From positions 186,001 to 250,000 of the forward strand of contig JAHLLQ010000002.1 in NCBI GenBank assembly GCA_020444065.1: DNA of 64,000 nucleotides, in the 5' to 3' direction. Below, piece by piece: positions 1 through 64,000 of the stretch. The DNA comes from a bacterium (GTDB lineage: Bacteria; Sumerlaeota; Sumerlaeia; SLMS01; JAHLLQ01). The notes beneath the pieces are model-generated. The model was not told the DNA's origin and did no database searches. It was given only the letters and a program-made list of their open reading frames with translations. The position numbers and the translations under genes are program-made. How positions within the stretch are numbered: the stretch's first letter is position 1; every line of letters starts with the position of its first letter.

Positions 1-1
1 G

Positions 2-124
2 CGGGCAAACGGAATCCCGTTCCAGTACATCACCGTACACAGCGAGAAAGGCCACGACTCCTTCCTGCTCGAACCGGACCTCTTTACGCCGCATATCCAC
101 TTCATGTTGGCGAAGAATTCGTAG
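2..124 (+). CDS. metX: Homoserine O-acetyltransferase, C-terminal fragment
   Basis: Only the last 40 codons lie in the window, in frame from base 2 to a TAG at 122-124. The motif HSEKGHDSFL matches the C-terminal catalytic-histidine block of MetX-type alpha/beta hydrolases, where GHD supplies the His of the Ser-Asp-His triad. MetX transfers acetyl from acetyl-CoA to homoserine in methionine synthesis. The tail after this motif, ending HFMLAKNS, has the expected short length. Serine O-acetyltransferase-like or succinyltransferase relatives share this block, so substrate identity is inferred. Confidence 0.7.
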   Translation, partial: RANGIPFQYITVHSEKGHDSFLLEPDLFTPHIHFMLAKNS

Positions 125-294
125 GTCCAAAAGGTTGTCGAAAGCCAACTTTGACTTGCGCGCACTCCCCGGAATCGGTTCGCATACTAGGGGTTGCGAC
201 AGATTGCCCGAGGGAGTGCAAATCGGCCTGATCGCCCTTGCGGACGGGGGGCTCGGTTTTGCATTCTTCTCACATGCCAGCTCCAGGTGGACCC

Positions 295-1146
295 ATGCGA
301 ATGACCCGAGGAAAACTCCGAATTCAGGCGGCCGGACTCAGCGACCGGGGCCTGAAACGTGGTCATAACGAGGACAGCCTGTCCGTCGTTCCAGATATCG
401 GCCTCTTTATCGTCGCAGACGGTATGGGCGGCCACAACGCCGGCGAAGTCGCCAGCCGCCAAGCTATTGAGTCGATCGTCGATTTCCTGCGTAAGGCGAC
501 CAACGACACCGATCTCACCTGGCCGTTTCCCCAGCAGCCGGATCTGGACCGCGTTGAGAATACAATTGTAGCGGCGGTCAAGCTCGCCAATCGCGACGTC
601 TGTAACCTTTCGCTGGAGCACCAGGAATACAGCGGCATGGGGACGACACTGGTCGCCATGCTGATCGACGAGAACTGCTCGCGCGTTTCGATCGCCCACG
701 TTGGCGATTCTCGCTGCTATCGCTTGCGTGACGGGAAATTCGAGCAACTGACCCTCGATCACTCCTGGGTCTCGGAGCAGTTGCAGAAGAATATCATTAC
801 CGCCGAAGAGGCGAAGAATCACCGCTGGAAGAACGTCATTACCCGCGCCCTGGGCAACAAGCTGGACGTGGAAGTCGACGTTCAGACAGAGGACATTCAC
901 TCCGGCGATCTCTTCCTTCTTTGCTCCGATGGGCTTTCCAGCATGATTGAGGATGAAGCCATTGAGAGCGTTGTCCTCGAGAAGCCCGACCTGGAAGAAT
1001 GCATCCACGGCCTGATTCGTGCGGCGAATAACTCCGGCGGCCTCGACAATATTTCGGTGATCCTGGTCCGCTTCCTGGATGCGGAGGATGGCGACGCCCC
1101 GTCCGAGGCCAGTTCGGCGCCCGACCCCGAGGATACCGACGCCTGA
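295..1146 (+). CDS. PP2C-family serine/threonine protein phosphatase
   Basis: A 283-residue soluble protein with the full set of PP2C metal-binding motifs: DRGLKRGHNEDS (residues 17-28), ADGMGGHNAGE (41-51, with the metal-binding Asp42-Gly43), GMGTT, AHVGDSRCYR, LCSDGLSSM and a final DNIS. It should remove phosphate from Ser/Thr using two Mn or Mg ions. There is no extra sensory or membrane domain. The start at ATG 295 follows AGGTGG at 5-base spacing and begins just before the conserved fold; an upstream in-frame ATG at 238 would add 19 residues unlike the family. No partner kinase is adjacent, though two degenerate kinases lie at 25-27.6 kb. Confidence 0.9.
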   Translation: MRMTRGKLRIQAAGLSDRGLKRGHNEDSLSVVPDIGLFIVADGMGGHNAGEVASRQAIESIVDFLRKATNDTDLTWPFPQQPDLDRVENTIVAAVKLANRDVCNLSLEHQEYSGMGTTLVAMLIDENCSRVSIAHVGDSRCYRLRDGKFEQLTLDHSWVSEQLQKNIITAEEAKNHRWKNVITRALGNKLDVEVDVQTEDIHSGDLFLLCSDGLSSMIEDEAIESVVLEKPDLEECIHGLIRAANNSGGLDNISVILVRFLDAEDGDAPSEASSAPDPEDTDA

Positions 1147-1173
1147 TAGCCGTCTGCTCAGCGAGAAACTCCG

Positions 1174-1208
1174 ATCCGCCGCTTTCCCGCGGCGGATTCG
1201 TTCTTTTC
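1174..1208 (+). terminator. Rho-independent terminator after the PP2C gene
   Basis: A perfect 9-bp stem (1174-1182 with 1189-1197) encloses a 6-base loop and is followed by the T-rich tract TTCTTTT. It begins 27 bases after the stop codon. Confidence 0.8.
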
Positions 1209-1461
1209 ACGGTCCCAATTATCCATATCTGCCAGGGCCTTGGCCCAAAATGATCACCATGTGTGCTTGACGCCCATGCCAATTGCTGTACCAACTGCCG
1301 TCTTGATCCTTGGTTTAGGGGGCTATGTCAAAGTGCTAGCTCAATTAAATCAGTGATCTGCAAGACGGAGGACTGGATGGCGAGGGAGAGCGTATGGTGT
1401 TTGCCAAAGGGACGGTCGCAACAGCATCCAACTCCACAATCTCAAAGAAGGAACGGTTTTC
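1209..1461 (+). other. Leader region of the secretin-like gene; no gene seen
   Basis: The gap between the phosphatase terminator and the secretin-like gene has no convincing ORF. It holds a TTGACG hexamer at 1267-1272 that could serve as a -35 element, but no good -10 at standard spacing. The ribosome-binding sequence AAGGA lies just before ATG 1462. No riboswitch fold was recognised by eye. Confidence 0.4.
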
Positions 1462-2898
1462 ATGATGAAGCGTTCGATTCTTCCAATCACCGCTTTGCTG
1501 TTTGGCACGGCCGCGCTACCCGCATTGGCACCCGCTCAGACTCGCGCAGAGTTTGAAATCCAGTCAGAGGTTCCAGCCTCTGCTGCAAGCAACTCAGAAT
1601 TCCCGTGGTACTCCAAGTACTACGACACGACCCAGGACGTGCTGCTGCGCACGACCCGTCAGAAGAACAACTACATCGTCAAGACCTTCCCCATCTACAA
1701 TACCGACGCCATCGAGATTCAGTCCTACCTGCTTCGCTCCACGGCTTTCGAAAACGCCGTCGTCGAAGTGATGGGCAAGGAAGGCGTTGTCGACCCGAAG
1801 ACCGGCAAGGACGTTCAATTCCTGATCGTCACGGCACCGGACTTCATGATGCCTGGCATCACCGAAACCGTCGAACTGACCGACGTCGAAGGCTTCGTGT
1901 TCTTCGACGGCACCGGCGCCACCAATGAGAATGGCGTTCCGGGTGCTTTGACCTACGTTGGCAAGCACCGCACGGCCAGCCAGTTGATCAGCATTCTCGG
2001 CGGCACGGAACTCGGCAACGTCGGCGCATTCCTGTTCCCGCCATTCGCGGACAACACGCTGAACACCGTCTACGTCGTAGAAAACCCCACGGACATCGCC
2101 GACGACCTGGCCGCACTGGCTGCTTTCGACAAGCCGCCTCTGCAGGTGGAGATCAAAGCCACCGTCTACGAACTCAGCGACGGCGACGGCTCGACGCTCG
2201 GCCTTGACTGGAGCGCGTGGAAGCGCTGGGTCTCCGGCAACTTCAACTTCACCTACGGCAACAGCTTCGATTCGACGGTCGTGAAGTCCTACTCCGCGCT
2301 GCTTGATCTGAACGCTGCCGTCCTCACCGAGTTCCTCGAGTACCTCGTGGACGAGGGCAAAGCCAACATCGTTACGCAGACCTCCATTACTGCCACGAAC
2401 GACTTCGATCCGAGCGATGCCACCGGCCAGCCGGGCCGCGTCGCGCGAATCTTCAGCGGCAACATCCTGCCGTTCTATCTGAACGACAGCGCTACCGCCG
2501 ACGTTCCCGTCTCTCCCGAGCGCAAGGATGTCCAGGAAGGCGTCGAACTGCTGATCACCCCGTACATCGCCTCGCAGAGCGTCAGTCTTGACGTCGACGT
2601 GACGGTCAACAGCCTGATCGGCTACGTCCCCGAGACGCACTACCCGATCATCAGCGCCCAGGAAGCAACATCGTTCAACAACCTCGGCTTCGGCGAGACG
2701 ATGGTCATCGGTGGCCTCGAGCGCACAGTTACCATCACCGAAGAGACTGGCTTCCCCTTGCTGAAGGACATCCCCGTCGCCGGTTACCTGTTCAAGAAGG
2801 AATCCAAGGCAACCCGCAAGTCGAAGCTGATCATCACGCTGACCCCGACACTCAAGCAGTACAACGAGACTGATGAAGTCAATCTGACGATGTACTGA
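1462..2898 (+). CDS. Secretin-like protein (type II/III secretin and PilQ superfamily)
   Basis: A 478-residue exported protein with a Sec signal peptide of about 26 residues (cleavage near APAQ-TRA). The C-terminal half carries secretin signatures: VEIKATVYELSDGD, ANIVTQTSI, EGVELLITPYIA, and GETMVIGGLERT followed by TGFPLLKDIPVAGYLF and KLIITLTP. These form the beta-barrel gate of GspD, PilQ and related outer-membrane rings. The N-terminal part (residues 40-210) may hold one or two N-domains but is divergent. It stands alone, without other secretion genes beside it; a complete PilB/GspE ATPase lies 51 kb away. At under 500 residues it is shorter than GspD. It is flanked by terminators, so probably monocistronic. 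Confidence 0.8.
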   Translation: MMKRSILPITALLFGTAALPALAPAQTRAEFEIQSEVPASAASNSEFPWYSKYYDTTQDVLLRTTRQKNNYIVKTFPIYNTDAIEIQSYLLRSTAFENAVVEVMGKEGVVDPKTGKDVQFLIVTAPDFMMPGITETVELTDVEGFVFFDGTGATNENGVPGALTYVGKHRTASQLISILGGTELGNVGAFLFPPFADNTLNTVYVVENPTDIADDLAALAAFDKPPLQVEIKATVYELSDGDGSTLGLDWSAWKRWVSGNFNFTYGNSFDSTVVKSYSALLDLNAAVLTEFLEYLVDEGKANIVTQTSITATNDFDPSDATGQPGRVARIFSGNILPFYLNDSATADVPVSPERKDVQEGVELLITPYIASQSVSLDVDVTVNSLIGYVPETHYPIISAQEATSFNNLGFGETMVIGGLERTVTITEETGFPLLKDIPVAGYLFKKESKATRKSKLIITLTPTLKQYNETDEVNLTMY

Positions 2899-2933
2899 TT
2901 CACCGTTCCGGATTGGAATGGCTGAATGAAATC

Positions 2934-2958
2934 GGGGCGCTCCGCAGAGGAGCGCCCC
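2934..2958. terminator. Hairpin between convergent genes, probable shared terminator
   Basis: A perfect 10-bp GC-rich stem (2934-2943 with 2949-2958) and 5-base loop sits between the secretin-like gene and the convergent TPR-like gene. The T tracts on either side are weak. Confidence 0.6.
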
Positions 2959-2987
2959 ATTCGTATCTAAGTGATCCTCCGTTTGGA

Positions 2988-5207
2988 CTAATCGTCCAGT
3001 TGATCCAGGAAGTTGATCTCGATCGGGGGAGCGGCGTGGATTTCCAGCCCGACCTTCTTCGCTTCCTGAACGATGGCGGGAACGTCGCACTTCCAATCTT
3101 CCGGGAGCTTCGCGATGTACTCCTTCGCGTCTTGAGGCTTCTCGGCCCGTTGTGCTGCGATGGCCATGGTCGCGTTTGCCTGCGGACCAAGTTCCATACT
3201 GATGTTCCCCGCCACCAGTCCCTCGTAAGCGGCCTGGGCATCCGGATTCGCGACGGCTTCGACGAGCATCATCATCCATGGATTCTTCGCGAACTTGGTG
3301 CGAGCTGTATCGAGCGTGTACTCGGCCTCAGCGTAATTACCAGACATTGCTTTTGCCAAAGCAGTATATGCCTCAAGATAGGCGGGGTCCTCGGACATGA
3401 AAACCGAGAAGATCGTCTCAATGTGTCTCGCCAGGAACTCGTACCTGTTGAATCTCTTCTGGGCCCTGACCAGGGCATCCCACTGACCGTTGACGAAGTA
3501 ATCCTCGAGCATGCAGAACCATGCACGTCCGAACCACAGGTTTGCGAATGACTCCTTCTTCTCTTCCGGGAAGTCAGGATACTCGGCTGCAATCTGGCGC
3601 GCGATCTCGCGCTCTCCCAACAATGCAGCAATCGTGTAGGAGAAAGCTGCACCTTCTCGATTGTTGTACTTGTCCCACGTCCTTTGCGCGCCTTGACGCA
3701 ATTGCGCATTCGCTTTGGGGTACAACCTGGCAAACTCGAGCAGCATGTCGTCGCCATTCCCCGTTTCCTTCAGTGCCTCCTCTACGCAGTACCCATAGGC
3801 GAGCTTGCCAAAGGCGCCATTGTTCAGACGATAGTCCATTGCTTCGTCTACCAATGCAAAGGCTTCGCGGTGCGATCCTCCCCACCTTGGCCTCGCATAA
3901 TGAATCGCATAATCCCAAGGGCGAACGTAGTCGGGGAACTCCTGCTTGCAAACATCGAGAAGATGGCTGGCCTCTTCTCTCAATCCCGACTCGTAGTATT
4001 TCGCCAGGAGGTTGCAGGTTACCCACGGGTACCCTCCCATCTCCTCGTGCAACTCCTCGCAAATCTTGACGGCTTGTGTGCGGTACCTCTTGTATTTTGC
4101 CGCCTGCTTCATCGAGAGCGCGCTCCATCCCTTTGTTCCACGCCAGCCGGATCCCGCCATTCCGTAACCAAGCGAGAGGTAGGCCTTGTTTGCGAGTGTA
4201 TCGGCTGCCGACTCACTCCACTTCTCAATATCTGTAGAGTAGCGCTCCCAATTGACCGGTTGCACGAACCTCTCAAACATCAGCTCTTCTTGGAATGTGT
4301 AGATGTAGAATGTAGCGTGACGCGCAGTATTCGGGAAGGCGTGGAGGTAACGAAGGTAGCCCGGTGCGCCCGCAACCGGACCGCGGAGAATTCGGCTCGC
4401 CATTCCGCTGACCAGATAGGCCGCGGCGGGCTTTCCCTCCTCCTTGAGTTTGTCCGTCATCTGGCCGATCAAAGAAGTCGGCTGGTGTGTTTCCCATCGC
4501 GACAGTAGAAACCAGTACCAGGCTGCGTAGTTTTCCACGTCGGCGAGAATCACCTGGGTGCTCACTTCGGAGTCCAGCGGATCGATGAAATTCTTGTAGA
4601 GATCACCTCGTGTGCTGACAATCTCCGGCCCGAAAATCGGTGCCTCGAAATACTTCGCCTGGCTCGCCTCCAGGGGCCAGCCCATCTCCTCGAGAATCCA
4701 CGCCGCCATCTTCCACGCCAACTCGATATCGTTTCCTTCAGGAACCTCGAAATCCCTCTCTCGTTTCGCGTCCGGCGTTGTCAGGATACAGTGGGCAGCC
4801 CACATTCCATCGTTCTCGGCCCAAGTGCCAGTGACAATGTGCGTGCCACCGTAGAACTTGATCACCTTCTCCAGGTGCTTGGGATTTCGGGCGATGCGCT
4901 TATCGGGATCCCAAGGAGCCATCGCTGTCAGCTCATCGAGAATCTTGTTCGTCGGTGCCACACCGATGCCGTCCGGCGTCCAGATGGAGAAATACAGCTC
5001 CGTGAACTCCGCGGCGTTCTGCATCTCCTTCTCGAAGATACCATCCTTCTCCAATGGGAATACCGCCAGAATCGGAATGGCAGCCTTAACTTCGGATTCC
5101 GTTTCCTCGCTTCCTTCTGCCGCGCAGGCAATCCCGCAGAGCAGAAGCGCAGCTGTCAGAAGCGACACGTTCACAAGCACGCCGAAGCGACATTTCTTGT
5201 TCTTCAT
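2988..5207 (-). CDS. Large exported protein of unknown function, helical-repeat type
   Basis: 739 residues. The N-terminus has basic residues and a hydrophobic core (residues 10-28) ending CAA-EG, a Sec signal; the cysteines here do not form a good lipobox. A first domain (about 35-190) contains a stretch like the TolB/FlgO N-terminal fold (AIPILAVFPLEKDG, then GGTHIVTGTW). The remainder is alpha-helical with TPR-like spacing of aromatic and alanine residues, for example around 440-660. It is followed by a hairpin and converges on the secretin gene. No enzyme motif was found, so I give no function beyond a likely periplasmic scaffold. Confidence 0.75.
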   Translation of the reverse strand: MKNKKCRFGVLVNVSLLTAALLLCGIACAAEGSEETESEVKAAIPILAVFPLEKDGIFEKEMQNAAEFTELYFSIWTPDGIGVAPTNKILDELTAMAPWDPDKRIARNPKHLEKVIKFYGGTHIVTGTWAENDGMWAAHCILTTPDAKRERDFEVPEGNDIELAWKMAAWILEEMGWPLEASQAKYFEAPIFGPEIVSTRGDLYKNFIDPLDSEVSTQVILADVENYAAWYWFLLSRWETHQPTSLIGQMTDKLKEEGKPAAAYLVSGMASRILRGPVAGAPGYLRYLHAFPNTARHATFYIYTFQEELMFERFVQPVNWERYSTDIEKWSESAADTLANKAYLSLGYGMAGSGWRGTKGWSALSMKQAAKYKRYRTQAVKICEELHEEMGGYPWVTCNLLAKYYESGLREEASHLLDVCKQEFPDYVRPWDYAIHYARPRWGGSHREAFALVDEAMDYRLNNGAFGKLAYGYCVEEALKETGNGDDMLLEFARLYPKANAQLRQGAQRTWDKYNNREGAAFSYTIAALLGEREIARQIAAEYPDFPEEKKESFANLWFGRAWFCMLEDYFVNGQWDALVRAQKRFNRYEFLARHIETIFSVFMSEDPAYLEAYTALAKAMSGNYAEAEYTLDTARTKFAKNPWMMMLVEAVANPDAQAAYEGLVAGNISMELGPQANATMAIAAQRAEKPQDAKEYIAKLPEDWKCDVPAIVQEAKKVGLEIHAAPPIEINFLDQLDD

Positions 5208-5317
5208 CGGAAAGTCTCCCCTCTTTCCACGCCCGAAGGCGAATCAATGTTGTTTCCGGATACCAGAAACGGGAACCGAGGCGCAATCCTTTAACCACAC
5301 CTGTTCTTTTGAGAATG

Positions 5318-5359
5318 TAGAACAAAACAAAGACGCTCCGATCAGCAATGATCGGAGCG
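5318..5359 (-). terminator. Terminator of the tRNA-Pro gene
   Basis: Reading the minus strand, a perfect 11-bp stem (5349-5359 with 5334-5344) and a 4-base loop is followed by a run rich in T (TCTTTGTTTTGTTC). It lies 22 bases past the tRNA 3' end. Confidence 0.85.
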
Positions 5360-5381
5360 AAAGATGGGAGCTCTTATTGAA

Positions 5382-5459
5382 TGGTCGGGGTGGCGGGACT
5401 CGAACCCGCGACCTCACGCTCCCGAAGCGTGCGCGCTAGCCAGACTGCGCCACACCCCG
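5382..5459 (-). tRNA. tRNA-Pro (anticodon CGG)
   Basis: On the minus strand a complete cloverleaf can be folded: acceptor CGGGGTG paired with CACCCCG, anticodon stem CACGC/GCGTG around loop TTCGGGA (anticodon CGG, reading codon CCG), and T-arm GCGGG-TTCGAGT-CCCGC. Discriminator A is at 5385 and CCA is encoded at 5382-5384. This gene rules out the N-terminal extension of the pssA reading frame on the other strand. Confidence 0.95.
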
Positions 5460-5594
5460 ACGCGAGGGTCCTTGGGTGCCTCAACCCGCCCCGGCGGTCA
5501 ACGGGAAATTCCGCCAATCCCGGAAAAACCCGATCGCTGCACCCGTGCGCATTCCCCTTTCCACCGCGGCCCGGTTCTCGGTAACACTAAGCCC

Positions 5595-6410
5595 ATGAAG
5601 CGAAGTCCATCCAGACCCGTCTATGTAATCCCCAACCTGCTGACCAGCGCCGCGCTGTTCAGCGGGCTCTGCTCGCTGATCATGGCGTCCCACGGCGAGT
5701 ATATCAGGGCCTGCTACTTGATCCTGCTGGCAGCCGTGCTGGATGGCCTGGATGGACCGGTCGCACGATGGACTCGAACCTCCAGTTCCTTCGGCCTCCA
5801 ATTCGACTCGCTCGCGGATGTGGTCTCATTCGGCGTGGCTCCGGCTTTCCTGATGTACACCAAGCTCCACGCCATCGACGAGGCGATCAGCCTGCCCAAC
5901 TGGGCACCGCGCATGGCCATCGGCGTGAGTACGCTCTACGCCATCACCGGGGCGATCCGCCTGGCGCGTTTCAATGTGCAGGTCGAGGACGAGGAAAAGA
6001 CCCATTTCACCGGCCTTCCGATTCCGGCTGCGGCCGGTACGGTAATTTCCACCTTTCTGGTGATCGAGGTCTACCAACTCCCCGATCGCGCCAGCCTGCA
6101 TCGTGCGATCATGGTACTGATGGTTGTACTTTCCTATCTGATGGTCAGCACCATCCCGTTCCCGAGCCTGAAAGGCATCCATCGCCGTACGCGGCGTTCC
6201 TTTCGCATGCTCGTTACCGTCGTGTTCGCGATCTGGCTGATGATCATGTTCCACCAGCACATCCCCGCCTTTGCCTTCCTGGGCTTCCTGGGTTATCTGA
6301 TCTACTCCCTGACCACCGCTATTCGGACCAAGCGCAGGCTCGCCTCGTTCTCACCCGGCGAGATTCTGACGCCCGTGCCGCTCGACGGGAAGGACGAGGA
6401 CCAGAAGTGA
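5595..6410 (+). CDS. pssA: CDP-diacylglycerol--serine O-phosphatidyltransferase
   Basis: A 271-residue integral membrane enzyme that joins CDP-diacylglycerol and serine to make phosphatidylserine, the precursor of phosphatidylethanolamine. It has the CDP-alcohol phosphatidyltransferase motif DG-x2-AR-x8-G-x3-D-x3-D at residues 53-75 and about six to eight hydrophobic helices. ATG 5595 was chosen because upstream codons run through the tRNA gene. Its stop codon overlaps the GTG start of rsmB. The acidic and basic C-terminal tail (residues 245-271) is cytoplasmic in character. A phosphatidylglycerophosphate synthase is the main alternative, but length and the PNLLTS N-terminus fit the Bacillus-type PssA. 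Confidence 0.88.
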   Translation: MKRSPSRPVYVIPNLLTSAALFSGLCSLIMASHGEYIRACYLILLAAVLDGLDGPVARWTRTSSSFGLQFDSLADVVSFGVAPAFLMYTKLHAIDEAISLPNWAPRMAIGVSTLYAITGAIRLARFNVQVEDEEKTHFTGLPIPAAAGTVISTFLVIEVYQLPDRASLHRAIMVLMVVLSYLMVSTIPFPSLKGIHRRTRRSFRMLVTVVFAIWLMIMFHQHIPAFAFLGFLGYLIYSLTTAIRTKRRLASFSPGEILTPVPLDGKDEDQK

Positions 6411-7801
6411 GTTCTCGGCCTCGCACCACGCATCGCTCCGCGCCACCATCGCCAGCCCGCAAGGCGGCTCACGCCGTCCTGATGCAGATCGACGCGCCAA
6501 AGGCACCGGGCCTGGATGCCCTGCTAGAGGAAGAGAACCGTCGTGTGAAACTCAGTGCCGTGGATTTCGGCCTCGCGCGCGAGATCGCATTCGGCGTGGC
6601 GCGCAATCGTCTCTGGCTGGAAGAACTCGTGAATCGCTTCCTGCGCGAGCCACTCAAGCCGGAGGCTGCCGCCGTGAAGATGGCGCTGCTGGTCGGTGCT
6701 TACCAGGTGGCCTTCCTTGATCGCATTCCAATCCACGCGGCCGTCGATGAGACGGTTCGTTTGGCCGCGGCTCAGCCCCGCGGGCGCAACTTCCGCGGCC
6801 TTACGAATGCTGTCATGCGGCGAATCTCCGAGCTTTCTCCCGCACAGCGCCGCCCCGATCCCAAGACGCGTTGGCCTCTTCGTTGTTCGGTGCCCCAAGA
6901 GTCCATCGACCTTGTGGCGACAGTCCTGCCGTCGCAGGAACTGGAACCCTTCTTTGCCGCAAGTAACGAGACCGCGCCGCTTTGTTTGCGGCTGCGTGGC
7001 GTGAACGATGAACTGAAGCGTCAGGTTCGCGGTGAAATCGACGAGGCCTCGGACGGCGACGCGACCATTCGCAAATCCCAGTGGCTGGACGACTGCATGA
7101 TCGTTGCGGGGCGTGCGTTGCATCCGGAGCGCCTTCTCTCGTTCCGCACCGGCCGTGTGACGGTCGAAGACGAAGGCGCGCAGTTGGCATGTCTGCTGGG
7201 CTGTTCGGATGCCGGGCCTCGCGTGCTCGATCTCTGCGCTGCGCCCGGCGGAAAGACTGCCCACCTGTGCGATCATCTTGGTGCGGAATCCTCCGTGACC
7301 GCCTGCGACGTCAGCGACGCAAAACTCTCCCGCTTGCGCGAGACGTTGACGCGACTTTCGCTCGATGAACGCGTCGAACTGGCGAAGTCGGATCAGATCC
7401 TCGCGAAAGCCCGCACCGGCTCTTTTGATCTTGTGCTTGTCGATGCGCCTTGTTTGGGACTTGGAACGCTGCGCCGTCATCCGGAGATTCGCTATCGCCG
7501 CAGTTCAGAAAGCCTCGAACAGATTGTGAAGATCCAACGCGAGTTGCTGACCCGCGCCTCCCGTCTCGTTTCGGCCGGCGGCCTTCTCGTCTACACATTG
7601 TGCAGTGTCACGGCCCAGGAAGCCGAGGAAACAGTTGAGGCCTTCCTCGGTGCGAACCGCAGTTTTCAACTCGCCGACGCACCCTCCAATCTGCCTTTCG
7701 ATGTCGCGCCGTTCCGCACCGAGTCGGGACTCTTCCGGACTTGGACGCACCGCCACGGCTGCGACTCCTTCACCATTGCTCGCTTTCGGAGAAACTCGTG
7801 A
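6407..7801 (+). CDS. rsmB: 16S rRNA (cytosine-967-C5)-methyltransferase
   Basis: 464 residues. An N-terminal NusB-like RNA-binding domain (about 20-150) is followed by a Rossmann methyltransferase with DLCAAPGGK (from residue 275) for S-adenosylmethionine. Both catalytic cysteines of RNA m5C methyltransferases are present: Cys349 in DAPC and Cys399 in YTLCS. The enzyme methylates C967 of 16S rRNA in E. coli. The GTG start at 6407 overlaps the pssA stop as GTGA, and its own stop overlaps the tgt start in the same way, so the three genes are translationally coupled. An ATG at 6482 is the first methionine, but it would cut into the NusB domain. Confidence 0.9.
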   Translation: MSSRPRTTHRSAPPSPARKAAHAVLMQIDAPKAPGLDALLEEENRRVKLSAVDFGLAREIAFGVARNRLWLEELVNRFLREPLKPEAAAVKMALLVGAYQVAFLDRIPIHAAVDETVRLAAAQPRGRNFRGLTNAVMRRISELSPAQRRPDPKTRWPLRCSVPQESIDLVATVLPSQELEPFFAASNETAPLCLRLRGVNDELKRQVRGEIDEASDGDATIRKSQWLDDCMIVAGRALHPERLLSFRTGRVTVEDEGAQLACLLGCSDAGPRVLDLCAAPGGKTAHLCDHLGAESSVTACDVSDAKLSRLRETLTRLSLDERVELAKSDQILAKARTGSFDLVLVDAPCLGLGTLRRHPEIRYRRSSESLEQIVKIQRELLTRASRLVSAGGLLVYTLCSVTAQEAEETVEAFLGANRSFQLADAPSNLPFDVAPFRTESGLFRTWTHRHGCDSFTIARFRRNS

Positions 7802-8925
7802 CATCGCCCTTCCAGTTCACCGTTCAAGCCACCGACGGAACGGCCCGCCGTGGCTTGTTCAAAACACCGCACGGAGACGTACAGACGCCGTGCTTCATGC
7901 CCGTGGGAACAAAGGCAACGGTGAAGGCGCTGACGCCTCGCGATTTGCGCGAGATGGGATCGCAGATCATCCTCGCCAACACCTTTCATCTGCATCTCCG
8001 CCCTGGCGAAGATGTCGTGGAAGAACTCGGCGAGTTGCATGGCTTCATGCGTTACGACGGGCCGATCCTGACGGACTCCGGCGGCTTTCAGGTCTTTAGT
8101 CTGGCCGATCTTCGCAAGGTCGACGAGCAGGGCGTCGCATTTCGTTCTCCAATCGACGGCAAACTGATCGAGCTCACGCCCGAGAAAGCCATGGGCATTC
8201 AGCGCAAACTTGGCTCGAACATCTGCATGGCATTCGACGAGTGCCCGACGGCCGTCATGGCGGGGGAGGAGTTACGCCATTCTACCGAGCGCACGTTGCG
8301 CTGGCTGGAACGTTGCCTTTCGGTAGAGCTGAAACCACACCAAACGATCTTCCCGATCGTGCAGGGTGGCATGGAAGCCGACCTGCGCTCTGAGTCCGCA
8401 TCGCGCACAGTGGGACTTGCTTCGGACGCGCGCGGGTTTGCAATTGGCGGCTTGTCGGTCGGCGAAACGCGCGACGTGACCTACCGAATGCTGGAAGTCT
8501 CCGTCGCGGAATTGCCGAAGGATCGTCCGCGTTACATGATGGGCGTTGGCACGCCGGAAGATCTGATTTGGGCGGTCGAACGCGGCGTGGATCTGTTTGA
8601 CTGCGTCCTGCCGTCCCGCAATGCGCGCAATGCGCGCGTCTCTCATCCGGATGGACCGATGAATCTCCGCAACGCGATGTACGCGCGCGATCCGCGTCCG
8701 ATTCAGGAAGATTGCGATTGTCCCGCATGTGCCGGCGGATTCTCTCGCGGCTATCAGCATCATCTGCACAAGCAGAAAGAGATCCTTGCCAGCATCCTGG
8801 CCACGCAACACAACGTGCGTTCATTGCTGCGCATGTGCGAAGAAATGCGTCTCGCCATCGAAGCCGGGGAATGGGCCGACTTCAAGTCACGTTACTTCCG
8901 CGACAAACAGAGCACCCCCAACTGA
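7798..8925 (+). CDS. tgt: tRNA-guanine transglycosylase
   Basis: 375 residues, the length of E. coli Tgt. It exchanges guanine-34 of GUN anticodons for preQ1 in queuosine synthesis. Visible hallmarks are the catalytic aspartates Asp93 (DSGGFQVFS) and Asp268 (DLFDCVLPSRN), and the zinc site Cys306, Cys308, Cys311 with a histidine near 338 (QHN). The GTG start at 7798 overlaps the rsmB stop by GTGA and gives the standard N-terminus FQFTVQATDG. queC and queE, which make the preQ1 precursor, are 10 kb away on the other strand. Confidence 0.95.
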   Translation: MTSPFQFTVQATDGTARRGLFKTPHGDVQTPCFMPVGTKATVKALTPRDLREMGSQIILANTFHLHLRPGEDVVEELGELHGFMRYDGPILTDSGGFQVFSLADLRKVDEQGVAFRSPIDGKLIELTPEKAMGIQRKLGSNICMAFDECPTAVMAGEELRHSTERTLRWLERCLSVELKPHQTIFPIVQGGMEADLRSESASRTVGLASDARGFAIGGLSVGETRDVTYRMLEVSVAELPKDRPRYMMGVGTPEDLIWAVERGVDLFDCVLPSRNARNARVSHPDGPMNLRNAMYARDPRPIQEDCDCPACAGGFSRGYQHHLHKQKEILASILATQHNVRSLLRMCEEMRLAIEAGEWADFKSRYFRDKQSTPN

Positions 8926-8935
8926 TGCAAATCAA

Positions 8936-8969
8936 AAAGACCCGTCCTCATGAGCGAGGACGGGTCTTT
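8936..8969. terminator. Bidirectional terminator between tgt and the HExxH protein gene
   Basis: A perfect 14-bp stem (8936-8949 with 8956-8969), 6-base loop, flanked by A-rich sequence on the left and TCTTT on the right, so it can work in both directions for these convergent genes. Confidence 0.9.
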
Positions 8970-8993
8970 GCATTTGCTCTGCGATGTTTCTGC

Positions 8994-10460
8994 TTACTGA
9001 TTCACACCAAGCCAATCGCCTGCTTCGATGATCATTGTGCGGTTCGACCCGAGGATCAGCGTCACCGTCTTGCCGTCGCGTTCCACGCGCGCGCCGGAGT
9101 TATCCATCGCCGGCCACAGCACGGCGCCGCCTCGCGTCGGCGGAGCTTTCGCGAACTCCTCGGGCATACCGCGGAAACGCTTCCAATGCCCCATGCGCCG
9201 AGCCAGCGCCGCACTGAACTCCGTCGCGTCCTCGTCCGTGTCCCACACGGATCGCCATGCAATGAACCAACGCACATCATCGGCACCGGCAACGGTCACA
9301 AGCTCATCGCCTCCCCAGCCGGCCGCGCCTTCGTACGGAACTTCGGCGTGAACCAACGGGTTGGTTGAGAGAAGATTGATCGTCGGAAACTCATCCGGCA
9401 GCGCCAGGATCAGGCGCGTCATCCACTCGCCCTGCGGGCTGCGATAAATCTCTTTCAACCCATTGTGCTCTTCCCATTCGGGGAGGCTTACCTCGATCGG
9501 AGGTTCCTTCTCCGGCCAGTACTTCTCCGGGTGCAGAATTTGTTCTGTGGACTGCGGAACATCCTCAAAAACTCGTTCGCGGAAGTTCGGCATTCCATCG
9601 ATCTGAAGCTGCATGAGGAACTTCAGGCCGGCCAGGTACGGATAGAGCAGCATCTGCGTCAGCGCCGGCGGCACTGCCTCCAATTGCTCCGTCTGCTGAT
9701 CCATGATCGCATTCAGGCCAAGCATGTCCTTCGGACTGAAATTCTCTTTTCCCCATTCCGTCATCAGCAACGTCGCATCGCCTTCGATGATGGCTTGCGT
9801 GGCGTACATCTGATCCTCATTCTCAACACGGAAGGGCAGATCGTCGAAATTGTAATTCTGATCCTGCAGCGCGTGACAGATTTCGTGAGAAAGCAGCACG
9901 CGCCCAAGGAACGATTTGGGGTCGAACGTATCGACCACATACAGCGTCTTGTCCTTGTCGTTGTACAAGCCGCCGACCTGTTCTTCGAGGAGATCCTGGT
10001 ACACGATCCGAAGGTCCGCATCGCGCGGAATCAGCTCCAGATGTCCCCACGTCATCTCGTAGCCCCGCACGGCTTCCGGCGTTAGTTCCTCGCTCAGCAA
10101 CTTGTCCAGCAGTGCCGACAGCGCATCCGAATCCAGGATATTGGATTCGATCTTGGTCTTCAGCTCCAGATCACGAATCTCCGCTGTCTGCTCCGCGATC
10201 CGATCCACCATGGCCTTGTACTTGGCCTCTTCGTAGCGCGGTCCCATGGCCTTGAGCTCGGCCTTCAGATCCGCGAGGCGCTGCTTCGCCAGATCGGCCT
10301 CCTGCTGGGCGATGCTCAGGCGGAGTTCCATCTTCTGGAGCTGCTCCTGGCACGGATCGGCGGTTTCGCCTGAATCCTGGGCATTCAATGGGACAATCAA
10401 AGCCCCCATCATGATGACGGTTGCCAGAAAGCGACCAAGGCCGGAAGTTTTGGCGTGCAT
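8994..10460 (-). CDS. Exported protein with HExxH metalloprotease motif
   Basis: 488 residues with a Sec signal peptide (cleavage after PLNAQ near residue 28). Residues 35-110 are strongly helical and charged and should form a coiled coil. A zinc-protease motif HEICH (192-196) is followed by EGDA (Glu226), a plausible third zinc ligand about 30 residues later, as in gluzincins. Its target is unknown. GAGGAGG lies ahead of the chosen ATG; longer in-frame extensions run back over ruvC and are rejected. It is divergent from ruvC across 100 bases. No pro-peptide or cell-wall-binding domain was recognised. Confidence 0.75.
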   Translation of the reverse strand: MHAKTSGLGRFLATVIMMGALIVPLNAQDSGETADPCQEQLQKMELRLSIAQQEADLAKQRLADLKAELKAMGPRYEEAKYKAMVDRIAEQTAEIRDLELKTKIESNILDSDALSALLDKLLSEELTPEAVRGYEMTWGHLELIPRDADLRIVYQDLLEEQVGGLYNDKDKTLYVVDTFDPKSFLGRVLLSHEICHALQDQNYNFDDLPFRVENEDQMYATQAIIEGDATLLMTEWGKENFSPKDMLGLNAIMDQQTEQLEAVPPALTQMLLYPYLAGLKFLMQLQIDGMPNFRERVFEDVPQSTEQILHPEKYWPEKEPPIEVSLPEWEEHNGLKEIYRSPQGEWMTRLILALPDEFPTINLLSTNPLVHAEVPYEGAAGWGGDELVTVAGADDVRWFIAWRSVWDTDEDATEFSAALARRMGHWKRFRGMPEEFAKAPPTRGGAVLWPAMDNSGARVERDGKTVTLILGSNRTMIIEAGDWLGVNQ

Positions 10461-10560
10461 TCGTTCCTCCTCGCGGGAAATCGTTGGGGCGGCCGTTTGC
10501 CCCGGGAATTGTACGCGGCCGCTGCGAAAACCTTGCCGAACTCGGCGAAGAAAGACAGCC

Positions 10561-11139
10561 ATGAGGATTCTAGGGATCGATCCCGGCTTGGCAAGCACAG
10601 GTGTCGGAGTCATCGAGCGCCAAGGCGAAGTCTGGCGCCTCGTGGACTCTCGCGAGGTGCGGACATCCTCCTCGGCTGCCCTGCCCGGGCGCCTGCAGAA
10701 GATTCACAATCTCGTCGCGGGCGAGATTGACGCGTATCAACCACAGTCTGTTGCGATCGAATCGATCTTCTTTGCCAAGAACGTCCGAAGTGCCGTCCTG
10801 ATGGCTCACGGCCGCGGCGTGGCGATCCTAGCGGCTTCGACCCAGAGACTGCCGGTGTTCGAATATTCTCCGCTCGAAATCAAGCAGTCCGTCCTCGGCA
10901 ACGGACGCGCCTCGAAGACCCAGGTCATGCAGATGGTCAAGGTTCTACTGGGGCTGGAGAAACTGCCGGCCTCGGATCACCAGGCCGACGCGCTGGCCTG
11001 TGCGCTGGCGCATGCCTATCGATCCGAATCGAAGGCACGCCTGGCCCAGGGCGATGATTCAACCGATGCAAGCGGGACGGAGGATGCGAAGGCGTTGTTG
11101 GCCCTGGCGAAACGTTCTCGCCATCGGCGACGGCGCTAG
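10561..11139 (+). CDS. ruvC: Holliday junction resolvase RuvC
   Basis: 192 residues. RuvC cuts four-way DNA junctions made during recombination, working with RuvAB. The acidic active site is visible as Asp7 (GIDPGLASTG), Glu67 (IESIF) and His140/Asp143 in SDHQADALA; the histidine variant is also found in Thermus RuvC. The C-terminal 35 residues are extra and basic (ends RSRHRRRR). ruvA and ruvB are not adjacent. The gene ends 4 bases before the convergent dxs. Confidence 0.93.
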   Translation: MRILGIDPGLASTGVGVIERQGEVWRLVDSREVRTSSSAALPGRLQKIHNLVAGEIDAYQPQSVAIESIFFAKNVRSAVLMAHGRGVAILAASTQRLPVFEYSPLEIKQSVLGNGRASKTQVMQMVKVLLGLEKLPASDHQADALACALAHAYRSESKARLAQGDDSTDASGTEDAKALLALAKRSRHRRRR

Positions 11140-11143
11140 CCGG

Positions 11144-13111
11144 TCACTTCGAGACTTCGCTCGGCACGGCTTCCTGCACGCGGTCCAGAATCGCATTCGC
11201 CATCTGGTTCGGCATCAAACCCAACTCCTCGAACAACTGCGTCGGGCTGCCGTGATCGACGAAACGATCCGGAATGCCAAAGCACGTTGCGCGCACGGGC
11301 GCCTCTTCTTCGGTCAGCAACTCATTGACGGCTGAGCCGAATCCACCGGCCAGCGCATTGTCCTCGGCCGTGAAGAGGAAGTCGTGTGTCTCCGCCAATT
11401 CGAGAAGCAGCGCACGATCCAGCGGCTTCACAAAGCGTGCATTCACAACCGTGACCGGATGCCCGAGACGATCGGCCAGAATCTCCGCCGTCTTCTCGAA
11501 GGCATCGACCATGTTGCCAATGCCGATCAAAGCCACGCGGCGCCCACGAGAGAGGATCTCCCCTTGGCCGATCGGAATCGTTTGGGAAGGCCCGGAGAAA
11601 TCTACACCGCTGCCCGCGCCCCGCGGATAGCGCACTGCAATCGGGCCGTCGGCGTGCTCGACACCGGTGCGCGTCATGTCGCGCAATTCCGCCTCATCCT
11701 TCGGGGCCATGATCACCATGTTCGGAATAATGCGCAGGTAGGACAGATCGAAGACACCGTGATGCGTCGGTCCGTCTGCGCCAACCAATCCACCGCGATC
11801 GAGAACGAAAAACACCGGCAGTTTCTGCAAAGCCACGTCGTGAATAATCTGATCGAAGGCGCGCTGCAGGAACGTCGAGTAGATCGCGCACACAGGCTTC
11901 AAACCTTCGCACGCCATGCCGGCGGCCATCGTGACGGCGCACTCCTCGGCGATGCCAACATCATAGAAACGATCCGGGAATTTCTCGCCAAAGAGGTCGA
12001 GTCCCGTGCCGCTGTCCATCGCTGCAGTGATGCCGACAATGCGATCGTTGGTTTCGCCGAGCTTCACGAGCGACTTGCCGAAGACCTTCGTGTAAGCAGG
12101 CGGGCCCTTCTTCTTCGCCATCACGCCGGTCTCGACTTTCATATTGGAGGCTGCGTGGTACTTGATTGGATCGTCCTCTGCGTACTTGTAGCCTTTGCCC
12201 TTCTGCGTGATGGCATGCAGCAGAATCGGCCCGTCCAGATCCTTGATCGAATTCAACGTCTCGACCAGCGCCTCGACATCATGCCCATCGACCGGGCCAA
12301 TGTAGCGGAAGCCCATTTCCTCGAAGAACATCCCGGGCACGATCATGCCCTTGATGGACTCCTCAACGCGGTGTGCCCAACCCAGGAACGTGTCCGGCGC
12401 GACCTTCTTGATCAGGCCGATGACGTCTTTGCGGAATTGCTTGTACCAGTTGTGCGTCACGGCCTTGCGGAACATCTCGTGCACGACCCAGACGTTCTTG
12501 CTGATCGACATCTCATTGTCGTTCAGAACGACCAGCATTCGCGTCTTTCGCAGACCGGCGTTGTTCATCGCCTCGTAGGCCATGCCGCCCGTCATCGCGC
12601 CATCGCCGATCACGGCCGCCACTCGGTTCGTCTCGCCCTGGTGATCCCGGGCCAGCGCCATTCCCAGCGCCGCAGAGATCGATGTCGAAGCGTGCCCTGC
12701 TCCGAATGAATCGGAATCGTTCTCAGCGCGCTTCAGGAAGCCTGACAGCCCGTTGTACTGGCGAATGGTCTCAAAATCGTCATTCCGGCCGGTCAGGATC
12801 TTCCAGGCGTAGGCCTGGTGCCCCACGTCCCACACGACCTTGTCGCGCGGCAGATCGTACTGATGCAGGAGCGCAACGGCGATATCCACCGCTCCGAGCG
12901 GCGCTCCGAAGTGCCCACCCTTGCGCGCGATCACATCGATGATCCGGTGGCGGACTTCCTTTGCAAGCTGCGTCAGTTGGGGGACGGTAAGCTGACGGAC
13001 GTCTTCCGGGCCCTTGATGCGAGGCAGAATAGCCTGCTCTGCGACCGCCTCGACGGCATGGTCGGCTTTCGCGCCGGCCTGACCGAGGGGTTCTGCGTGG
13101 GAATGCGACAT
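11144..13111 (-). CDS. dxs: 1-deoxy-D-xylulose-5-phosphate synthase
   Basis: 655 residues, with a slightly long N-terminus. It condenses pyruvate and glyceraldehyde-3-phosphate, using thiamine diphosphate, in the first step of the MEP isoprenoid pathway. Thiamine-site motifs are GHQAY (97-101), GHAS (139-142) and GDGAMTGG (169-176) with the metal-binding NDNEMS; the catalytic glutamate lies in VGIAEECAV and the transketolase C-domain in the last 130 residues. xseB is just upstream on the same strand (92-base gap), a common pairing, but the usual ispA is missing between them. Confidence 0.95.
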   Translation of the reverse strand: MSHSHAEPLGQAGAKADHAVEAVAEQAILPRIKGPEDVRQLTVPQLTQLAKEVRHRIIDVIARKGGHFGAPLGAVDIAVALLHQYDLPRDKVVWDVGHQAYAWKILTGRNDDFETIRQYNGLSGFLKRAENDSDSFGAGHASTSISAALGMALARDHQGETNRVAAVIGDGAMTGGMAYEAMNNAGLRKTRMLVVLNDNEMSISKNVWVVHEMFRKAVTHNWYKQFRKDVIGLIKKVAPDTFLGWAHRVEESIKGMIVPGMFFEEMGFRYIGPVDGHDVEALVETLNSIKDLDGPILLHAITQKGKGYKYAEDDPIKYHAASNMKVETGVMAKKKGPPAYTKVFGKSLVKLGETNDRIVGITAAMDSGTGLDLFGEKFPDRFYDVGIAEECAVTMAAGMACEGLKPVCAIYSTFLQRAFDQIIHDVALQKLPVFFVLDRGGLVGADGPTHHGVFDLSYLRIIPNMVIMAPKDEAELRDMTRTGVEHADGPIAVRYPRGAGSGVDFSGPSQTIPIGQGEILSRGRRVALIGIGNMVDAFEKTAEILADRLGHPVTVVNARFVKPLDRALLLELAETHDFLFTAEDNALAGGFGSAVNELLTEEEAPVRATCFGIPDRFVDHGSPTQLFEELGLMPNQMANAILDRVQEAVPSEVSK

Positions 13112-13203
13112 TACAGCGTTAGCCTCTCACAGGGCGGAGGTGTGGTCACCAATCGAACAATCGGACGTCTCGCGTGCAAGAGACGGGCCGGAGAGTGTGG
13201 CGA

Positions 13204-13461
13204 TCAGAATCCGTCCTCCTGATCCTCGAAATCCTCTGTTTCCAACTCTCCCTGGGCGTTCTCGCGGACGATTTGCACCCGCTTTTCCAGTTCCTCCAGC
13301 CGCTTCAGGCACTCCTGGCCGACTCGGCGCCCTTCCTCGTACAGTTCAATGGCCTTCTCGAGGTCCACCTCGCCGCTTTCCAGCTTCTCGACGACCGCCT
13401 CCAGGCGTTCAAGCGACTTCTCGAATGACTGGGGTTTCTTTGCTTTCTTCGTGTCCGCCAT
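13204..13461 (-). CDS. xseB: Exodeoxyribonuclease VII small subunit
   Basis: 85 residues, the usual size. It matches the XseB helical hairpin: FEKSLERLEAVVEKLESGE, then LEKAIELYEEG, then CLKRLEELEKRVQ. XseB binds XseA to form an exonuclease acting on single-stranded DNA; xseA is not in the window. The start MADTKK at 13461 fits the family; the frame extends 18 codons further upstream without support. Likely co-transcribed with dxs. Confidence 0.88.
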   Translation of the reverse strand: MADTKKAKKPQSFEKSLERLEAVVEKLESGEVDLEKAIELYEEGRRVGQECLKRLEELEKRVQIVRENAQGELETEDFEDQEDGF

Positions 13462-13635
13462 GGCAGTCCAGACAGTCCTCAGAATCCGCTGGGCAGAGGG
13501 ACTTTCGCCGCCCAAGCGCGAGTCTTCATCCTCTCGCGCTCCGGGGGCGCTGCGTCAAGTACAAGGGGGCGCACTGGCGCGACTGGACTTCATTCCGGCG
13601 CTGCCATTCTGGGCGAATCGCTATATGTCACTACT

Positions 13636-13653
13636 TTGTGAAAAAAAGCACAA
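13636..13653. promoter_or_regulatory. Second, imperfect Rex-like operator
   Basis: TTGTGAAAAAAAGCACAA. The left half site TTGTGAA is perfect; the right half is AGCACAA instead of TTCACAA. It lies 119 bases (centre to centre) upstream of the perfect site at 13755, about 11 helical turns, on the hydrogenase side of the xseB start. Confidence 0.5.
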
Positions 13654-13698
13654 TTTCGCCCTTGACCCTGAGGGGCATTGGGAATACCCCTACTGCCG

Positions 13699-13742
13699 AA
13701 CGCGCGAATGACCACTGGGGAGTAATCGCTCGCGCGTTTTCT
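13699..13742 (+). terminator. Hairpin with T-run in the hydrogenase leader; possible attenuator
   Basis: A perfect 9-bp stem (13699-13707 with 13730-13738) closes a 22-base loop and is followed by TTTTCTTT. It lies between the two Rex-like sites. If transcription starts upstream of it, it could attenuate the operon; otherwise it may end read-through. The long loop weakens the call. Confidence 0.4.
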
Positions 13743-13754
13743 TTACATCGGAAT

Positions 13755-13772
13755 TTGTGAATATTTTCACAA
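13755..13772. promoter_or_regulatory. Perfect Rex-type operator before the hydrogenase operon
   Basis: TTGTGAATATTTTCACAA has two perfect inverted 7-base halves (TTGTGAA/TTCACAA) around a 4-base centre, matching the known consensus for Rex, the repressor that releases DNA when NADH is high. It sits 20 bases before the probable first start codon (TTG 13792), where a bound repressor would block transcription. rex itself is not in the window. Confidence 0.8.
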
Positions 13773-13791
13773 TATGAGGGGAGGGAGTTCC

Positions 13792-14337
13792 TTGAACTTC
13801 GCACCGTCTACACCTGTATCCAGCCGCCGGGCTCGCGCCGAAAACCTCGAATTCGTCGCCCTGGCAATCTTCGCCTTCATTCTCCCGCTGATGCTTCGCC
13901 ACCCACAGGCGCTCGTCGGCACGGCGGTAAATACTGCCCTGATCCTCGGTGCGCTTCACCTGCGCTCCTGGGGGAAACTCCTCCCGCTGATCGTTCTGCC
14001 CTCCGTGGGCGCGATCGCCGGAGGCATGTTATTCGGTCCCGACGTCACCCTGGGCCTGGCGCTGCTGGCGCCGGTCATCTGGGCAGGAAACGGGGCCCTG
14101 GTCGTCGTTCTTCGACGACTGGAAGACCGTCGCTACCCGGCGGCGCTTCTCGCGGCTGCAGCGGCCAAGACGCTGCTGATCGGCGGGGGAGCGGTTGCCC
14201 TGGTCGCTGCAGGTCTTCTTCCGGCCGCCCTTGCCGGCGTGATGGCTCCGCTGCAGTTTGCGACGGTCCTGGCCGGTGGACTGCTCGCCTGGCCGTTGGC
14301 TCACCTGATCACCAAGACATTTTCGACGGATCGCTAG
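13792..14337 (+). CDS. Small integral membrane protein, first gene of the hydrogenase operon
   Basis: 181 residues with about five or six hydrophobic helices from residue 19 on, and an alanine-rich C-terminal half. The family was not recognised; the size and helix pattern resemble substrate-binding (S) components of ECF transporters, or small membrane proteins found beside iron hydrogenases. TTG 13792 is preferred because the strong Shine-Dalgarno GGGGAGGGAG lies just before it; the ATG at 13774 would be inside that motif and abut the Rex operator. It is followed by two intercistronic hairpins and then the NuoE-like subunit. A role in iron or cofactor supply to the hydrogenase is possible but only inferred from position. 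Confidence 0.65.
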   Translation: MNFAPSTPVSSRRARAENLEFVALAIFAFILPLMLRHPQALVGTAVNTALILGALHLRSWGKLLPLIVLPSVGAIAGGMLFGPDVTLGLALLAPVIWAGNGALVVVLRRLEDRRYPAALLAAAAAKTLLIGGGAVALVAAGLLPAALAGVMAPLQFATVLAGGLLAWPLAHLITKTFSTDR

Positions 14338-14364
14338 AGAGAATCTTCTCCGGCACCAAGCGCG

Positions 14365-14422
14365 CCCCGCGGGCTGCCACCGGACCGGCAGCCTGCGGGG
14401 GACCCCTCAGGCCGCGGCCTGA
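14365..14422 (+). other. Two tandem intercistronic hairpins
   Basis: The first stem pairs 14365-14378 with 14387-14400 (14 bp including one G-U) around an 8-base loop; the second is a perfect 16-base palindrome at 14407-14422. Neither is followed by a T-run. They sit in the 115-base gap between the membrane protein and the NuoE-like gene, so they may stabilise or process the mRNA and set unequal expression. Confidence 0.6.
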
Positions 14423-14452
14423 TGGCCTTCTTCCAATACGAGGAGAACTTCA

Positions 14453-14926
14453 ATGAGTGAAGCCACCATGGTTCCCGACATTTCGCGGACCGTTCAGAAG
14501 TGGCGTAAGAAGCGGGGCAGCCTGATCATGGCGCTCCACGAGATTCAGAACGCTTACGGCTACGTGCCGCGCAACGTTTCGTTGCAGCTTGCTCAACTCA
14601 TGGATGTGCCCCTGGCGCGCATCTATGAGGTGATCACCTTCTACAACTACTTCCGCCTCGAGCCGCCAGGAAAGAACGTCGTCTCCGTCTGCATGGGGAC
14701 GGCCTGCTACTTGAAGGGCGCAAAGGAACGCGAAAACGAATTCTGCGAGCAACTCGGCGTCGAAGAGGGTGAAACGACCGAGGACGGTCAAGTTCACCTG
14801 CAGTCGGTGCGCTGTGTCGGTTGCTGCGGACTATCACCGGTGGTCGTCGTCAACGGCGAGACCATGGGCAAGATCGGCCCCGAGGATGTGAAGTCGATCA
14901 TCCGCAAATGCCGGGAGGAGCACTAA
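14453..14926 (+). CDS. hydC: NADH-linked hydrogenase NuoE-like subunit
   Basis: 157 residues of the NuoE/24-kDa family. A helical N-domain (VQKWRKKRGSLIMALHEIQ) precedes a thioredoxin-like fold that binds one [2Fe-2S] cluster through Cys80, Cys85, Cys121 and Cys125 (CMGTAC, then CVGCC). In multimeric [FeFe]-hydrogenases this subunit passes electrons between the NuoF-like flavoprotein and the rest of the complex. It is preceded by AGGAG, and the NuoF-like gene starts 3 bases after its stop. Confidence 0.92.
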   Translation: MSEATMVPDISRTVQKWRKKRGSLIMALHEIQNAYGYVPRNVSLQLAQLMDVPLARIYEVITFYNYFRLEPPGKNVVSVCMGTACYLKGAKERENEFCEQLGVEEGETTEDGQVHLQSVRCVGCCGLSPVVVVNGETMGKIGPEDVKSIIRKCREEH

Positions 14927-14929
14927 GTC

Positions 14930-16576
14930 ATGGCAAAACTGGATCCGAAAGGTCTGGACGAACTCCGCGACCAGTACGCGGCCTCTCGTGGTGGCGGAAA
15001 CTGGATCAAGGTCGGTATGAGCACATGCGGTATCGCCGCAGGCGCAGAGCCCGTATACAGGGCCCTGGCCGATGCGGTGCGCGACCGCGAACTGAACATC
15101 GAAGTGCGAAAGACCGGCTGCGTCGGTATGTGCTCGATGGAACCGCTGGTCGAGATCAACGTCGATGGCGCGCCGCGCACCATGTACGGCGAGGTCGGTG
15201 TCGACGCGGCGCTGCGACTTCTGGATGAACACGTCGGGCGCAAGCATGTCGTTCCCGGCTTCCAGGTCCCCGGCGTCGATCAGCTCGGGTTCTACGAAGA
15301 GCCCGGCCACGACCCGAAGGCAAAGCAGCATCGCATCGTCTTGCGCAACTGCGGCATCATCGATCCGACTCACATTGAAGACTACATCGCCCGCGGCGGC
15401 TACCAGGGCATCAAGCGCGCGCTTGCTGAACTCGGCCCCGAAGGCGTGATCGACGAGATCAAAAAGAGCGGCCTGCGCGGACGCGGCGGTGCCGGCTATC
15501 CCGCCTGGATGAAGTGGTCCTTTGCGCGCAAGGCCGAGGGCGACGAGAAGTTCATGATCTGCAACGCGGACGAGGGCGATCCCGGCGCATACATGGATCG
15601 CAGCGTCCTCGAAGGCGATCCGCACGCCGTTATCGAAGGCATGTTGCTCGCCGGTTACGCCATCGGCGCAACAACAGGCTTCATGTATGTTCGCGCCGAG
15701 TATCCGCTCGCCATCGATCGCATCGAAAACGCGATCCGCCAGGCTCGCCGCTTGGGCCTGGTTGGCAAGAACATCCTGGGCAGTGACTTCAACTACGACC
15801 TCGAAGTTCGTCTCGGTGCAGGCGCCTTTGTGTGCGGCGAAGAGACGGCTCTGATGGCTTCGATCGAAGGCAAGCGCGGCACTCCCTGGCCGCGTCCCCC
15901 CTATCCGGCGGAGAAGGGCCTGTGGGGCAAGCCCTCCAACATCAACAACGTCGAGACCTTGGCCAACGTCGCACCGATCATTCGGAACGGCGGCGCCTGG
16001 TTTGCAAAGATCGGCACAAAGAAATCATCCGGAACAAAGGTCTTCGCCGTCACAGGCAAAGCGCGCCACTCGGGCCTCGTCGAGATTCCGATGGGCACTT
16101 CCCTTCGCGAAATCGTGATGGACGTTTGCGGCGGCGTTCCCCCCGGACGCCGTGTGAAAGCCGTCCAGACCGGTGGACCCAGCGGCGGCGTGATTCCCGA
16201 GGACAAACTCGATACTCCCGTCACCTACGAGAGCCTTCAGGAACTCGGTTCGATCATGGGTTCCGGCGGTATGATCGTCATGGACGATACAGACGGGATG
16301 CTCGACATCGCGCGCTTCTATATGGGCTTCTGCGTAGAAGAATCGTGCGGCAAGTGCGCTCCCTGCCGAATCGGCGGGAAGCAGATGATGAACATCCTCG
16401 ACAAGATCGCCGACGGCAATGGCACGCCGGACGATATCATTCTGCTGAAGCGCCTCGCGCGTTCCATGCGGAAGGCATCGCTGTGCGGTCTCGGCCAGAC
16501 GGCGCCGAATCCCGTGCTGTCGACTCTTCGTTACTTCATGAACGAATACGAAGAGAAACTGCTGCAGCCGGTTTGA
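14930..16576 (+). CDS. hydB: NADH-linked hydrogenase NuoF-like flavoprotein
   Basis: 548 residues. An N-terminal thioredoxin-like ferredoxin domain (1-105) has Cys33 in STCGIAAGA and Cys64/Cys68 in GCVGMC, like the small HndB protein of Desulfovibrio. The NuoF core follows: GRGGAGYP for NADH/FMN, CNADEGDPGAY, and GAGAFVCGEETAL. A [4Fe-4S] site uses Cys473, Cys476, Cys479 and Cys519. It oxidises or reduces NAD(H) with FMN. Unlike Thermotoga HydB it ends after the NuoF core (EYEEKLLQPV) and lacks the C-terminal two-cluster ferredoxin domain. The order is hydC-hydB-hydA. Confidence 0.92.
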   Translation: MAKLDPKGLDELRDQYAASRGGGNWIKVGMSTCGIAAGAEPVYRALADAVRDRELNIEVRKTGCVGMCSMEPLVEINVDGAPRTMYGEVGVDAALRLLDEHVGRKHVVPGFQVPGVDQLGFYEEPGHDPKAKQHRIVLRNCGIIDPTHIEDYIARGGYQGIKRALAELGPEGVIDEIKKSGLRGRGGAGYPAWMKWSFARKAEGDEKFMICNADEGDPGAYMDRSVLEGDPHAVIEGMLLAGYAIGATTGFMYVRAEYPLAIDRIENAIRQARRLGLVGKNILGSDFNYDLEVRLGAGAFVCGEETALMASIEGKRGTPWPRPPYPAEKGLWGKPSNINNVETLANVAPIIRNGGAWFAKIGTKKSSGTKVFAVTGKARHSGLVEIPMGTSLREIVMDVCGGVPPGRRVKAVQTGGPSGGVIPEDKLDTPVTYESLQELGSIMGSGGMIVMDDTDGMLDIARFYMGFCVEESCGKCAPCRIGGKQMMNILDKIADGNGTPDDIILLKRLARSMRKASLCGLGQTAPNPVLSTLRYFMNEYEEKLLQPV

Positions 16577-16631
16577 TCTGAACATCTTCCAGCAAAACAA
16601 CACGCAAGAGTGACCAAGAGAAGAGGGGAAA

Positions 16632-18374
16632 ATGATCAAGGCGAAGATTAACGGGATTCCGGTCAAGGTTCCGAAAGGATCGACCATCCTGGAGGCCGCT
16701 GAAACGGTCCAGGTGACAATCCCGACATTGTGTAAACATCCCGACCTCGATCCGACGGCTGCGTGCGGTATCTGCGTCGTGAAGCTTAACGGCAGCGGAA
16801 AGATGACCCGCGCATGCTGCACGCCGATCGAGGATGGGATGGAAGTGATCACGCACGATCCCGAAATCGTCGCGGTACGCCGCACAGTGATCGAGCTGAT
16901 TCTCTCCCGCCATCCGAACGAATGCCTGACCTGCGGCCGCAATCAAAACTGCGAGTTCCAGACCCTGGCGACGGACTTCGGCGTGCGCGAGGACGTGTTC
17001 GACAGCGTCGTTCCCGATTTGCCGATCTATAACACTACCAAGGTTCTGACAATGGACCCGCGCAAGTGCGTCAACTGCGGGCGTTGCGTGCAGGTTTGTC
17101 AGGAAGTGCAGGACGTTCATGCGCTCTGCTTCCTGGATCGCGGCATCGATACGCACATCGCAGCCGCGGGCGTGAACCTGGTCGAATCGCCGTGTGTGAA
17201 GTGCGGCCAGTGCTCTGCGCACTGCCCGACGGGTGCGATCGTCGAGTACGATGAAACCAACAAGGTCTGGGATTATCTCGAAGATCCGGACATTCACACT
17301 GTCGTGCAGATTGCTCCTGCCGTGCGCGTGGCGATCGGCGAACCGTTTGGCTTTGAGCCTGGCACTAATTTGACTGGCAAGCTCTACGCCGCGCTGCGTC
17401 GCATGGGCTTCGACACGATCTTCGATACGAACTTCGGCGCTGACGTGACGATTCTGGAAGAGGGCCACGAATTCATCTCCCGCTTCCTGAACGGCCAGCA
17501 GGACATGCCGCTCATCACCAGTTGCTGCCCGTCGTGGGTGGACTTCATGGAGAAGTTCCACAGCGACATGATTAATCACTTCTCGACCTGCAAGAGCCCG
17601 CACGAAATCGTTGGTGTCTTAACGAAGACGTACTACGCAGAAAAGCAAAACATCGATCCCTCTAAGATCCGTGTCGTCTCGATCATGCCGTGTACCGCGA
17701 AGAAGTGGGAAATCCGCCGCAGTGAAGAAATGCACGCCTCCGGGTACCAGGACGTCGACGTTTCAATCACGACGCGCGAACTGTCGCGCATGATCAAACA
17801 GGCGGGTATCTTCTTCCGGGATTTGCAGGACGAGGAAGCCGACCAGATTCTCGGCGATTACTCCGGCGCTGGAACGATCTTCGGAGCAACCGGCGGCGTG
17901 ATGGAAGCAGCGCTACGAACTGCTCAGGACATTCTCACCGGCGAGACGCTCGAGAAGATCGACTTCGAGCAGATGCGCGGGCTCGAGGGAATCAAGCGCG
18001 CTGAACTGCAAATCGCTGGCCGCCCAGTTCGCGTTGCGGTGGCTCACGGCCTGTCGCACGTGCAGAGCGTTCTGAACGAGATCCGTCAGGCGAAGGAAAA
18101 CGGCGATGAGCCGCCGTATCACTTCGTCGAAGTCATGGCCTGCCCCGGCGGTTGCGTCGGCGGTGGCGGACAGCCCTACGGCGTGGACGATGATGTGCGG
18201 ATCGCGCGCGCGAAGGGACTGTACTCAGAGGACGAACGCAAGACGATCCGCAAGTCTCACGACAATCCGCACGTCAAGCAACTGTACGATGAGTTCTTGA
18301 CCAAGCCGCTCAGCCACAAGTCGCACAAGCTGCTGCACACGCAGTACCAGGCAAGGTTGACTTACACCCGATAG
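16632..18374 (+). CDS. hydA: [FeFe]-hydrogenase catalytic subunit, group A (NADH-linked type)
   Basis: 580 residues with M3-type architecture: N-terminal [2Fe-2S] (Cys34, 45, 48, 62), His-ligated [4Fe-4S] (His94, Cys98, 101, 107), two ferredoxin clusters (CVNCGRCVQVC; CVKCGQCSAHCP), then the H-cluster domain. All three signatures are intact: L1 TSCCPSW (Cys298 for proton transfer, Cys299 ligand), L2 MPCTAKKWE (Cys354), and L3 EVMACPGGCVGGGGQP (Cys504, Cys508). It should make or oxidise H2 in the cytoplasm. Maturases HydE, HydF and HydG are not in the window. A good Shine-Dalgarno (AGAGGGG) precedes ATG 16632. A terminator follows. Confidence 0.96.
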   Translation: MIKAKINGIPVKVPKGSTILEAAETVQVTIPTLCKHPDLDPTAACGICVVKLNGSGKMTRACCTPIEDGMEVITHDPEIVAVRRTVIELILSRHPNECLTCGRNQNCEFQTLATDFGVREDVFDSVVPDLPIYNTTKVLTMDPRKCVNCGRCVQVCQEVQDVHALCFLDRGIDTHIAAAGVNLVESPCVKCGQCSAHCPTGAIVEYDETNKVWDYLEDPDIHTVVQIAPAVRVAIGEPFGFEPGTNLTGKLYAALRRMGFDTIFDTNFGADVTILEEGHEFISRFLNGQQDMPLITSCCPSWVDFMEKFHSDMINHFSTCKSPHEIVGVLTKTYYAEKQNIDPSKIRVVSIMPCTAKKWEIRRSEEMHASGYQDVDVSITTRELSRMIKQAGIFFRDLQDEEADQILGDYSGAGTIFGATGGVMEAALRTAQDILTGETLEKIDFEQMRGLEGIKRAELQIAGRPVRVAVAHGLSHVQSVLNEIRQAKENGDEPPYHFVEVMACPGGCVGGGGQPYGVDDDVRIARAKGLYSEDERKTIRKSHDNPHVKQLYDEFLTKPLSHKSHKLLHTQYQARLTYTR

Positions 18375-18419
18375 GACTCCCTGCCTCCGTGAAGGACCCT
18401 TGTTAGAAGGGGAGGAGTG

Positions 18420-18457
18420 AGACCCGCCGACTTGATCCCTCGGCGGGTCTTTCATTT
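18420..18457. terminator. Terminator ending the hydrogenase operon
   Basis: A perfect 11-bp stem (18420-18430 with 18440-18450), 9-base loop, then TTCATTT. It separates hydA from the convergent queE and may serve both. Confidence 0.85.
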
Positions 18458-18463
18458 GTCAGG

Positions 18464-19117
18464 TCAATCGATGCCCCAGGCCTTGTGCATCTGGCGGCTA
18501 AGTTGCCAGCGCGGATTCTTGCGGCAGTACTCCTCCGCCTCTGCCGTGTTGCGTTCCACATCGGGGCCATCCATCGGCTGCAGGAACCAATGCGTGAAAT
18601 GAAGATCCGGCATGGCTTCCACGTTCTCGGGGAGCAGGCCTTCCTGTGGGAAAACAAGCTTCAGTTCATCGCCCCGACGCAGAATCCAATCCGAGCCTGC
18701 CTTCGGACTGACGCAAACCCAGTCGATCGGCGACGGAAGGAACCGCGTGCCGTTGGTTTCGATCGCAACGCGGAAGCCCTCTGCGCGCAGAGCGTCGATC
18801 AGCCGGCGATTGACCTGCAGCAACGGCTCGCCGCCCGTGCACACAACCGTTGGCCGCGCACCCGGGCCGTTCGCGCCGCGCGCCCATTCCAGACGCACGT
18901 TGCGGGCAAGCTCCTCCGCGCACCGGAAGTGCCCGCCGCCCCGGCCATCCACGCCCACGATATCCGTGTCGCAGAACTGGCAGATGGCCCGCGGACGATG
19001 CTCTTCACGTCCTGACCACAGGTTGCAGCCAGCCAGGCGAAGAAACACGACTGGCGTGCCCATCTGGTGGCCTTCGCCTTGAGTAGAAAAGTAGAGCGTC
19101 TTGACGGCGTAGCTCAT
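18464..19117 (-). CDS. queE: 7-carboxy-7-deazaguanine synthase
   Basis: 217 residues. A radical SAM enzyme that turns 6-carboxytetrahydropterin into 7-carboxy-7-deazaguanine on the way to queuosine. The cluster motif is the variant Cys-x14-Cys-x2-Cys seen in one QueE subtype (CNLWSG...ICQFC), not the usual x3-x2. N-terminal YFSTQGEG and VFLRLAGC, the CTGGEPLLQ motif and ETNGT are typical. ATG 19117 overlaps the stop of queC by ATGA, so the two are coupled. Confidence 0.93.
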
Positions 19118-19830
19118 TCGGCGCCGCCCGCGGGACGATTCTGATACGGCACCGGATCTTCGATGCCGGCCTCCGCAAATCCCTTCAATCGCAGCAGGCA
19201 CGAGTCGCACTCGCCGCACGCGATGCCTTCCGGCGAAGGATCGTAGCAGGTGTGCGTCAGCCCGTAATCGACTCCCAGTTCGATCCCCTTGCGCACGATG
19301 TCGCCCTTCGTCAGGTGCAGCAGGGGAGCGTGAATCCGGATCGGATCGCCGCCCTCGGTGCCGATCCGCGTCGCCTGGTTGGCCATTTTCTCGTATGCCG
19401 CGATGAACTCCGGCCGGCAATCCGGATAGCCGCTGTAATCAAGCGCATTGACGCCGATGTAGATGTCGCGGGCACCGACGACCTCGGCCATGGCCAGTGC
19501 ATAGGACAGGAAGATCGTGTTCCGCGCCGGGACGTAGGTGATCGGAATCCCGGCGTCCATCTCCTCCAGCGACCGCCCTTTCGGCACGGCCGCCTCACTG
19601 GTCAGCGCCGAGCCGCCGAAGATCCGCAGGTCGATCTGCGCCTCCTCGTAGCGCGCCACGTCGTAGGCCTCCGCCACGCGCCGGGCCGCCTGCATCTCCA
19701 CGTCGTGGCGCTGGCCATAGTACACCGCCAGGGCGTACAACTCGAATCCCTCAGCCTGTGCGATCGCCAGGCAGGTTGTTGAATCCAGGCCGCCACTCAG
19801 CAGCACTATGGCTTTCTTCCGATTACTCAT
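19114..19830 (-). CDS. queC: 7-cyano-7-deazaguanine (preQ0) synthase
   Basis: 238 residues. An ATP-dependent enzyme converting carboxy-deazaguanine to the nitrile preQ0. It has the PP-loop SGGLDSTT near the N-terminus, the substrate segment [12 protein letters not shown], and a zinc site of four cysteines in HTCYDP and CGECDSC. It is first in the queC-queE pair; queD and queF are not here. I looked for a preQ1 riboswitch upstream and saw none. Confidence 0.95.
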
Positions 19831-20033
19831 GGTTCACTTTCGAAATCAATCTCTCCCGCCCGGCGCGGAGTGTTAGGTGACGCGGAGCGCGGCTGGCAAG
19901 CGAGAACGTACTCCCCGTGGATTCCTGTTGTGTCTCATCCCACCAGCCGGTATTTCTTGAATGATTTTTGAACATTGAGATCATTGTGGGTTTTTGGGGC
20001 CTGTCAAAGACTCCACTAGAGAGAGGAATACCA

Positions 20034-21335
20034 ATGTCGTCGGACCAGGAACTGAAGGCACGCGGGCGGATTGGCGAGATTTTACTCGAATGCGGCATGG
20101 TGTCGAAGGAGCAACTCAATGAGGCTCTGGATCTGGCTCAACGCGCCGGCAAGCGGCTCGGCGAGGCGCTGATGGAGCTCGGGACACTCGATGGCGACCA
20201 GTTGTCATGGGCCCTCGGGCTGCAATTCGACCTGTCCTACGTCGATTTGTCCCCCGGCATGATCGACTGGGAACTGGTCCGGCACTTCGACCTGGATCGC
20301 TTGCGCGACCTGGGCCTCCTTCCGATCGCTCATACCGAGGGTGCCATCCGCGCCGTCATCGCAGACCCGACTATCGCCCAGCGCACCGATGAGATTAAGG
20401 AGCTGTTCCAGGGCAATCCGGCGATTCTGCAACTGGCGGCCTCCGAAGACATCTTCGAGATGCTCGACCTTGCAGCCAGCGAAGAACGTGAAAGCGCAGC
20501 CGCGCCGGATGATCGCACGCGCATCGGCAACCAGATGGAGAAGTGGATCTCCGCGCTGGCAACCGGTGAGCTCGAGAGGCTGATCATTCGCCCGGGCTAT
20601 GATGAGAGCAGCACTGTCGTCGTCAGTCTGAGCCCCCCCTTGCCCGAGTATGCGACCAATCTGTCCGTCGTGGATGTAGAAGCCTACGCCCAGCGCCTGT
20701 CCGAATTCTTCTCCTCGAACTTGCACTTGCCCGGTGGGTTCTCCGGTCTTCGACCAGGAAAGGGAACCCATCGCCATCGCGCGATTCGCGCGGTGTCCCT
20801 TGCGGGAGTTCGTGGCCGCCTGTTGGCCCTCGAAGCGCTGGCCGTCGAGTTCGCCTCTCGCGAGAAGGCACCGATCCTCGTCTTCGCCGGGCCATCGCAG
20901 CGCCTGGCCAAGGCGGCCGTATTCCGCGCGTGCGAACGTATTGCCGCCGAGCGCACCGATCGCCTGCGTGGCCTGCTCGTCTCCTTGGAGGCGCGCATCG
21001 AGACAACCTCGCCTGTATTCTTCCAATCCGAGATGCCGGAGGCTCGCACGCGTATGGCCGTGTGCCCGCAAGTTGTGAGCGCCGCATCGCCGCTCTTGAC
21101 GGTTGTGGAAATCGAGCCTGGAGTCCGCGCACAGGCCTTCGCCGAGACCGCCCAATCCATGCGACTGACCCCGCTTGGCCTTGTCCTGCACGCTGAGACG
21201 GAGGAGGCCGCTCGCGCCAAGTGCCCCATGGCCGCTCAGGTCCTCTTCATTCCGCCGGACATGGAGAAAGCGATGGAGGTTCTGGCCGGACGCCTGGACA
21301 AGTTCATTGTCCCCAACAAGCCACCGGAAGCCTGA
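20034..21335 (+). CDS. Stand-alone MshEN-domain protein, no ATPase motifs
   Basis: 433 residues. Residues 10-160 form a GspE N-terminal (MshEN) domain: RIGEILLECGMVSKEQLNEAL, then GKRLGEALMELG, and an AVIADPT block. In other proteins this domain can bind cyclic di-GMP. The remainder (160-433) has no Walker motif and was not recognised; it may be a worn-down ATPase-like or scaffold domain, with a LEALAVEFASREKAPILVFAG stretch. Start ATG 20034 follows AGAGAGG. No secretion genes adjoin it. Divergent from queC. Confidence 0.7.
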   Translation: MSSDQELKARGRIGEILLECGMVSKEQLNEALDLAQRAGKRLGEALMELGTLDGDQLSWALGLQFDLSYVDLSPGMIDWELVRHFDLDRLRDLGLLPIAHTEGAIRAVIADPTIAQRTDEIKELFQGNPAILQLAASEDIFEMLDLAASEERESAAAPDDRTRIGNQMEKWISALATGELERLIIRPGYDESSTVVVSLSPPLPEYATNLSVVDVEAYAQRLSEFFSSNLHLPGGFSGLRPGKGTHRHRAIRAVSLAGVRGRLLALEALAVEFASREKAPILVFAGPSQRLAKAAVFRACERIAAERTDRLRGLLVSLEARIETTSPVFFQSEMPEARTRMAVCPQVVSAASPLLTVVEIEPGVRAQAFAETAQSMRLTPLGLVLHAETEEAARAKCPMAAQVLFIPPDMEKAMEVLAGRLDKFIVPNKPPEA

Positions 21336-21415
21336 AAAAACGGAGGTTAGGTCTGCTCTGCGTTCCTTCCGCGACAGAGATTCAGCCCCGCCCGTCAGAG
21401 ATCGATCACCTCAAT

Positions 21416-21440
21416 GAGCCCCCGCATCTGGCGGGGGCTC
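21416..21440 (+). terminator. Terminator-like hairpin after the MshEN gene
   Basis: A perfect 10-bp GC-rich stem (21416-21425 with 21431-21440) with a 5-base loop, 80 bases after the stop. Few T residues follow. Confidence 0.6.
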
Positions 21441-21634
21441 TCGCCATCTCTGCCCATGGTTGTACGGCCCATTCTGCCGCGGGGCTTTGACGTTGACACC
21501 TTTCGCCCCAGAAGAGGACCCTCGGGAAGGCTTGATCGCTGGGTGCTCGGTACTTCGGTGCCGCGCGCACGGCTTGTTGTGCTTGAACGGTCTGTGGACC
21601 GACCGACAAACCTTCAGCTCGGAGAACGAGGGCC

Positions 21635-22762
21635 ATGCGTAAAGCGCTTCTCATTCTGCCTCTCTTCATTCTTTTGGCAGTCGCCACACCTGTCGCAGCA
21701 TTCCTCGTGACGCCGTTGGACGACGGTAATCTCGCCGTCGAAGTGGACACCACCGGCCAGACTCTCGAAGATGCAGTCGCGGCGGCGAAGTTGGAAGCGG
21801 TCAAGGGTACCGTCGGTCGCGTTTATCTCTCCAATAACCTGACGCTCGCGGATGATCTCCTGGGCAAGTACTTGGAGAACTACGGCAACGGATTCGTCTC
21901 TGCGGTCGAAGTTCTCAACGAGAGCTATCAGGCGGGCCAGAGTCAAATCACGGCGCGCGTATTTATCGATTATGCACGCATGATCGATGACCTTACAGAG
22001 AAGAAGTTCCTCTACACTCCCGCATACAAACCTCGTTTCGTGACGTTCATGACAGAACGTCTTGACGGTGAAATTTCCAAGGAAGGCGTTGCGCGCGAGA
22101 CTCTTGCGCAGTCGCTGAACGCGCTCGGCATGCGCCGCTACGGCAGCGAACTCCCCTCTCCGCCGGCCGAGACCGATGTCATCATCGATGAACTGCTGCT
22201 CGATGCGGCGATCATCAGTGCCCAGCGCGCCGGCGTCGAAATCATCGTCTCCGGCGAAGTCGACACAACGCTCCGCGAACAGCGCCGCCTCTACTACGAC
22301 GATTACTGGTTCTACGACACTGAAATGACGGCCCGTATGGTACGCGTCGACACGGGCGAGGTCCTTTTTGAGGCGACCGCGCAGGGGTCAGCCAGCGACA
22401 CGAGCCAGGTAAACGCAGTCCGCACCGCCATTCAGCGCGCGTCGGATCGCGTGGCCGAGAAATTGCTGGCCCAGTATGAAGAATTCTGGCCCGTCGTGGT
22501 GCAGAGGGGCGCCGATTACGAAGTCCTTCTGACGGGCATTACGGACGAGACGCTTGAAATCGTGAAGCAGAATGTCGAACGACTCGGCCACACCACAAAC
22601 GTGCACTTGCGCAAGCGTTTCGACCGCTCGGCCGTCCTGGCCATCGAGTTCGATGGACCCAAGGCGGACTTGCTGGACAATCTGGAATCCTGTCCCTTCC
22701 CGACTCTGTACATCCTGAATCCGGATGCGGAGCGGGACTTCGAGGTTCAGGTGTCCGGTTGA
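21635..22762 (+). CDS. Exported protein with a FlgT/LPP20-like N-terminal domain
   Basis: 375 residues with a Sec signal (cleavage near VAA, residue 22). Residues 40-115 follow the FlgT N-terminal pattern: an Ala-rich helix (DAVAAAKLEAVKGTVG), an acidic segment, then GFVSAVEVLNE and a beta strand. A middle domain (130-260) has VEIIVSGEVD and an aromatic strand YYDDYWFYD, resembling TolB/CsgG-like periplasmic folds. The C-terminal 90 residues look like another alpha/beta unit. No flagellar genes are nearby. It is followed after 50 bases by a TolC-like gene, suggesting a shared envelope role. Confidence 0.7.
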   Translation: MRKALLILPLFILLAVATPVAAFLVTPLDDGNLAVEVDTTGQTLEDAVAAAKLEAVKGTVGRVYLSNNLTLADDLLGKYLENYGNGFVSAVEVLNESYQAGQSQITARVFIDYARMIDDLTEKKFLYTPAYKPRFVTFMTERLDGEISKEGVARETLAQSLNALGMRRYGSELPSPPAETDVIIDELLLDAAIISAQRAGVEIIVSGEVDTTLREQRRLYYDDYWFYDTEMTARMVRVDTGEVLFEATAQGSASDTSQVNAVRTAIQRASDRVAEKLLAQYEEFWPVVVQRGADYEVLLTGITDETLEIVKQNVERLGHTTNVHLRKRFDRSAVLAIEFDGPKADLLDNLESCPFPTLYILNPDAERDFEVQVSG

Positions 22763-22812
22763 TCGAACGCGATCGCGCGCACCGAACTTGTTCCTAACAG
22801 GGGAGTCATTAA

Positions 22813-24537
22813 TTGAAAGCCAAGAGTTGGATCCTCGCCCTGGGCTGTGGAGCGCTGCTGCTCTGTGGTCCGGCTCGCGCACAGGAAGATTCTCAAGATA
22901 CACCCAGCGAAGTTGAGCAACCCCGGCCGGCTGTCGAAGTACTGACAGAGCCCACCGGTGAATTCCGCCTGAACGCCCTCAAGGGCGATCCCGTGGAACT
23001 GACACTCCGGGATGTGGTGCTGCAGACCTTGATGCAGAATCTCGACATCAAGATCAGCAAGAAGGATCGCGATATCGCGGCGGAGCAGGTCTTCGCCGAA
23101 CTCGGCATTTACGATCCGGTATTCGAAGCAGGCGTCACACGTACGCAGATCGACGAGCAAAGTCGCACCCTTCCGCAGAACCGCTGGACCGTGGACGAGA
23201 AGGACACCCAGTCCTACGCGGCACTGTCCCAGCGCACGCCGTGGGGTACGATGGTCACTTTGGAATTCACCGACCATCGCCAGCACATCCTCGACCGCGA
23301 TCCGCGCGTCGGCAACACGCTGTCTCCATCCTACCGACAGACGGCCGGCGTGACGGTCACGCAGCCACTGCTGAAGAATTTCGGCCCGCTCGTTAACAAC
23401 GCCAATATCCGCATCGCAAAGCGCCGTCTCGATCAGTCGAACGAAGCCTTCCGTGGGCAGATCATGGACCAACTTGCCTCTGTGATGGGCGCATACTGGG
23501 AGCTTGTATTCACGATTCGGAATCTGGATGTGCAGGAGCAGGCCCTTGCGTCGGCTCGCGAACTCGAACGCGTGAACAAGGCCCGCGTCGACGTCGGTTC
23601 GCTGCCGCGGCTCTCCCTTGTTCAAGCCCAGGCGGAGGTCGCGTATCGCGAATCCCTTGTGGTGAATGCCGAATCCGCGGTGGCACAGGCCCAGGACAAC
23701 CTCCTTCAACTGATGAACTGGGACCGGACCGATCTTGACAAGGAATGGAATCGCCCGATCATCCCGGTGGATTCGCCGGAGTTCACCCCCGATGTCCGTT
23801 TCAGCGACAGCGAACTGATCAATGTCGCCTTCGCGCGCCGGCCGGACTTCCTGGCTGCTGTAACGGAACTCGATGTCGCACACATCAATCGCGACGTCTC
23901 GAAGCGCCAGCGTCTTCCCGAACTGAACGTCTTCGGCAGCTATACGTACTCGGGCCTCGACAATTCGCGCTGGGGCGCGTTCGACTACGTCGACGACATG
24001 GACTACACGGACTACTCGTTTGGTGCAGAGTTCCGCTTCCCGCTGTTCAATCGTCAGGCCCGGGCGCAGTACCACCAATCACTCGATTATGCCGAGCAGC
24101 AGGAGTTGTTCATCCAGCAGCTCGAAGTTGCGATCACCGGCCAGGTGCGCGCCAGCACGCGCTCCGTTCGCACGGCACTGCGCCGCATCGATGCCACGCG
24201 CAAGCAGGTTACCGCCGACCAGGAGAAGCTGGACGCTGAAATCAAGCGTCGCGAAGTCGGCGAGCGCACGACATTCGATGTCTTGGACTTCCAGGACGAC
24301 CTGGCCCAATCCCAGGCCTCGGAAGCACGCGCGATGGTGGACTATCAGATTGCAATGATTGAGCTCGCGCGTTCGACCGGAACGCTGCTGGATGCACAGA
24401 ATATTCTTGTCGACGACCAGGTTCCGCCGGGTGGCTTCGACCTTGGCTTCCAGCCAGTCTCGACCGACTCGATCACTCCTGAAGAGGTCGACGAGGCAGT
24501 GCCGAGCGCGCAGCATCTGCTCGCTCCGCTGCAGTAG
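22813..24537 (+). CDS. TolC-family outer-membrane efflux protein
   Basis: 574 residues: Sec signal (to ARA near residue 23), then two copies of the helix-strand outer-membrane efflux repeat. Typical marks are LTLRDVVLQTLMQNLDIKI at the first helix, MGAYWELVFTIRNLDVQEQALASA, and GERTTFDVLDFQDDLAQSQ in the second half. TolC proteins form the trimeric channel of type I export and RND pumps; no pump subunit is adjacent. The start is TTG 22813, with AGGGGAG 9 bases upstream. The C-terminus (about 60 residues, proline- and acid-rich) is extra. Confidence 0.9.
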   Translation: MKAKSWILALGCGALLLCGPARAQEDSQDTPSEVEQPRPAVEVLTEPTGEFRLNALKGDPVELTLRDVVLQTLMQNLDIKISKKDRDIAAEQVFAELGIYDPVFEAGVTRTQIDEQSRTLPQNRWTVDEKDTQSYAALSQRTPWGTMVTLEFTDHRQHILDRDPRVGNTLSPSYRQTAGVTVTQPLLKNFGPLVNNANIRIAKRRLDQSNEAFRGQIMDQLASVMGAYWELVFTIRNLDVQEQALASARELERVNKARVDVGSLPRLSLVQAQAEVAYRESLVVNAESAVAQAQDNLLQLMNWDRTDLDKEWNRPIIPVDSPEFTPDVRFSDSELINVAFARRPDFLAAVTELDVAHINRDVSKRQRLPELNVFGSYTYSGLDNSRWGAFDYVDDMDYTDYSFGAEFRFPLFNRQARAQYHQSLDYAEQQELFIQQLEVAITGQVRASTRSVRTALRRIDATRKQVTADQEKLDAEIKRREVGERTTFDVLDFQDDLAQSQASEARAMVDYQIAMIELARSTGTLLDAQNILVDDQVPPGGFDLGFQPVSTDSITPEEVDEAVPSAQHLLAPLQ

Positions 24538-24550
24538 AGGCGCCTCTACT
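24533..24550. repeat. Palindrome containing both stop codons of convergent genes
   Basis: AGTAGAGGCGCCTCTACT is a perfect 18-base palindrome. The TAG of the TolC-like gene (24535-24537) and the TAG of the opposing gene (24546-24548) are both inside it. Confidence 0.7.
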
Positions 24551-25127
24551 CAGCGCCGTTATAAATCCAGATATCTCCACTGCTGGCCACGCCGTTCGTC
24601 GGATCGTACGTGGCCAGTAGCCATTTTGAGGGCTCCCACGTTCGCACCGTGTCCTCAGTCAGATCGAAATCCTGATCCGGCCCTCGGGAGATTACGATCC
24701 AGCGGTCTCCATCTTCTTTGACCCAGTAACCAAGCGGAGCGCGTTGCGGTCCCTCGGCGGCGAAGAGATCCAGCCGGAGATAGCGCGCGAGATCCTGGTA
24801 GTAAGGCGCATCGCCTTGGTTTCGAGCATAGAATTCTGAGATGGATTTCGGCAGCGCACCTTCCGCGGGCGCTGGGAAGGCTCCGTCCGCACGCTGCATC
24901 TGATTCAGGGTCACCTGCACAATCATGAGATCTCGGTAAAGACGTTCGAGCTTCTGTTGCGCCTTGCGCCGTTCGATATTCCAATCGACCCCGAAGAACA
25001 ACAAAGCGGCGATGACCAGAACAGCCAAGGAAACCGCAATGCCGGTGCGGCGAAGTTCCGCTTTTGTCCACGTCTGTTCAGAAAAGTCCACCGCGAGGGC
25101 CCCCGAAACGGTCTCGAATGTTGACAC
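24546..25127 (-). CDS. Single-pass membrane protein with pseudopilin-like C-terminus
   Basis: About 193 residues from GTG 25127. One transmembrane helix (GIAVSLAVLVIAALLFFGV) follows a short cytoplasmic N-terminus; the helix is followed by a coiled region (RRKAQQKLERLYRDLM) and a C-terminal domain with SRGPDQDFDL and YDPTNGVASSGDIW. That ending matches the calcium-binding tail of GspG pseudopilins, but there is no prepilin peptidase site. The start is uncertain: GTG 25091 or ATG 25205 are alternatives, the latter overlapping the divergent kinase-like gene. Confidence 0.6.
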   Translation of the reverse strand: MSTFETVSGALAVDFSEQTWTKAELRRTGIAVSLAVLVIAALLFFGVDWNIERRKAQQKLERLYRDLMIVQVTLNQMQRADGAFPAPAEGALPKSISEFYARNQGDAPYYQDLARYLRLDLFAAEGPQRAPLGYWVKEDGDRWIVISRGPDQDFDLTEDTVRTWEPSKWLLATYDPTNGVASSGDIWIYNGAE

Positions 25128-25184
25128 ACACCCGTGGCATCGTGCGACTAGAGACTTAGAGTCGACCCAAAAAGCGAAAAAAGC

Positions 25185-25997
25185 ATGAGTCTGGCCGATC
25201 ATTCCAACTTCTACGAAGTCCTCGATGCCCTCGACACTGTCGGGGTCATCAGCCGCGTCAAGGCCCGTATTCGGACATCCGGCGCGCCAGTCCTGATCTA
25301 TCGCCTGCCTGAGGAAGGCTCCAGCAAGCACGAGGTGAAGATACTTAACGACCTGAAGCGCTGGGGCACAGTCCGTAATCCGCGCCTGCCGATGATGATC
25401 GACGCCTGGCAGGCGGATGGACGGATCGAGTACGCGCAGATTGAGTATTCTGGCACTTCATTGAATGATCCCGCGGGCCACGGGCCACTGATGAATTCGC
25501 GGCGGGGCCTGGAGATGGAAGTCGTCTGGCAGTCGTTGAATGCCATCCGTGCACTTCACGATGCGAGCGTTAGCCACGAGCACCTGCGTCGTGATTCCTT
25601 TGAAATTCTGCGGGACGGAACAGTCTATCTTCGCGACAATGGACTGCTGCATTGCTTGAACAGCCAACTCGCGAAGGGTGGTTCTCAGTCGGACATCGGC
25701 TTCATGCTCTCCTCAAATCTGATGCGACACGATGTCGGCGATTGGGCCCTGACGATCACAGAGTGCCTCAGCGGCCAGTCGCTGGCGAACCTCGATGATT
25801 TGGAAACGCCGTTGCTCCCGCCGCACATCTACGAAGGTGCTGTCACGCAGTTGCGTCGTACATTCAAGGAACCCGATCTGGCGAATTTCATGGAGCGTGC
25901 ACTGGCTTGCCGCGGCAAAGAGGAGCCAGAGTTCGGCAATGCGATCGATGCCCGAAAGGCTTTCGAGAAAGAGTTCCCGAAGGTGGTGCGCCCATGA
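25185..25997 (+). CDS. Degenerate protein kinase (pseudokinase) 1
   Basis: 270 residues with the outline of a Ser/Thr kinase but altered catalytic residues. The beta-3 lysine is replaced (PVLIYRLPEE), a helix-C glutamate may remain (KHEVKILNDL), the HRD loop reads SHEHLRRD, and the DFG motif reads DNG (YLRDNGLL). The C-lobe is short. It is probably a binding or regulatory module and not an active kinase. Its stop overlaps the start of the next pseudokinase by ATGA, so the two are made together. TTGACA at 25121-25126 may be a -35 element. Confidence 0.65.
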   Translation: MSLADHSNFYEVLDALDTVGVISRVKARIRTSGAPVLIYRLPEEGSSKHEVKILNDLKRWGTVRNPRLPMMIDAWQADGRIEYAQIEYSGTSLNDPAGHGPLMNSRRGLEMEVVWQSLNAIRALHDASVSHEHLRRDSFEILRDGTVYLRDNGLLHCLNSQLAKGGSQSDIGFMLSSNLMRHDVGDWALTITECLSGQSLANLDDLETPLLPPHIYEGAVTQLRRTFKEPDLANFMERALACRGKEEPEFGNAIDARKAFEKEFPKVVRP

Positions 25998-27655
25998 TCG
26001 GCCAGGAACTCGGATGGAATTTCGTCGAACGCGTCGTGGACCGCGGGTTCTTCGAGGATCAGCTTGTCGAGCATGAGACCACCGGACTGCGTGCCGTACG
26101 TCGTTTGTTCTCAGAGAATTTCTGCGCCGACGATATCGCCGTCGGCACGGTGCGTCGCCAGGTCGAGAAGGCCGCCGTCGTTCAGCACCCCGGAATTCCT
26201 GCAGTTCTACACGTGGAGGACACCGGCAAGCAGATTGCGATCTACTACGAGTACATCCACGGACGCGCATTCGAGAAGATGACGCGCGACCGCGACTTCA
26301 GCAAACCCAAGGCCTGGGGCGGATATTCCCTGGCGATCGTGCATCTTCTCCTGACACTGCGTCAGTTCGGGCTTGGCTACGATCGGCTGCTGCTGGAGGA
26401 CCTTGTTCTTCTCGATGGTCTAATCAGAGTTCGTAATCGCTGGCCGATTGGCGATCTCGACGAAAGCGAAACCGGCGGCAGTCCATTCCTGGAACGTATG
26501 GCGCAATCTCCGTATGGTGGAGTCTATGCCGTCGAGAAGCGACACCCGCATGCCGAGGCCCTCAATCGTCTGAAGAACTTGCTCTACTTCATGGCCTCCG
26601 GCCAGTGGGAACAGAACATGTCCCAGACGATCGAGCGACACACGGCTGAAAAGGCCACCGGTCGTTCCGTCAGCAAGACACCGCTGGGTCTCGAATACGA
26701 AATCGAAGATATCCTGATGCGGCTGCACGACCCAGCGGGGGAGCGCGGCATCAAGTCGCTCGAGGAACTGGAGAACGCGTTGACGCTGCTGACTGGCAGT
26801 TCGCGAGCCAGTCAAAGTCGTGCGAGCCAAAGCCGGGCTAGTCGAAGTGTCTCACGATCCAGTCAGCCGGATTCGATCTCAAAGACCATGGGCAAGCCGG
26901 CGCCGGGATCGGAGTGGGATTCCTCCGGCGAAATCCCGATGCCGGAAATTCCCTCGCCCGACGAGCAGGAACGCGAATATCAGCGCGCAAGCGCCGAGGC
27001 CGCGCGCATCCATAATACCGAAGATGCATTGCCGAAGCTCGGCGGCCCCAGCGATTCCGATACGGGCAGCAGAGGCCTTCCCCAGGAGGCGACCGACGAT
27101 GAGGATGACGACGAGGATCGCAGCTACCTCTACCCGACGCGGCCATCCGGCGATTCGACATCCCGTCCAATGCTATCCACTTCCAGCCTCGCATCGGCTG
27201 AAACCACCAGGCGCGCAACGAAGCCCGCTCGCATTAAAGAGCCAATCGAGTGGGGATTGTGGATCAAGATCTTTGGGGCCCTCATGGTCTTTGGTGTGAT
27301 CATCGTCGGCGCCGTCTTCGGCGTGAAGTACATTCTCCTGAAGAAGCCGAACCATGCGCCGGTTGCGCAGTTCCAGCACACTCCCGGCACTCTGACCGTT
27401 CTGCAGAAGATCGAACTGGATGCCACCCATTCAAGCGATACGGATGGCGACTCGTTGACGTATACCTGGCGAGTCGTCGATCTGCCCAAATCGGACTACC
27501 TGATTCGCCCGAATGGCAGTTCGGAATCCGCGCAGACAACGCTACAGTTCTTTGTCAGTGGTGAATATACCGTCGAACTGTCGGTGTTTGACGGCGCGCT
27601 GTCCAGCGATCCCGCCCGGCAGACGCTCCTGATCGAAACCGCACAACCGCGCTGA
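25994..27655 (+). CDS. Degenerate protein kinase 2 with membrane anchor and PKD domain
   Basis: 553 residues. N-terminal kinase-like domain (1-270): beta-3 lysine changed (LRAVRRL), hinge YYEYIHGR, catalytic loop changed to GYDRLLLEDL, no DFG. A Ser-Arg-Ala repeat follows (about 272-290), then an acidic, low-complexity linker, one transmembrane helix (about 423-450) and a C-terminal PKD-like domain outside the membrane (DATHSSDTDGDSLTYTWRV ... GEYTVELSVFDG). This is the layout of bacterial receptor kinases, with the enzyme part worn down. Start ATG 25994 overlaps the stop of pseudokinase 1. A sirtuin gene follows 5 bases later. Confidence 0.75.
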   Translation: MIGQELGWNFVERVVDRGFFEDQLVEHETTGLRAVRRLFSENFCADDIAVGTVRRQVEKAAVVQHPGIPAVLHVEDTGKQIAIYYEYIHGRAFEKMTRDRDFSKPKAWGGYSLAIVHLLLTLRQFGLGYDRLLLEDLVLLDGLIRVRNRWPIGDLDESETGGSPFLERMAQSPYGGVYAVEKRHPHAEALNRLKNLLYFMASGQWEQNMSQTIERHTAEKATGRSVSKTPLGLEYEIEDILMRLHDPAGERGIKSLEELENALTLLTGSSRASQSRASQSRASRSVSRSSQPDSISKTMGKPAPGSEWDSSGEIPMPEIPSPDEQEREYQRASAEAARIHNTEDALPKLGGPSDSDTGSRGLPQEATDDEDDDEDRSYLYPTRPSGDSTSRPMLSTSSLASAETTRRATKPARIKEPIEWGLWIKIFGALMVFGVIIVGAVFGVKYILLKKPNHAPVAQFQHTPGTLTVLQKIELDATHSSDTDGDSLTYTWRVVDLPKSDYLIRPNGSSESAQTTLQFFVSGEYTVELSVFDGALSSDPARQTLLIETAQPR

Positions 27656-27660
27656 ATATC

Positions 27661-28401
27661 ATGACCGAAGCGCTCGCAGAAGTCGCTCAATGGTTGCAGG
27701 ACGCCCGGTCGGTGCTCGTCCTGACCGGCGCGGGCATCTCTGCCGAGAGTGGCATTCCCACCTTCCGTGGGAAAGACGGGTGGTGGAAGAACCACGACCC
27801 GATGGAACTTGCATCGCCGGAAGGATTTGCGCGGAACCCAGCGCTCGTGTGGGAATGGTACGCCTACCGTTACCATCTCGTCGAGAAAGCTCAGCCAAAT
27901 CCTGGGCACCACGCGATCGCGCATTTGGAGGAACGGACTCCTGCGTTCCTGTTACTGACCCAGAATGTCGATGGCTTGCACCGTCGCGCCGGCAGCAAGA
28001 ACGTGCATGAAATCCACGGTTCGATCCAACGCATGCGTTGCACGCGAACGGGCAAAATCTACCATCCGACCGATGTGCCGATCGAGCCTCCGTTCCCGCT
28101 GAAGACTCCCGACGGCGACCTGCTGCGTCCGGACGTTGTCTGGTTTGGCGAGACGATTCGTATGGATGCGGCGGAGGCCGTTGAGGACTTTCTTGCAACC
28201 CACCATCCCGATGTCTGCCTGCTCATCGGAACGTCTGCGCTCTTTGCCTATATTCAAAGCTGGAGTCTGCGCGCCAAGTACGCCGGCGCACGACTTGTTG
28301 AAATCAACGCCGAGCGTTCCACCCTGTCGGGCATGGCCGACGCGTTCATTCAGCAGCAGGCAGGGACTGCGCTCCCTCAACTTGTCGAGGCCCTTACCTA
28401 G
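27661..28401 (+). CDS. Sirtuin-family NAD-dependent protein deacylase, zinc site lost
   Basis: 246 residues with clear sirtuin motifs: GAGISAESGIPTFRG, TQNVDGLHRRAG, catalytic His in HEIHGSI, RPDVVWFGE, and GTSALFAYIQSW. A Tyr-x2-Arg pair (WYAYRY), typical of class III enzymes that remove succinyl or malonyl groups, is present. The usual two CxxC zinc pairs are not: only one cysteine (RMRC) remains, and the segment is short. It may be a zinc-free sirtuin or an inactive one. Its TAG overlaps the stop of the convergent GNAT gene (shared CTAG). Confidence 0.88.
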   Translation: MTEALAEVAQWLQDARSVLVLTGAGISAESGIPTFRGKDGWWKNHDPMELASPEGFARNPALVWEWYAYRYHLVEKAQPNPGHHAIAHLEERTPAFLLLTQNVDGLHRRAGSKNVHEIHGSIQRMRCTRTGKIYHPTDVPIEPPFPLKTPDGDLLRPDVVWFGETIRMDAAEAVEDFLATHHPDVCLLIGTSALFAYIQSWSLRAKYAGARLVEINAERSTLSGMADAFIQQQAGTALPQLVEALT

Positions 28402-29084
28402 TCGAGCTTCTCGTCAAACGGTCCCGAGAACTTGGGATCGCGCGCCGCGTAGTCCCCCTTCTTTGCGACCTCCGGATTAATCCACTCGATGACGGCTGCG
28501 TAGCCCTGGCTGGGTTCGTCGTAGCGAAGGTAATTGTCGACCACGTACAGGACCCGGAACTCCTGCTTCAGTTGGAACGTCAACGTTGGATCGTGCAGTT
28601 CGCCCTTCACAACCTTCAGGACGTACTCCTCGGCAGACAACGTTCCCGCGCAGCGATGGTAGCCGCGCAGGCGAGCGCCCGCACGAATACGCAGCAACCC
28701 AAGTTGGCGGACGAGTTCTCGCCTGGCGGCATAGATCTTCCGGCCGATTCCCTTGCCCTGCGAATCGGGATGAACCATGACTTCCGCCCCGTAGAGCGTG
28801 TGACCTTCCGGATCGTGGTTCGTGAACATGCCGGCGTCGGTGAACTCGCGCCAGTTTCCGTGGCGCTCGTAATCGTCCCACAAGACGATCAGGCTGGCGG
28901 CCATCCCGAGGATACGTCCATCGCTCCGATCTTCCGCGACAAACTGACCTTCCGGAAAGACCTCCAGGTGTTTCCCCAGGGTTGCATTTCCCCAGGGCGG
29001 ATCGTCCGGGTAGACAATCCGGCAGAGCGCAGCAATGGCCTCGAAATCCTCGGGCCGGGTATTGCGAATAATGACTTCAGTCAC
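28398..29084 (-). CDS. GNAT-family N-acetyltransferase
   Basis: 228 residues. The GNAT core is visible: IRNTRPEDFEAIAALCRIVYP at the N-terminus, a central beta-4 strand YGAEVMVHPDSQGKGIGRKIY with the acetyl-CoA loop QGKGIG, and an Arg-rich AGARLRGY strand. The C-terminal 80 residues (LYVVDNYLRYDEPS...) are an extension typical of GNAT domains fused to a nitrilase-family amidohydrolase. Here the two parts are separate genes: GTG 29084 overlaps the nitrilase stop by GTGA. The substrate is unknown. Confidence 0.85.
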   Translation of the reverse strand: MTEVIIRNTRPEDFEAIAALCRIVYPDDPPWGNATLGKHLEVFPEGQFVAEDRSDGRILGMAASLIVLWDDYERHGNWREFTDAGMFTNHDPEGHTLYGAEVMVHPDSQGKGIGRKIYAARRELVRQLGLLRIRAGARLRGYHRCAGTLSAEEYVLKVVKGELHDPTLTFQLKQEFRVLYVVDNYLRYDEPSQGYAAVIEWINPEVAKKGDYAARDPKFSGPFDEKLD

Positions 29085-29980
29085 AGTTTCTCGAATTCGA
29101 CGACTTCCGGATTCGCGACAAGAGCCGCGGTCCTCTTGCTGTCGTTCAGTGGCAGTACAGACCCAAACTCCCGGGACTCGGCAATCGTCTCCATATCGAG
29201 ATCGGCGATCACCATCGTCTCGAGATTCGGCATCCCCTCTGCCAAAATGCCGTCGCGCGCAAATGAAAAATCGCACGGAGTCAAAACAGATGCCTGTCCA
29301 TAATTCAGCGAGATGGCGGGCACCATCGGCAGCGATCCGACCGTTGAGGAATGGATGACATAAACCTGGTTTTCGATAGCCCTGGCATGGGCGCAATACC
29401 GCACGCGAAGGAAGCCCTGCCGATCGTCTGTGCAACTCGGGACGACGATAATGTGGGCATCGTTTCGTGCGGCCGCGCGGACGATTTCCGGGAACTCCAC
29501 ATCGTAACAAATCGCAATCGCCAGACGCCCGAACTCCGTCTCGAAGATCTTCAACTTCTCCCGAGGCTCCACCTTCCAGTCGATGACCTCCCACTTCGTC
29601 ATGTGCATCTTCCCTTGCACGCCGTACTCTCCGGATGGGGCGAACAGGTAGCTGTCGTTGTGCATCTTCCCCGTCTTCTCATCCATGGTCGGAAAGGTGC
29701 CTGCCACGATGTAGAGATCGTACTTCTTCGCAAGCCCGCTCATGAACTCGATGAATTCCGGCAGGCGCGCGGCAAGGTCGCGGACTTGCTTCTCGATCGG
29801 GCGCTTCACATCGTTCAGCGTCAGCAACTGGGTCGAGAAGTACTCCGGGAATACCTGCAAGCGGCATCCGTAGTCGGAAGCCGTCTCAACCAGTGCCTCT
29901 ACCTGAGCCTGGAACTGCTGCAATGTTTCGATCGGACGGATGAAATACTGCAGTGAACAAACGCGAAGTCGTTTCGGCAT
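29081..29980 (-). CDS. Carbon-nitrogen hydrolase (nitrilase superfamily)
   Basis: 299 residues from ATG 29980, which has AAGGA 8 bases upstream. The catalytic Glu-Lys-Cys triad is present: Glu46 (FPEYFS), Lys124 (GKMHMTKWE) and Cys158 (CYDVEFPE). Family members hydrolyse amides or nitriles; this branch is usually found fused behind a GNAT domain. The 4-base overlap with the GNAT gene suggests the two products work as a complex. Confidence 0.88.
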   Translation of the reverse strand: MPKRLRVCSLQYFIRPIETLQQFQAQVEALVETASDYGCRLQVFPEYFSTQLLTLNDVKRPIEKQVRDLAARLPEFIEFMSGLAKKYDLYIVAGTFPTMDEKTGKMHNDSYLFAPSGEYGVQGKMHMTKWEVIDWKVEPREKLKIFETEFGRLAIAICYDVEFPEIVRAAARNDAHIIVVPSCTDDRQGFLRVRYCAHARAIENQVYVIHSSTVGSLPMVPAISLNYGQASVLTPCDFSFARDGILAEGMPNLETMVIADLDMETIAESREFGSVLPLNDSKRTAALVANPEVVEFEKL

Positions 29981-30065
29981 AGTGTTTATCCTTGGGGCTA
30001 TTTGTTTCAATACACGCCAGAGCGCAGGCAGCGATCAAGATCGAACCGCCGCCGATCGGCACATT

Positions 30066-30407
30066 CTACTTGCGAATCACGTCACTGCTTGAGGCGCGGA
30101 TCTCCTGGCGTTGTTCCCGGATTTGGGCGCGGCCCATTCGGAGCAGCTTCTTAAGCGCCGCCCAATGTCCCCAGCGCAAGATGCCTACCAGGACCGCCGC
30201 TGCGAGGGCGCCCTTCCAGAGCGAGCCCAATGGGCTGCCAGGAGTGCCCCACCAAGCGTAAGAGGCAAGCAGCAACAGGATCAGCCCGACGGCAATCGCC
30301 AGGCGCTCGCATGTCAGGAGTATGGCAGCAAGAAATTCAAACTTCCAGGCCCCCGGCGGGTGCGGGGCTCGAAGTTTCGTGACTGTCGATGACGATTCTT
30401 GGGACAC
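30066..30407 (-). CDS. Small membrane protein of unknown function
   Basis: About 113 residues from GTG 30407, overlapping the end of alr by 71 bases. Two hydrophobic helices (AAILLTCERLAIAVGLILLLL and WKGALAAAVLVGILRWG) are followed by a basic, charged tail. No family was recognised. The frame continues open far into alr, so the start is uncertain; GTG 30407 is the last good start before the first helix. It is supported mainly by its membrane-protein composition and by filling the gap between alr and the nitrilase. Confidence 0.45.
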   Translation of the reverse strand: MSQESSSTVTKLRAPHPPGAWKFEFLAAILLTCERLAIAVGLILLLLASYAWWGTPGSPLGSLWKGALAAAVLVGILRWGHWAALKKLLRMGRAQIREQRQEIRASSSDVIRK

Positions 30408-31548
30408 GGCCGCCGAGCTGACATGTGATCTCGTAAGGAATTGTACGCGCAATGCGCGCCACTTCCTCCAATGAGATTCGCTCACCACCCTGCGATCCGT
30501 AAAGTACAACTTCGTCGCCCACGCGCCCCTCGGGCAGCTTGGAGAGGTCCACAATCGTCTGGTCCATGCACACGCGCCCGACGATCGGAACGCGGCGGCC
30601 ACGAATCAATACCTGGCCTCCGTCACCATAACAGCGCGGCAGCCCATCGCCGTAGCCAATCGGCAGGATTCCCAGGCGGCCGTGTTCCGGCATGACGTAG
30701 CGTCGCCCGTAACTGATCGACGCGCCGGCCGGCCGATCGTGAATCGCCACAATTCGAGTGGCGAGCGTCATGGCCTGCTTCAGCGGTAAGCCACCGGCGG
30801 ATGGGTCCGGGTGCGCGCCATAAAGCAGAACGCCCGGACGAACCAGTTCGTAGTGCGATTCCTCGTGGTGGAGCACCGCGCCGCTGTTGGCGGCATGCAC
30901 AACCGGGCGGAAGCCAAACTTGTGGACGCGCCGAGCGACGAACTCGAAACGCTGGCGCTGGCTGATCGTATAATCGACATCGTCCTGGTTTAGACTGTCG
31001 GAAACCGAGAAGTGGGTCATGAGCCCTTCGAGCGCCTGGGGCATCGGTCCGAACAGATCGAGGAACGTCAGCCGATCCGGGCGGAAACCATACCGCCCCA
31101 TGCCGGTGTCGACCTTCAGATGCAGACGTGGGGCAACGCCACGGCGGCGCGCGATGGCCAAGTGCTGGCGCAGAAGTTCGATCGTTCCGATTGTGACAGA
31201 AATGCCGGCCCGTTGCAGCAAATCCGCATCGTCCGGGAAGGACGGTCCCGCCACGAGGATCGGCATTTCCTCCAGACCCTTGGACTCGCGCAGCGTTAGC
31301 GCTTCGTCCACCGTTGCGACTGCAATCCCTTGCACACCCCATCGGGCGGCCTCGCGGGCGACGTCGACCATTCCGTGCCCGTACCCGTCCGCCTTGACAA
31401 CAGCCATGATGCCGCAGCGCGATCCGATGCGGCGGCGGATGAACTCAAGGTTATGGCGAATGGCTGCCAGATCGACCACGGCTCGGGTCGGGCGAATCGT
31501 CGGGGCAGGCGCCACGACGGGGGCAACGGCGGGGGACAGAAGCGACAT
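30337..31548 (-). CDS. alr: Alanine racemase
   Basis: 403 residues. It interconverts L- and D-alanine for peptidoglycan. The pyridoxal-phosphate lysine is Lys52 in VVKADGYGHG; the second catalytic residue, a tyrosine, lies in ISYGRRY near residue 283; MDQTIVDLS and GDEVVLYG are typical of the C-domain. A 20-residue N-terminal extension rich in Pro and Ala precedes the barrel. It is divergent from a small membrane protein gene at 31738. Confidence 0.94.
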   Translation of the reverse strand: MSLLSPAVAPVVAPAPTIRPTRAVVDLAAIRHNLEFIRRRIGSRCGIMAVVKADGYGHGMVDVAREAARWGVQGIAVATVDEALTLRESKGLEEMPILVAGPSFPDDADLLQRAGISVTIGTIELLRQHLAIARRRGVAPRLHLKVDTGMGRYGFRPDRLTFLDLFGPMPQALEGLMTHFSVSDSLNQDDVDYTISQRQRFEFVARRVHKFGFRPVVHAANSGAVLHHEESHYELVRPGVLLYGAHPDPSAGGLPLKQAMTLATRIVAIHDRPAGASISYGRRYVMPEHGRLGILPIGYGDGLPRCYGDGGQVLIRGRRVPIVGRVCMDQTIVDLSKLPEGRVGDEVVLYGSQGGERISLEEVARIARTIPYEITCQLGGRVPRIVIDSHETSSPAPAGGLEV

Positions 31549-31737
31549 GGAACAGGAAGCCCTCGAAAGACACTCTTCCCCAGCCCTGCCCGCAGGCGAC
31601 CAACAGCATCAAGAAGAAACCACCATCGAGAGAAGCGGAAAACGCGATCTCCACCTCCGCACAACGCCGGGCTCGCCATGGTACAAACTGTGCATTCGAG
31701 ACGTTCGAGCTCGAACGGAGGTACGAGAAAACTCTCC

Positions 31738-32184
31738 ATGGCTACAGATCCTGTCGAAACTCCACGTATGCCGAGTAAAAAGGCCCGCTGGCTGTCCATC
31801 GGGGCCGTGGCGATCGTTGTGGGGATCGGTATTACAGCGGCCGTCCTGCTGACCGGTAACGGGCCGGAGATGATGGAGTTCTACCTCGACCCCGCCACTC
31901 CCGCGACGCGCAGCCAACTGGTTGAGGAGCTTCGCCAGCGCCGCGAGGAACTTCTTGCCTTGGACATTGTGCCGGATGCCGCCGCCGACGGGTGGCGGGA
32001 GGATGTGCTCCAGATCGCCGCTGCAGTCGAGGATTATGCCATCAGGAAGGGCTCGCTGCCCCATCGAATCAGCGATCTGGAAATCAGCCCGGACGAAATT
32101 GCGCCCGGCATCCGAATCGTCTCCGGACGCTCGCACTGGCGGCTTTACGGACCTGACGGGTCGCTATTGGCGCGTGGGAATTAG
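31738..32184 (+). CDS. Single-pass membrane protein, pseudopilin-like soluble part
   Basis: 148 residues. A short cytoplasmic N-terminus, one transmembrane helix (LSIGAVAIVVGIGITAAVLL), then a soluble region with AAVEDYAIRKGSLPHRISDL, the pattern (helix, small residue, proline) seen after the helix of type II pseudopilins. No prepilin peptidase site. It resembles the protein at 24546-25127 in plan. GGAGGT lies 15 or more bases from ATG 31738, so ATG 31768 is an alternative. Its TAG shares bases with the stop of the convergent TPR gene (TTAG). Confidence 0.6.
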   Translation: MATDPVETPRMPSKKARWLSIGAVAIVVGIGITAAVLLTGNGPEMMEFYLDPATPATRSQLVEELRQRREELLALDIVPDAAADGWREDVLQIAAAVEDYAIRKGSLPHRISDLEISPDEIAPGIRIVSGRSHWRLYGPDGSLLARGN

Positions 32185-34175
32185 CGAATGATGCGGAGGA
32201 TCTGCAGCAGGCGACAGAATCTCTGAAGGAAACCGCCGGGCGACTCATCCTCGGGCTCGATCTCCGGATCGAACCCGTGGGCGCGCAGATCGTCCAGCAG
32301 CGATTGAACCACCTGGTTGTCCGGCGCCAGTGTCGCAGCCGCCTCGAGATGCTCGAAGGCTTCCAGATTTCGATTCTCCTGAATCAGCACCGTCGCCAGG
32401 TTCGCCCGGTATGTTCCGTTTGCGGGCTCCAGGTTAACGGCCCGACGAAAGGCGTCGATGGCCTCGTCGCGCTGGTCCGCTTTCAGCAGCATCATCCCGA
32501 GCTCATTGGTGCGAGCCGGGGAGCGCCCAGACAGCGCCACCAGGCGCTGCTGCGCCGAGATGGCCGATTCATACTGTCCCGATTCCATCAGCAGCCGCGC
32601 CAGCGCTTCCCACAAGAACGGGTAACGAGGATGACGGTCGGAGAGATTCCGGAGCGTCTTCACCATGCCGGCGCGATGCTCTTGTTGCAGACGTTCTTGT
32701 TCTTCCAGCGACTTCGCCGGCTTCGGCCGCGCGGTCATGGCGCGCTCGAATATCTGGAAGTCGCCAGGGAAGTCCAGGGCGAACCGCGCCAGGAGGATCT
32801 CGCTTTCGGTGTCTTCGCTTCCAGCCAGTCCTTCTGCCTTGTTCAGGCAATAGAGAGCGGCCCGGGTTTGACCTCTCAGGCGACGGACCTGTCCCAAACG
32901 CAGCCAGGCCTGCCAATCCTCCGCCTGCGTCTCGACCCACTCCGTCGCGACCTCGTCGGCGCGTTCGAGCTTCTTCTGCTCGACCAGGAAGTCGAACAGC
33001 CTCCGATGCGACATCGGGTTGATTTCCGGCCCTTCGATCGCGCGTTCGAGCAAAATCTCCGCTTTGCGGACCTCGCCCCGCTCCCAGCACATCATCCCCA
33101 GATTTGTCAGCGCCGTCGAACGCCGCGGGTTTTCCTCGAGCACCCGGCGCCAGCAATTCTCCGCCTCGCGCGCGTTTCCCGCTTCGGCGTGACAGACGCC
33201 CAGTCCTTCTAGCACATCGGCGTCCCGCGGGAAGCGCCGGGCCGCTTCGTTCAGAAGGTCATAAGCCCGCATCGTTTGACCCTGGTGATGCAGAACCGTG
33301 GCCATTCGGACATAGGAGGACGGTACCAATGGGTCATTCGGCGCCGCGTGTTTCAAAAAGTCCTCCAGCAACGGCAGGGCTTCATCGAACCGGCCATCTT
33401 GGAACAGGTAGTTCCCCAGCAGCCCGCGGAACGGGGGGAAATGCGGCGCCAGATTGCAGGCCTCGCGCAGCGCGTTCAAGGCCGCATCGCGGCTCTCTTC
33501 GCCACCCTCGGCGAGAGTCGTCTGCGCCAGCATTGCCAGGGCTCGGCACGGTTCGTCGAAGTGCGGATCCGCCTGCAGCGCCTCCAGGAACGGCTCAAAC
33601 GGGGCTTCCGGGTTCCGGGATTGGACGGGCAACTGACGCGTCACGAGGCGCGCTACGCCTCTCAGATACGCGCGAAATGCCCGAAACGAGTTCGTCGACT
33701 GGCGGGAGATGGCCTCGCGAATGGGCGGGCGGATGGCCGGGGCGATCAGATCGACGACCTGCCCGAGGACGGGGAAGAACTCGCCCAGAAAGTCCGGCGC
33801 GGCCGCTTCAATCTTCGTTCGGAAGCACGTGAACCCGCCGCTAACATCAATCAATTCAACGTGGAGATCGATCGTCTCGCGGTACTGGAGGGAGCCCTGG
33901 AGGATGTGCGTTGGCTTTACGCCGGGCGGCGTCGGGAGCTCCAGCGCCTCCTCGACCGACCACATCGAGTGCCGCACGACCAGGCCGCGTTTCCCGGGAT
34001 CGTTGTCTGGCGCGAAAATCAGGTGATGGGCGTAGACCTGCGCATTCGGGATCAGGCGCAACCGGCCCTCGATCAACGCCGCCAGGCCGCGGGACAACTC
34101 GCCCAACGACGGCTGCTTGCCTCCCTCCGGAAGCGCAAACGGCAGAATCGCGATGCACGGTTGTTCTGTGTTCAT
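32181..34175 (-). CDS. TPR protein with TolB/FlgO-like N-terminal domain
   Basis: 664 residues without a signal peptide. Residues 5-150 look like the TolB-like domain found before TPRs in many regulators (IAILPFALPEGG ... GELSRGLAALIEGRLRLIP ... ILQGSLQY). From about 185 to 640 there are ten or more tetratricopeptide repeats with the Ala/Gly/Pro spacing typical of the family, for example in 275-400 and 530-640. It probably mediates protein contacts. No DNA-binding or enzyme domain was seen. Start ATG 34175 is preferred to an in-frame TTG at 34193. Confidence 0.8.
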   Translation of the reverse strand: MNTEQPCIAILPFALPEGGKQPSLGELSRGLAALIEGRLRLIPNAQVYAHHLIFAPDNDPGKRGLVVRHSMWSVEEALELPTPPGVKPTHILQGSLQYRETIDLHVELIDVSGGFTCFRTKIEAAAPDFLGEFFPVLGQVVDLIAPAIRPPIREAISRQSTNSFRAFRAYLRGVARLVTRQLPVQSRNPEAPFEPFLEALQADPHFDEPCRALAMLAQTTLAEGGEESRDAALNALREACNLAPHFPPFRGLLGNYLFQDGRFDEALPLLEDFLKHAAPNDPLVPSSYVRMATVLHHQGQTMRAYDLLNEAARRFPRDADVLEGLGVCHAEAGNAREAENCWRRVLEENPRRSTALTNLGMMCWERGEVRKAEILLERAIEGPEINPMSHRRLFDFLVEQKKLERADEVATEWVETQAEDWQAWLRLGQVRRLRGQTRAALYCLNKAEGLAGSEDTESEILLARFALDFPGDFQIFERAMTARPKPAKSLEEQERLQQEHRAGMVKTLRNLSDRHPRYPFLWEALARLLMESGQYESAISAQQRLVALSGRSPARTNELGMMLLKADQRDEAIDAFRRAVNLEPANGTYRANLATVLIQENRNLEAFEHLEAAATLAPDNQVVQSLLDDLRAHGFDPEIEPEDESPGGFLQRFCRLLQILRIIR

Positions 34176-34452
34176 CGAAGGACCATTCCCCAACAGCCCG
34201 CTTTTCGCTGTCCCGATCTGTGGGGACTATGAGCCAGGGACCCGTCATTCGGCAAGCCGAACAAGGGCCGGCGGCGAGGCTCTCTGCAGATTATTCGTCC
34301 AATACCTGGCCGTGCTTCATGGCCAGATTCGGGCCAGTGAACATTCGTGGCCTTTCCGAGACGGAACTTCGCTTGAGCCCGATGCCCGACCTCGTCATAT
34401 TCCGGGAACAATGCCTCCCCCCGGAGGCGACTTCGACCGTTGGAGTTCGTTC

Positions 34453-35358
34453 ATGGCCATCCGTTTTCGCTCTCTTGCCACCTTGATTCTGGGCGGCACC
34501 TTGCTTGGCCTGCCGGCCGTCTCGAGCGCCGATCTGTTGATCGACGCCGGTCAGTACGTCGAGGATCGCGTGTGCGACTTCGCCGACATGTTCCGCCTGC
34601 GCGTTGGCGTTCCGCGCCACGGCGAAGGATACGGCGTCAAAGCCCGCGCGACATCGCTGGCTCAGATTGGGTTTGTGCATTACAACGGCCACTACTTCGG
34701 CATGGAGCGTCGCGCACTCGGTCTGAGCGAAGAGCGCCGGACGGAAGGTGGAATCTCGGTATTCTATTCCTCAGCCAACGAGATGATCCCGAACTGGGGA
34801 AACCAGTTCCTGTCCGCGAACACGCTGTGGTCCGAGATCGAAAATCGCCGCATCATGCGAAACTACGAGTATTGGGATGACGGCCGCGGTCACTTCCTGT
34901 CGGTCGGCGCCGAAGTTGCCACGCCGATTCTCGGAATCGACGTTGGTGTGTATCCCTCGGAGGCGCTGGACTTCGTCACCGGCTTCGTCTGCATCGATCC
35001 GTTCAACGACGATCAATTGATGCTCGATCGGAATCCGGATTTCATCTACACCGAGCCGACCACTCCGCCCGAGCCGGATCTTGATGCGGCGACACGCGAA
35101 GAAAAAGCCCGCGTCGACGGCTATCGCGCCAATTGGGAGAAGGCCGAGATGGAAGCATCCGGCCAGTTGGATGAGTCCGCAGAGCCCGCCGAAATCATCG
35201 AGTCTGCAGAACCAATGGATGACGAGGCGGTCGAAGCGCTTGATGCTGACGAACCGATGGATGCCGAGGCATTGGAAGAACTCGATCGCGCGGGACAGGA
35301 AGTTGAATACGAAGGCAGCGCTCCTCCCGCGGTAGACGCACCGGCCGCGGAAGAGTGA
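34453..35358 (+). CDS. Exported protein of unknown function with acidic tail
   Basis: 301 residues. Sec signal of about 26 residues (cleavage near VSSA). A compact domain (28-180) contains FRLRVGVPRHGEGYGVKARATS and GHYFGMERRALGL, which look like antiparallel beta strands, and could be an outer-membrane or periplasmic beta protein; no family is certain. The tail from residue 205 is very acidic and rich in Glu, Asp, Ala and Pro. GGAG precedes ATG 34453. Divergent from the TPR gene. Confidence 0.7.
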   Translation: MAIRFRSLATLILGGTLLGLPAVSSADLLIDAGQYVEDRVCDFADMFRLRVGVPRHGEGYGVKARATSLAQIGFVHYNGHYFGMERRALGLSEERRTEGGISVFYSSANEMIPNWGNQFLSANTLWSEIENRRIMRNYEYWDDGRGHFLSVGAEVATPILGIDVGVYPSEALDFVTGFVCIDPFNDDQLMLDRNPDFIYTEPTTPPEPDLDAATREEKARVDGYRANWEKAEMEASGQLDESAEPAEIIESAEPMDDEAVEALDADEPMDAEALEELDRAGQEVEYEGSAPPAVDAPAAEE

Positions 35359-35455
35359 AGCGAGCCTGCGCTGAGGCACATCGAATTGCGTGATCGGCCT
35401 CGTGGGACTGCGATAGCATTCCACGAGGTCTTCATCATCCACCCTCCACCGAAGA

Positions 35456-36376
35456 ATGCTCATGCCTCCGCAGATTCCGAAAATCGTCCTGATTCACGGC
35501 AACGTTGAGACGCAGGTGAACGAGTCTCGTTATGAGCTCGAACGGGTTCTGTTGCCAGCCGGCGAGGCGGACGGCGAAGTCGTCGACATTCGTCCGACGC
35601 CCAATACGTCTCTTCCGAAAATCGTCAACGAGATCATCGAGGAACTCGGAACGATCAGCCTCGTTCCAGACATGAAGCGAGTCGTGGTCGTGCATCAACT
35701 GAACGACTTTCGCAAAGGCAAGAAAGGAAGCGTTCGTCAGACGCGCAAGACGGCGGATCCGCTGGAGGAAGCGTGCGATCGCCTTGAGGATTACGTAAAA
35801 CGTGTCCTGCCCGACATGCCGAACTGGCTCGTGTTCGTGTATGTTGAGGAAGACGATTGGCGGAAGAAGGTCGAGAAAACAAGTCGCCTCTACCAGATCG
35901 TCCGGCAGCACGGAACGGTTCGTGAATTCAGCGAGAAACGCATCGATTGGCAGATCGACGATGCGTTGTTTGCGCGAGATATTCCGCAGACGATTTCTCT
36001 TCTGCGCGAATGGATGGATCGCCCTGGCAGTGTTTCGTTTCGCGTTGTAGTGACATTGAACACCTTCCTGCAATTGCTGCTTCAGGCGCGTTTGACAATG
36101 GAAGCGCAACGCGAAGGCGTGCGCGCCGAATCATTCTTCCCCGACGATATGCGCCCATCGATCAACAAGACGCCGGACTTCAAAGTTCGGAAGCTCAAAG
36201 GCCTCGCCGGGCAGATTCCGCTGGCGCGCATTCGAGCGGCATTGGGAAGACTGGATCAGATTCAGCGATCCTTCTTCCCGACCGGCGAGGAGTTGGTTGT
36301 GCATGACGCCGTCGAGCAGTTAGAAGTGATGTTGATCGAGCTGTTGAGTGATGAGCCCATGGAGGTGCGCCGGTGA
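35456..36376 (+). CDS. holA: Probable DNA polymerase III delta subunit
   Basis: 306 residues. The N-terminal IVLIHGNVETQVNESRYELER, the middle ISLVPDMKRVVVVHQL and the LFARDIPQTISLLREWM helix follow the plan of HolA, the clamp-loader subunit that opens the sliding clamp. The C-terminal LARIRAALGRLDQIQRSFFPTGEELVVHDAVEQL matches the end of the delta collar domain (A...L...D...K.G). Divergent, so some doubt remains. Its stop overlaps the next start by GTGA. Confidence 0.72.
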   Translation: MLMPPQIPKIVLIHGNVETQVNESRYELERVLLPAGEADGEVVDIRPTPNTSLPKIVNEIIEELGTISLVPDMKRVVVVHQLNDFRKGKKGSVRQTRKTADPLEEACDRLEDYVKRVLPDMPNWLVFVYVEEDDWRKKVEKTSRLYQIVRQHGTVREFSEKRIDWQIDDALFARDIPQTISLLREWMDRPGSVSFRVVVTLNTFLQLLLQARLTMEAQREGVRAESFFPDDMRPSINKTPDFKVRKLKGLAGQIPLARIRAALGRLDQIQRSFFPTGEELVVHDAVEQLEVMLIELLSDEPMEVRR

Positions 36377-37062
36377 AGTTGTCGATCATCATCCCCATCT
36401 ACAACGAGCGAGAACTGCTTCCTCGCGTCCTCGAAAAGGTTCGCGATCTCGATCTCGACAAAGAACTGATTCTCGTTGACGATTGCAGCCGCGATGGAAC
36501 GCGCGAGTACCTCGCAAAGGAAGAGCGCACAAAGCCCGACACGCGCGTCGTCTTTCACAAACGAAATCATGGAAAGGGACGCGCCATTCGCTCCGGACTG
36601 AAGCACGTCACCGGCGACATCGTTATCATCCAGGACGCCGACCTCGAATACGATCCCGCGGAGATCCCCTCAATCATCCAGCCCATTATCGACGGACGCT
36701 GCGACGTCTCCTACGGCTCGCGCTTCCTGGGCCGAATGCCGACGGGCATGCGTCTGCCGAACTATGTTGCAAACCGATTGCTCGCACTGGGCGTCGCAAT
36801 TCTCTTCGGCCAGGTCATCACTGACGAAGCGACGGCCTACAAAGCCTTCCGCACGGAGATCATCCAGGGCATCCCGCTAAAGTGTGAACGCTTCGAGTTC
36901 TGCCCCGAGATCACGGCCAAGATCCTGATGCGCGGCCAACGAATTCACGAAGTGCCTGTCACTTTTTTTGCCCGCACCTTCGAAGAAGGGAAGAAGATCG
37001 GATGGCGGGATTTCATCGAAGCTGTCACGACCCTGATTCGCTGCCGACTTCACCTGATGTAG
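36373..37062 (+). CDS. Family 2 glycosyltransferase (dolichyl-phosphate-mannose-synthase type)
   Basis: 229 residues. A single GT-A domain: LSIIIPIYNEREL, ILVDDCSRDGT, the DXD-like QDADLEYDP, and LLALGVAILFGQVITDEATAYKAFR. These enzymes move a sugar from a nucleotide sugar to a polyprenyl phosphate or glycan at the inner face of the membrane. No C-terminal transmembrane helix is present. GTG 36373 follows GGAGGTG and overlaps the holA stop. Confidence 0.88.
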   Translation: MKLSIIIPIYNERELLPRVLEKVRDLDLDKELILVDDCSRDGTREYLAKEERTKPDTRVVFHKRNHGKGRAIRSGLKHVTGDIVIIQDADLEYDPAEIPSIIQPIIDGRCDVSYGSRFLGRMPTGMRLPNYVANRLLALGVAILFGQVITDEATAYKAFRTEIIQGIPLKCERFEFCPEITAKILMRGQRIHEVPVTFFARTFEEGKKIGWRDFIEAVTTLIRCRLHLM

Positions 37063-37080
37063 TAACCGAGGAGGGAACTC

Positions 37081-37494
37081 ATGTCCGATCAATACGGAGG
37101 CGCCCCCGTGCCGCCAGCAAACGTCCCCCCTCAGAAGCCCAAGAGCCCTCCCTGGGGGATTATCATTCTGATCATCGCAATTTGCACCGTCTTCTCCTGC
37201 GTCGTGGGTGGCGGAATCATGGCGGCGATCGCGATTCCGAATTTCAAGGAGGGATATCAGCAGGGCCAGCGAAATGCCTGTCAGAGGAATCTCCTTGAGA
37301 TCGAGTTCGCCAAGCAGAGCTGGGCGGAAGACAATATGGTCGATGATTACTCCGTAGAACCTCCAATCAATGCACTGGTGGGTAGTTATCTGGACGAGAT
37401 GCCGACTTGCCCGGCTGGAGGCACATATACCGTTGGCAACCTGACCGAGTTTCCATCCTGTAGCATCCCCGGGCACGATTTCCCTGAAGAATGA
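37081..37494 (+). CDS. Pilin-like protein with proline-rich cytoplasmic N-terminus
   Basis: 137 residues. Residues 1-25 are Pro-rich; a long hydrophobic helix (26-57) contains the pilin-like GGGIMAAIAIPNFKEG, followed by a Cys-containing soluble domain (NACQRNLLEIEFAKQSWA ... LDEMPTCPAGGTYTVG ... CSIPGH) as in type IV pilin-like proteins of PVC bacteria. The classic prepilin site (Gly-Phe-Thr-Leu-Ile-Glu) is absent and the helix is doubled in length. Follows the glycosyltransferase by 18 bases with AGGAGG ahead of ATG. Confidence 0.72.
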   Translation: MSDQYGGAPVPPANVPPQKPKSPPWGIIILIIAICTVFSCVVGGGIMAAIAIPNFKEGYQQGQRNACQRNLLEIEFAKQSWAEDNMVDDYSVEPPINALVGSYLDEMPTCPAGGTYTVGNLTEFPSCSIPGHDFPEE

Positions 37495-37618
37495 GGGAGT
37501 CGCGCTCTTCTCCGTGACCCACACTGAGTGAGCGTTTCGAAGCGGATCCCCCGGAACACTCCTCGCTTCCCCTTGCGCGAAACGCGTTCTCCTGCTCCAC
37601 TTGGAGGGTTAGATACAA

Positions 37619-40513
37619 TTGCCAGAGCTTGACTGTGAGCCCAGGATGCTGCATATGCAGAAGTCTTTTGAATCCAATACTCTACGAGCCGTTTGTGGGC
37701 TGTTTGCACTGATCGCGGCGAGTATGCTTTTCACGACATCTACCGCGCGCGCTTCGATCGAATTGATCGAAGGCGCCGAGCGGGCCATCCCCGGCAAGGC
37801 ATTCACTGCCGAGCTTCGGTATGACGCGACCGATCGCCTCGCGATGATCGAGCGAAACAAGGATGCCGATTTCCTCTACTTCGAAGGCGAACGGTACGAG
37901 CGTCCCGGTCCTCGGCCCAACGCCATGGCCGAGAGCGCATTGCTGGCGACACCCGGCTACGGGGAGTTCGACGCCAGCCAGTGGCGAGTTTCCGCGCAAG
38001 TCGAGTCCTTTATCGACGGAACGCCCTCGCGTGGCGCGGATGCTTCTGCCGCGGTGACGATCAAGCCGGTCCACATGGGATCTCTCGCCGGAATTCAAGT
38101 CCTGATCGATCCCGACGCGGTCCGCGATGCCTCAGGCAATCTTCGGCGTGCACAGTCCCTCAGAGTTTCTGTCAAGGGGCCGGAAGCGGGCTACTTGAAC
38201 GTCCCGACGTTAACGGCGAAAGAGGCCGAGTCGTCCGCGCGCATCGCGAAGTCGACTTTCCTGAACGGTTCAAGTTTGCACAAATTCCCTGCCCGGTCAC
38301 CGGAGCAGGCCTACCGCTACGGACCGATTATCCCAGACCCGCCGGGGGACTATCGGATCACATACTCCGACGGCGATCGTCTGCTCCGCGTGAACGCCGG
38401 AGACATCGGTACCAGTACATCGGCGGTCGCGGAAGTCGCCCTCCACCACCATGGAAACGGCCTGAAGGTCATGGGTGTACTCGGCGATGATCTTTGGTTC
38501 TACGCACCACGCCGAGTTACGAGGTACGACAAGACAGACTCAGCCTTCGCAAGTGTGAGTACTCCAGATCGCGACCTTGCCCCGGCACGCAGCAGAGACG
38601 CGTTCCAAACGCTTACCCCTCAAGGCACGGAAGTGGAGATGGAACGAAATCGCCGCTACGACGAGAACCTCTATTACGAGCGCCTTCTCAGCACGGAGGA
38701 AGAGCGGTTCGTCTACTATCGTGCCCAGACGGGAACAACTCACACCTTGCAGCTTCTTGTTCCCGACCAGGTCACCTCAGATGCGATCGCTTTCCATTCA
38801 GAGATTTACGGGTACAACGCCAGCAGCGTGACGCCTGATCACTATGCGGACTTCGATCTTGAAGGAACTCAGACTCCGCAGATCTCATGGGAAGGCCGGA
38901 CACTTCAGATTTCCGATTTCGACCTGCAGCTGCCGAGCATCCCAGCCCCAGGTCTCTGGACTCTTGATCATGGCATTCCTGCCGGCTCGCCCTTTGCCAG
39001 CGGCATCGACTACCAGAATCTGGAGGCCATCGAACTGACGTGGACGGGTTACCCTCGCGTCGACAACGGAGAGCGTGGGCGGATCGATTTGCCTGATAGT
39101 GGTGACGGACAACCGCGCAGGATTACCATGGGCGGTTTTCCCGCAGGAAGCACCACCGATGATATCATCATTCTGGATATTACTAGCGAGCAAAGCCCAG
39201 TGCGGGTTCTCAATGCTCCCACATTCCCCGATGGCAGCGGGGGAGTAGCCGTTGAGTTCGAAGCCCCTGCTTTCTCAACCGCGTTCTACTTCGAGCACGT
39301 CGATGCAATCACATCCCCACTGGTTGTGACTCCTGCGGAAGTGATGCCGGACGATTTGCCGGGATCAGGGACGGTTCTGCGGGCAATCTACGTGCGGCCG
39401 GAGATGTTCGATGCGGCACTGCAGACACTGATCGATCATCGCGGTGCCGGCAATATCGTGGAACTCAATCCGCAGGCGGCTTACAACGCTTACAATGGTG
39501 GGCAGGAATCTCCCGAGGCTATCCGGGAGGCACTTCGCGACATCGTGCTACGTCACGAGTATCGCCTGCCGCTCGTGAACGTCTTCCTTGTCGGTCACGC
39601 CAGTCTCGATCCGCGCGACTATCTGGGGACGCAGGTCGAACCCCAGGTTCCCTGCTTCATCGAGTATGGTGTGACGACGTCTTTTGGCGTTCTGGAAAAC
39701 TCAGTCGATTTCACTTACAGTTTGCTGATCGGCGATGACGATATTCCCGACGTGATTTTGGGCCGTTGGCCGGCGAAATCCGTCGCCGACGTCAATCGCG
39801 CTGTGACACGCAATATCAGCCACGACAGCCTGCTGGAAACGCTCCGTGCACAGAATCGCCCCGGATTCTTCATGTGTGACAACGAGGATCAATTCCGGAA
39901 CGACCAGGACCTGTGGCAGGAGCGCTGGGAGCAATCCGGCTTCCCGACGATCCGCATGGACAACTACTCGACGATGACGCTGACCGATTCCCGCGCTCAG
40001 GTTGTGGCCGGTTTCACGCAGCCCGGCGGCGTGACCTATGCCCAGTACATCGGACATGGCAACCTGGACCTGTGGAGCGACCAGTTGATGTCCGTCAGCG
40101 GGCTCAACTCAATCTCCTCGGTCGACACCAGCAGCCAGTGGCCGATCGTCGGCGTCTATACCTGCCTGAACGGTTACTACGCCTACCCGGGATCGTCGAC
40201 GCTCTCGATGGCGGAGGCCTGGCTGTTCGATTCCGACTACGGCGCGGTGGCCAATGTTGCCCCATGTGGCGTGGATTACTACTTCGAGCAGCGCCTGTTT
40301 GCCCTGACCGTCATCGACATCTGGGGCCAGCCCGACTCGACGCGGCCTCGGACGATCGGTGAGACCGTGACCGCCGCGCAGATCAACTACGCAACCTGGT
40401 ATCCCTTCTTCAAGCTGACGAACCACGAATACATCCTGTTCGGCGATCCGCAGACCAACACGGCCATGGATCCGCCGATCGTATCGGGAGTCGAGGAATG
40501 GCGCCTATGGTAG
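37619..40513 (+). CDS. Secreted C25 (gingipain-family) cysteine peptidase
   Basis: 964 residues from TTG 37619 (GGAGGG 10 bases upstream); ATG 37646 or 37655 are alternatives. A Sec signal has its core at about residues 24-45 (ends TARA). Beta-rich N-terminal half; the C25 catalytic domain occupies about 600-955. The histidine-cysteine pair is His813 (YIGHGN) and Cys849 (VYTCLNG), and NVFLVGHASLDPRDY is typical. The end (YILFGDPQTN) matches the family; no T9SS sorting domain follows. Gingipain relatives cut after Arg or Lys. Its last 16 bases overlap the S26-PqqD gene, which suggests a link to the peptide cluster. Confidence 0.85.
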   Translation: MPELDCEPRMLHMQKSFESNTLRAVCGLFALIAASMLFTTSTARASIELIEGAERAIPGKAFTAELRYDATDRLAMIERNKDADFLYFEGERYERPGPRPNAMAESALLATPGYGEFDASQWRVSAQVESFIDGTPSRGADASAAVTIKPVHMGSLAGIQVLIDPDAVRDASGNLRRAQSLRVSVKGPEAGYLNVPTLTAKEAESSARIAKSTFLNGSSLHKFPARSPEQAYRYGPIIPDPPGDYRITYSDGDRLLRVNAGDIGTSTSAVAEVALHHHGNGLKVMGVLGDDLWFYAPRRVTRYDKTDSAFASVSTPDRDLAPARSRDAFQTLTPQGTEVEMERNRRYDENLYYERLLSTEEERFVYYRAQTGTTHTLQLLVPDQVTSDAIAFHSEIYGYNASSVTPDHYADFDLEGTQTPQISWEGRTLQISDFDLQLPSIPAPGLWTLDHGIPAGSPFASGIDYQNLEAIELTWTGYPRVDNGERGRIDLPDSGDGQPRRITMGGFPAGSTTDDIIILDITSEQSPVRVLNAPTFPDGSGGVAVEFEAPAFSTAFYFEHVDAITSPLVVTPAEVMPDDLPGSGTVLRAIYVRPEMFDAALQTLIDHRGAGNIVELNPQAAYNAYNGGQESPEAIREALRDIVLRHEYRLPLVNVFLVGHASLDPRDYLGTQVEPQVPCFIEYGVTTSFGVLENSVDFTYSLLIGDDDIPDVILGRWPAKSVADVNRAVTRNISHDSLLETLRAQNRPGFFMCDNEDQFRNDQDLWQERWEQSGFPTIRMDNYSTMTLTDSRAQVVAGFTQPGGVTYAQYIGHGNLDLWSDQLMSVSGLNSISSVDTSSQWPIVGVYTCLNGYYAYPGSSTLSMAEAWLFDSDYGAVANVAPCGVDYYFEQRLFALTVIDIWGQPDSTRPRTIGETVTAAQINYATWYPFFKLTNHEYILFGDPQTNTAMDPPIVSGVEEWRLW

Positions 40514-41202
40514 TGCGCCCGGTTGTTGGAGTCAGCATGACGCCCGTGCTGCGGCCCGGGCAGTGGGTGCTGGTGCGTCCTCCTGCGTCGCACCAGCACG
40601 TGCGCCGCGGTGACATCGTGGCCATGAAGACCGAAAGCGGCGAATTCGTTTTACACCGGTTTTTGCGCTCGTTGCCCGACGATCGCTTCCTTACCCGCGG
40701 CGATCACTCCGGCGTTCAGGACCAGCCGTGGCGCTGGGATCAGCTCGAAGGAGTCCTTCTCCTGGCCCGTTTTGGCCAGGATTGGCGGCGCCCCCGGCGG
40801 TCTACCGGTGTTCTGATGGCCTGGCTGAGTGGGGCCCGCCCAAGAAGGTTTTTCTCACCGATTCAGCAGTTTTTCGGAAAATTCTGTTGGCAAGCCACCC
40901 CCGTGTTGGGTTCAAATCGCGTCACGGGAATTGCTCATCCTCTCCGCGCTGATGATTCCGGGCGTTGGGAGAAGCAACAACTCGGCGAAGAATTGGCCGT
41001 GTATGACTCGAAGACGGGTTCCGTTCACGTCCTGAATCGGGTAGCCGGAATCATCTGGGAAGCAACCAGAGAAGGAAAAAGCCCGGAAGAAGTCTTAGTT
41101 CTTCTGCAGGCACAATTCCCGCAAGTGGATGGCGAGAGTCTGAAAACAGACTTGGATCGTACACTTGATGAACTGAAAACTCTCGAACTATTACCTCAAT
41201 AG
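40498..41202 (+). CDS. S26B-type signal peptidase-like domain fused to a PqqD domain
   Basis: 234 residues, no transmembrane helix. The N-terminal half has the signature of the Ser-His type S26 peptidases (archaeal and ER signal peptidase): Ser13 in VGVSMTPVLRPG, RRGDIVAM, His53 in FVLHRFL, and TRGDHSGVQD (Asp69, Asp75). The C-terminal 80 residues are a PqqD-like winged helix (YDSKTGSVHVLNRVAGIIWEA ... DLDRTLDELKTLELL), the leader-binding module of RiPP enzymes. The pairing suggests it holds and cuts the precursor encoded 32 bases downstream. It overlaps the C25 gene; GGAG lies before ATG 40498; ATG 40507 is possible. Confidence 0.78.
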   Translation: MAPMVVRPVVGVSMTPVLRPGQWVLVRPPASHQHVRRGDIVAMKTESGEFVLHRFLRSLPDDRFLTRGDHSGVQDQPWRWDQLEGVLLLARFGQDWRRPRRSTGVLMAWLSGARPRRFFSPIQQFFGKFCWQATPVLGSNRVTGIAHPLRADDSGRWEKQQLGEELAVYDSKTGSVHVLNRVAGIIWEATREGKSPEEVLVLLQAQFPQVDGESLKTDLDRTLDELKTLELLPQ

Positions 41203-41234
41203 TCGATTAACGCGCAAAATGGGAGTAAACACAA

Positions 41235-41411
41235 ATGACCGACAAGACCGACAAGAACACGGCCGCTGAAGTTCGTATCTACGAAGCGCCCCGCATTGTC
41301 AGCCACTCCGCCGAAGGCCTGCAGAAGGTCTCCTTGGCGATGAACGCCTGCACGGGCTTCTCGCGTTCGCGTGACGACGACGGCGACGACAAGTCGACGA
41401 CCACGTACTAA
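41235..41411 (+). CDS. Candidate RiPP precursor peptide (58 aa)
   Basis: A 58-codon ORF with GGGAG 8 bases upstream of ATG 41235. The peptide has a leader-like N-terminal half (EVRIYEAPRIVSHSAEGLQ) and a core-like end: ACTGFSRSR (single Cys39), then DDDGDD and KSTTTY. The Tyr-x2-Pro and His-Ser-x-Glu-x-Leu pattern resembles leaders recognised by PqqD domains. Its TAA shares a base with the ATG of the kinase-like gene (TAATG). Flanking PqqD, S26-like and radical SAM genes support the role. Which residues are changed is unknown. Confidence 0.72.
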   Translation: MTDKTDKNTAAEVRIYEAPRIVSHSAEGLQKVSLAMNACTGFSRSRDDDGDDKSTTTY

Positions 41412-42520
41412 TGCCGTCACTTCGCTTCCAGGCTTCGGGCCTGGGGGTGTGCATCGAAGCCGCCCCGGCGGTCCTCGAAACCCTGGAAGCGATCTACCGG
41501 CTGTTCCCTTCATCGGCTCAAGATGATGTCTTCATCCACATCTCGTGGAAAGACCTCACAGCCAAATGGAACACCGGTGACCGCCGCAGCGGGATTGTTC
41601 GAGTAATCGATCCCGCCTTTCGGCCACAAATAACAACGATCTTGATCGCGCGCCTGCTCGCAGAGAGCAGGCCCGATCTCTTTTTACTGCATGGCAATTC
41701 CCTTCTGACCAATGACGGAAGACCCCTCTTCCTATTGGGAGACAGCGGGGTTGGGAAGACGACCCTGACGCGCAGTCTGCTCGATGCGAATCCCGAGTGG
41801 CGGTTCCTGGCCGAAGACACGATCATGATCGATGCCCCCAACGGATGCGCTCTGCCATTCCCGCGCGCTGCTGCTCTGCGAAATGCCAGCGCCGGAGCCA
41901 CGATTTCCTGGGGGCCGATCGGTGCACCGGGGCCGGCCAAGCTGCTTGAATCGCCCGCGACTAATCGACTCGTTGCCGAGGCCCAATCGCTTGAGGGCGG
42001 AGAGTTCATCTTGCTTGAACGCGAACAAGCCGACCAAGCGGAACGAACGGAATCGAAATCCGGCGAACATCCCGAGCTCGTCTGGGCGACTTACGCGGAC
42101 GATGCCGCCGAAACCTCCATCCGCGAGGCCGGACTTCCTCTGGAAAGAATGCGCATCGCCGACGGCGTGGTGTGCATGTGCTTTGCAGAACCCCTCCTTG
42201 TGGATGCGCGGCTTCGCCTCGAGGAAATCCTCGAAGCCAGTGGCGCGGTGATCCTTCAGATTGAATCGATTCAGGAGGCAAAGGCCTGGTCGGGAGAACG
42301 CCCAGCAAGCCCGGAACTGCAGAGCCTCACCCCTTCCGAAGGGATCCACCGGATGCTCAAGCATCTTCGCCGACAGACCCTTCGTCAGACGGCGCAAGCG
42401 CCCGGCCTTGTCTTCATCCGCCTGGCGCAGGCAGTCGGCGAGTGTCGCTTTCACTTGCTCGTCCCGGGTGGGACGCCGGAAAACACACGCCAGACTTTGG
42501 AGCAGGCACTCTTCGCGTGA
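41411..42520 (+). CDS. HprK-like kinase of a RiPP-type locus
   Basis: 369 residues. It has the P-loop GDSGVGKTT (110-118) in the sequence HGNSLLTNDGRPLFLLGDSG, the arrangement of the C-terminal domain of HPr kinase/phosphorylase and of HprK-related kinases found next to PqqD-like proteins. RFLAEDTIMI holds the likely Walker B acidic pair. The HprK signature for HPr binding is not obvious, so the target is probably another protein or the precursor. Starts on the last base of the precursor stop; its stop overlaps the next GTG (GTGA). Confidence 0.8.
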   Translation: MPSLRFQASGLGVCIEAAPAVLETLEAIYRLFPSSAQDDVFIHISWKDLTAKWNTGDRRSGIVRVIDPAFRPQITTILIARLLAESRPDLFLLHGNSLLTNDGRPLFLLGDSGVGKTTLTRSLLDANPEWRFLAEDTIMIDAPNGCALPFPRAAALRNASAGATISWGPIGAPGPAKLLESPATNRLVAEAQSLEGGEFILLEREQADQAERTESKSGEHPELVWATYADDAAETSIREAGLPLERMRIADGVVCMCFAEPLLVDARLRLEEILEASGAVILQIESIQEAKAWSGERPASPELQSLTPSEGIHRMLKHLRRQTLRQTAQAPGLVFIRLAQAVGECRFHLLVPGGTPENTRQTLEQALFA

Positions 42521-43830
42521 CGACCACCACAACACCGGACTTCCCCCCAGTAGGTGCCCTTCGTGGCGCCGAGCGCCAGCGTGTCTTGAAACTGGCGGGA
42601 TTGCTGACTCGCCCAGCTTTGGAAGAGCGCCATATTCGCGCAGCAGAGCGGTTGATCGGTGCGCCGGATTGGCAACCTATCCCCCGTTTGATCATGCTGC
42701 ACGCGATAGAGCCGTTGTTCCGTCACCACGCAGCCGCACTCGGGGTCGCGCCGGATCGTCTCGTAGACTTGAGCGATACACGCTACCTTCCGGAGGCGAT
42801 GGGATTTCGGGCGATCGCGACGCGTCACTATCGACGACGTGAAGTTCTGCTCCAAGTCCTGAAGGCCCTCCATTCGCAGGGCGTTTCGCGCCCTATGCTC
42901 ATCAAGGGAGCAGCCCTTGCGCCGCTCTATTCCTCGCCTGCCTTGCGCGAGATGAGTGACATCGACCTGGTCGTCGATCCGAGCGACGAGCCTCGGGTGA
43001 CGCGTGCGTTCGAATCCGCCGGCTGGAAGGGTGGTCCGGCCACTTGGAGCCACGACACCGGCCTGACGGCCGACATTCAAATTCCTCGCCCCGGAATCGG
43101 GCGGGAAACCTGGCGTCGACGCGAATCGCACCCCATCTATGGCGAACGTTTCGGGATTTGTACTCCGCGAGCTTCCGATCACATCGTTCTGACGGCTGTC
43201 CATGCCGCCCAGCACAGCGGAACGCGCCTCTGGCGGGACATCTGTGATCTTCAGTTGTTGCTCGAAAACGGCAGACGGGCTGATCTGGCGGCCGAGGCGC
43301 TCGAGCATGCGGCCGCTCACGGTGCTGCCCCAGCCGTCGCGGCGATCTTCCGCATCATGAATCGCTGGACTGCCCCTCTTACGCGCCTTCCGGAGCGCTC
43401 TGAGGACTGGACATCCGCCCAGGAGGTGGCCTGCAAGTTGCATTGTCGCCTATATCGCGAACTGGCGGCGGATAGGGTCTCCAACGCGGCCTTGGAAATG
43501 GCGACAACGTTCGCTCTGCCGTTCCCGCTGCTGGTCGCCGGCGCAGGCGGAGTGGTACTGCGGAAGTTGTCGGATGTTCTGTCCCTGAACGGCGTCAGTC
43601 GTTCTTCCCAGGAGCCGTCTGAGCGGGATCCAGTGATGGGCGATTTGCCCGCGGCCGGTTCGCTCAAACGCCAGGTTCTCAAACTCCGGCTGTTGGCTTA
43701 CCTGGCGAGGAGCGGAGAGGGGCGGAGATACTGGAAGATTCTCCGAATGCGTCCACGCGTTGCCCTGAAAGCGCGACCCTTCGAGCCACTGAAACTCGCA
43801 ACGTCTGAGGATACGAAGCCCCCGATATGA
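42517..43830 (+). CDS. Nucleotidyltransferase-like protein of a RiPP-type locus
   Basis: 437 residues. The central part has MLIKGAALAPLY and MSDIDLVVDP (Asp148, Asp150), the marks of the nucleotidyltransferase family (NTP_transf_5-like) often seen in lasso- and PqqD-linked peptide clusters. HIVLTAVHAAQHSGTRLWRDICDL (about 227-250) is typical of the C-terminal region. It could transfer a nucleotide to the precursor or another cluster protein. The GTG start overlaps the kinase-like gene; its stop overlaps the radical SAM start (ATGA). Confidence 0.78.
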   Translation: MTTTTTPDFPPVGALRGAERQRVLKLAGLLTRPALEERHIRAAERLIGAPDWQPIPRLIMLHAIEPLFRHHAAALGVAPDRLVDLSDTRYLPEAMGFRAIATRHYRRREVLLQVLKALHSQGVSRPMLIKGAALAPLYSSPALREMSDIDLVVDPSDEPRVTRAFESAGWKGGPATWSHDTGLTADIQIPRPGIGRETWRRRESHPIYGERFGICTPRASDHIVLTAVHAAQHSGTRLWRDICDLQLLLENGRRADLAAEALEHAAAHGAAPAVAAIFRIMNRWTAPLTRLPERSEDWTSAQEVACKLHCRLYRELAADRVSNAALEMATTFALPFPLLVAGAGGVVLRKLSDVLSLNGVSRSSQEPSERDPVMGDLPAAGSLKRQVLKLRLLAYLARSGEGRRYWKILRMRPRVALKARPFEPLKLATSEDTKPPI

Positions 43831-45248
43831 ACGAAACCCCGGTCATGGAGCCCTTTGCCCCCGCTGATACTTGGTGTCCAAAGGTCCATCCCGATCTGAT
43901 TGTCGATCGAGAGGGAGCGCCCGACTACATCCTGCTGCATCCGAAGGAAGCTCGGTGGGCGTTGACCAATGAGACCGGCCTTTTTCTAGCCGGCCAGTTC
44001 GACGGATCGGTTTCGATTGGAGCGGCCGCGGAGAATCTGGCTGAGCAGTATGTGGGGACGGAGATCGAGGCGATCCTCGGCGATGTGCGCACGTTCGTCG
44101 ATCGGCTGCACGAGTCGAATCTCCTGCAGAACGCGCCTGTTGCGCCACCACCGTTGCCGAAGAAGCAGCGTCCTCCCGACATCACAATCTACCTGACAGA
44201 GCAGTGCAATCTGCGCTGCAAGCACTGCGCCGTCGTTGAGGGAAAGATGCCTTCGGACAAGCTGACAACCGAGGACATCAAGGACCTGATCGCGCAGCAT
44301 TGCGAGCGCTACGAAAACCCAACGGTCTCGTTCACCGGTGGCGAAACATTCCTGCGCCGAGACTGCATGGAGGTGCTCGAATTTGCCTCGAAGCAGTCCA
44401 AATTCGTCAATGTGAACACAAACGGCCTTCTGATCGACCGCGAGATGGCCCAAAAGCTGGCCGCCCTGGACGTCTGGGTGCAGGTCAGTCTGGACGGTGC
44501 CGATCCCGAGGTTCACGATTTCATTCGCGGGAAGGGCACCTTCGACCGTGCCTGGCAGACGGTCGAGTGGCTCTGCGAATTCGGCGGTGCCCAGAAGGTC
44601 CTGATTGCCACCACGTTGACGCGATCCGTTCTGCCCCAGGTGATAGAGCTCATCGAACGGGCGGACGCATTGAATTTGCGCAATCTGCGCTTCCTGACGC
44701 TCAATAAGCTCAAGGCTGCCGTGACGAATTGGGACAGGATCGCCCCCGATGGGGACGAAATGCTCAAGACCTACCGCTATCTGCTGTTGGAACTGCCGCA
44801 GATGGACAGGGATGGAAAGACCGAGATCAGCGGCAGTTTCCCGGGCTTTGTGCCTGATGCAGACCCCCGTGGCGGACCCTGGTGCCCCCTTGGCAAGACC
44901 ATGATCGTGGACTCCCAGGGAGACACCTATAACTGCCCAACGCTGAGGGGAGAGGACTTCCGCACAGGAAACATCCGTCAAAATACGTTGGAAGAGATCG
45001 AGGCCGGCGATCGGAACAAGGCCCTGCGCGAGCAGATGTTGAACCGGCGTTTTGTCATAGAAGAATGCTGCGATTGCCCCTGGCGTAACTTTTGCCAAGG
45101 TGGATGCGAAGCATTCACGTTCCTACGGACTAACTCGTTGTATGTGAATGATGAATTTTGCGATTTCCGGCGCGATTTGTACCGTGCCCATGTAAAACTC
45201 CAGGCCCTTGGCAGAATAGCCAATATGGACAGAGAAAGCATCTGCTGA
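43827..45248 (+). CDS. Radical SAM/SPASM peptide-modifying enzyme with N-terminal PqqD domain
   Basis: 473 residues. Residues 20-102 form a PqqD-like leader-binding domain (DYILLHPKEARWALTNETG ... VRTFVDRLHESNLL). The radical SAM core carries Cys127, Cys131 and Cys134 (CNLRCKHC) and FTGGETFLR. A SPASM region (from about 350) has seven or more cysteines, including CPLGKTM, YNCPTLRG, ECCDCPWRNFCQGGC and a last Cys near 443, for two extra [4Fe-4S] clusters. Such enzymes make thioether, C-C or epimer changes in ribosomal peptides. It ends the tightly overlapping gene run. Confidence 0.9.
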   Translation: MNETPVMEPFAPADTWCPKVHPDLIVDREGAPDYILLHPKEARWALTNETGLFLAGQFDGSVSIGAAAENLAEQYVGTEIEAILGDVRTFVDRLHESNLLQNAPVAPPPLPKKQRPPDITIYLTEQCNLRCKHCAVVEGKMPSDKLTTEDIKDLIAQHCERYENPTVSFTGGETFLRRDCMEVLEFASKQSKFVNVNTNGLLIDREMAQKLAALDVWVQVSLDGADPEVHDFIRGKGTFDRAWQTVEWLCEFGGAQKVLIATTLTRSVLPQVIELIERADALNLRNLRFLTLNKLKAAVTNWDRIAPDGDEMLKTYRYLLLELPQMDRDGKTEISGSFPGFVPDADPRGGPWCPLGKTMIVDSQGDTYNCPTLRGEDFRTGNIRQNTLEEIEAGDRNKALREQMLNRRFVIEECCDCPWRNFCQGGCEAFTFLRTNSLYVNDEFCDFRRDLYRAHVKLQALGRIANMDRESIC

Positions 45249-45426
45249 TTGTGACACGAAAAAGGAACTGGAAGCCGGACAAAAACCCTTGCATGGGGAA
45301 CTGGCTTCGAGGACCCTTGGACTAAGTTAGGCACAAAGTGGAATGCTTTCACTGAGTCGGGCCGGAACGATTTCGCATGTTTTGGAAACAGAATCCAGCT
45401 CACTATCACTAAAGGTACGCATCCAA

Positions 45427-46233
45427 ATGAGAAAATTGCTTCTTGCCGCTACGATCTTTGCCCTGTGCTCCACCGGTTTTGCGTCCGATCGCGCCGCAAT
45501 GGCCGAGTCCACAGGATCTTACTCCATCGACCGGGACGGCACCGTCCTTTCCGCTCGGGAGAATACGCTGACCGAAGTGCGCACCGGCGACCTGCTTCTT
45601 GCCGGTGAGAAGCCCGTTCGTGTTGAAACAGCCAAGGGCGAAACAATCCTGGTTGGCCAGAACTCCCAGGCCAGCTTCAAGGACGCCGGCCATGTCGTTC
45701 TGACCGAAGGCACCGTCGCACTGGCGACTCCCGGCGACTCGACGCTGGCCGCTTCCTATAGCGACCTCCTCTTCGAGTCGATCTCCGGCGAAGGCGCTGA
45801 TCGTCACATGCTGCTGATCCAGGTCGAGAACTCGAATGAAGTCATGGCTCAGAGCCTGAGCGAGACCTTCGCGGTTCGCTCCGCCACGACCGGCGAGCAG
45901 ATCGCTGTCATCGGCGCCGGCGACGACCTGATCTTCAAGCACGTCGGGGACACATGGATGGTCAACGCTCGCACTGTTGGTCAGCCGGGCACCGATGGCC
46001 AGATCGAGGGTGGCTCCGAAGCGGCCCAGGACGAAGTTGCCCAGGATGAAGACGATCGCCGCAAGGCCGGCTTCTGGATCCTCGGTGGAACGCTGGGTGC
46101 CGCGGCTGCTGGTGGCGCTGGCTACTGGATCTACGAAGATCTGATCAAGGAAGGCCCGGACGGCGGTGGCGATAACGGCCGCAACCCGTCCAGCCCGATC
46201 GCACCTCCCTACACGCCGCCTCCGTCTAAGTAA
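45427..46233 (+). CDS. FecR-like exported or membrane protein
   Basis: 268 residues. Sec signal to about residue 22. Residues 30-110 follow the FecR fold (GTVLSARENTLTEVRTGDLLL ... VETAKGETILVGQNSQASF), with GTVALATP repeated strands. An acidic linker precedes a second hydrophobic helix (about 223-240, GFWILGGTLGAAAAGGAGY) and a Pro-rich tail. FecR proteins usually sense or anchor envelope components. It follows the RiPP cluster by 178 bases on the same strand and has its own terminator, so a link is only positional. Confidence 0.72.
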   Translation: MRKLLLAATIFALCSTGFASDRAAMAESTGSYSIDRDGTVLSARENTLTEVRTGDLLLAGEKPVRVETAKGETILVGQNSQASFKDAGHVVLTEGTVALATPGDSTLAASYSDLLFESISGEGADRHMLLIQVENSNEVMAQSLSETFAVRSATTGEQIAVIGAGDDLIFKHVGDTWMVNARTVGQPGTDGQIEGGSEAAQDEVAQDEDDRRKAGFWILGGTLGAAAAGGAGYWIYEDLIKEGPDGGGDNGRNPSSPIAPPYTPPPSK

Positions 46234-46260
46234 TCCCGGAGCACAGACACTGATTGTCAT

Positions 46261-46298
46261 CTCGCCGGCAACACTGCGTTGCCGGCGAGTTTTCTATT
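46261..46298 (+). terminator. Terminator of the FecR-like gene
   Basis: A perfect 12-bp stem (46261-46272 with 46278-46289), 5-base loop, then TTTTCTATTT. Confidence 0.92.
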
Positions 46299-46935
46299 TA
46301 AGAGTTCGGAGAATCGCTCGAACAGGACTCCCGTCGCGACCTGCCAGTCGCAGCGGCACAGCGATCAGTTCGTAATCGCCCGGCGGAACGTGCTTCAGCA
46401 CCAAGCCCTCCAGCCCAATCATGCCGTGATGGACAAGGCGGTGATGACTGCGCAGTTCGCCATCGCCAAAGGGATCCACCGACGGCGCATCGAGCCCGAC
46501 GAGCTTGACCTCAAGTCCCGCGAGTCGATCGATCAGTTCCGGGGACAGCGCCACGAAGTCCTTCTGAAAAGGTGGCGTTGGGCGATAGGTGCAAGTCTTC
46601 AGAAGAACACGCGGCGGGCAATCGTCGGCGACCTCTTCCGTGATGACTGCCGGTGAGATTCGCCGCTCGTCAGTTCGCGCCGATGGTGGGACTTCGACTA
46701 TACGGGCGCGACCGACGAATAACTCAAATGGTAGCTCATCGATTTTCGCAGCATCCGCGCTGACGTGATACGGCGCATCGACGTGGCTTCCGAGATGCAA
46801 CGTGGTTGCGATGCTGCTCAGGTTGGCTGCGTCCCCCTTTTCCAGAAGGCAATCCCACGCTGCACTGTAGGGAACATCGCCCGGCCAAACCGGCAACGAT
46901 TCAGTAATCGGCGGAGAGCAATCGTACCACTTCAT
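46294..46935 (-). CDS. Cyclase-family hydrolase, kynurenine-formamidase-like
   Basis: 213 residues. The metal-binding motif HLGSHVDAPYH (HxGTHxDxP type) and the length fit KynB, which hydrolyses N-formylkynurenine, and the broader cyclase family. The neighbours are not tryptophan genes, so the substrate is unsure. The start (ATG 46935) overlaps the stop of the upstream large membrane protein by ATGA. Confidence 0.82.
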   Translation of the reverse strand: MKWYDCSPPITESLPVWPGDVPYSAAWDCLLEKGDAANLSSIATTLHLGSHVDAPYHVSADAAKIDELPFELFVGRARIVEVPPSARTDERRISPAVITEEVADDCPPRVLLKTCTYRPTPPFQKDFVALSPELIDRLAGLEVKLVGLDAPSVDPFGDGELRSHHRLVHHGMIGLEGLVLKHVPPGDYELIAVPLRLAGRDGSPVRAILRTLK

Positions 46936-49511
46936 GGCATCTCCTGTGTGTTCGTCCAGCCGGCCCCGACAATGCGAATGGCTCGCACTGCCATCGAGAG
47001 CGGCCTATCATCATCGCTTTCGCCGGGGCGAATCTTCGAAGGCGTGTAGGCCTTCGCGAACCACAACTTCACGGGGTTGAGCCCGGGGTGCAGAACGCGT
47101 TCAGCCACATCGGCCGGTACATTGAATTGGAGGAACTGGTGCACCGTATCATCAAATGTCCTGTGCTCGGATTCCCAATCGCCAATCGTGATCCACGCGG
47201 CGTTCGGTAAGGAGCGCTCGTCCCTGCTCATCGAGAAGCCTGCCACCTCAATCGTCACAGGGCCGTTCACGCGGCGGACAGGAAGCGCGAGGCCGACGGG
47301 ATTCTTCAACGCCCAACGCCAGCTATCGCCTTCGACGTGCTCCACGCCGGCCCATCCATCGTGCCAGAACAGACGCGCCCCTTCTTCTATCGGAATCCAA
47401 CCATGCCACCGCTTGTCGTACTCATCAGCCATTCCCAGATCGAAGTTCGCGCGAGCTTCCGCCACGGATTCAGTATACGCCTTGGCTGCATCGCTTGATT
47501 CTTCGACCGGTTGTGCGAGCCACGCGTGATACGTTTCTGCGGCATCGCGCACCGGAACGTTGCCCCGGTGTGGCGCAATGCGAACGGGCAGCGCGCCTGT
47601 CTTATCAAGTGCAGAGGCCTCCAACTCGAGCTCCAACTCCTGGAAGCAGTTGAACTCAGCTTCCGCTTCGAGTTCATATTCCGTCTCGCCGATCTGCACC
47701 ACAATCGATTCACCGCTCTCCGAATAGACACGCAGAATCAGAAGCGCGGGTTGTCCCGCGATGCCTTGCAGAACGAACTGTTCGTGACCGCTGATGATCC
47801 GCCCGCCATCCGTCATCTGCAGCGCGCTGTCTTTGCGGGGACGCAGATGTCTCACGATCGTGTTTGTGTTAAAATCCCATGCACCGGCCGATTCGATCCA
47901 GTATTCGTGCACGTCTTCGCTCAACAAGTCTGCCTGATCGATTTCATCAACAACGCGCCAGCCCTCCGGCAGATCTATTGCCGGTTCCATCGGGAGCGTC
48001 AGCCATGGCATGCCCGACTTCCAGATCGTCAGCGGCGTGCCGTTACTCCACACACTGCGCGGCAATGGGAAAGCGGCCAGTTCCTCACCGATCATTCGCG
48101 AGTCTGTAAACTCGGGGAAACTTGCGACGTAGTCGGGATAATCCGCATAGGGCGTTCGTTCGAGCTCTTCCCAGACGCTGCCGAATCCGCTGCCCGCGAC
48201 GCCCGCAAAGCGCGTTGTCACAAGGCCATTCAAATCGATGATCGTTCGATTTCCGACCGCTGCCAGAATGCCGGCATCATGCACCGTCACGATCGCATCG
48301 GCCGGCAGATTCTCGTCCATCCATTGCGCGGCGGGCAGGTGCATTGTGGCCATCTCGTTGGCCAGGTGGCTGAATTCCTCTGCTTTGGCAGGCAGCGAAA
48401 CAACAACGCGCCCGATCGCTGCGGCCACCAGTGCGATCCACAGCAAGTGCCTTCCGCGCCGATTCGACCACCGCACCAACGTCCACGCGCCCATCGACCA
48501 GGCAAGCAGCAAAATCGGCAACCATCCCAGGAAATAGCGGCTGTCATGCAGAGTCGGGTCGACGGCCAGGAACGGCGTCAGAAGCGGAAGGAGCCACAAG
48601 CCGAGCAGAATCGCGCGTCGTTTCCAGAATCCGACGAGCGCCAGCAACGCCGCCAGACTCGCGAGCGGTGGCAGAGCCAACTCCGCTCCGAGCCGTCCGA
48701 ATCCAGTCCGATCCATCGCCAGCCCGACGCGCGCGACGATCTCCGGCAGCGTCTGATACGGATGCGTCGTCAGCAACTTCGCAGTCGATGTGTTTGTCGA
48801 GAGGCTGCCCGTCTGGGCATACACCAGCAGCACGTACCCGATTCCCGGCAGCAGTGATAGAAGGATCGCGATGCGGAAACCTCGCGGCACGCGCAGAAAG
48901 AACGACAAGATCAGCAGACCGATCGGGACGATTGCGGCTTCCGGCCGCGACAGCGACAGCGCGGCCAGGAGAATTGCCAGTCCAGTGATATTCATCGGCG
49001 ACAAGCGATCGCGCTTTATTGTCCGCAAGACCATTGCGAGAGCCAGCGCTGCCAACGCCGCCAGCATTCCTGTTTCCAGTCCGTTCGTTGCACCGTGCGT
49101 GAATGGCCCGCTCAGGCACGTCAGCACACCGGCCAGAACGCCGGGCTCGCGATGCCGAGCCAACTGGCGGGCGGCCTCGAAAACGCCGACCGCCGCGAGG
49201 AACTTCCAAATCAGCGAAAGCACCAGCGTCACGCTCATCATCGCCAGTGGCGACAAGACCGCGGCGAACGGCGCCAGGATCAGAGGATAGAGCGGGCTGG
49301 TCGATCCAGTGGAGAATGCCGCGCCGGGCTGATAGATGAATGGCTGGAAGTGCGCGAGCTGGCGTGCATACTGGAACGTGATGAATGCATCGTCCAGGGG
49401 CAGGAACCACCGGCCGACGACCTGGCGCGTGACGATAAAGAACAGCCCATTGGCCAGAATGGTCAGCACTGCAAACAGCCCGTATGTCCGAACCCGATCG
49501 CGGCTCATCAT
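46932..49511 (-). CDS. Large membrane protein resembling GT-C glycosyltransferases
   Basis: 859 residues. The first 370 residues hold about ten hydrophobic helices; an extracytoplasmic loop after helix 1 has DDAFITFQYARQL and STGSTSPLYPLI, a layout shared with polyprenyl-phosphate-dependent GT-C mannosyltransferases. After a DDD/ED-like start (FLPLDDAFITF) the C-terminal half (about 380-859) is soluble and beta-rich, with two carbohydrate-binding-like stretches (LILRVYSESGESIVVQIG; PVTIEVAGFSMSRDE). It probably transfers sugars at the periplasmic face. Coupled to the cyclase-family gene. Confidence 0.7.
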   Translation of the reverse strand: MMSRDRVRTYGLFAVLTILANGLFFIVTRQVVGRWFLPLDDAFITFQYARQLAHFQPFIYQPGAAFSTGSTSPLYPLILAPFAAVLSPLAMMSVTLVLSLIWKFLAAVGVFEAARQLARHREPGVLAGVLTCLSGPFTHGATNGLETGMLAALAALALAMVLRTIKRDRLSPMNITGLAILLAALSLSRPEAAIVPIGLLILSFFLRVPRGFRIAILLSLLPGIGYVLLVYAQTGSLSTNTSTAKLLTTHPYQTLPEIVARVGLAMDRTGFGRLGAELALPPLASLAALLALVGFWKRRAILLGLWLLPLLTPFLAVDPTLHDSRYFLGWLPILLLAWSMGAWTLVRWSNRRGRHLLWIALVAAAIGRVVVSLPAKAEEFSHLANEMATMHLPAAQWMDENLPADAIVTVHDAGILAAVGNRTIIDLNGLVTTRFAGVAGSGFGSVWEELERTPYADYPDYVASFPEFTDSRMIGEELAAFPLPRSVWSNGTPLTIWKSGMPWLTLPMEPAIDLPEGWRVVDEIDQADLLSEDVHEYWIESAGAWDFNTNTIVRHLRPRKDSALQMTDGGRIISGHEQFVLQGIAGQPALLILRVYSESGESIVVQIGETEYELEAEAEFNCFQELELELEASALDKTGALPVRIAPHRGNVPVRDAAETYHAWLAQPVEESSDAAKAYTESVAEARANFDLGMADEYDKRWHGWIPIEEGARLFWHDGWAGVEHVEGDSWRWALKNPVGLALPVRRVNGPVTIEVAGFSMSRDERSLPNAAWITIGDWESEHRTFDDTVHQFLQFNVPADVAERVLHPGLNPVKLWFAKAYTPSKIRPGESDDDRPLSMAVRAIRIVGAGWTNTQEMP

Positions 49512-49580
49512 GCGGCGAATCTGAATTCAAGGGCCGACAGGAGCAATGGCAGTTTGCTGTCTGAGGTGGGGGAGACGGCG

Positions 49581-50135
49581 CTACACGATGCTCCGGCGGT
49601 TCGGATCATGGTAGAAATCCGGGAACCCGTCAAAGATCGTCTCGAGCGCTTCAAGTCCCCCTTCCTTCTTGAAGTCCCGTCCCTTGCTTGTGATGGGGAT
49701 GAGCCAGAGGAATCGCGTCGGAATCTTGTAGGAGCGCTCCATCAGCGGGCCATCCAGATACGGGAGTGAAACCAATCCACAGTCGCATTCAGAGCCAGGA
49801 AGCCAGGGGCGTCCGAAGTCAACCGTGTGTCCGTGGTCCAGTCTCGCGCCCGTACGATGATAATGGGCGATCGCGTTAAGGAGTTCGACGTGCGCATTGG
49901 ATTCCACAGGGCTCAGAAGGTGAAGTTCGATCGGGATCGAATCATCCGGCATGGACATGCAGTTGGTCGCGTATGTCCACAGGCCTCGAGAAGCAGTTGG
50001 AGAGAAACGGAGGACTCGAAACGCAGAGGGAAGATCGTCTCTCGGACCACTGGCCCATTGCAGTGCGGTTCCCTGCCCTTTCCAGGTTTGCTCGTAGTGG
50101 CAAGTGATCAGGTTGGAATACTCGGCGATTTCCAT
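49581..50135 (-). CDS. SUFU-domain protein
   Basis: 184 residues. PIELHLLSPVESN, LLNAIAHYHRTGARLDHGHTV and WLPGSECDCGLVSLPYLDGP match bacterial suppressor-of-fused (SUFU) domains. In bacteria such proteins are commonly predicted to be immunity proteins to polymorphic toxins. No toxin gene is visible here. GGAGTGGACTGGG precedes ATG 50135. Confidence 0.72.
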   Translation of the reverse strand: MEIAEYSNLITCHYEQTWKGQGTALQWASGPRDDLPSAFRVLRFSPTASRGLWTYATNCMSMPDDSIPIELHLLSPVESNAHVELLNAIAHYHRTGARLDHGHTVDFGRPWLPGSECDCGLVSLPYLDGPLMERSYKIPTRFLWLIPITSKGRDFKKEGGLEALETIFDGFPDFYHDPNRRSIV

Positions 50136-50161
50136 CCCAGTCCACTCCTATCCGACTTTCC

Positions 50162-51142
50162 TCAATCCAGATCCGGGTCCATTCGCCATTCTTCGAAGGA
50201 ATCGTCCCCGATGCAGTTGATCATCAGCGGCTTCGGGCGATCGCTCTTTCGGGTTTCGTCGAAGAGCGCGACGATCTGGGTGCGCTTGCGCGGTTCGATG
50301 TTGATGATCAGGCGCGATGCCAACATGCGCGACAGATACAACCCGCGGCCTGATTGGTCGAAGACCCCCTCGCGGTTGAACTGCCGTTCCAGCTTCGAGA
50401 TGACCATTCCGACCGGCAATGTCCCGGCTGTGTCGGTGATCGAGAATCCGACCCGATGCGAGTCCGATCCGTATTCGATCCGGACGCTTTCGTCCTGCGC
50501 CAACGATCGAAACGCGCGGACGGCGTACTTCTCTTCGCCGCTTGCCGTCAGGAACGCATGGAAGAACGCGTTGTTGATGATCTCCTCAAGGATGAGGCGC
50601 ACATCATAAAGCTCATGCACGTCGAAACCGCACGTGGCGAAGTGATTAATGACGCGCTCGATCGCCGCCATCTTGGACTGCATGTCTCGGATCGAGACGC
50701 TGTACATTTCGATCGTAGAACTCAGATAGCGGAGAAGTCCAAACCCCGCGGCGGGGCTGCGCAGGGTCGTCAGGAAATGCGCGACTTCCTCCGGATCGAC
50801 CGGCGGCGTCTTGATCAGGACGCGGACAATTCCCCACTCGCGCAGGCGGAAGATGTAGTCTTCAAGCGGGAGATCGGTCGTCAGTCCAATGGGGCTGCGA
50901 TTGCGCTGATAGGCCAATTGGGAAACCGGTGCGGTCGGCGAATCCGCCAGCGTTGCGGCATCGAGCAGAATCGTTGCCCCGGGGACGTCGCGGCTGAACC
51001 CGAGCAACTGGGACAGATCATGGAAAACGACGATCTCGCCGGCTTCCGCCAGCGCTTCGCGAAGGGCCGTTGAACCCTCCTGGTCGCGATCCAGGTAAAG
51101 GATGATTCGGTTATCGGCGCCCTTCTCGACCGCTTGTGCCAT
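50162..51142 (-). CDS. GHKL-type ATPase (RsbW-like) with receiver-like N-terminal domain
   Basis: 326 residues. The N-terminal half (1-125) has the alternating strand-helix pattern of a response-regulator receiver domain (IILYLDRDQEG ... VRVLIKTPP) without a clear phospho-aspartate. The C-terminal domain has the N-box ILEEIINNAFFHA and the G-box GRGLYLSRMLA of GHKL ATPases such as the anti-sigma kinase RsbW/SpoIIAB. It could regulate a sigma factor or an anti-anti-sigma partner; neither is adjacent. It starts 9 bases after tatC ends. Confidence 0.75.
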   Translation of the reverse strand: MAQAVEKGADNRIILYLDRDQEGSTALREALAEAGEIVVFHDLSQLLGFSRDVPGATILLDAATLADSPTAPVSQLAYQRNRSPIGLTTDLPLEDYIFRLREWGIVRVLIKTPPVDPEEVAHFLTTLRSPAAGFGLLRYLSSTIEMYSVSIRDMQSKMAAIERVINHFATCGFDVHELYDVRLILEEIINNAFFHAFLTASGEEKYAVRAFRSLAQDESVRIEYGSDSHRVGFSITDTAGTLPVGMVISKLERQFNREGVFDQSGRGLYLSRMLASRLIINIEPRKRTQIVALFDETRKSDRPKPLMINCIGDDSFEEWRMDPDLD

Positions 51143-51151
51143 GAGCGCACT

Positions 51152-52156
51152 CTAGCCCTCGGGAGTCTCTTCCTCTTCTTCGGCGATTCGTTCTTCCGCC
51201 TTGGCGTCGGCGATTCGGCCAAGCAGGAGCGAAATCTCAAACAACCCGTAGAGCGGAAGGGTCAGCACCATGAAAGTGAACGGATCGGCGGTGGGCGTCA
51301 CGACGGCCGCTACCACCAGCAGCGCCACAAAGATGTGCTTTCGCTTTCCGGCCAGGGTGTCTACGGAGACCAACCCCATCCGCGTCGCCAGCAGAACGAC
51401 GAGAGGCAGTTCAAAAAGCACACCGAAGACGAGCATGGAGGTCAACGCAAAGCTCAGATATGCGCGGATGTCGCTAAACACATAGGCCTGGTCGCTGGCA
51501 AAACCGGCGAAGAAGATCAGGGCGAATTTCAGGCAGTAGTAGGCAAACGCGGCCCCGATCGGGAACAGCACCAGGGCGCTGAAGTAGCACGGTCCTGCCC
51601 AGGCGCGCTCGTGCGGCAGCAGGCCCGGTGCGATGAACGCATAGACCTGCAGCAGGACATACGGCAGGGCCAGCAGGATGCCGAGCACCAGCGCGGCCTT
51701 CAGACGCACGATGAACGGATCCATCGGCCGCAAGTAGATCACACCGCTGCGTTCGACCGTGTCGACTGCCGCGAACGGCATCTCGGACCCCGGCGCGTGC
51801 AACTCGATGCGCGTGATCCGGCGTGTTTCGGCCTTTTCCGGGCGTTTGACCTGCGCTGTTGCCGTGGTGCCGTCATCGACCGGCTGAACAGCCCAATCCG
51901 GGATGATCTCCGGATTCAGCAGTTTCATCTGGCCATCATCCTGGATCTCGAACTGGACCGTCAGATCCTGCTTCGGCAGCAGGCCGGACTGGCGAATGGG
52001 ATCGAGCAACAGGTCGATTCCCACCGGCGCCAGGAAATACCCGACGATGCATCCGATGACGATCGCCACGACGGAACGCAGCAGCCGCGCCCGGAGCTCC
52101 TCGAGGTGCTCCAGGAAAGACAGGTTTTTCTCTTCGTGAAGATTGATCAGAGGCAC
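51152..52156 (-). CDS. tatC: Sec-independent protein translocase TatC
   Basis: 334 residues, longer than the usual 250. FLEHLEELRARLL at the N-terminus and six hydrophobic helices with FIAPGLLPHERAW are standard. The extra length is a polar insert of about 75 residues in the first periplasmic loop (about 60-135, between LLPKQDL and MDPFIVRLK). TatC recognises twin-arginine signals and works with TatA. The GTG start is 28 bases after tatA. Confidence 0.92.
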   Translation of the reverse strand: MPLINLHEEKNLSFLEHLEELRARLLRSVVAIVIGCIVGYFLAPVGIDLLLDPIRQSGLLPKQDLTVQFEIQDDGQMKLLNPEIIPDWAVQPVDDGTTATAQVKRPEKAETRRITRIELHAPGSEMPFAAVDTVERSGVIYLRPMDPFIVRLKAALVLGILLALPYVLLQVYAFIAPGLLPHERAWAGPCYFSALVLFPIGAAFAYYCLKFALIFFAGFASDQAYVFSDIRAYLSFALTSMLVFGVLFELPLVVLLATRMGLVSVDTLAGKRKHIFVALLVVAAVVTPTADPFTFMVLTLPLYGLFEISLLLGRIADAKAEERIAEEEEETPEG

Positions 52157-52184
52157 GGGCGATCCGTTGGCGGGAACCCGTTAC

Positions 52185-52511
52185 TCAGGACTTGGATTCG
52201 CCGCCGGCTCCTCCAGAACTCGTGCTTACCGATTCAGCGGGCTTGGCTGCCTCGACGCGCTCACTGGGCTCCTCGCGGGGCAACTGATTTGCCGTCTTCT
52301 TTTGGGGCTTCTCGTCTTCTTCATCGATGTCATCCAGAGCATCGGAGAACTTGCTCGACGCGCTCTTGAATTCGCGCAGTCCGCGCCCCATGGCGCGGCC
52401 AAGCGAAGGCAGGCTCTTCGGCCCGAAGATAATCAGGACGATGACCAGGATGACTGCCATTTCCATCGGTCCGAGATTCATAAAACCCAATTCCAATGCG
52501 GGTGAAATCAT
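52185..52511 (-). CDS. tatA: Sec-independent protein translocase TatA
   Basis: 108 residues from ATG 52511. One helix (PMEMAVILVIVLIIFGPKSLP) followed by the amphipathic LGRAMGRGLREFKSA segment with the FGP hinge is diagnostic. The C-terminal 60 residues are charged and Ser/Gly-rich, as usual. ATG 52481, just before NLGPMEM, is an equally plausible start. First in a tatA-tatC operon; no separate TatB is seen. Confidence 0.9.
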   Translation of the reverse strand: MISPALELGFMNLGPMEMAVILVIVLIIFGPKSLPSLGRAMGRGLREFKSASSKFSDALDDIDEEDEKPQKKTANQLPREEPSERVEAAKPAESVSTSSGGAGGESKS

Positions 52512-52689
52512 TGCGTGCTGCCTTCGTTTTCGGGTTGGACGCCGGCCGCAACCGCAGGCCTTCCAGCATCCTGTATGCAAGAAATGGTGCAACCCGGCGG
52601 GTCGGACGGTCAATGAGTACTTGCTCCCGGTTCCTTAGGGCTCGTACTCCTACTTGTGGCCGCAAGGCGATCCCGCGATTCGAGGCCTC

Positions 52690-54009
52690 ATGTCCGATCG
52701 CCCGAACATTCTGATGGTCAGTTACTTCTTCCCGCCGGCGGCGACGGGCGTTCGGCGCGTGCTGTCTCTGTGCCGCTATCTGCCGGAGTCCGACTGGCGG
52801 CCGATCGTGTTGTCGGTCAAGCCCGTGGCGGGGGAGGGCCGCGATGCCGCCCCGCTGGCCGATCCGAGAATCGCGATCGTCCCTGTCGAAAGGACCGGCT
52901 CGCTCGACCCTTTTCGCCTGATGCACCTGTGGCAGAGCCGCCGAGCGCCAACCTCCGCTCTCGGCGGCAAGAGCAGCGGCCGTCGCCAGGCCGTCATGGA
53001 CTTCCTGCGGCGCTTTGTTTTCTTCCCGGATGACCGCGCCGGCTGGGTGCCATTCGCCGTCTGGCGGGGCGTGCGGCTGGTCCGTCGGAACAAACTGCAG
53101 GCAATATATTCCAGCAATTATCCTCAGAGCGCCCATCTAGTGGCGGGCTTGGTGAGCGCTCTCACCGGCGTTCCCTGGCTCGCGGATTTCCGGGACGGGT
53201 GGACCCAGAATCCTGCCTTCCACAGGCCCGGGAATCGTCTCATGGCGGCGCTGCAGGGTTGGGGGGAGCGTTTTGTCGCCCGCCGAGCGCAACGAATTGT
53301 CACAGTCTCGCCCCCGATTACGCGCCATTTGCAGGGTCTTCGCCCCTCGGATCGCGAGCCGGCCACCACGATCTGGAATGGTATGGACACGGCCGAGACC
53401 GGCGGATTGGGCGAGGCTGCCAGGCCGTTGAACCCGGGAAAAACGACACTTGTCTATACTGGTACGTTTTTTGGACGGCGGCGCCCTGATCTATTCCTCG
53501 CCGCCCTCGCCCGTGTGCTGAAGCGGGATCCCTCCCGGGCGGATCGCCTGCGGGTTCGGATGCGGTGTGACTTGACCCCGCGCGAACGTGAAATGGCCGC
53601 CCGCGGACCGCTCAAGGAGGTCGTGGAACTCCTTCCCCCCGTTCCCTTCCGAGAGTGCCTGCGCGAGCAGAGCCGAGCCGACACCTTTCTGCTGATTCTC
53701 GAATCCGGCCCAGGAGCCGAGATTATGGTCAGCCAGAAGGTTTTCGAGTATCTGGCGTTCCGCCGCCCGATCTTCGCCCTCGTGCCGGAGGGCGCTGCGG
53801 CGGAACTGCTTCGGGACACCGGCGGAGCAACTATCGCCCATCCTGCTCCCGCTGGCGACGTGGCAGACGCCCTGGCGCAGTTCCTGACGCGCGTTGAGGA
53901 AGGCAGACACGAGCGGCCGGCCGAATGGGTGCTCGAACGCTTCAATCGCCGCAGCCAGGCGCACGAGATTGCTCAGATTCTAGACAAAATGGTTGATCAG
54001 GCTCGATGA
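52690..54009 (+). CDS. GT4-like glycosyltransferase
   Basis: 439 residues. A GT-B fold enzyme: NILMVSYFFPPAATGVRR at the N-terminus, IYSSNYPQSAHLVAG, LADFRDGW, and the C-terminal domain with LVYTGTFFGRR, FLLILESGPGAEIMVSQKVFEYLAFRRP typical of sugar-nucleotide-binding GT4 enzymes. It acts in cell-surface polysaccharide or glycolipid synthesis. GAGG precedes ATG 52690; divergent from tatA. Confidence 0.85.
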   Translation: MSDRPNILMVSYFFPPAATGVRRVLSLCRYLPESDWRPIVLSVKPVAGEGRDAAPLADPRIAIVPVERTGSLDPFRLMHLWQSRRAPTSALGGKSSGRRQAVMDFLRRFVFFPDDRAGWVPFAVWRGVRLVRRNKLQAIYSSNYPQSAHLVAGLVSALTGVPWLADFRDGWTQNPAFHRPGNRLMAALQGWGERFVARRAQRIVTVSPPITRHLQGLRPSDREPATTIWNGMDTAETGGLGEAARPLNPGKTTLVYTGTFFGRRRPDLFLAALARVLKRDPSRADRLRVRMRCDLTPREREMAARGPLKEVVELLPPVPFRECLREQSRADTFLLILESGPGAEIMVSQKVFEYLAFRRPIFALVPEGAAAELLRDTGGATIAHPAPAGDVADALAQFLTRVEEGRHERPAEWVLERFNRRSQAHEIAQILDKMVDQAR

Positions 54010-54051
54010 ATCGCCCCGGATTCTCGCCTTCCTCGGCTGTCGAAATACGAT

Positions 54052-54080
54052 TTGCATTCAGACCAGGCATATCATCTAAT
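54052..54080 (+). promoter_or_regulatory. Possible sigma-70 promoter of the pilB-like gene
   Basis: TTGCAT at 54052-54057, a 17-base spacer and TCTAAT at 54075-54080, 80 bases before ATG 54160. The match to consensus is moderate. Confidence 0.35.
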
Positions 54081-54159
54081 CAGAACGGTTGCGCGGGGAG
54101 TTCCGACTTCTCCGGGCATGCGTGATCGCGCAGTCGACTAGATCAGAAGGGCGAGAGAT

Positions 54160-56376
54160 ATGAGCAGTCAGGATCCGTATTCAGACGCCAGGAAAAAGAT
54201 GGAGCTGTTGATCAAGCTCGAAGAGGCGACGACTCCTGAAGGCGCCGGACGGGGACGAGGCGGCGTTGGACCTCGTGGTGAATCTGCGACCCGAATCGGC
54301 AAGCCCGGAGCGATCCGAGGCGACGCGCAACGACGGACCAGCACCGGCACCTGGCAGCAACAGGCGGGTGTGCCGACGGATCCGGACGAAGAAGCCGCTC
54401 GCATTGGTCAAGGCCCGGCCCCTTCGCCCGCACAGTTCACGTCCGGCGAATTCGATATCGCCACGGAACTGAGCGAAGGCGATATGGTGCGCGCGCTGAC
54501 AGAGAAGGTCGGCCTTCCCTACGCGGACATTGGCGACTTCGAACTCGATGGCGAAGAAGGCGAACGCGTTCGCAGTTACATCCCATCGCAAACGGCACGC
54601 GAGCGGCGCATCTATCCGCTGAAGGAAGAAACGAAACCCGGACGTCGCCCCGTCCTGACAGTCGCTATCAGCGACCCGCTGAATATCACCATCGTCGACG
54701 ATTTGCGTCTCCTTCTCCCCGAACACGACATCGAAGCCGTCGTCATCAACGAGGACGACATCGTGGAAGCGATCGACCGGTTCTACGGCGTCGGCGATGA
54801 GACGCTCGACAACGTCATTGACTCGCTTGGCGAAGAAGAGGATGACGAAGATTCCGGACTCTTGTCCTCGGGCAATGAGTTAGAAATCGATCTTGAGAAG
54901 TTGGCTAACGATCCGCCCGTCATCAAGCTGGTGAACTTGCTCTTGATCCAGGCGATTCAGGACCGCGCATCCGACTTGCACATCGAGCCCTTCGCCGGCT
55001 CACTGCGCATTCGCTATCGTGTTGACGGTGTGTTGCGCGAAATCCCTTCGCCTCCAAAGAGCCTCCAGCTTGGACTGATCAGCCGCCTGAAGGTCATGGG
55101 TGGCATGAACATCTCGGAAACACGCGCGCCCCAGGACGGTCGTATCCGAATTTCAATCTCAGGCAAGGAAGTCGACTTGCGTTGTTCCTCCGTTCCGACG
55201 GTGTACGGCGAATCGCTCGTGATGCGTATTCTCGACAAGAGCACGATGATGATCGGCATTCGCCAGCTCGGGTTCCAGAAGGAACCGCTCGAGATGGTTC
55301 TCGATTCCGCCCACAAGCCGAATGGCATTCTGCTCGTCACCGGTCCGACCGGCTGCGGCAAGACGACGACCCTCTATTCCGTCCTGAACGAAGTTTTTGA
55401 CTCCGGCTTGAAGTTCATCACGACCGAGGATCCGGTCGAGTATGAGCTGCCCGGCGTTGTGCAGGTTAACATCAACGCGAAGGTGAACCTGACTTTCGCG
55501 GCGTGCCTCCGCAGTATCCTGCGACAGGACCCCGACGTGATTCTCGTCGGCGAGATTCGTGACGTTGAGACGGCTGAAATCTCCATCCAGGCGGCTCTGA
55601 CGGGCCACATGGTGTTCTCGACGCTTCACACGAACTCCTCAGCCGCCACGCTGACCCGCCTGATCGACATGGGCATCGAACCCTTCCTGCTGACCTCGAC
55701 GCTGCGTTGCGTCGTTGGCCAGCGCCTGATCCGTACAATTTGTCCCATGTGCAAGGAGCCCTACATCCCGACGGACGAGGAACTTGAAGAGTTCGCCGTC
55801 ACCCGCGAAGAGGTTCAGGACATCACCTTCTTTGCCGGCCGCGGCTGCGACGATTGCAACTTCAGCGGCTACAAGGGTCGTCTTGGTCTCTTCGAAGTCA
55901 TGACGATCACCGAAGAACTCCGCGAACTGATCCTGCAGCGCGCAACAACCGACGAAATCCACGCTCTGGCCGTTCACCAGGGAATGCAGACGATGCGCAG
56001 CGATGGTTGGCTGAAGGTTTGCCTCGGCGCTACGACCTTTGAGGAAGTCGGTCGCCAGACTCCGCGCGAAAGCGAAGAGTCGGCACGTCTCGAAGCCATG
56101 TCCGCCAAGCGGTCGCTGGCACGCATCGAGGAAGCCCGCCGCAAGCGCGAAGCGGAAGACCGCATCGACGAAGAGGGAGAGGATTACCAGGAGTTTGGAA
56201 TCCCGGAGGTCGTCGAGGAAGAAGTGCCACAGCAGCTTGCGGAAGAGCCCTTGGTCGAGGAGCCGATCGCTCAGGAGCCCGACTCCGACGACGAATTGAT
56301 GCCCCCGCCGATGCTCGGTCTCGAGCCAACCGAGCCGAAAGAGGAGCCCGGTGGCGAGGACGCCACGAGAGTTTGA
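54160..56376 (+). CDS. Type II secretion/type IV pilus assembly ATPase
   Basis: 738 residues. A low-complexity N-terminus (20-90), an MshEN domain (about 100-220), then the GspE/PilB core: Walker A GPTGCGKTTT (from 395), an Asp box (ITTEDPVEYELPG), Walker B with DPDVILVGEIRD, and a His box (GHMVFSTLHTN). A zinc tetracysteine uses Cys528, Cys531, Cys563 and Cys566. It drives pilin or pseudopilin assembly. A 130-residue acidic tail is unusual. It is not beside other secretion genes; the secretin-like protein and three pilin-like proteins are scattered in the window. Confidence 0.93.
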   Translation: MSSQDPYSDARKKMELLIKLEEATTPEGAGRGRGGVGPRGESATRIGKPGAIRGDAQRRTSTGTWQQQAGVPTDPDEEAARIGQGPAPSPAQFTSGEFDIATELSEGDMVRALTEKVGLPYADIGDFELDGEEGERVRSYIPSQTARERRIYPLKEETKPGRRPVLTVAISDPLNITIVDDLRLLLPEHDIEAVVINEDDIVEAIDRFYGVGDETLDNVIDSLGEEEDDEDSGLLSSGNELEIDLEKLANDPPVIKLVNLLLIQAIQDRASDLHIEPFAGSLRIRYRVDGVLREIPSPPKSLQLGLISRLKVMGGMNISETRAPQDGRIRISISGKEVDLRCSSVPTVYGESLVMRILDKSTMMIGIRQLGFQKEPLEMVLDSAHKPNGILLVTGPTGCGKTTTLYSVLNEVFDSGLKFITTEDPVEYELPGVVQVNINAKVNLTFAACLRSILRQDPDVILVGEIRDVETAEISIQAALTGHMVFSTLHTNSSAATLTRLIDMGIEPFLLTSTLRCVVGQRLIRTICPMCKEPYIPTDEELEEFAVTREEVQDITFFAGRGCDDCNFSGYKGRLGLFEVMTITEELRELILQRATTDEIHALAVHQGMQTMRSDGWLKVCLGATTFEEVGRQTPRESEESARLEAMSAKRSLARIEEARRKREAEDRIDEEGEDYQEFGIPEVVEEEVPQQLAEEPLVEEPIAQEPDSDDELMPPPMLGLEPTEPKEEPGGEDATRV

Positions 56377-56387
56377 ACCACGTTTCT

Positions 56388-56424
56388 GTGAGGGCTGGCC
56401 AGGTGCCGGCCCTCACGGATTTTT
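56388..56424 (+). terminator. Terminator after the pilB-like gene
   Basis: An 8-bp stem (56388-56395 with 56409-56416), extendable past one mismatch, followed by GGATTTTTC. Confidence 0.85.
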
Positions 56425-56611
56425 CAGGTGTTCATTGGTCGGGGTGATCGAAATCCGGGCAGACAATCGCCAGGAATGGCATTTGAGTTGACCCGGTCGT
56501 GCACCTGCGCGAACGGTCTAGTCGGAACCAGACCTGACGTCGGCCCGGGAGAAGCCGGCGACCGGAGGGCTCTGTTCCGGAGAATCCACCACCAAGCGGG
56601 GAACATCGGGA

Positions 56612-57319
56612 ATGGGACAGGCTTCCACAGCGAACAGGAATCTCGGCGAGATCCTGCTGCGCGAAGGGCTGATTAACGAAGAGCAGTTCAATCAGGGCAT
56701 GCGTGAGTATGAACTGAGCGAGCGGCCCCTGTCGCGTATCTTCGTCGAAATGGGCGCCATTACAGAGGGCGTCAAGATCGGCGTCCTGCAGAAGCGCTGC
56801 GATTGCGAGCTCGTTAGCCTGCGCGATCTATCGCCCCGAATTGACGCCGTCCAACTTGTCCCACGCCCTCTGTGTGAAAAGCACCACCTCGTGCCTCTGA
56901 AGACCGATAAAGGACGCCTCCTCGTTGCGATGGAGGATCCCACGGATATGCGCGCTCTACGCGCCCTGGAGACCGTTTCGGGTATGCCGATCGCCCCGCT
57001 GCTGGCAAAGTCCGCAGAGATTCAAGATGTCATCAGTGGGCTCCCTGAGGATAAGGAGATCGGCGAGACCGCCCCCGCCCACGGGCTTTTCTATAAGATC
57101 GCAAAGGCTGTCACTCTTCCAATCATCTGGGGGTTGCCAGTGGGCATCTTCGTCTACGCGATCTACTACGTGGAAGGCATCAGTGACATCTGGAAGGAAA
57201 TGGACTTCGATTCCTTCGAGCGCGTGCTGTTCTTCCTGCTCGCCTGGAGCGCCTGGGCGATCGTCGCCTATTGGATCAACGACATCATTTTCGGTACCAG
57301 CTCTGAACAAGAGGCTTGA
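56612..57319 (+). CDS. Short MshEN-domain membrane protein
   Basis: 235 residues. Residues 8-155 are an MshEN domain (NLGEILLREGLINEEQFNQGM ... HHLVPLKTDKGRLLVAMEDPTD), here the last soluble part of the protein; two hydrophobic helices follow (LPIIWGLPVGIFVYAIYY and VLFFLLAWSAWAIVAYW). No ATPase motif. If this MshEN binds cyclic di-GMP, the protein could report it at the membrane. It lies after the pilB-like gene on the same strand, with a terminator between. Confidence 0.75.
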   Translation: MGQASTANRNLGEILLREGLINEEQFNQGMREYELSERPLSRIFVEMGAITEGVKIGVLQKRCDCELVSLRDLSPRIDAVQLVPRPLCEKHHLVPLKTDKGRLLVAMEDPTDMRALRALETVSGMPIAPLLAKSAEIQDVISGLPEDKEIGETAPAHGLFYKIAKAVTLPIIWGLPVGIFVYAIYYVEGISDIWKEMDFDSFERVLFFLLAWSAWAIVAYWINDIIFGTSSEQEA

Positions 57320-57386
57320 TCGCTCTCGGCCCGGGCGGAAACACTGGCGGGGCAGGATTGGACGCTCCCTGCATCGGAGGAATATC

Positions 57387-57899
57387 GTGCGCGCCCCGGC
57401 TGTACAGCACCACCGCTCAAATTCCCTCACCGCCACTTCGCTTTCGAGCGTGGCCAGGCTGATTTGCATTGTCATCGTGGGATTGTCCCTCTCGGGATGT
57501 GGTATCCTTTCCCGAAACAGCGATGCGATTCCCCCGAATGCGGCAAAGATTCTGGTGCGCTATCAATGGACTGCTGCGGATGAGAAGACCCCGCCCGTGG
57601 CGTTCCACGTGTACCGCGCCGATGATGCCATCGGGCCGTTCGAATGCCTGACCTCCAATCCCATCAAGACCGGCAGCCACAAAGCCGGTGAGACGTTCAT
57701 CGTCTTGAAGGATGTCGGGGTTGAGATGGGCCAGACCTACTACTACTACCTGGAACGTGTTACCCCGAGTGGCGAGCGCGCGAAGTGGACATCGGTGACG
57801 TCCGCAACGGCGCTGCTTCCGCTGGAGCCGGCGGATCACAGGGAGTATGGGAAATTGCAGGACGTGCAGCGAAAGAAGCAGCGCGGCAAGGACTCCTAA
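57387..57899 (+). CDS. Lipoprotein with fibronectin-III-like domain
   Basis: 170 residues from GTG 57387, which follows GGAGG at ideal spacing. A lipobox (LSGC, Cys38) ends the signal region. The body (50-150) has a beta-sandwich pattern ending GQTYYYYLERVTPSGERAKWTSV, as in fibronectin type III domains. Function unknown. The next gene starts 37 bases later. Confidence 0.75.
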   Translation: MRAPAVQHHRSNSLTATSLSSVARLICIVIVGLSLSGCGILSRNSDAIPPNAAKILVRYQWTAADEKTPPVAFHVYRADDAIGPFECLTSNPIKTGSHKAGETFIVLKDVGVEMGQTYYYYLERVTPSGERAKWTSVTSATALLPLEPADHREYGKLQDVQRKKQRGKDS

Positions 57900-57936
57900 C
57901 CTTCTCCCGATCCATCCGGTCAGATCAGCCGGAGAG

Positions 57937-59436
57937 ATGATGATGACTATGACGACTCGATTCACCCGCTTCCTGATGGCAATACTGGCTCTGGCCCTGG
58001 TCGCTTCGACACCCATCGTCGTGCATGCTCAGGTGATGGACCAGAAGACGCGGGAGGAACGCATCAAGGAGCACGAAGAACGCGTCCGCAAGATCATCGA
58101 GGAACGCCGCCAGCAGCGACTGGAGCAGGAGCGTCAGCGTCAGTTGGAAGAAGTCGAGAATCGCGGCCAGCCGCAGCCGGACCAGCCGAAGCCCGAGGAA
58201 CAACAGGCTGAAGAGCCCGCACAGGAAGAACCGCGTTTCGGCACCGTTCTGCTCTATGTCCTCTTCTACGAGGCAGACACGGATACCATGGAACTGGATA
58301 CGGTAGTGACCGAAGGCGATCGCTTCCTTTCGGAAGTTCGTCTTCAGAACGACAACTCTGTTCCATTCGACCGTGTTCGCCTGGCGCTCAAATACGACAA
58401 GCGCTTCATCAAGCCGCTGCGCGTCTTCGACGACGAACTGCGGCCATTTCTCCAGGGCGATCCGATCTTCAAGGTTAATCAGCGCGATAGCATTCTGATT
58501 TACGATGCGAGGTTCAAGGCGCCGCGTTTTACCAAGCAGGTACCGGTGCTCAAGATCGTCTGGGAAGCGATTCGTCCAACCGAACACACGGGTTTGGATT
58601 TCGAGTTCGCTTCCGGGGAAACCGAGCAGGCTATTCACACCGGCGTTTATCAATCCGACCGCAATATCCTCGGCGACGAATCCGATCCCCTCGATGGGGT
58701 CCTTGGCGGCTCTGTGCTTGTGATGCGCAAGCCGTCGGACAATGCGCTGAGCTCGAAGACGGAGATTCTGCAGGGCAAGAAGGAAGAGCTGCGCGAGCTC
58801 TACCTTGGCAGCGTCGGCGCGAACCAGCAGGCCGGCATTGCACTTGAGGGGCCGAGCAAACCGATTGTCGTCGGCGAGACTTTTGATGTCGACGTCGTCT
58901 TGAATAATCCCGATGGGGCGATCATCGACACACTACGCTTCTTCATCCATTTCAATCCCGACCTCCTGGAAGTCGTCGATTCAGACAAAGGCAATTGGAT
59001 CAAGCGTGGCATCAACGTTCTCGACGGTCCCTTCCGCAGCGACTACCCGTTCGATTTCCACAAGCGCAACGAAGCGGACAACGTGCGCGGCCTGATCAAC
59101 TACTCGATGGCCCTTGGCGACAGTCTCGCGCTGCCGACAGGGACTTTCGCGCGGATTCGTTTCCGCGCACGCCAGCCAATCGAGGATACGACCATCAGCC
59201 TGATTCGCACGCGTCAGGGGGCCGGCGCATTGACGGCGATCCAGAACTTCGGTTTTGACCTGTTCACGCCGGACCCGGAACTCAGCGTGCCGGACATCAC
59301 GGTCGCCATTTCTGCGGAGCCGATGGACGCGGAGGTTGCATCCGCCGGCGAAGGCGAAGTTGCCCCGGAAGAGCCCGTCGATCCCTCGCAGGCCAGCGGC
59401 ATGGAATTCCAAAGCATGATCCCTGGCGCTCGCTGA
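57937..59436 (+). CDS. Exported protein with cohesin-like domain
   Basis: 499 residues from ATG 57937; GGAGAG sits immediately before it, so 57943 or 57949 may be the true start. Sec signal to about residue 31 (VVHAQ). A charged coiled-coil (35-80) and a Pro/Gln/Glu-rich linker precede two beta-sandwich regions; the second (about 310-440) contains GETFDVDVVLNNPDGAIIDTL and NPDLLEVVDSDKG, the cohesin pattern used in protein docking. The C-terminus is acidic. No dockerin was seen in the window. Confidence 0.75.
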   Translation: MMMTMTTRFTRFLMAILALALVASTPIVVHAQVMDQKTREERIKEHEERVRKIIEERRQQRLEQERQRQLEEVENRGQPQPDQPKPEEQQAEEPAQEEPRFGTVLLYVLFYEADTDTMELDTVVTEGDRFLSEVRLQNDNSVPFDRVRLALKYDKRFIKPLRVFDDELRPFLQGDPIFKVNQRDSILIYDARFKAPRFTKQVPVLKIVWEAIRPTEHTGLDFEFASGETEQAIHTGVYQSDRNILGDESDPLDGVLGGSVLVMRKPSDNALSSKTEILQGKKEELRELYLGSVGANQQAGIALEGPSKPIVVGETFDVDVVLNNPDGAIIDTLRFFIHFNPDLLEVVDSDKGNWIKRGINVLDGPFRSDYPFDFHKRNEADNVRGLINYSMALGDSLALPTGTFARIRFRARQPIEDTTISLIRTRQGAGALTAIQNFGFDLFTPDPELSVPDITVAISAEPMDAEVASAGEGEVAPEEPVDPSQASGMEFQSMIPGAR

Positions 59437-59515
59437 GAGTCGCCGCTTTGTCGGACCAAACGGGCTTGCTTCCCATCTCCGTGCCCCGCCATTGTCGCGC
59501 GCAGGAGATTCTCGG

Positions 59516-60328
59516 ATGCGATTCACTCTGCCGGTCCTGATTCTAGTCCTTTTGCTTGCCGGGTGCTCGGCGCCGAAAATGCACTTCGGTGCGCCCCCGG
59601 ATTATCCCGCGCTCGATCCCAAGCGACCCTTCGACCATTTGCTTCTCGATGAAGTCCTGGCCGGCGTCGTGGATCCGATCGATGGACGAGTCGACTACGA
59701 GCTGCTCGAAGACGTCTACCTGGCGGACATCGACGCGTACCTTGCGGCCGCAGGCGATGCCCCGGCCGATCGCTGGAGCGTTGGCGACCAGAAAACCTTC
59801 TGGATCAATGTTCACAACGCGGCCGTGCTTCGACTGATCATGAACGAATGGCCCATGCGGGACCTGGCCGCGACCGGGACGATGTTCCATGGCGATCTGC
59901 TCGACAGCAGACTCTGGCTGGCCGGCCAGTGGCGTTCCCCCCGCGATATCGAGGCGCTCGTCCTGCGGCGATTCGGCGACCCGCGCGCGTTCTTCGCCAT
60001 GAGTTGCGGAACGATGGATAGCCCCGTCCTGCGAAACGAGGCCTATCACGTCGAGACGATCGACATCCGATTGAACCTGGCGGCTGATGAATTCCTGCAC
60101 CGGCCCGACGCCATTCGGCTTGAGCACAATCGCAACGGCGGCACGGCCGTGCTTTCCAGCTACTTCCAGCAGCATCGCGAAGCATTTGCCGCAAAGGGCC
60201 AATCGCTGCTGGAAGGTCTTGCCCGATACCGCCCCGATCTGCTTCCCTTCAAGGATTACGCGATCGAATTCCGCGCTTCCGACGGAACGATCCGGGCCAC
60301 CGACCTGCCCCCGGCGGCGAACGATTGA
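59516..60328 (+). CDS. DUF547 lipoprotein
   Basis: 270 residues. Lipobox LAGC (Cys17). The DUF547 domain is marked by FWINVHNAAVLRL and by DPRAFFAMSCGT. Proteins of this family may be thiol-dependent enzymes, but the reaction is unknown. AGGAG precedes ATG 59516. Followed closely (12 bases) by the RpiB-like gene. Confidence 0.85.
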   Translation: MRFTLPVLILVLLLAGCSAPKMHFGAPPDYPALDPKRPFDHLLLDEVLAGVVDPIDGRVDYELLEDVYLADIDAYLAAAGDAPADRWSVGDQKTFWINVHNAAVLRLIMNEWPMRDLAATGTMFHGDLLDSRLWLAGQWRSPRDIEALVLRRFGDPRAFFAMSCGTMDSPVLRNEAYHVETIDIRLNLAADEFLHRPDAIRLEHNRNGGTAVLSSYFQQHREAFAAKGQSLLEGLARYRPDLLPFKDYAIEFRASDGTIRATDLPPAAND

Positions 60329-60340
60329 GAGGATGACACC

Positions 60341-60928
60341 GTGAAGATTGCCTTTGCCAGCGACCATGCGGGCTTTGCCCTGAAGCAGAAACTGATGGAG
60401 ACCGTCCGCCAGATGGGTCACGAGCCTGTCGACTTTGGCTGCCGTTCAGCCGATTCTGTGGACCTGTCGGATTTTGTTGCTCCTGCGGCGGAAGCCATCG
60501 GATGCGGCCAGTGCGCCCGCGGTGTCTTCGTCGATGGCGCCGGTTATCCGAGCGGCATGATCGCCAACATGCATCACGGAGTCTTCGCTGCCGTCGCGAA
60601 CGATCTGGTCAGCGCACGCCTCTCGCGCGAGCACTCCGCTGCGAACGTAGTTTGCCTCGGCGCGATGGTCGTCGGCGAACTGATGGCGAAGGAAATCGTC
60701 ACGACGTTTCTCTCGACCGAACCGTTGGGAGGCAAGTACGCCGTCCGCGTTGAGAAGGTAAAAGCCATCGGCGAGAAGAAGCGCGTTGGTCCGCTTTATC
60801 GCACGCGCGAAGTTCTCACCGTTCAGGACCTCCGCGAAGCCATCGAGGAAAAACAGCCGCTGGTTCTCGACCAGCGCACCGTCATTACTCCCAGTGTGCT
60901 GGACGCCGTGCGCGCCATGCGCCCGTAA
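60341..60928 (+). CDS. RpiB/LacAB-family isomerase-like protein lacking the catalytic cysteine
   Basis: 195 residues. Residues 1-145 match ribose-5-phosphate isomerase B (IAFASDHAGFALKQKL, DLSDFVAPAAEAI, SAANVVCLGAMVVG). The catalytic cysteine of the GVLxCGTG motif is replaced by Asp65 (GVFVDGAGYPSG), so ordinary isomerase activity is doubtful. A C-terminal extension (150-195: LTVQDLREAIEEKQPLVLDQ, then VITPSVLDAVRA) resembles tails seen in microcompartment-associated proteins. The GTG start is 12 bases after the DUF547 gene. Confidence 0.8.
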   Translation: MKIAFASDHAGFALKQKLMETVRQMGHEPVDFGCRSADSVDLSDFVAPAAEAIGCGQCARGVFVDGAGYPSGMIANMHHGVFAAVANDLVSARLSREHSAANVVCLGAMVVGELMAKEIVTTFLSTEPLGGKYAVRVEKVKAIGEKKRVGPLYRTREVLTVQDLREAIEEKQPLVLDQRTVITPSVLDAVRAMRP

Positions 60929-60946
60929 CGGCGGGAGGCGCTCGCT

Positions 60947-62260
60947 TTGAGCATTGCCCGCAAGAGCACTGTCGACGCGACATCCCAGGTTGCCGTCATT
61001 TTCCTCAGCCTTGTGGCGGGCATCTTCGTCAGTCGCATCCTCGGCAGCGAAGGCCGCGGCCCCTACATGCTCGCGACAAGCCTGGCGAACGCCACGCTGA
61101 TCAATCTCTCGAATCTCGGCATCGGCCTCTCCAGCCAGGTCCTTGTGGCGAAGACCCGCGAACGCCTCGGGCAGCTTCACACGATTGTCGTCGCGGCCTG
61201 TTTGCTCATAGGTGGATTTGTTGCGGCGCTCCTGATCGGAGCTGCCCCCTGGGTGCAGGCTTCCTTGCTGAAGGGAATCCCCTCCGACCATCTGCTGATC
61301 GTTGCCGCGACATTCCCGTTCGTCCTATACCACGTTGCATGGCGCGGACTGATTATCGGGCTCGGCGCGATCAAGCAGCGCGCGCTGTTTGAGGTCGCCT
61401 ACGGATTTCTGCAGAGTTCCGCCATCATCGTCATTCTGCTGGGAGTCGGTGGAATGCCGATTCTTCCTCTGATCATTGCCTACTATGGCATTGCGATGAT
61501 TGGTACGGTGACGATGATGACCGTTCTGTCGCGCCAGGGTCGGCTCTTCGCCCGGCCCGACTGGAAACTCGCGCGCGAGCTGATCGGTTACGGCAAGTGG
61601 GTCTATGTCGGCAACATGGCCGGATCGCTTCGCCAGCAGATCGACCAGTTGCTTGTGAACGCGTTCGGCGGCGCCGCGATCTTCGCCGTCTACAATCAGG
61701 CGGCATCGCTCGCCAATCGCGGGATGATTCTCGGCAGCGCCCTGGAGGCCGCGTCCTATCAGCCCATCACGGGCTCGGAGCACGCCGAAGCCGCTCGCCT
61801 CACGGCCGCAGCGTTTCGCCAGATGTTGCTGATCGGAATCGTCATGGTGATCGGCGGGTTCATTGTGTCGCCGCTGATCCCGTTGATCTATGGCAGTGAC
61901 TTTGCCGGCTCCGTGTGGCCGTTCCGTCTGCTCGTCGTCGGGATCGCCGCCATCGGTTGTGCGCGCATGATCGCTATCTACTTCAGCGGTCACCTCGTCC
62001 GCCCGCAGATCCCCATGATCATTAACTGGATTGCGCTGCCCGTTCAGGTCGGATTGTGTTTCTATCTGGCCGACGTCTGGGGGCCGGTGAAGGGAGTCAC
62101 CGTCGGGACCCTTGCCGGGTACTTCACGACGACGGCGCTGTTCATTGCGCTATTCCTCCGCCGACCGGAGGCCCCTTCGGCTTCGGAGTTGTTCCTCCTC
62201 CGCGGCGAGGACTTCGCCCGCTGGCTGCGGTTGATCCCCGGAAGGCAGTCCAAGGGCTGA
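60947..62260 (+). CDS. Polysaccharide flippase (MOP/Wzx-type)
   Basis: 437 residues with about twelve to fourteen hydrophobic helices. The N-terminal helix pattern (VAVIFLSLVAGIFVSRILGSEGRGPY) and RQQIDQLLVNAFGG are typical of Wzx/MATE-like lipid-linked oligosaccharide flippases. TTG 60947 follows GGGAGG at 9 bases. It would move sugar-lipid intermediates made by glycosyltransferases such as those at 36.4 and 52.7 kb. Confidence 0.87.
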   Translation: MSIARKSTVDATSQVAVIFLSLVAGIFVSRILGSEGRGPYMLATSLANATLINLSNLGIGLSSQVLVAKTRERLGQLHTIVVAACLLIGGFVAALLIGAAPWVQASLLKGIPSDHLLIVAATFPFVLYHVAWRGLIIGLGAIKQRALFEVAYGFLQSSAIIVILLGVGGMPILPLIIAYYGIAMIGTVTMMTVLSRQGRLFARPDWKLARELIGYGKWVYVGNMAGSLRQQIDQLLVNAFGGAAIFAVYNQAASLANRGMILGSALEAASYQPITGSEHAEAARLTAAAFRQMLLIGIVMVIGGFIVSPLIPLIYGSDFAGSVWPFRLLVVGIAAIGCARMIAIYFSGHLVRPQIPMIINWIALPVQVGLCFYLADVWGPVKGVTVGTLAGYFTTTALFIALFLRRPEAPSASELFLLRGEDFARWLRLIPGRQSKG

Positions 62261-62292
62261 CGCGCGACGCCTGTCTTAGAGCCACACCCCGT

Positions 62293-62320
62293 TTGACATT
62301 CATTCCACCCGGTGAATAAT
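62293..62320 (+). promoter_or_regulatory. Sigma-70-like promoter of the CotH gene
   Basis: Perfect -35 TTGACA at 62293-62298, a 16-base spacer and AATAAT at 62315-62320, 83 bases before ATG 62403. Confidence 0.55.
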
Positions 62321-62333
62321 TCTCGGTTGGACG

Positions 62334-62379
62334 AGGAGGGAACGCCCTCCTGCCCGCGATCGGGGGATCTGCGGGCGTT
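62334..62379 (+). terminator. Two adjacent hairpins before the CotH gene
   Basis: A 7-bp stem (62334-62340 with 62345-62351) is directly followed by a 6-bp stem (62352-62357 with 62371-62376) and GTTTCAT. They may end flippase transcription or, if the promoter at 62293 is used, lie in the CotH leader. Confidence 0.5.
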
Positions 62380-62402
62380 TCATATCATAGGGGACTGAAA
62401 TA

Positions 62403-64000
62403 ATGACGCTTACGAGTCACGTAGGACGTATTGCGGGGCTGCTTCTGGCTGCCTGTCTGCTGCCTCTCCTGGGCCAGGCCTACACGCCGGAGCCAACAAA
62501 TGCCGATTATATCGATCAGCAACAGAACGTCTTCCTCACCGACGAAGTCACCATTGTCGAAATCACCATCGACCCGGGGGATTTCCAACTCTTCCTCCAG
62601 AATCCAGAAGACAACACCTACCGCTCCGCCACCGTCCGATGGAAGAACTCTAAGATCGACGAAACCTATCCGAATGTCGCCATGCGCCCGCGTGGCAACA
62701 CGTCTCGAGACAAGGCGCGCAAGTCCTGGAAACTGGACTTCAAGGAATTCGTTCCCGACCGTGATTTCCACGGCCTTGAGGAAGTGAATCTGAACGGCGA
62801 TGCGAATGATCCGTCCTTTGTGCGGGCACCCCTATCGTGGTGGCTCTGCCGTCAGATGGGACTCCCTGGATCTCGCACGCACTATGTGGCGTTGTACGTG
62901 AATGGCACGTTCTGGAGCATCCAGGATCACGTCGAACACTTTGACGAAGAGTTCACCGACAACTGGTTCAATAATAAAGACGGCAATTTCTACAAGTGCC
63001 TCTATCAAGCTGATAAGGCTGACCTCTCCTACCGTCCCGCCGAAGACTACGACACTCTCGGAGGCGGGAGTGTCTACTCGGAGAAGAACAACGATCCGGA
63101 CTCGGACTACAGCGATCTTGCCGACTTCATTCGCTTCTTCAATCTCCAGCCCAATAGCACGGTCTACACAGACCTGGTTTACTACGTGAACGTCGACAAT
63201 TTCATGCGCTACCTCGCATTTGATGTGGGTACGGGCATGTGGGATGACTACTGGTACGGCAGCAACAACTACTACCTGAACCACAATCTGGGCACAGATC
63301 GCTTTGAATGGATCCCCTACGATTACGACAATACATTCGGGATCGATTTCATGAGTCCGAATGTCAATTGGTCGACTCGCGACTTCAACAACTTCGGAGC
63401 CGGTGGGTACGGCACCCAGCCGGCGCCGCTCGTTGACACCGTCTTCGAACACTCGGAGTGGCGGCGCCAGTACCGGCGTTACTTGTACGAGATCGCCGAC
63501 ATTCTCGACGATCCGGCCACTCTGGCGAAGGCCGACGAGTTCGCAGCTCTGATTGCCCCCTATTACGATGGAACGATCGAAGATGGCGGAACGGTTGGCA
63601 GAATTCCCTATTCTGATGACGCGCTGACTCAGCCTGCGACTTATGTCGGCGGCAGCGGCGCGACTATGGGTGTGAAGCCCTTCATGGTTGCACGTGCAGC
63701 GAGCCTTCGCAGCCAACTCGATGGCTTCTATACGACACCGCCCGTTCCCCCCATCAAGATTAACGAAGTGCTTGCGTCGAATGGCACGATCAATCCGGAC
63801 ATTAATGGTGATTATGACGACTGGATTGAGCTCTACAACAACAGCGATTCTCCTGTCGCCGTCGGCGGGATGCACCTGAGCGACGATGTGACTTCACCGA
63901 CGAAGTGGACGCTCCCCGCTGGAGCAGTCATTCCGGCGCGCGGGTACTACCTCGTCTGGGCCGACAATCAGCCCGAGCAAGGCGTCAACCACGCCAACTA
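62403..64000 (+). CDS. CotH-kinase-family secreted protein with lamin-tail domain (cut by window end)
   Basis: The first 532 codons; no stop before base 64000. Sec signal (cleavage near LGQA, residue 24). The CotH domain (about 45-440) has MRPRGNTSRDKARKSWKLDF, LYVNGTFWSIQDHVEHFDE and WIPYDYDNTFG, matching the spore-coat kinase CotH fold. A lamin-tail (LTD) domain begins near residue 452 (IKINEVLASNG ... DWIELYNN ... GYYLVWADN). Secreted CotH-LTD proteins are common in PVC bacteria; whether they phosphorylate exported proteins is unproven. Confidence 0.88.
   Translation, partial: MTLTSHVGRIAGLLLAACLLPLLGQAYTPEPTNADYIDQQQNVFLTDEVTIVEITIDPGDFQLFLQNPEDNTYRSATVRWKNSKIDETYPNVAMRPRGNTSRDKARKSWKLDFKEFVPDRDFHGLEEVNLNGDANDPSFVRAPLSWWLCRQMGLPGSRTHYVALYVNGTFWSIQDHVEHFDEEFTDNWFNNKDGNFYKCLYQADKADLSYRPAEDYDTLGGGSVYSEKNNDPDSDYSDLADFIRFFNLQPNSTVYTDLVYYVNVDNFMRYLAFDVGTGMWDDYWYGSNNYYLNHNLGTDRFEWIPYDYDNTFGIDFMSPNVNWSTRDFNNFGAGGYGTQPAPLVDTVFEHSEWRRQYRRYLYEIADILDDPATLAKADEFAALIAPYYDGTIEDGGTVGRIPYSDDALTQPATYVGGSGATMGVKPFMVARAASLRSQLDGFYTTPPVPPIKINEVLASNGTINPDINGDYDDWIELYNNSDSPVAVGGMHLSDDVTSPTKWTLPAGAVIPARGYYLVWADNQPEQGVNHAN

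Follow-up and report, generated by a model that had tools for sequence, protein, structure and literature searches.

A putative RiPP-type maturation operon with an RRE-fused S26 peptidase, an HprK-like kinase and a radical SAM-SPASM enzyme in a Sumerlaeota genome

The window analysed here (the whole stretch of 64,000 nucleotides) carries on one strand five adjacent genes, which code for an S26 peptidase fused to a PqqD domain (S26-PqqD), a 58-residue peptide, an HprK-like kinase, a nucleotidyltransferase-like protein (NTP_transf_5) and a PqqD-radical SAM-SPASM enzyme (Table 1). The open reading frames agree with the initial annotation, and the junction overlaps that it described (TAATG, GTGA and ATGA) match the sequence exactly. 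The operon span that it proposed (40498-45248) places these five genes correctly but is too narrow, because a C25 protease gene (37619-40513), conserved in its upstream place, shares 16 nt with the S26-PqqD gene, and a gene for a FecR-like exported protein follows downstream, before a terminator-like hairpin. These are likely to be two further members of the operon. The gene order recurs across the family and the order, with the FecR-like gene, whose product matches no Pfam family, conserved downstream of the radical SAM gene only within the window's family. No further + strand terminator-like site was found between 37159 and the hairpin at 46261-46289, and a promoter scan found no promoter. 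The overlaps and the lone downstream terminator are consistent with a single transcript, for which there are no transcript data. No transporter gene was found in the operon or adjoining it.

Table 1. Features of the locus (positions within the window)
Feature	Position	Strand	Evidence or remark
C25 (gingipain/PorU-like) cysteine protease, secreted	37619..40513	+	PF01364, 134 bits
S26 (SEC11-type) signal peptidase domain + PqqD/RRE	40498..41202; RRE about 40966-41199	+	Pfam/NCBIfam
58-aa precursor peptide (putative)	41235..41411	+	conserved in order and three other phyla
Leader segment Tyr16-Ala38 (YEAPRIVSHSAEGLQKVSLAMNA)	41280..41348	+	YxxPxI anchor; M-N-A before inferred cut
Inferred core C39-Y58 (CTGFSRSRDDDGDDKSTTTY)	41349..41408	+	conserved Cys; cut position inferred
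HprK-like kinase	41411..42520	+	P-loop GDSGVGKTTL, ED, PFPR motifs
NTP_transf_5 nucleotidyltransferase-like protein	42517..43830	+	GTG start; PF14907, 82.9 bits
PqqD-radical SAM-SPASM enzyme	43827..45248	+	PqqD, Radical_SAM and SPASM domains
FecR-like exported protein	45427..46233 (longest ORF from 45343)	+	homologues directly after radical SAM gene at loci L021 and L022
Strong terminator-like hairpin	46261-46289	+	12 bp stem and T tract; probable end of transcription unit

The 58-residue peptide matches no protein family. In 10 of the 12 genomes of the order in the data set used (the window's and nine others), the kinase gene is immediately preceded by this gene or a homologue of it; absence of a conserved small ORF between the S26-PqqD and kinase genes of relatives had been named beforehand as what would refute the RiPP reading, and such an ORF is present. 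In close pairs its dN/dS is about 0.05 and 0.33, synonymous changes dominating, which denotes purifying selection, and no second copy was found in the window's genome. It is therefore a small gene conserved in relatives beside tailoring genes, as is required of the precursor of an RRE-dependent RiPP. In all 25 peptides inspected, the Tyr or Trp of a YxxPx[VIL] segment stands 23 residues from a Cys or, in two of them, a Ser, with gapless spacing, and the residues before it obey the signal-peptidase -3/-1 rule, [VIAMLS]-x-[AGS]. The YxxPx[VIL] segment resembles the leaders bound by lasso B1/PqqD domains. The conservation of Ala at -1 might have a different cause. Only two of these peptides carry Ser in place of Cys at core position 1, both being paralogues at loci without the radical SAM gene, where the Cys and the aromatic residue are lost jointly; this link rests on a single pair of orthologous paralogues. 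The aromatic residue at core position 4 is missing in genomes G080 and G175, and the core is often just six residues long. A lipoprotein reading of the V-N-A-C motif is ruled out, since the sequence before the Cys is hydrophilic and lacks a hydrophobic signal.

S26-PqqD contains S24/S26 and PqqD domains (profile search), confirming the PqqD-fused S26B-type peptidase of the initial annotation, which can be refined to the SEC11 type: the S26 domain resembles human SEC11, and its triad (Ser13-His53-Asp75) is invariant and aligns with that of SEC11A/C, giving the catalytic residues required of family S26B. It shares this Ser-His-Asp triad and the fold with the signal peptidases SEC11 and SipW, and the -3/-1 rule fits the inferred cut, whereas S26-PqqD, in which no transmembrane or hydrophobic segment was found, is predicted to be cytoplasmic, lacks the membrane anchor also expected of S26B, and is fused to an RRE. 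This RRE matches the leader-binding proteins TbiB1 and TfuB1 by sequence and fold, and the PqqD domain resembles lasso leader-binding domains. PqqD exceeds the Pfam cutoff in two proteins of the operon, which satisfies the need for an RRE in an RRE-dependent RiPP system. From these features S26-PqqD is inferred to be a leader peptidase releasing a core with N-terminal Cys, for which there are no cleavage data.

The kinase contains the invariant motifs L-H-x-N, P-loop, E-D and P-x-P-R, and is a P-loop kinase with a weak match to HprK_rel_A (TIGR04352; 32.9 bits, cutoff 200). The locus resembles the HPr-rel-A system (TIGR04352/TIGR04353) in the PqqD domain of S26-PqqD, which just passes TIGR04353 (HPr-rel-A PqqD; 36 bits, cutoff 35), and differs from it in the sub-threshold kinase and in the additional S26 fusion, radical SAM enzyme and C25 protease. 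The KG...DxD motif of NTP_transf_5 is invariant; judged from gene content, this protein is dispensable, because it is missing from the radical SAM clusters of other phyla. The CxxxCxxC and SPASM cysteines of the radical SAM enzyme are invariant, and its nearest solved structure is that of the thioether former CteB (5wgg).

The C25 protease probably starts at ATG 37655 and has an N-terminal signal peptide (hydrophobic N-terminus). Its catalytic residues His813 (GHG) and Cys849 (C-x-N-G) align with the motifs of gingipain R and are invariant in three relatives, so that, with the Pfam C25 domain, it has what defines family C25. Proteases of this type (E<1e-70) were confined to the order in which the system occurs, where the position upstream of S26-PqqD is conserved, and a C25 gene adjoins the system also in a second and a third phylum, which rules out a neighbour by chance in the order and in these two phyla. 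It shares the catalytic His and Cys with the T9SS sortase PorU and the gingipains, but it is coupled to a RiPP-type operon and scores only 59.9 bits with the PorU model (NF033707, cutoff 420).

The same type of peptide occurs together with PqqD, radical SAM and HprK-like kinase genes in three other phyla (four with the window's), and C25 and S26 accompany it in two of the three. This co-occurrence, the conserved small ORF and the YxxPx[VIL] leader support the RiPP-type reading made at the outset, and we consider a RiPP-type maturation operon, working by the mechanism proposed below, the best explanation (probability about 0.62), based on sequence alone, without data on product, expression or chemistry. 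The two PqqD (RRE) domains would hold the precursor via its YxxPx[VIL] segment, while the kinase, with the nucleotidyltransferase, would modify a core Ser or Thr, probably at position 2 or 3. In lasso systems, HprK homologues phosphorylate a Ser of the leader-bound core, helped by the RRE (PMC10368454; PMC8498205). The radical SAM-SPASM enzyme could join Cys1 of the core to a nearby residue, usually Phe or Tyr at position 4-5 or a second Cys, after which the cytoplasmic S26-PqqD would cleave the signal-peptidase-type site before the Cys, measured from the bound anchor, leaving a core with a modified N-terminal Cys. The secreted C25 protease may then act on the exported core or on secreted proteins with which the core belongs. 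Of all this, the sequence itself shows the gene set and its conservation, the intact catalytic residues, the relationships of the domains, the fixed spacing and the -3/-1 rule, whereas leader binding, the cut site, the order of the steps, the chemistry, export and the part played by C25 are inferred.

Counted against this mechanism were the lack of a transporter gene, the kinase score far below its cutoff, the absence of NTP_transf_5 from radical SAM clusters of other phyla, the missing position-4 aromatic in G080 and G175, and the single paralogue pair behind the co-loss of Cys and radical SAM. Counted for a RiPP operon were the repeated gene order, the anchor and spacing kept in four phyla, purifying selection, the SEC11, TbiB1 and TfuB1 alignments, the CteB-like radical SAM enzyme, the joint loss of Cys1, aromatic and radical SAM, the non-lipoprotein peptide, the S26 domain without transmembrane segment, the lasso HprK precedent and the C25 adjacency in other phyla.

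A different reading, unlikely on present evidence but not to be discarded, makes the modified peptide a tag, an anchor or a cofactor of secreted proteins and not a free product. The C25 protease, a PorU relative, would then be a sortase or processing protease, either joining the peptide to exported proteins that have a fibronectin-like domain (FN3C) at the C-terminus or activating such proteins. In the f48 phylum, each of the 12 peptides has a gene for a secreted FN3C protein no more than about 2.5 kb away (a simple model that takes no account of duplication puts the chance of this at about 1e-14 to 1e-20), their cores are nearly constant (CTGFGG..C), there is one maturation cluster per genome, and the C25 protease aligns with PorU over 700 residues (257.5 bits). 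FN3C genes also adjoin the system in G080, G175, G225 and G007, and C25 paralogues in G007 and G009. However, this f48 protease is likewise below the PorU cutoff, no conserved C-terminal sorting motif was seen, and the window's operon has no FN3C gene beside it, f1 loci carrying the FecR-like gene instead. FN3C is moreover widespread where the system is missing (in 66 of 370 other genomes), and was rejected as its strict marker. Because the f48 peptides lie beside genes for secreted fibronectin-like-domain proteins, the RiPP-type system possibly serves surface proteins, and the question is raised whether such peptides are surface-protein parts and not free natural products. Only tentatively can a RiPP-coupled surface-protein system be envisaged, in which many peptides with near-identical cores, each beside a secreted protein gene, would share one PqqD/radical SAM/kinase/S26 cluster and a PorU-like C25 sortase would join the peptide to its partner or act on it, the window's operon being a compact version for one peptide, in which the leader peptidase carries a recognition domain of its own.

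A peptide-derived cofactor pathway, similar to those of PQQ or mycofactocin, is improbable: the mycofactocin radical SAM enzyme (TIGR03962) is the top NCBIfam match, f1 peptides end in Tyr and there is no exporter, but the match is below its cutoff (142 bits, cutoff 265), and mycofactocin-like C-terminal Val-Tyr chemistry was rejected, the Tyr being kept at loci without radical SAM and absent from f2 and the other phyla, with no conserved C-terminus. Least credible is a lasso-folded relative, phosphorylated and glycosylated like pseudomycoidin: the YxxPxL-type leader, PqqD/B1-type RRE, HprK-like kinase and nucleotidyltransferase are all shared with the clusters of paeninodin, pseudomycoidin and Bradymonas bsf, but neither the operon nor the ten flanking genes that were scanned include an asparagine-synthetase-type cyclase or a B2 protease (so this is not a lasso system), radical SAM, S26 and C25 are present instead, the core begins with Cys, is often short and has no ring acceptor at 7-9, and the anchor is 23 residues from the cut, not 17, contrary to the YxxPxL expected at -17 to -12. 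A defence system was rejected, the PADLOC match being only to a generic radical SAM protein (viperin).

The five-gene combination, held from the start to be new, was not described in the literature searched (open-licence papers only), where HPr-rel-A, C25 with radical SAM, and S26 with RiPP likewise gave nothing on it. In the RiPP-type reading, the fusion of a signal peptidase to an RRE would provide a new route of leader removal with a testable cut site, and a kinase, a nucleotidyltransferase, a radical SAM enzyme and two unrelated proteases would converge on a single short peptide. The sactipeptide/ranthipeptide and mycofactocin maturases (CteB, SkfB, StsB and MftC) have the same RRE, radical SAM and SPASM architecture, whereas the enzyme of the window meets no equivalog cutoff, its precursor family is unmodelled, and a kinase, a nucleotidyltransferase and S26 are added. 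Matches in Nitrospira are merely distant radical SAM proteins.

The five genes described in the initial annotation are all in the window at the place claimed, with the three overlapping junctions it had listed (TAATG, GTGA and ATGA). Pfam and NCBIfam searches assign S24/S26 and PqqD domains to the S26-PqqD fusion (TIGR04353 at 36 bits, against a cutoff of 35), an NTP_transf_5 domain (NTP5) to the nucleotidyltransferase-like product, and PqqD, Radical_SAM and SPASM domains to the radical SAM enzyme (rSAM). The kinase (HprK) is a P-loop protein that matches HprK_rel_A only weakly, and the 58-aa peptide matched no family. A gene for a secreted C25 protease lies upstream, overlapping the S26-PqqD start by 16 nt, and a gene for a FecR-like exported protein follows rSAM, ahead of a hairpin; no further terminator-like site was found on the plus strand between the operon genes. 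The transcription unit therefore likely spans about 37.65-46.29 kb, its expression not having been shown. The FecR-like protein (poorly conserved, with a Gly/Ala-rich hydrophobic C-terminus) has its gene behind rSAM in three f1-family genomes of this order.

Features of the operon and of related loci (L loci carry their own coordinates)
Feature	Source	Coordinates	Strand	Content
Terminator-like hairpin	window	46261-46289	+	12-bp GC-rich stem, T tract
FecR-like gene	window	45427-46233		
FecR-like gene	L021	552-1469		
FecR-like gene	L022	4076-4984		
Cluster	G080			PqqD, peptide, 573-aa protein, rSAM, HprK, C25, S26
Clusters	G072, G217, G351 (f48)			PqqD, rSAM, HprK, C25; S26 in two of three (G351 contig ends)
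Cluster	G225			peptide, rSAM, HprK
Cluster	G175			PqqD, peptide, 408-aa protein, rSAM
Same-class locus	L117 (G020)	4474-6400		PqqD, rSAM, adjacent separate S26 peptidase
Sibling cluster	L116 (G036)	4004-4614		PqqD, HprK-like kinase, YxxP peptides
Sibling cluster	L107 (G226)	8100-8479		PqqD, HprK-like kinase, YxxP peptides
FN3C-C25 unit	L192	5021-9958		
FN3C-C25 unit	L194	2841-7788		
Weak FN3C match	window	56925-57899		
FN3C-like/cohesin pair	window	56925-59436		
Type II secretion ATPase gene	window	54160-56376		

Twelve genomes from two families represent the order (the window's own genome, G000, being 5.2 Mb), many compared genomes being fragmented. Nine more loci were reached via kinase relatives and inspected individually: the order C25, S26-PqqD, peptide, HprK, NTP5, rSAM is intact in L021 and L024, interrupted by contig ends in L022 and L029, and altered or rearranged in others. 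G005 lacks NTP5 between HprK and rSAM (L023) and has a second peptide-NTP5 pair elsewhere (L103), PqqD stands alone at the G007 peptide locus, and rSAM is 45 kb distant in G008. G002 and G004 each divide the system between a locus with peptide, HprK and rSAM (NTP5 too in G002) and another with C25-S26-PqqD-peptide-NTP5. The peptide profile is positive in 10 of the order's 12 genomes and gave no convincing match elsewhere in the phylum. Kinase E-values are 7e-84 or better inside the order and fall off to 2e-15 outside it; C25 of the window's type is, within the phylum, restricted to the order.

The rSAM profile retrieved six genomes from three other phyla (E below 1e-70), in a set that samples these phyla sparsely, mostly with one genome per family, and NTP5 is absent from all their clusters. 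From these contents, C25 and S26 are regular members of the system, and the PqqD-S26 fusion a trait of the window's order. No YxxP...AC peptide was found at L117, from another family of the same class. The sibling clusters L116 and L107, further unmodelled RiPP-type systems, have different cores (e.g. ...YEPPKVEMVVDSESLERETLFAGVQTPG), and one adjoins a large rSAM-like protein gene. L106, L108 and L109 (G176, G086) pair an HprK-like kinase with PqqD and/or NTP5, next to small proteins that start with a twin-arginine-like stretch and continue with a Y-x-x-P segment (e.g. RRRFLKTGLVGIGLLPYVAPLVQSVALS), which is an unusual kind of precursor.

In the peptide alignment Tyr and Pro are invariant, followed by N-[AG]-C, and most differences between close gene pairs fall on the third base of the codon (dN/dS 0.05 and 0.33). 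From Tyr/Trp to Cys/Ser there are no gaps and the length is 23 residues every time, second copies and other phyla included. Position -3 is always M/V/I/L/A/S and -1 always A/G/S (MNA, VNA, INA, ANA, LNG, VQA, AQA, SLS, SIS, VLA, ILA). As read from sequence alone, these positions obey the signal peptidase rule, and an enzyme with the signal peptidase fold is encoded in the same operon. A lipoprotein signal at this Cys was ruled out because the segment is hydrophilic. Human SEC11A/C gives the best alignment to the S26 part, with Ser13, His53 and Asp75 falling on catalytic residues, and the PqqD part can be aligned to two lasso-leader-binding proteins, TfuB1 and TbiB1. The AlphaFold model of the fusion protein (mean pLDDT 75) has two confident domains and a poor linker; its top structural matches are TbiB1-leader complexes, followed by signal peptidases; hydropathy predicts no transmembrane segment. 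A small, poorly resolved tree places the fused PqqD near stand-alone PqqD, apart from that of rSAM.

Most likely, the leader motif YxxPx[VIL] would serve as recognition segment (a function not shown), rSAM would act on Cys1 of the core (no product data), and, judging from the examples of BsfK, paeninodin and pseudomycoidin (PMC10368454, PMC8498205), the kinase and nucleotidyltransferase would modify Ser/Thr in the core. The sharpest prediction is that S26-PqqD releases the core by cutting before Cys39, for which there are no cleavage data. Paralogous peptides at the rSAM-less loci of G002 and G004 no longer have Cys1 or the aromatic residue and retain the -3/-1 residues, Ser3 and an acidic tail ending in Tyr. 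This sets cutting apart from cross-linking and speaks against a C-terminal reaction of the mycofactocin type; being one evolutionary event, it is only suggestive.

The f48 genomes, in another phylum, have up to five peptide copies each by profile, with near-constant cores (CTGFGG..C), and all 12 adjoin genes whose products, most of them exported (beta-helix, papain-type, C25-propeptide), have in common a C-terminal domain, FN3C, for which the model shows a fibronectin type III fold (pLDDT 96). Genes with FN3C are likewise neighbours of the system in G080, G175, G225 and G007, and of C25 paralogues in G007 and G009 (L192, L194), there 80 nt upstream as a separate two-gene unit. The domain occurs in 15 of 16 system genomes versus 66 of 370 others (kinship uncorrected), and is therefore enriched in the former yet not specific to them. 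The window operon has no FN3C neighbour; a weakly FN3C-like domain elsewhere in the window has a cohesin-domain protein next to it, and the pair lies close to the gene for a type II secretion ATPase.

Follow-up and report, generated by a model that had tools for sequence, protein, structure and literature searches.

An order-wide candidate precursor peptide in a proposed hybrid RiPP-type operon of Candidatus Sumerlaeota

The window, by which we mean the whole 64,000-nucleotide stretch of DNA analysed, contains a run of genes that encode, in order, a C25 peptidase, an S26-PqqD fusion protein, a short peptide, a kinase, an NTP_transf_5 protein, a radical SAM enzyme and a FecR-like protein, followed by a terminator. 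The features are as follows.

37619..40513, forward strand: exported C25 (gingipain/PorU-like) peptidase of 964 aa (PF01364, E 9.8e-39), likely an accessory member of the operon
40498..41202, forward strand: 234-aa fusion of a SEC11/S26-type serine peptidase and a PqqD (RRE-like) domain, with SEC11 and TfuB1/TbiB1 matches; candidate leader peptidase
41221..41225, forward strand: Shine-Dalgarno-like GGGAG, 9 nt ahead of the peptide ATG, read from the sequence
41235..41411, forward strand: putative precursor peptide ORF, ATG start, 58 aa, MTDKTDKNTAAEVRIYEAPRIVSHSAEGLQKVSLAMNACTGFSRSRDDDGDDKSTTTY; leader with Y16-E-A-P19-R-I, core N37-A-C39-T-G-F, variable Asp-rich tail ending TTTY; 11 homologues
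41411..42520, forward strand: HprK/PEPCK-fold kinase, 369 aa, assigned from TIGR04352 (E 3.4e-8, 32.9 bits against a cut-off of 200), conserved residues and the fold of a model
42517..43830, forward strand: NTP_transf_5 nucleotidyltransferase (PF14907, E 4.3e-23), whose GTG start overlaps the kinase stop (GTGA)
43827..45248, forward strand: predicted peptide-modifying enzyme of 473 aa with PqqD, radical SAM and SPASM domains (PF05402, PF04055, PF13186), overlapping the preceding stop
45343..46233, forward strand: exported FecR-like protein, the last gene of the operon, assigned from resemblance by eye; the signal-peptide start is probably ATG 45427
46261..46289, forward strand: intrinsic-terminator-like stem of 12 pairs with a T-rich tail, after the last gene

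The position of the peptide ORF, its Shine-Dalgarno sequence and its stop/start overlap with the next gene, all claimed in the initial annotation, were confirmed on the sequence. The TAA stop (41409-41411) shares one base with the ATG (41411) of the HprK-like gene (TAATG), and a one-base TRATG junction between peptide and kinase occurs in five of the nine examined loci in which the kinase comes next. A search of 37300-46400 for sigma-70-like promoters found none. The overall count of terminators is below the shuffle expectation, and the case for the stem at 46261-46289 comes from its strength and its place. The FecR-like protein matched no Pfam family, and no exporter gene was identified among the operon genes. 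Elsewhere in the window, three genes at 14453-18374 presumably encode subunits of a NuoE/NuoF-type electron-bifurcating hydrogenase or dehydrogenase, which they resemble by eye.

An ORF of 58 codons means little by itself, since 154 ORFs of at least 40 aa overlap positions 34-50 kb of the window, and the case is therefore carried by conservation at the protein level. When the window peptide was used as a single query, which provides the independent evidence of homology, matches at E<=1 were obtained in 11 of the 12 genomes of its own order, and 10 were kept after reading; the match in G010 (L012/L026) was without the motif and was discarded. A profile built from an alignment of 10 peptides (A1) matched, at E<=0.05, 10 of the 40 genomes searched from the phylum Candidatus Sumerlaeota, all of them in the window's order (10 of 12), and none of the 28 phylum genomes outside it; the E-values of A1 for its own members are circular. 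A further peptide, G009b (L037/L047), which is not part of A1, was added after the profile search to give a set of 11. Weak single-query matches that the profile did not recover (L002, L013, L014 and L016) were left out, and a motif search also picked up L046 and L048, which by eye are unrelated long or antisense frames. The A1 row for G005 starts one codon after an ATG, and it is uncertain at which codon the G005 and G009b peptides start. An NCBIfam/Pfam scan of 10 members gave no significant family, the best match (0.12, a sigma factor) being taken as chance.

The pattern of substitution was examined in two pairs of relatives. In the closest pair, G004 and G003, differences at the three codon positions numbered 8, 4 and 32 over 66 codons (pS 0.668, pN 0.089), with a dN of 0.09 against a dS of 1.66; for G002 and G001 the corresponding numbers were 22, 16 and 31 (pS 0.55, pN 0.284). 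The tail, from N-A-C to the end, is constrained in the first pair (2 non-synonymous versus 9 synonymous-only codons) and not in the second (10 versus 7). The codon-level conservation among relatives, without which the initial annotation would have given up the call, is present. Judged from these comparisons, the 58-codon ORF is a real gene under selection.

Four residues, Tyr, Pro, Asn and Cys, do not vary among the 11 peptides and form Y-x-x-P and N-(A/G)-C elements with a Tyr-to-Cys spacing of 23 residues in every case. Y-x-x-P is usually followed by R-[IV], and the residue two positions after Pro is Ile or Val in 11 of 11, in place of the Leu of the lasso leader Y-x-x-P-x-L. The single Cys attributed to the window ORF proved correct and extends to each of the 11 peptides; the residue before it is Ala, or Gly in one peptide. 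The second position after Cys (C+2) is Ser except in the window peptide, which has Gly there and in which the Thr at C+1 stands in. Ser or Thr at C+1 or C+2 was found in 11 of 11 peptides, compared with a mean of 5.3 of 11 when the post-Cys part was shuffled, and one of Phe, Tyr and His likewise occupies C+3 or C+4 in 11 of 11 (shuffle mean 3.3 of 11); in neither case did any of 20,000 shuffles reach 11, in a control that ignores relatedness and that was applied to a motif noticed before testing. The 11 peptides represent one order of one phylum, and their invariance partly reflects ancestry. In G005 and G008 the tail is cut to three residues after NACTS (NACTSFLP and NACTSFVP). A C-terminal Tyr is present in five peptides (TTTY in the window; VVY, VVY, VAY and VTY in G001-G004), and the other six end in FLP, FVP, LIF, DTL, SID and RQD. 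The initial annotation had expected a conserved leader and a variable core. The leader is indeed conserved, but N-A-C-x-S is equally so, and it is the Arg/Ser, Asp-rich and Thr-Tyr tail that varies. Its suggestion that Arg and Asp might be modified is unlikely, because some relatives are without those residues. A peptide substrate with a leader, as first proposed, is nonetheless the best reading of the ORF, given the Y-x-x-P element, the Cys at a fixed distance and the co-occurring PqqD-domain proteins and radical SAM enzyme.

The ten genomes with the peptide are the same ten that have a close radical SAM enzyme, nine of them at E<=1e-60 and the tenth (G009, L047) with an enzyme cut by the contig end, at 51% identity; the other 30 of the 40 phylum genomes have neither at these thresholds. 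All ten come from one order, and the co-occurrence does not amount to ten independent events. Radical SAM relatives at 44-53% identity include Candidatus Sumerlaeota/Sumerlaeia. No product of the peptide has been seen, as might be expected if it were a small protein with a regulatory or structural function and no tie to the enzymes; however, across the 40 genomes it is present or absent together with the radical SAM enzyme, and it has a docking-like motif at a fixed spacing, so that we hold such a role to be very unlikely.

The kinase gene follows the peptide gene in 10 of the 11 loci, the exception being G009a. NTP_transf_5 is present in nine (none in G009b and G011; cut by the contig end in G009a), and the radical SAM gene in nine as well (cut in G007 and G009b); the G009a contig ends before it, and in G011 it lies 45 kb from the peptide, at C92:95669. 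The two peptide copies of G009 (L023 and L047) are divergent, one standing before NTP_transf_5 and the other before the kinase and radical SAM genes. S26-PqqD is directly upstream of the peptide in six loci (the window, G002, G007, G008, G009b and G011). A PqqD domain alone is found upstream in G005, which has a second S26-PqqD copy beside another large exported protein. In G001, where the contig ends shortly before the peptide, the only PqqD found is that of the radical SAM enzyme. In G003 and G004, S26-PqqD is not by the peptide but is grouped elsewhere with C25 and an additional NTP_transf_5 gene (L104, G003:C119; L105, G004:C207). A second kind of S26-PqqD occurs by a large exported protein, with no peptide of this family, in L103 (G006:C127) and L109 (G005:C46); the exported protein of L109 is at least 1511 aa long and has weak C25 similarity, and its L103 counterpart is cut by the contig end. 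The C25 gene adjoins S26-PqqD also in G002, G008, G009, G003 and G004, and counterparts of the FecR-like gene follow the radical SAM gene in G002 (by tblastn) and G001 (by position and composition).

The C25 gene stays with S26-PqqD even where the cluster splits (G003, G004), and one could envisage that the peptide remains unreleased and functions as a carrier or subunit, with a group built on its Cys or Ser, or bound to the exported C25 or FecR-like protein. Its conserved core and variable tail are tether-like. In addition, a C25 gene in the distant locus L046 (6487-11362; isolate Zod_Metabat.886) overlaps a PqqD-radical SAM-SPASM gene directly, and no peptide was accepted in that genome (best E 0.385). 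That enzyme is only 29% identical to the window's, however, and is a single case, and there is no amino-acid ligase gene among the operon genes scanned. We consider this role unlikely.

The S26 part of the fusion protein (residues 6-79) matches human SEC11 (E 7e-10) and carries, as SEC11 does, Ser-Met-x-Pro, His-Arg and Gly-Asp...Asp motifs, which we take to be catalytic; all six rows that have an S26 part retain the Ser and His motifs. No membrane anchor was seen by eye at the N-terminus, which suggests that the protein is a cytosolic peptidase. The PqqD part (residues 162-234, profile positions) matches the lasso B1 proteins TfuB1 (E 1.7e-6) and TbiB1 (E 5.7e-6). Proteins of this kind need Tyr-17, Pro-14 and Leu-12 of lasso leaders, according to passages of PMC10368454, which also describe phosphorylation of Ser3 of a lasso precursor by BsfK, aided by the RRE. 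PadeK and PsmK/PsmN likewise act on lasso precursors, lasso kinases being described as having a His-Lys-Asp-Asp motif and PsmN putting hexoses on phospho-Ser, in the relevant passages of PMC9266682; those on pseudomycoidin in PMC8498205 give the same account of PsmN.

The paeninodin (PadeK), pseudomycoidin (PsmK/PsmN) and Bradymonas bsf lasso clusters share with the window operon a Y-x-x-P-x-[IVL] leader, a PqqD/B1-type RRE, an HprK-like kinase and a nucleotidyltransferase. Unlike them, the window operon has a radical SAM-SPASM enzyme, an S26-type peptidase and an invariant N-A-C core, and no asparagine-synthetase-like cyclase was found among its scanned genes. The shared features, all of them typical of lasso clusters, would also be expected of a lasso precursor whose cyclase is encoded elsewhere. 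Yet B2 (PF13471) has no match in the window's genome at E<=0.001 and is present in only 2 of the 12 genomes of the order, where it belongs to different clusters, equipped with Y-x-x-P-E-L precursors of their own. The two PqqD domains of the window's genome (G000) are both in this operon. Furthermore, the peptides have no conserved core Gly1 with an Asp or Glu at the ring position, and their Tyr precedes the conserved Cys by 23 residues, compared with position -17 in lasso leaders. The missing B2, the location of both PqqD domains and the separate lasso clusters elsewhere in the order lead us to reject a lasso precursor as exceedingly improbable.

Two likely lasso-type clusters were observed in the same order, L106 (G003:C201) and L107 (G004:C272). 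They contain PqqD, Transglut_core3 and an HprK-like kinase with two or three tandem Y-x-x-P-E-L precursors, and NTP_transf_5 as well in L107, where it was scanned.

His94, Lys116, Glu135 and Asp136 of the window kinase are invariant in 10 of 10 rows, and the protein has an HprK/PEPCK fold with the P-loop Lys and the His. The best PDB fold matches of its model (pLDDT 83.9) are PEPCK and then HprK/P, and these are weak, with whole-model TM-scores by query of 0.35-0.46 for PEPCK; a PDB profile search returned mostly ABC-transporter P-loops, and the weight of the assignment lies with the fold search and 1ko7. The His-Lys-Asp-Asp motif of lasso kinases is not in this kinase, which has Glu135-Asp136 in 10 of 10 rows when residues are mapped by position only. 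The HPr-rel-A system (TIGR04352/TIGR04353) is similar in having an HprK-like partner and a PqqD domain, which here scores 36 against the TIGR04353 cut-off of 35, but the kinase score of 32.9 is far below the TIGR04352 cut-off of 200. A search for papers under the HPr-rel-A name found none. In the NTP_transf_5 protein, K-G and D-x-D are invariant in 8 rows.

In the radical SAM enzyme, CxxxCxxC and seven further Cys residues are invariant in 7 rows. SPASM domains obey a seven-Cys rule, and the seven further residues fit such a domain. The PDB relatives of the enzyme are 5wgg, an anaerobic sulfatase-maturating enzyme and SkfB; its own model (pLDDT 66.2) was too poor and was left out of the fold search, and one scan gave no viral relative. 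The best curated family is TIGR03962, MftC, at 142 bits against a cut-off of 265. As in the mycofactocin system (MftA/B/C), a SPASM enzyme nearest MftC is combined here with a small peptide having Cys near Tyr and a PqqD-type chaperone, although in the window system the RRE is fused and a kinase is present. A mycofactocin-like enzyme would decarboxylate the C-terminal Tyr and join it to the preceding residue, making a redox cofactor from a VY-like end. The MftA core is Val-Tyr in the passages of PMC7491314, and MftA ends IDGXCGVY, with Cys likewise three residues before Tyr, in those of PMC5264612; the peptides of the window and G001-G004 also end in Tyr. Six of the 11 peptides do not, however, even though the enzymes of G005 and G008 are 51-53% identical to the window's, and the passages on mycofactocin in the two sources name no kinase. 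Membership was rejected on the MftC score and on the C-termini, none of the 11 peptides having the IDGXCGVY end, and this course of modification appears quite unlikely.

The initial annotation held ordinary multi-bridge sactipeptide chemistry to be unlikely with one Cys and allowed for a Cys-to-carbon bond. A lone Cys is no argument against radical thioether chemistry, as SkfA and NxxcA each have one thioether, that of NxxcA joining Cys23 to the C-beta of Asn20 (PMC8326336, passages on these peptides). A radical SAM enzyme with SPASM and a core Cys, the trait of ranthipeptides and sactipeptides, is present here. By analogy, the ranthipeptide NxxcA resembles the window system in its one engaged Cys, its Asn a few residues earlier and its SPASM radical SAM enzyme. 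It differs in that its Asn20-Cys23 pair contrasts with N-x-C here, where the bond is a prediction, and the passages concerned mention no kinase, nucleotidyltransferase or C25 protein for NxxcA.

We think it likely, from the genes and their conservation, that the ORF encodes a RiPP precursor with a docking leader, a core Cys acted on by the radical SAM enzyme, further modification by the kinase and NTP_transf_5, and a leader cut by the SEC11-like domain. We read the operon as one in which a lasso-type leader, RRE, kinase and nucleotidyltransferase are paired with a radical SAM enzyme in place of a lasso cyclase. The Y-x-x-P leader would dock on two PqqD domains, the lasso-B1-like one of the S26 protein and that of the radical SAM enzyme, and the constant 23-residue spacing would bring Cys39 into the active site of this enzyme. 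A thioether is suggested by the invariance of Cys and Asn: the enzyme most likely makes one from Cys39, with Asn37 as the prime acceptor (compare NxxcA), the chief alternative being a bond from Cys39 to the following Phe or Tyr. The HprK-like kinase may phosphorylate the Ser or Thr one or two residues past Cys, and NTP_transf_5 may put a further group on the phosphate, as PsmK/PsmN would lead one to expect from pseudomycoidin. Removal of the leader would fall to the SEC11-like domain; a cut after N-A is possible and, with an acceptor other than Asn, would give a peptide that begins with Cys. Signal peptidases follow a -3/-1 rule, which [VILMA]-N-[AG] before Cys would fit; this small or aliphatic residue at -3 with Ala or Gly at -1 is the only hint of cleavage at that site. 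Since a Cys-Asn thioether would retain or block the site before Cys, the two proposals compete. The C25 peptidase and the FecR-like protein may act on the product outside the cytoplasm.

A bolder and doubtful form of this proposal is a new RiPP class, in which the SEC11-like peptidase-RRE protein would measure 23 residues from Tyr and cut before Cys, freeing a short, radical-modified, phosphorylated Cys-led peptide (down to CTSFLP or CTSFVP) that would be a conserved cofactor or signal tied to the exported C25 protein. The core has been retained throughout an order, and for this reason we think the peptide more likely to have a conserved housekeeping, signalling or cofactor function than to be an arms-race antibiotic.

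Terpene, PKS or NRPS clusters have been reported for Sumerlaeota in PMC7472256, in the searched text of which 'lasso', 'RiPP' and 'PqqD' are absent, and the searched text of PMC10866078 contains none of 'RiPP', 'bacteriocin', 'lasso' and 'radical SAM'. In the open-access searches, titles and abstract openings gave no description of a lasso-type leader and kinase combined with a radical SAM operon, and no RiPP study of this candidate phylum was found there. Since the core is short and invariant, a test of the site of radical chemistry would need one peptide and two proteins; NACTSFLP and NACTSFVP, the short forms found in nature, offer a minimal substrate. A fusion of peptidase and RRE would offer a route of leader removal other than the lasso B2. 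We regard the peptide, on the strength of its conservation and gene neighbourhood, as a genuine order-wide precursor of a hybrid RiPP-type operon, in which two separate RiPP toolkits would be joined: lasso-type recognition with a kinase and nucleotidyltransferase, and radical SAM-SPASM chemistry.
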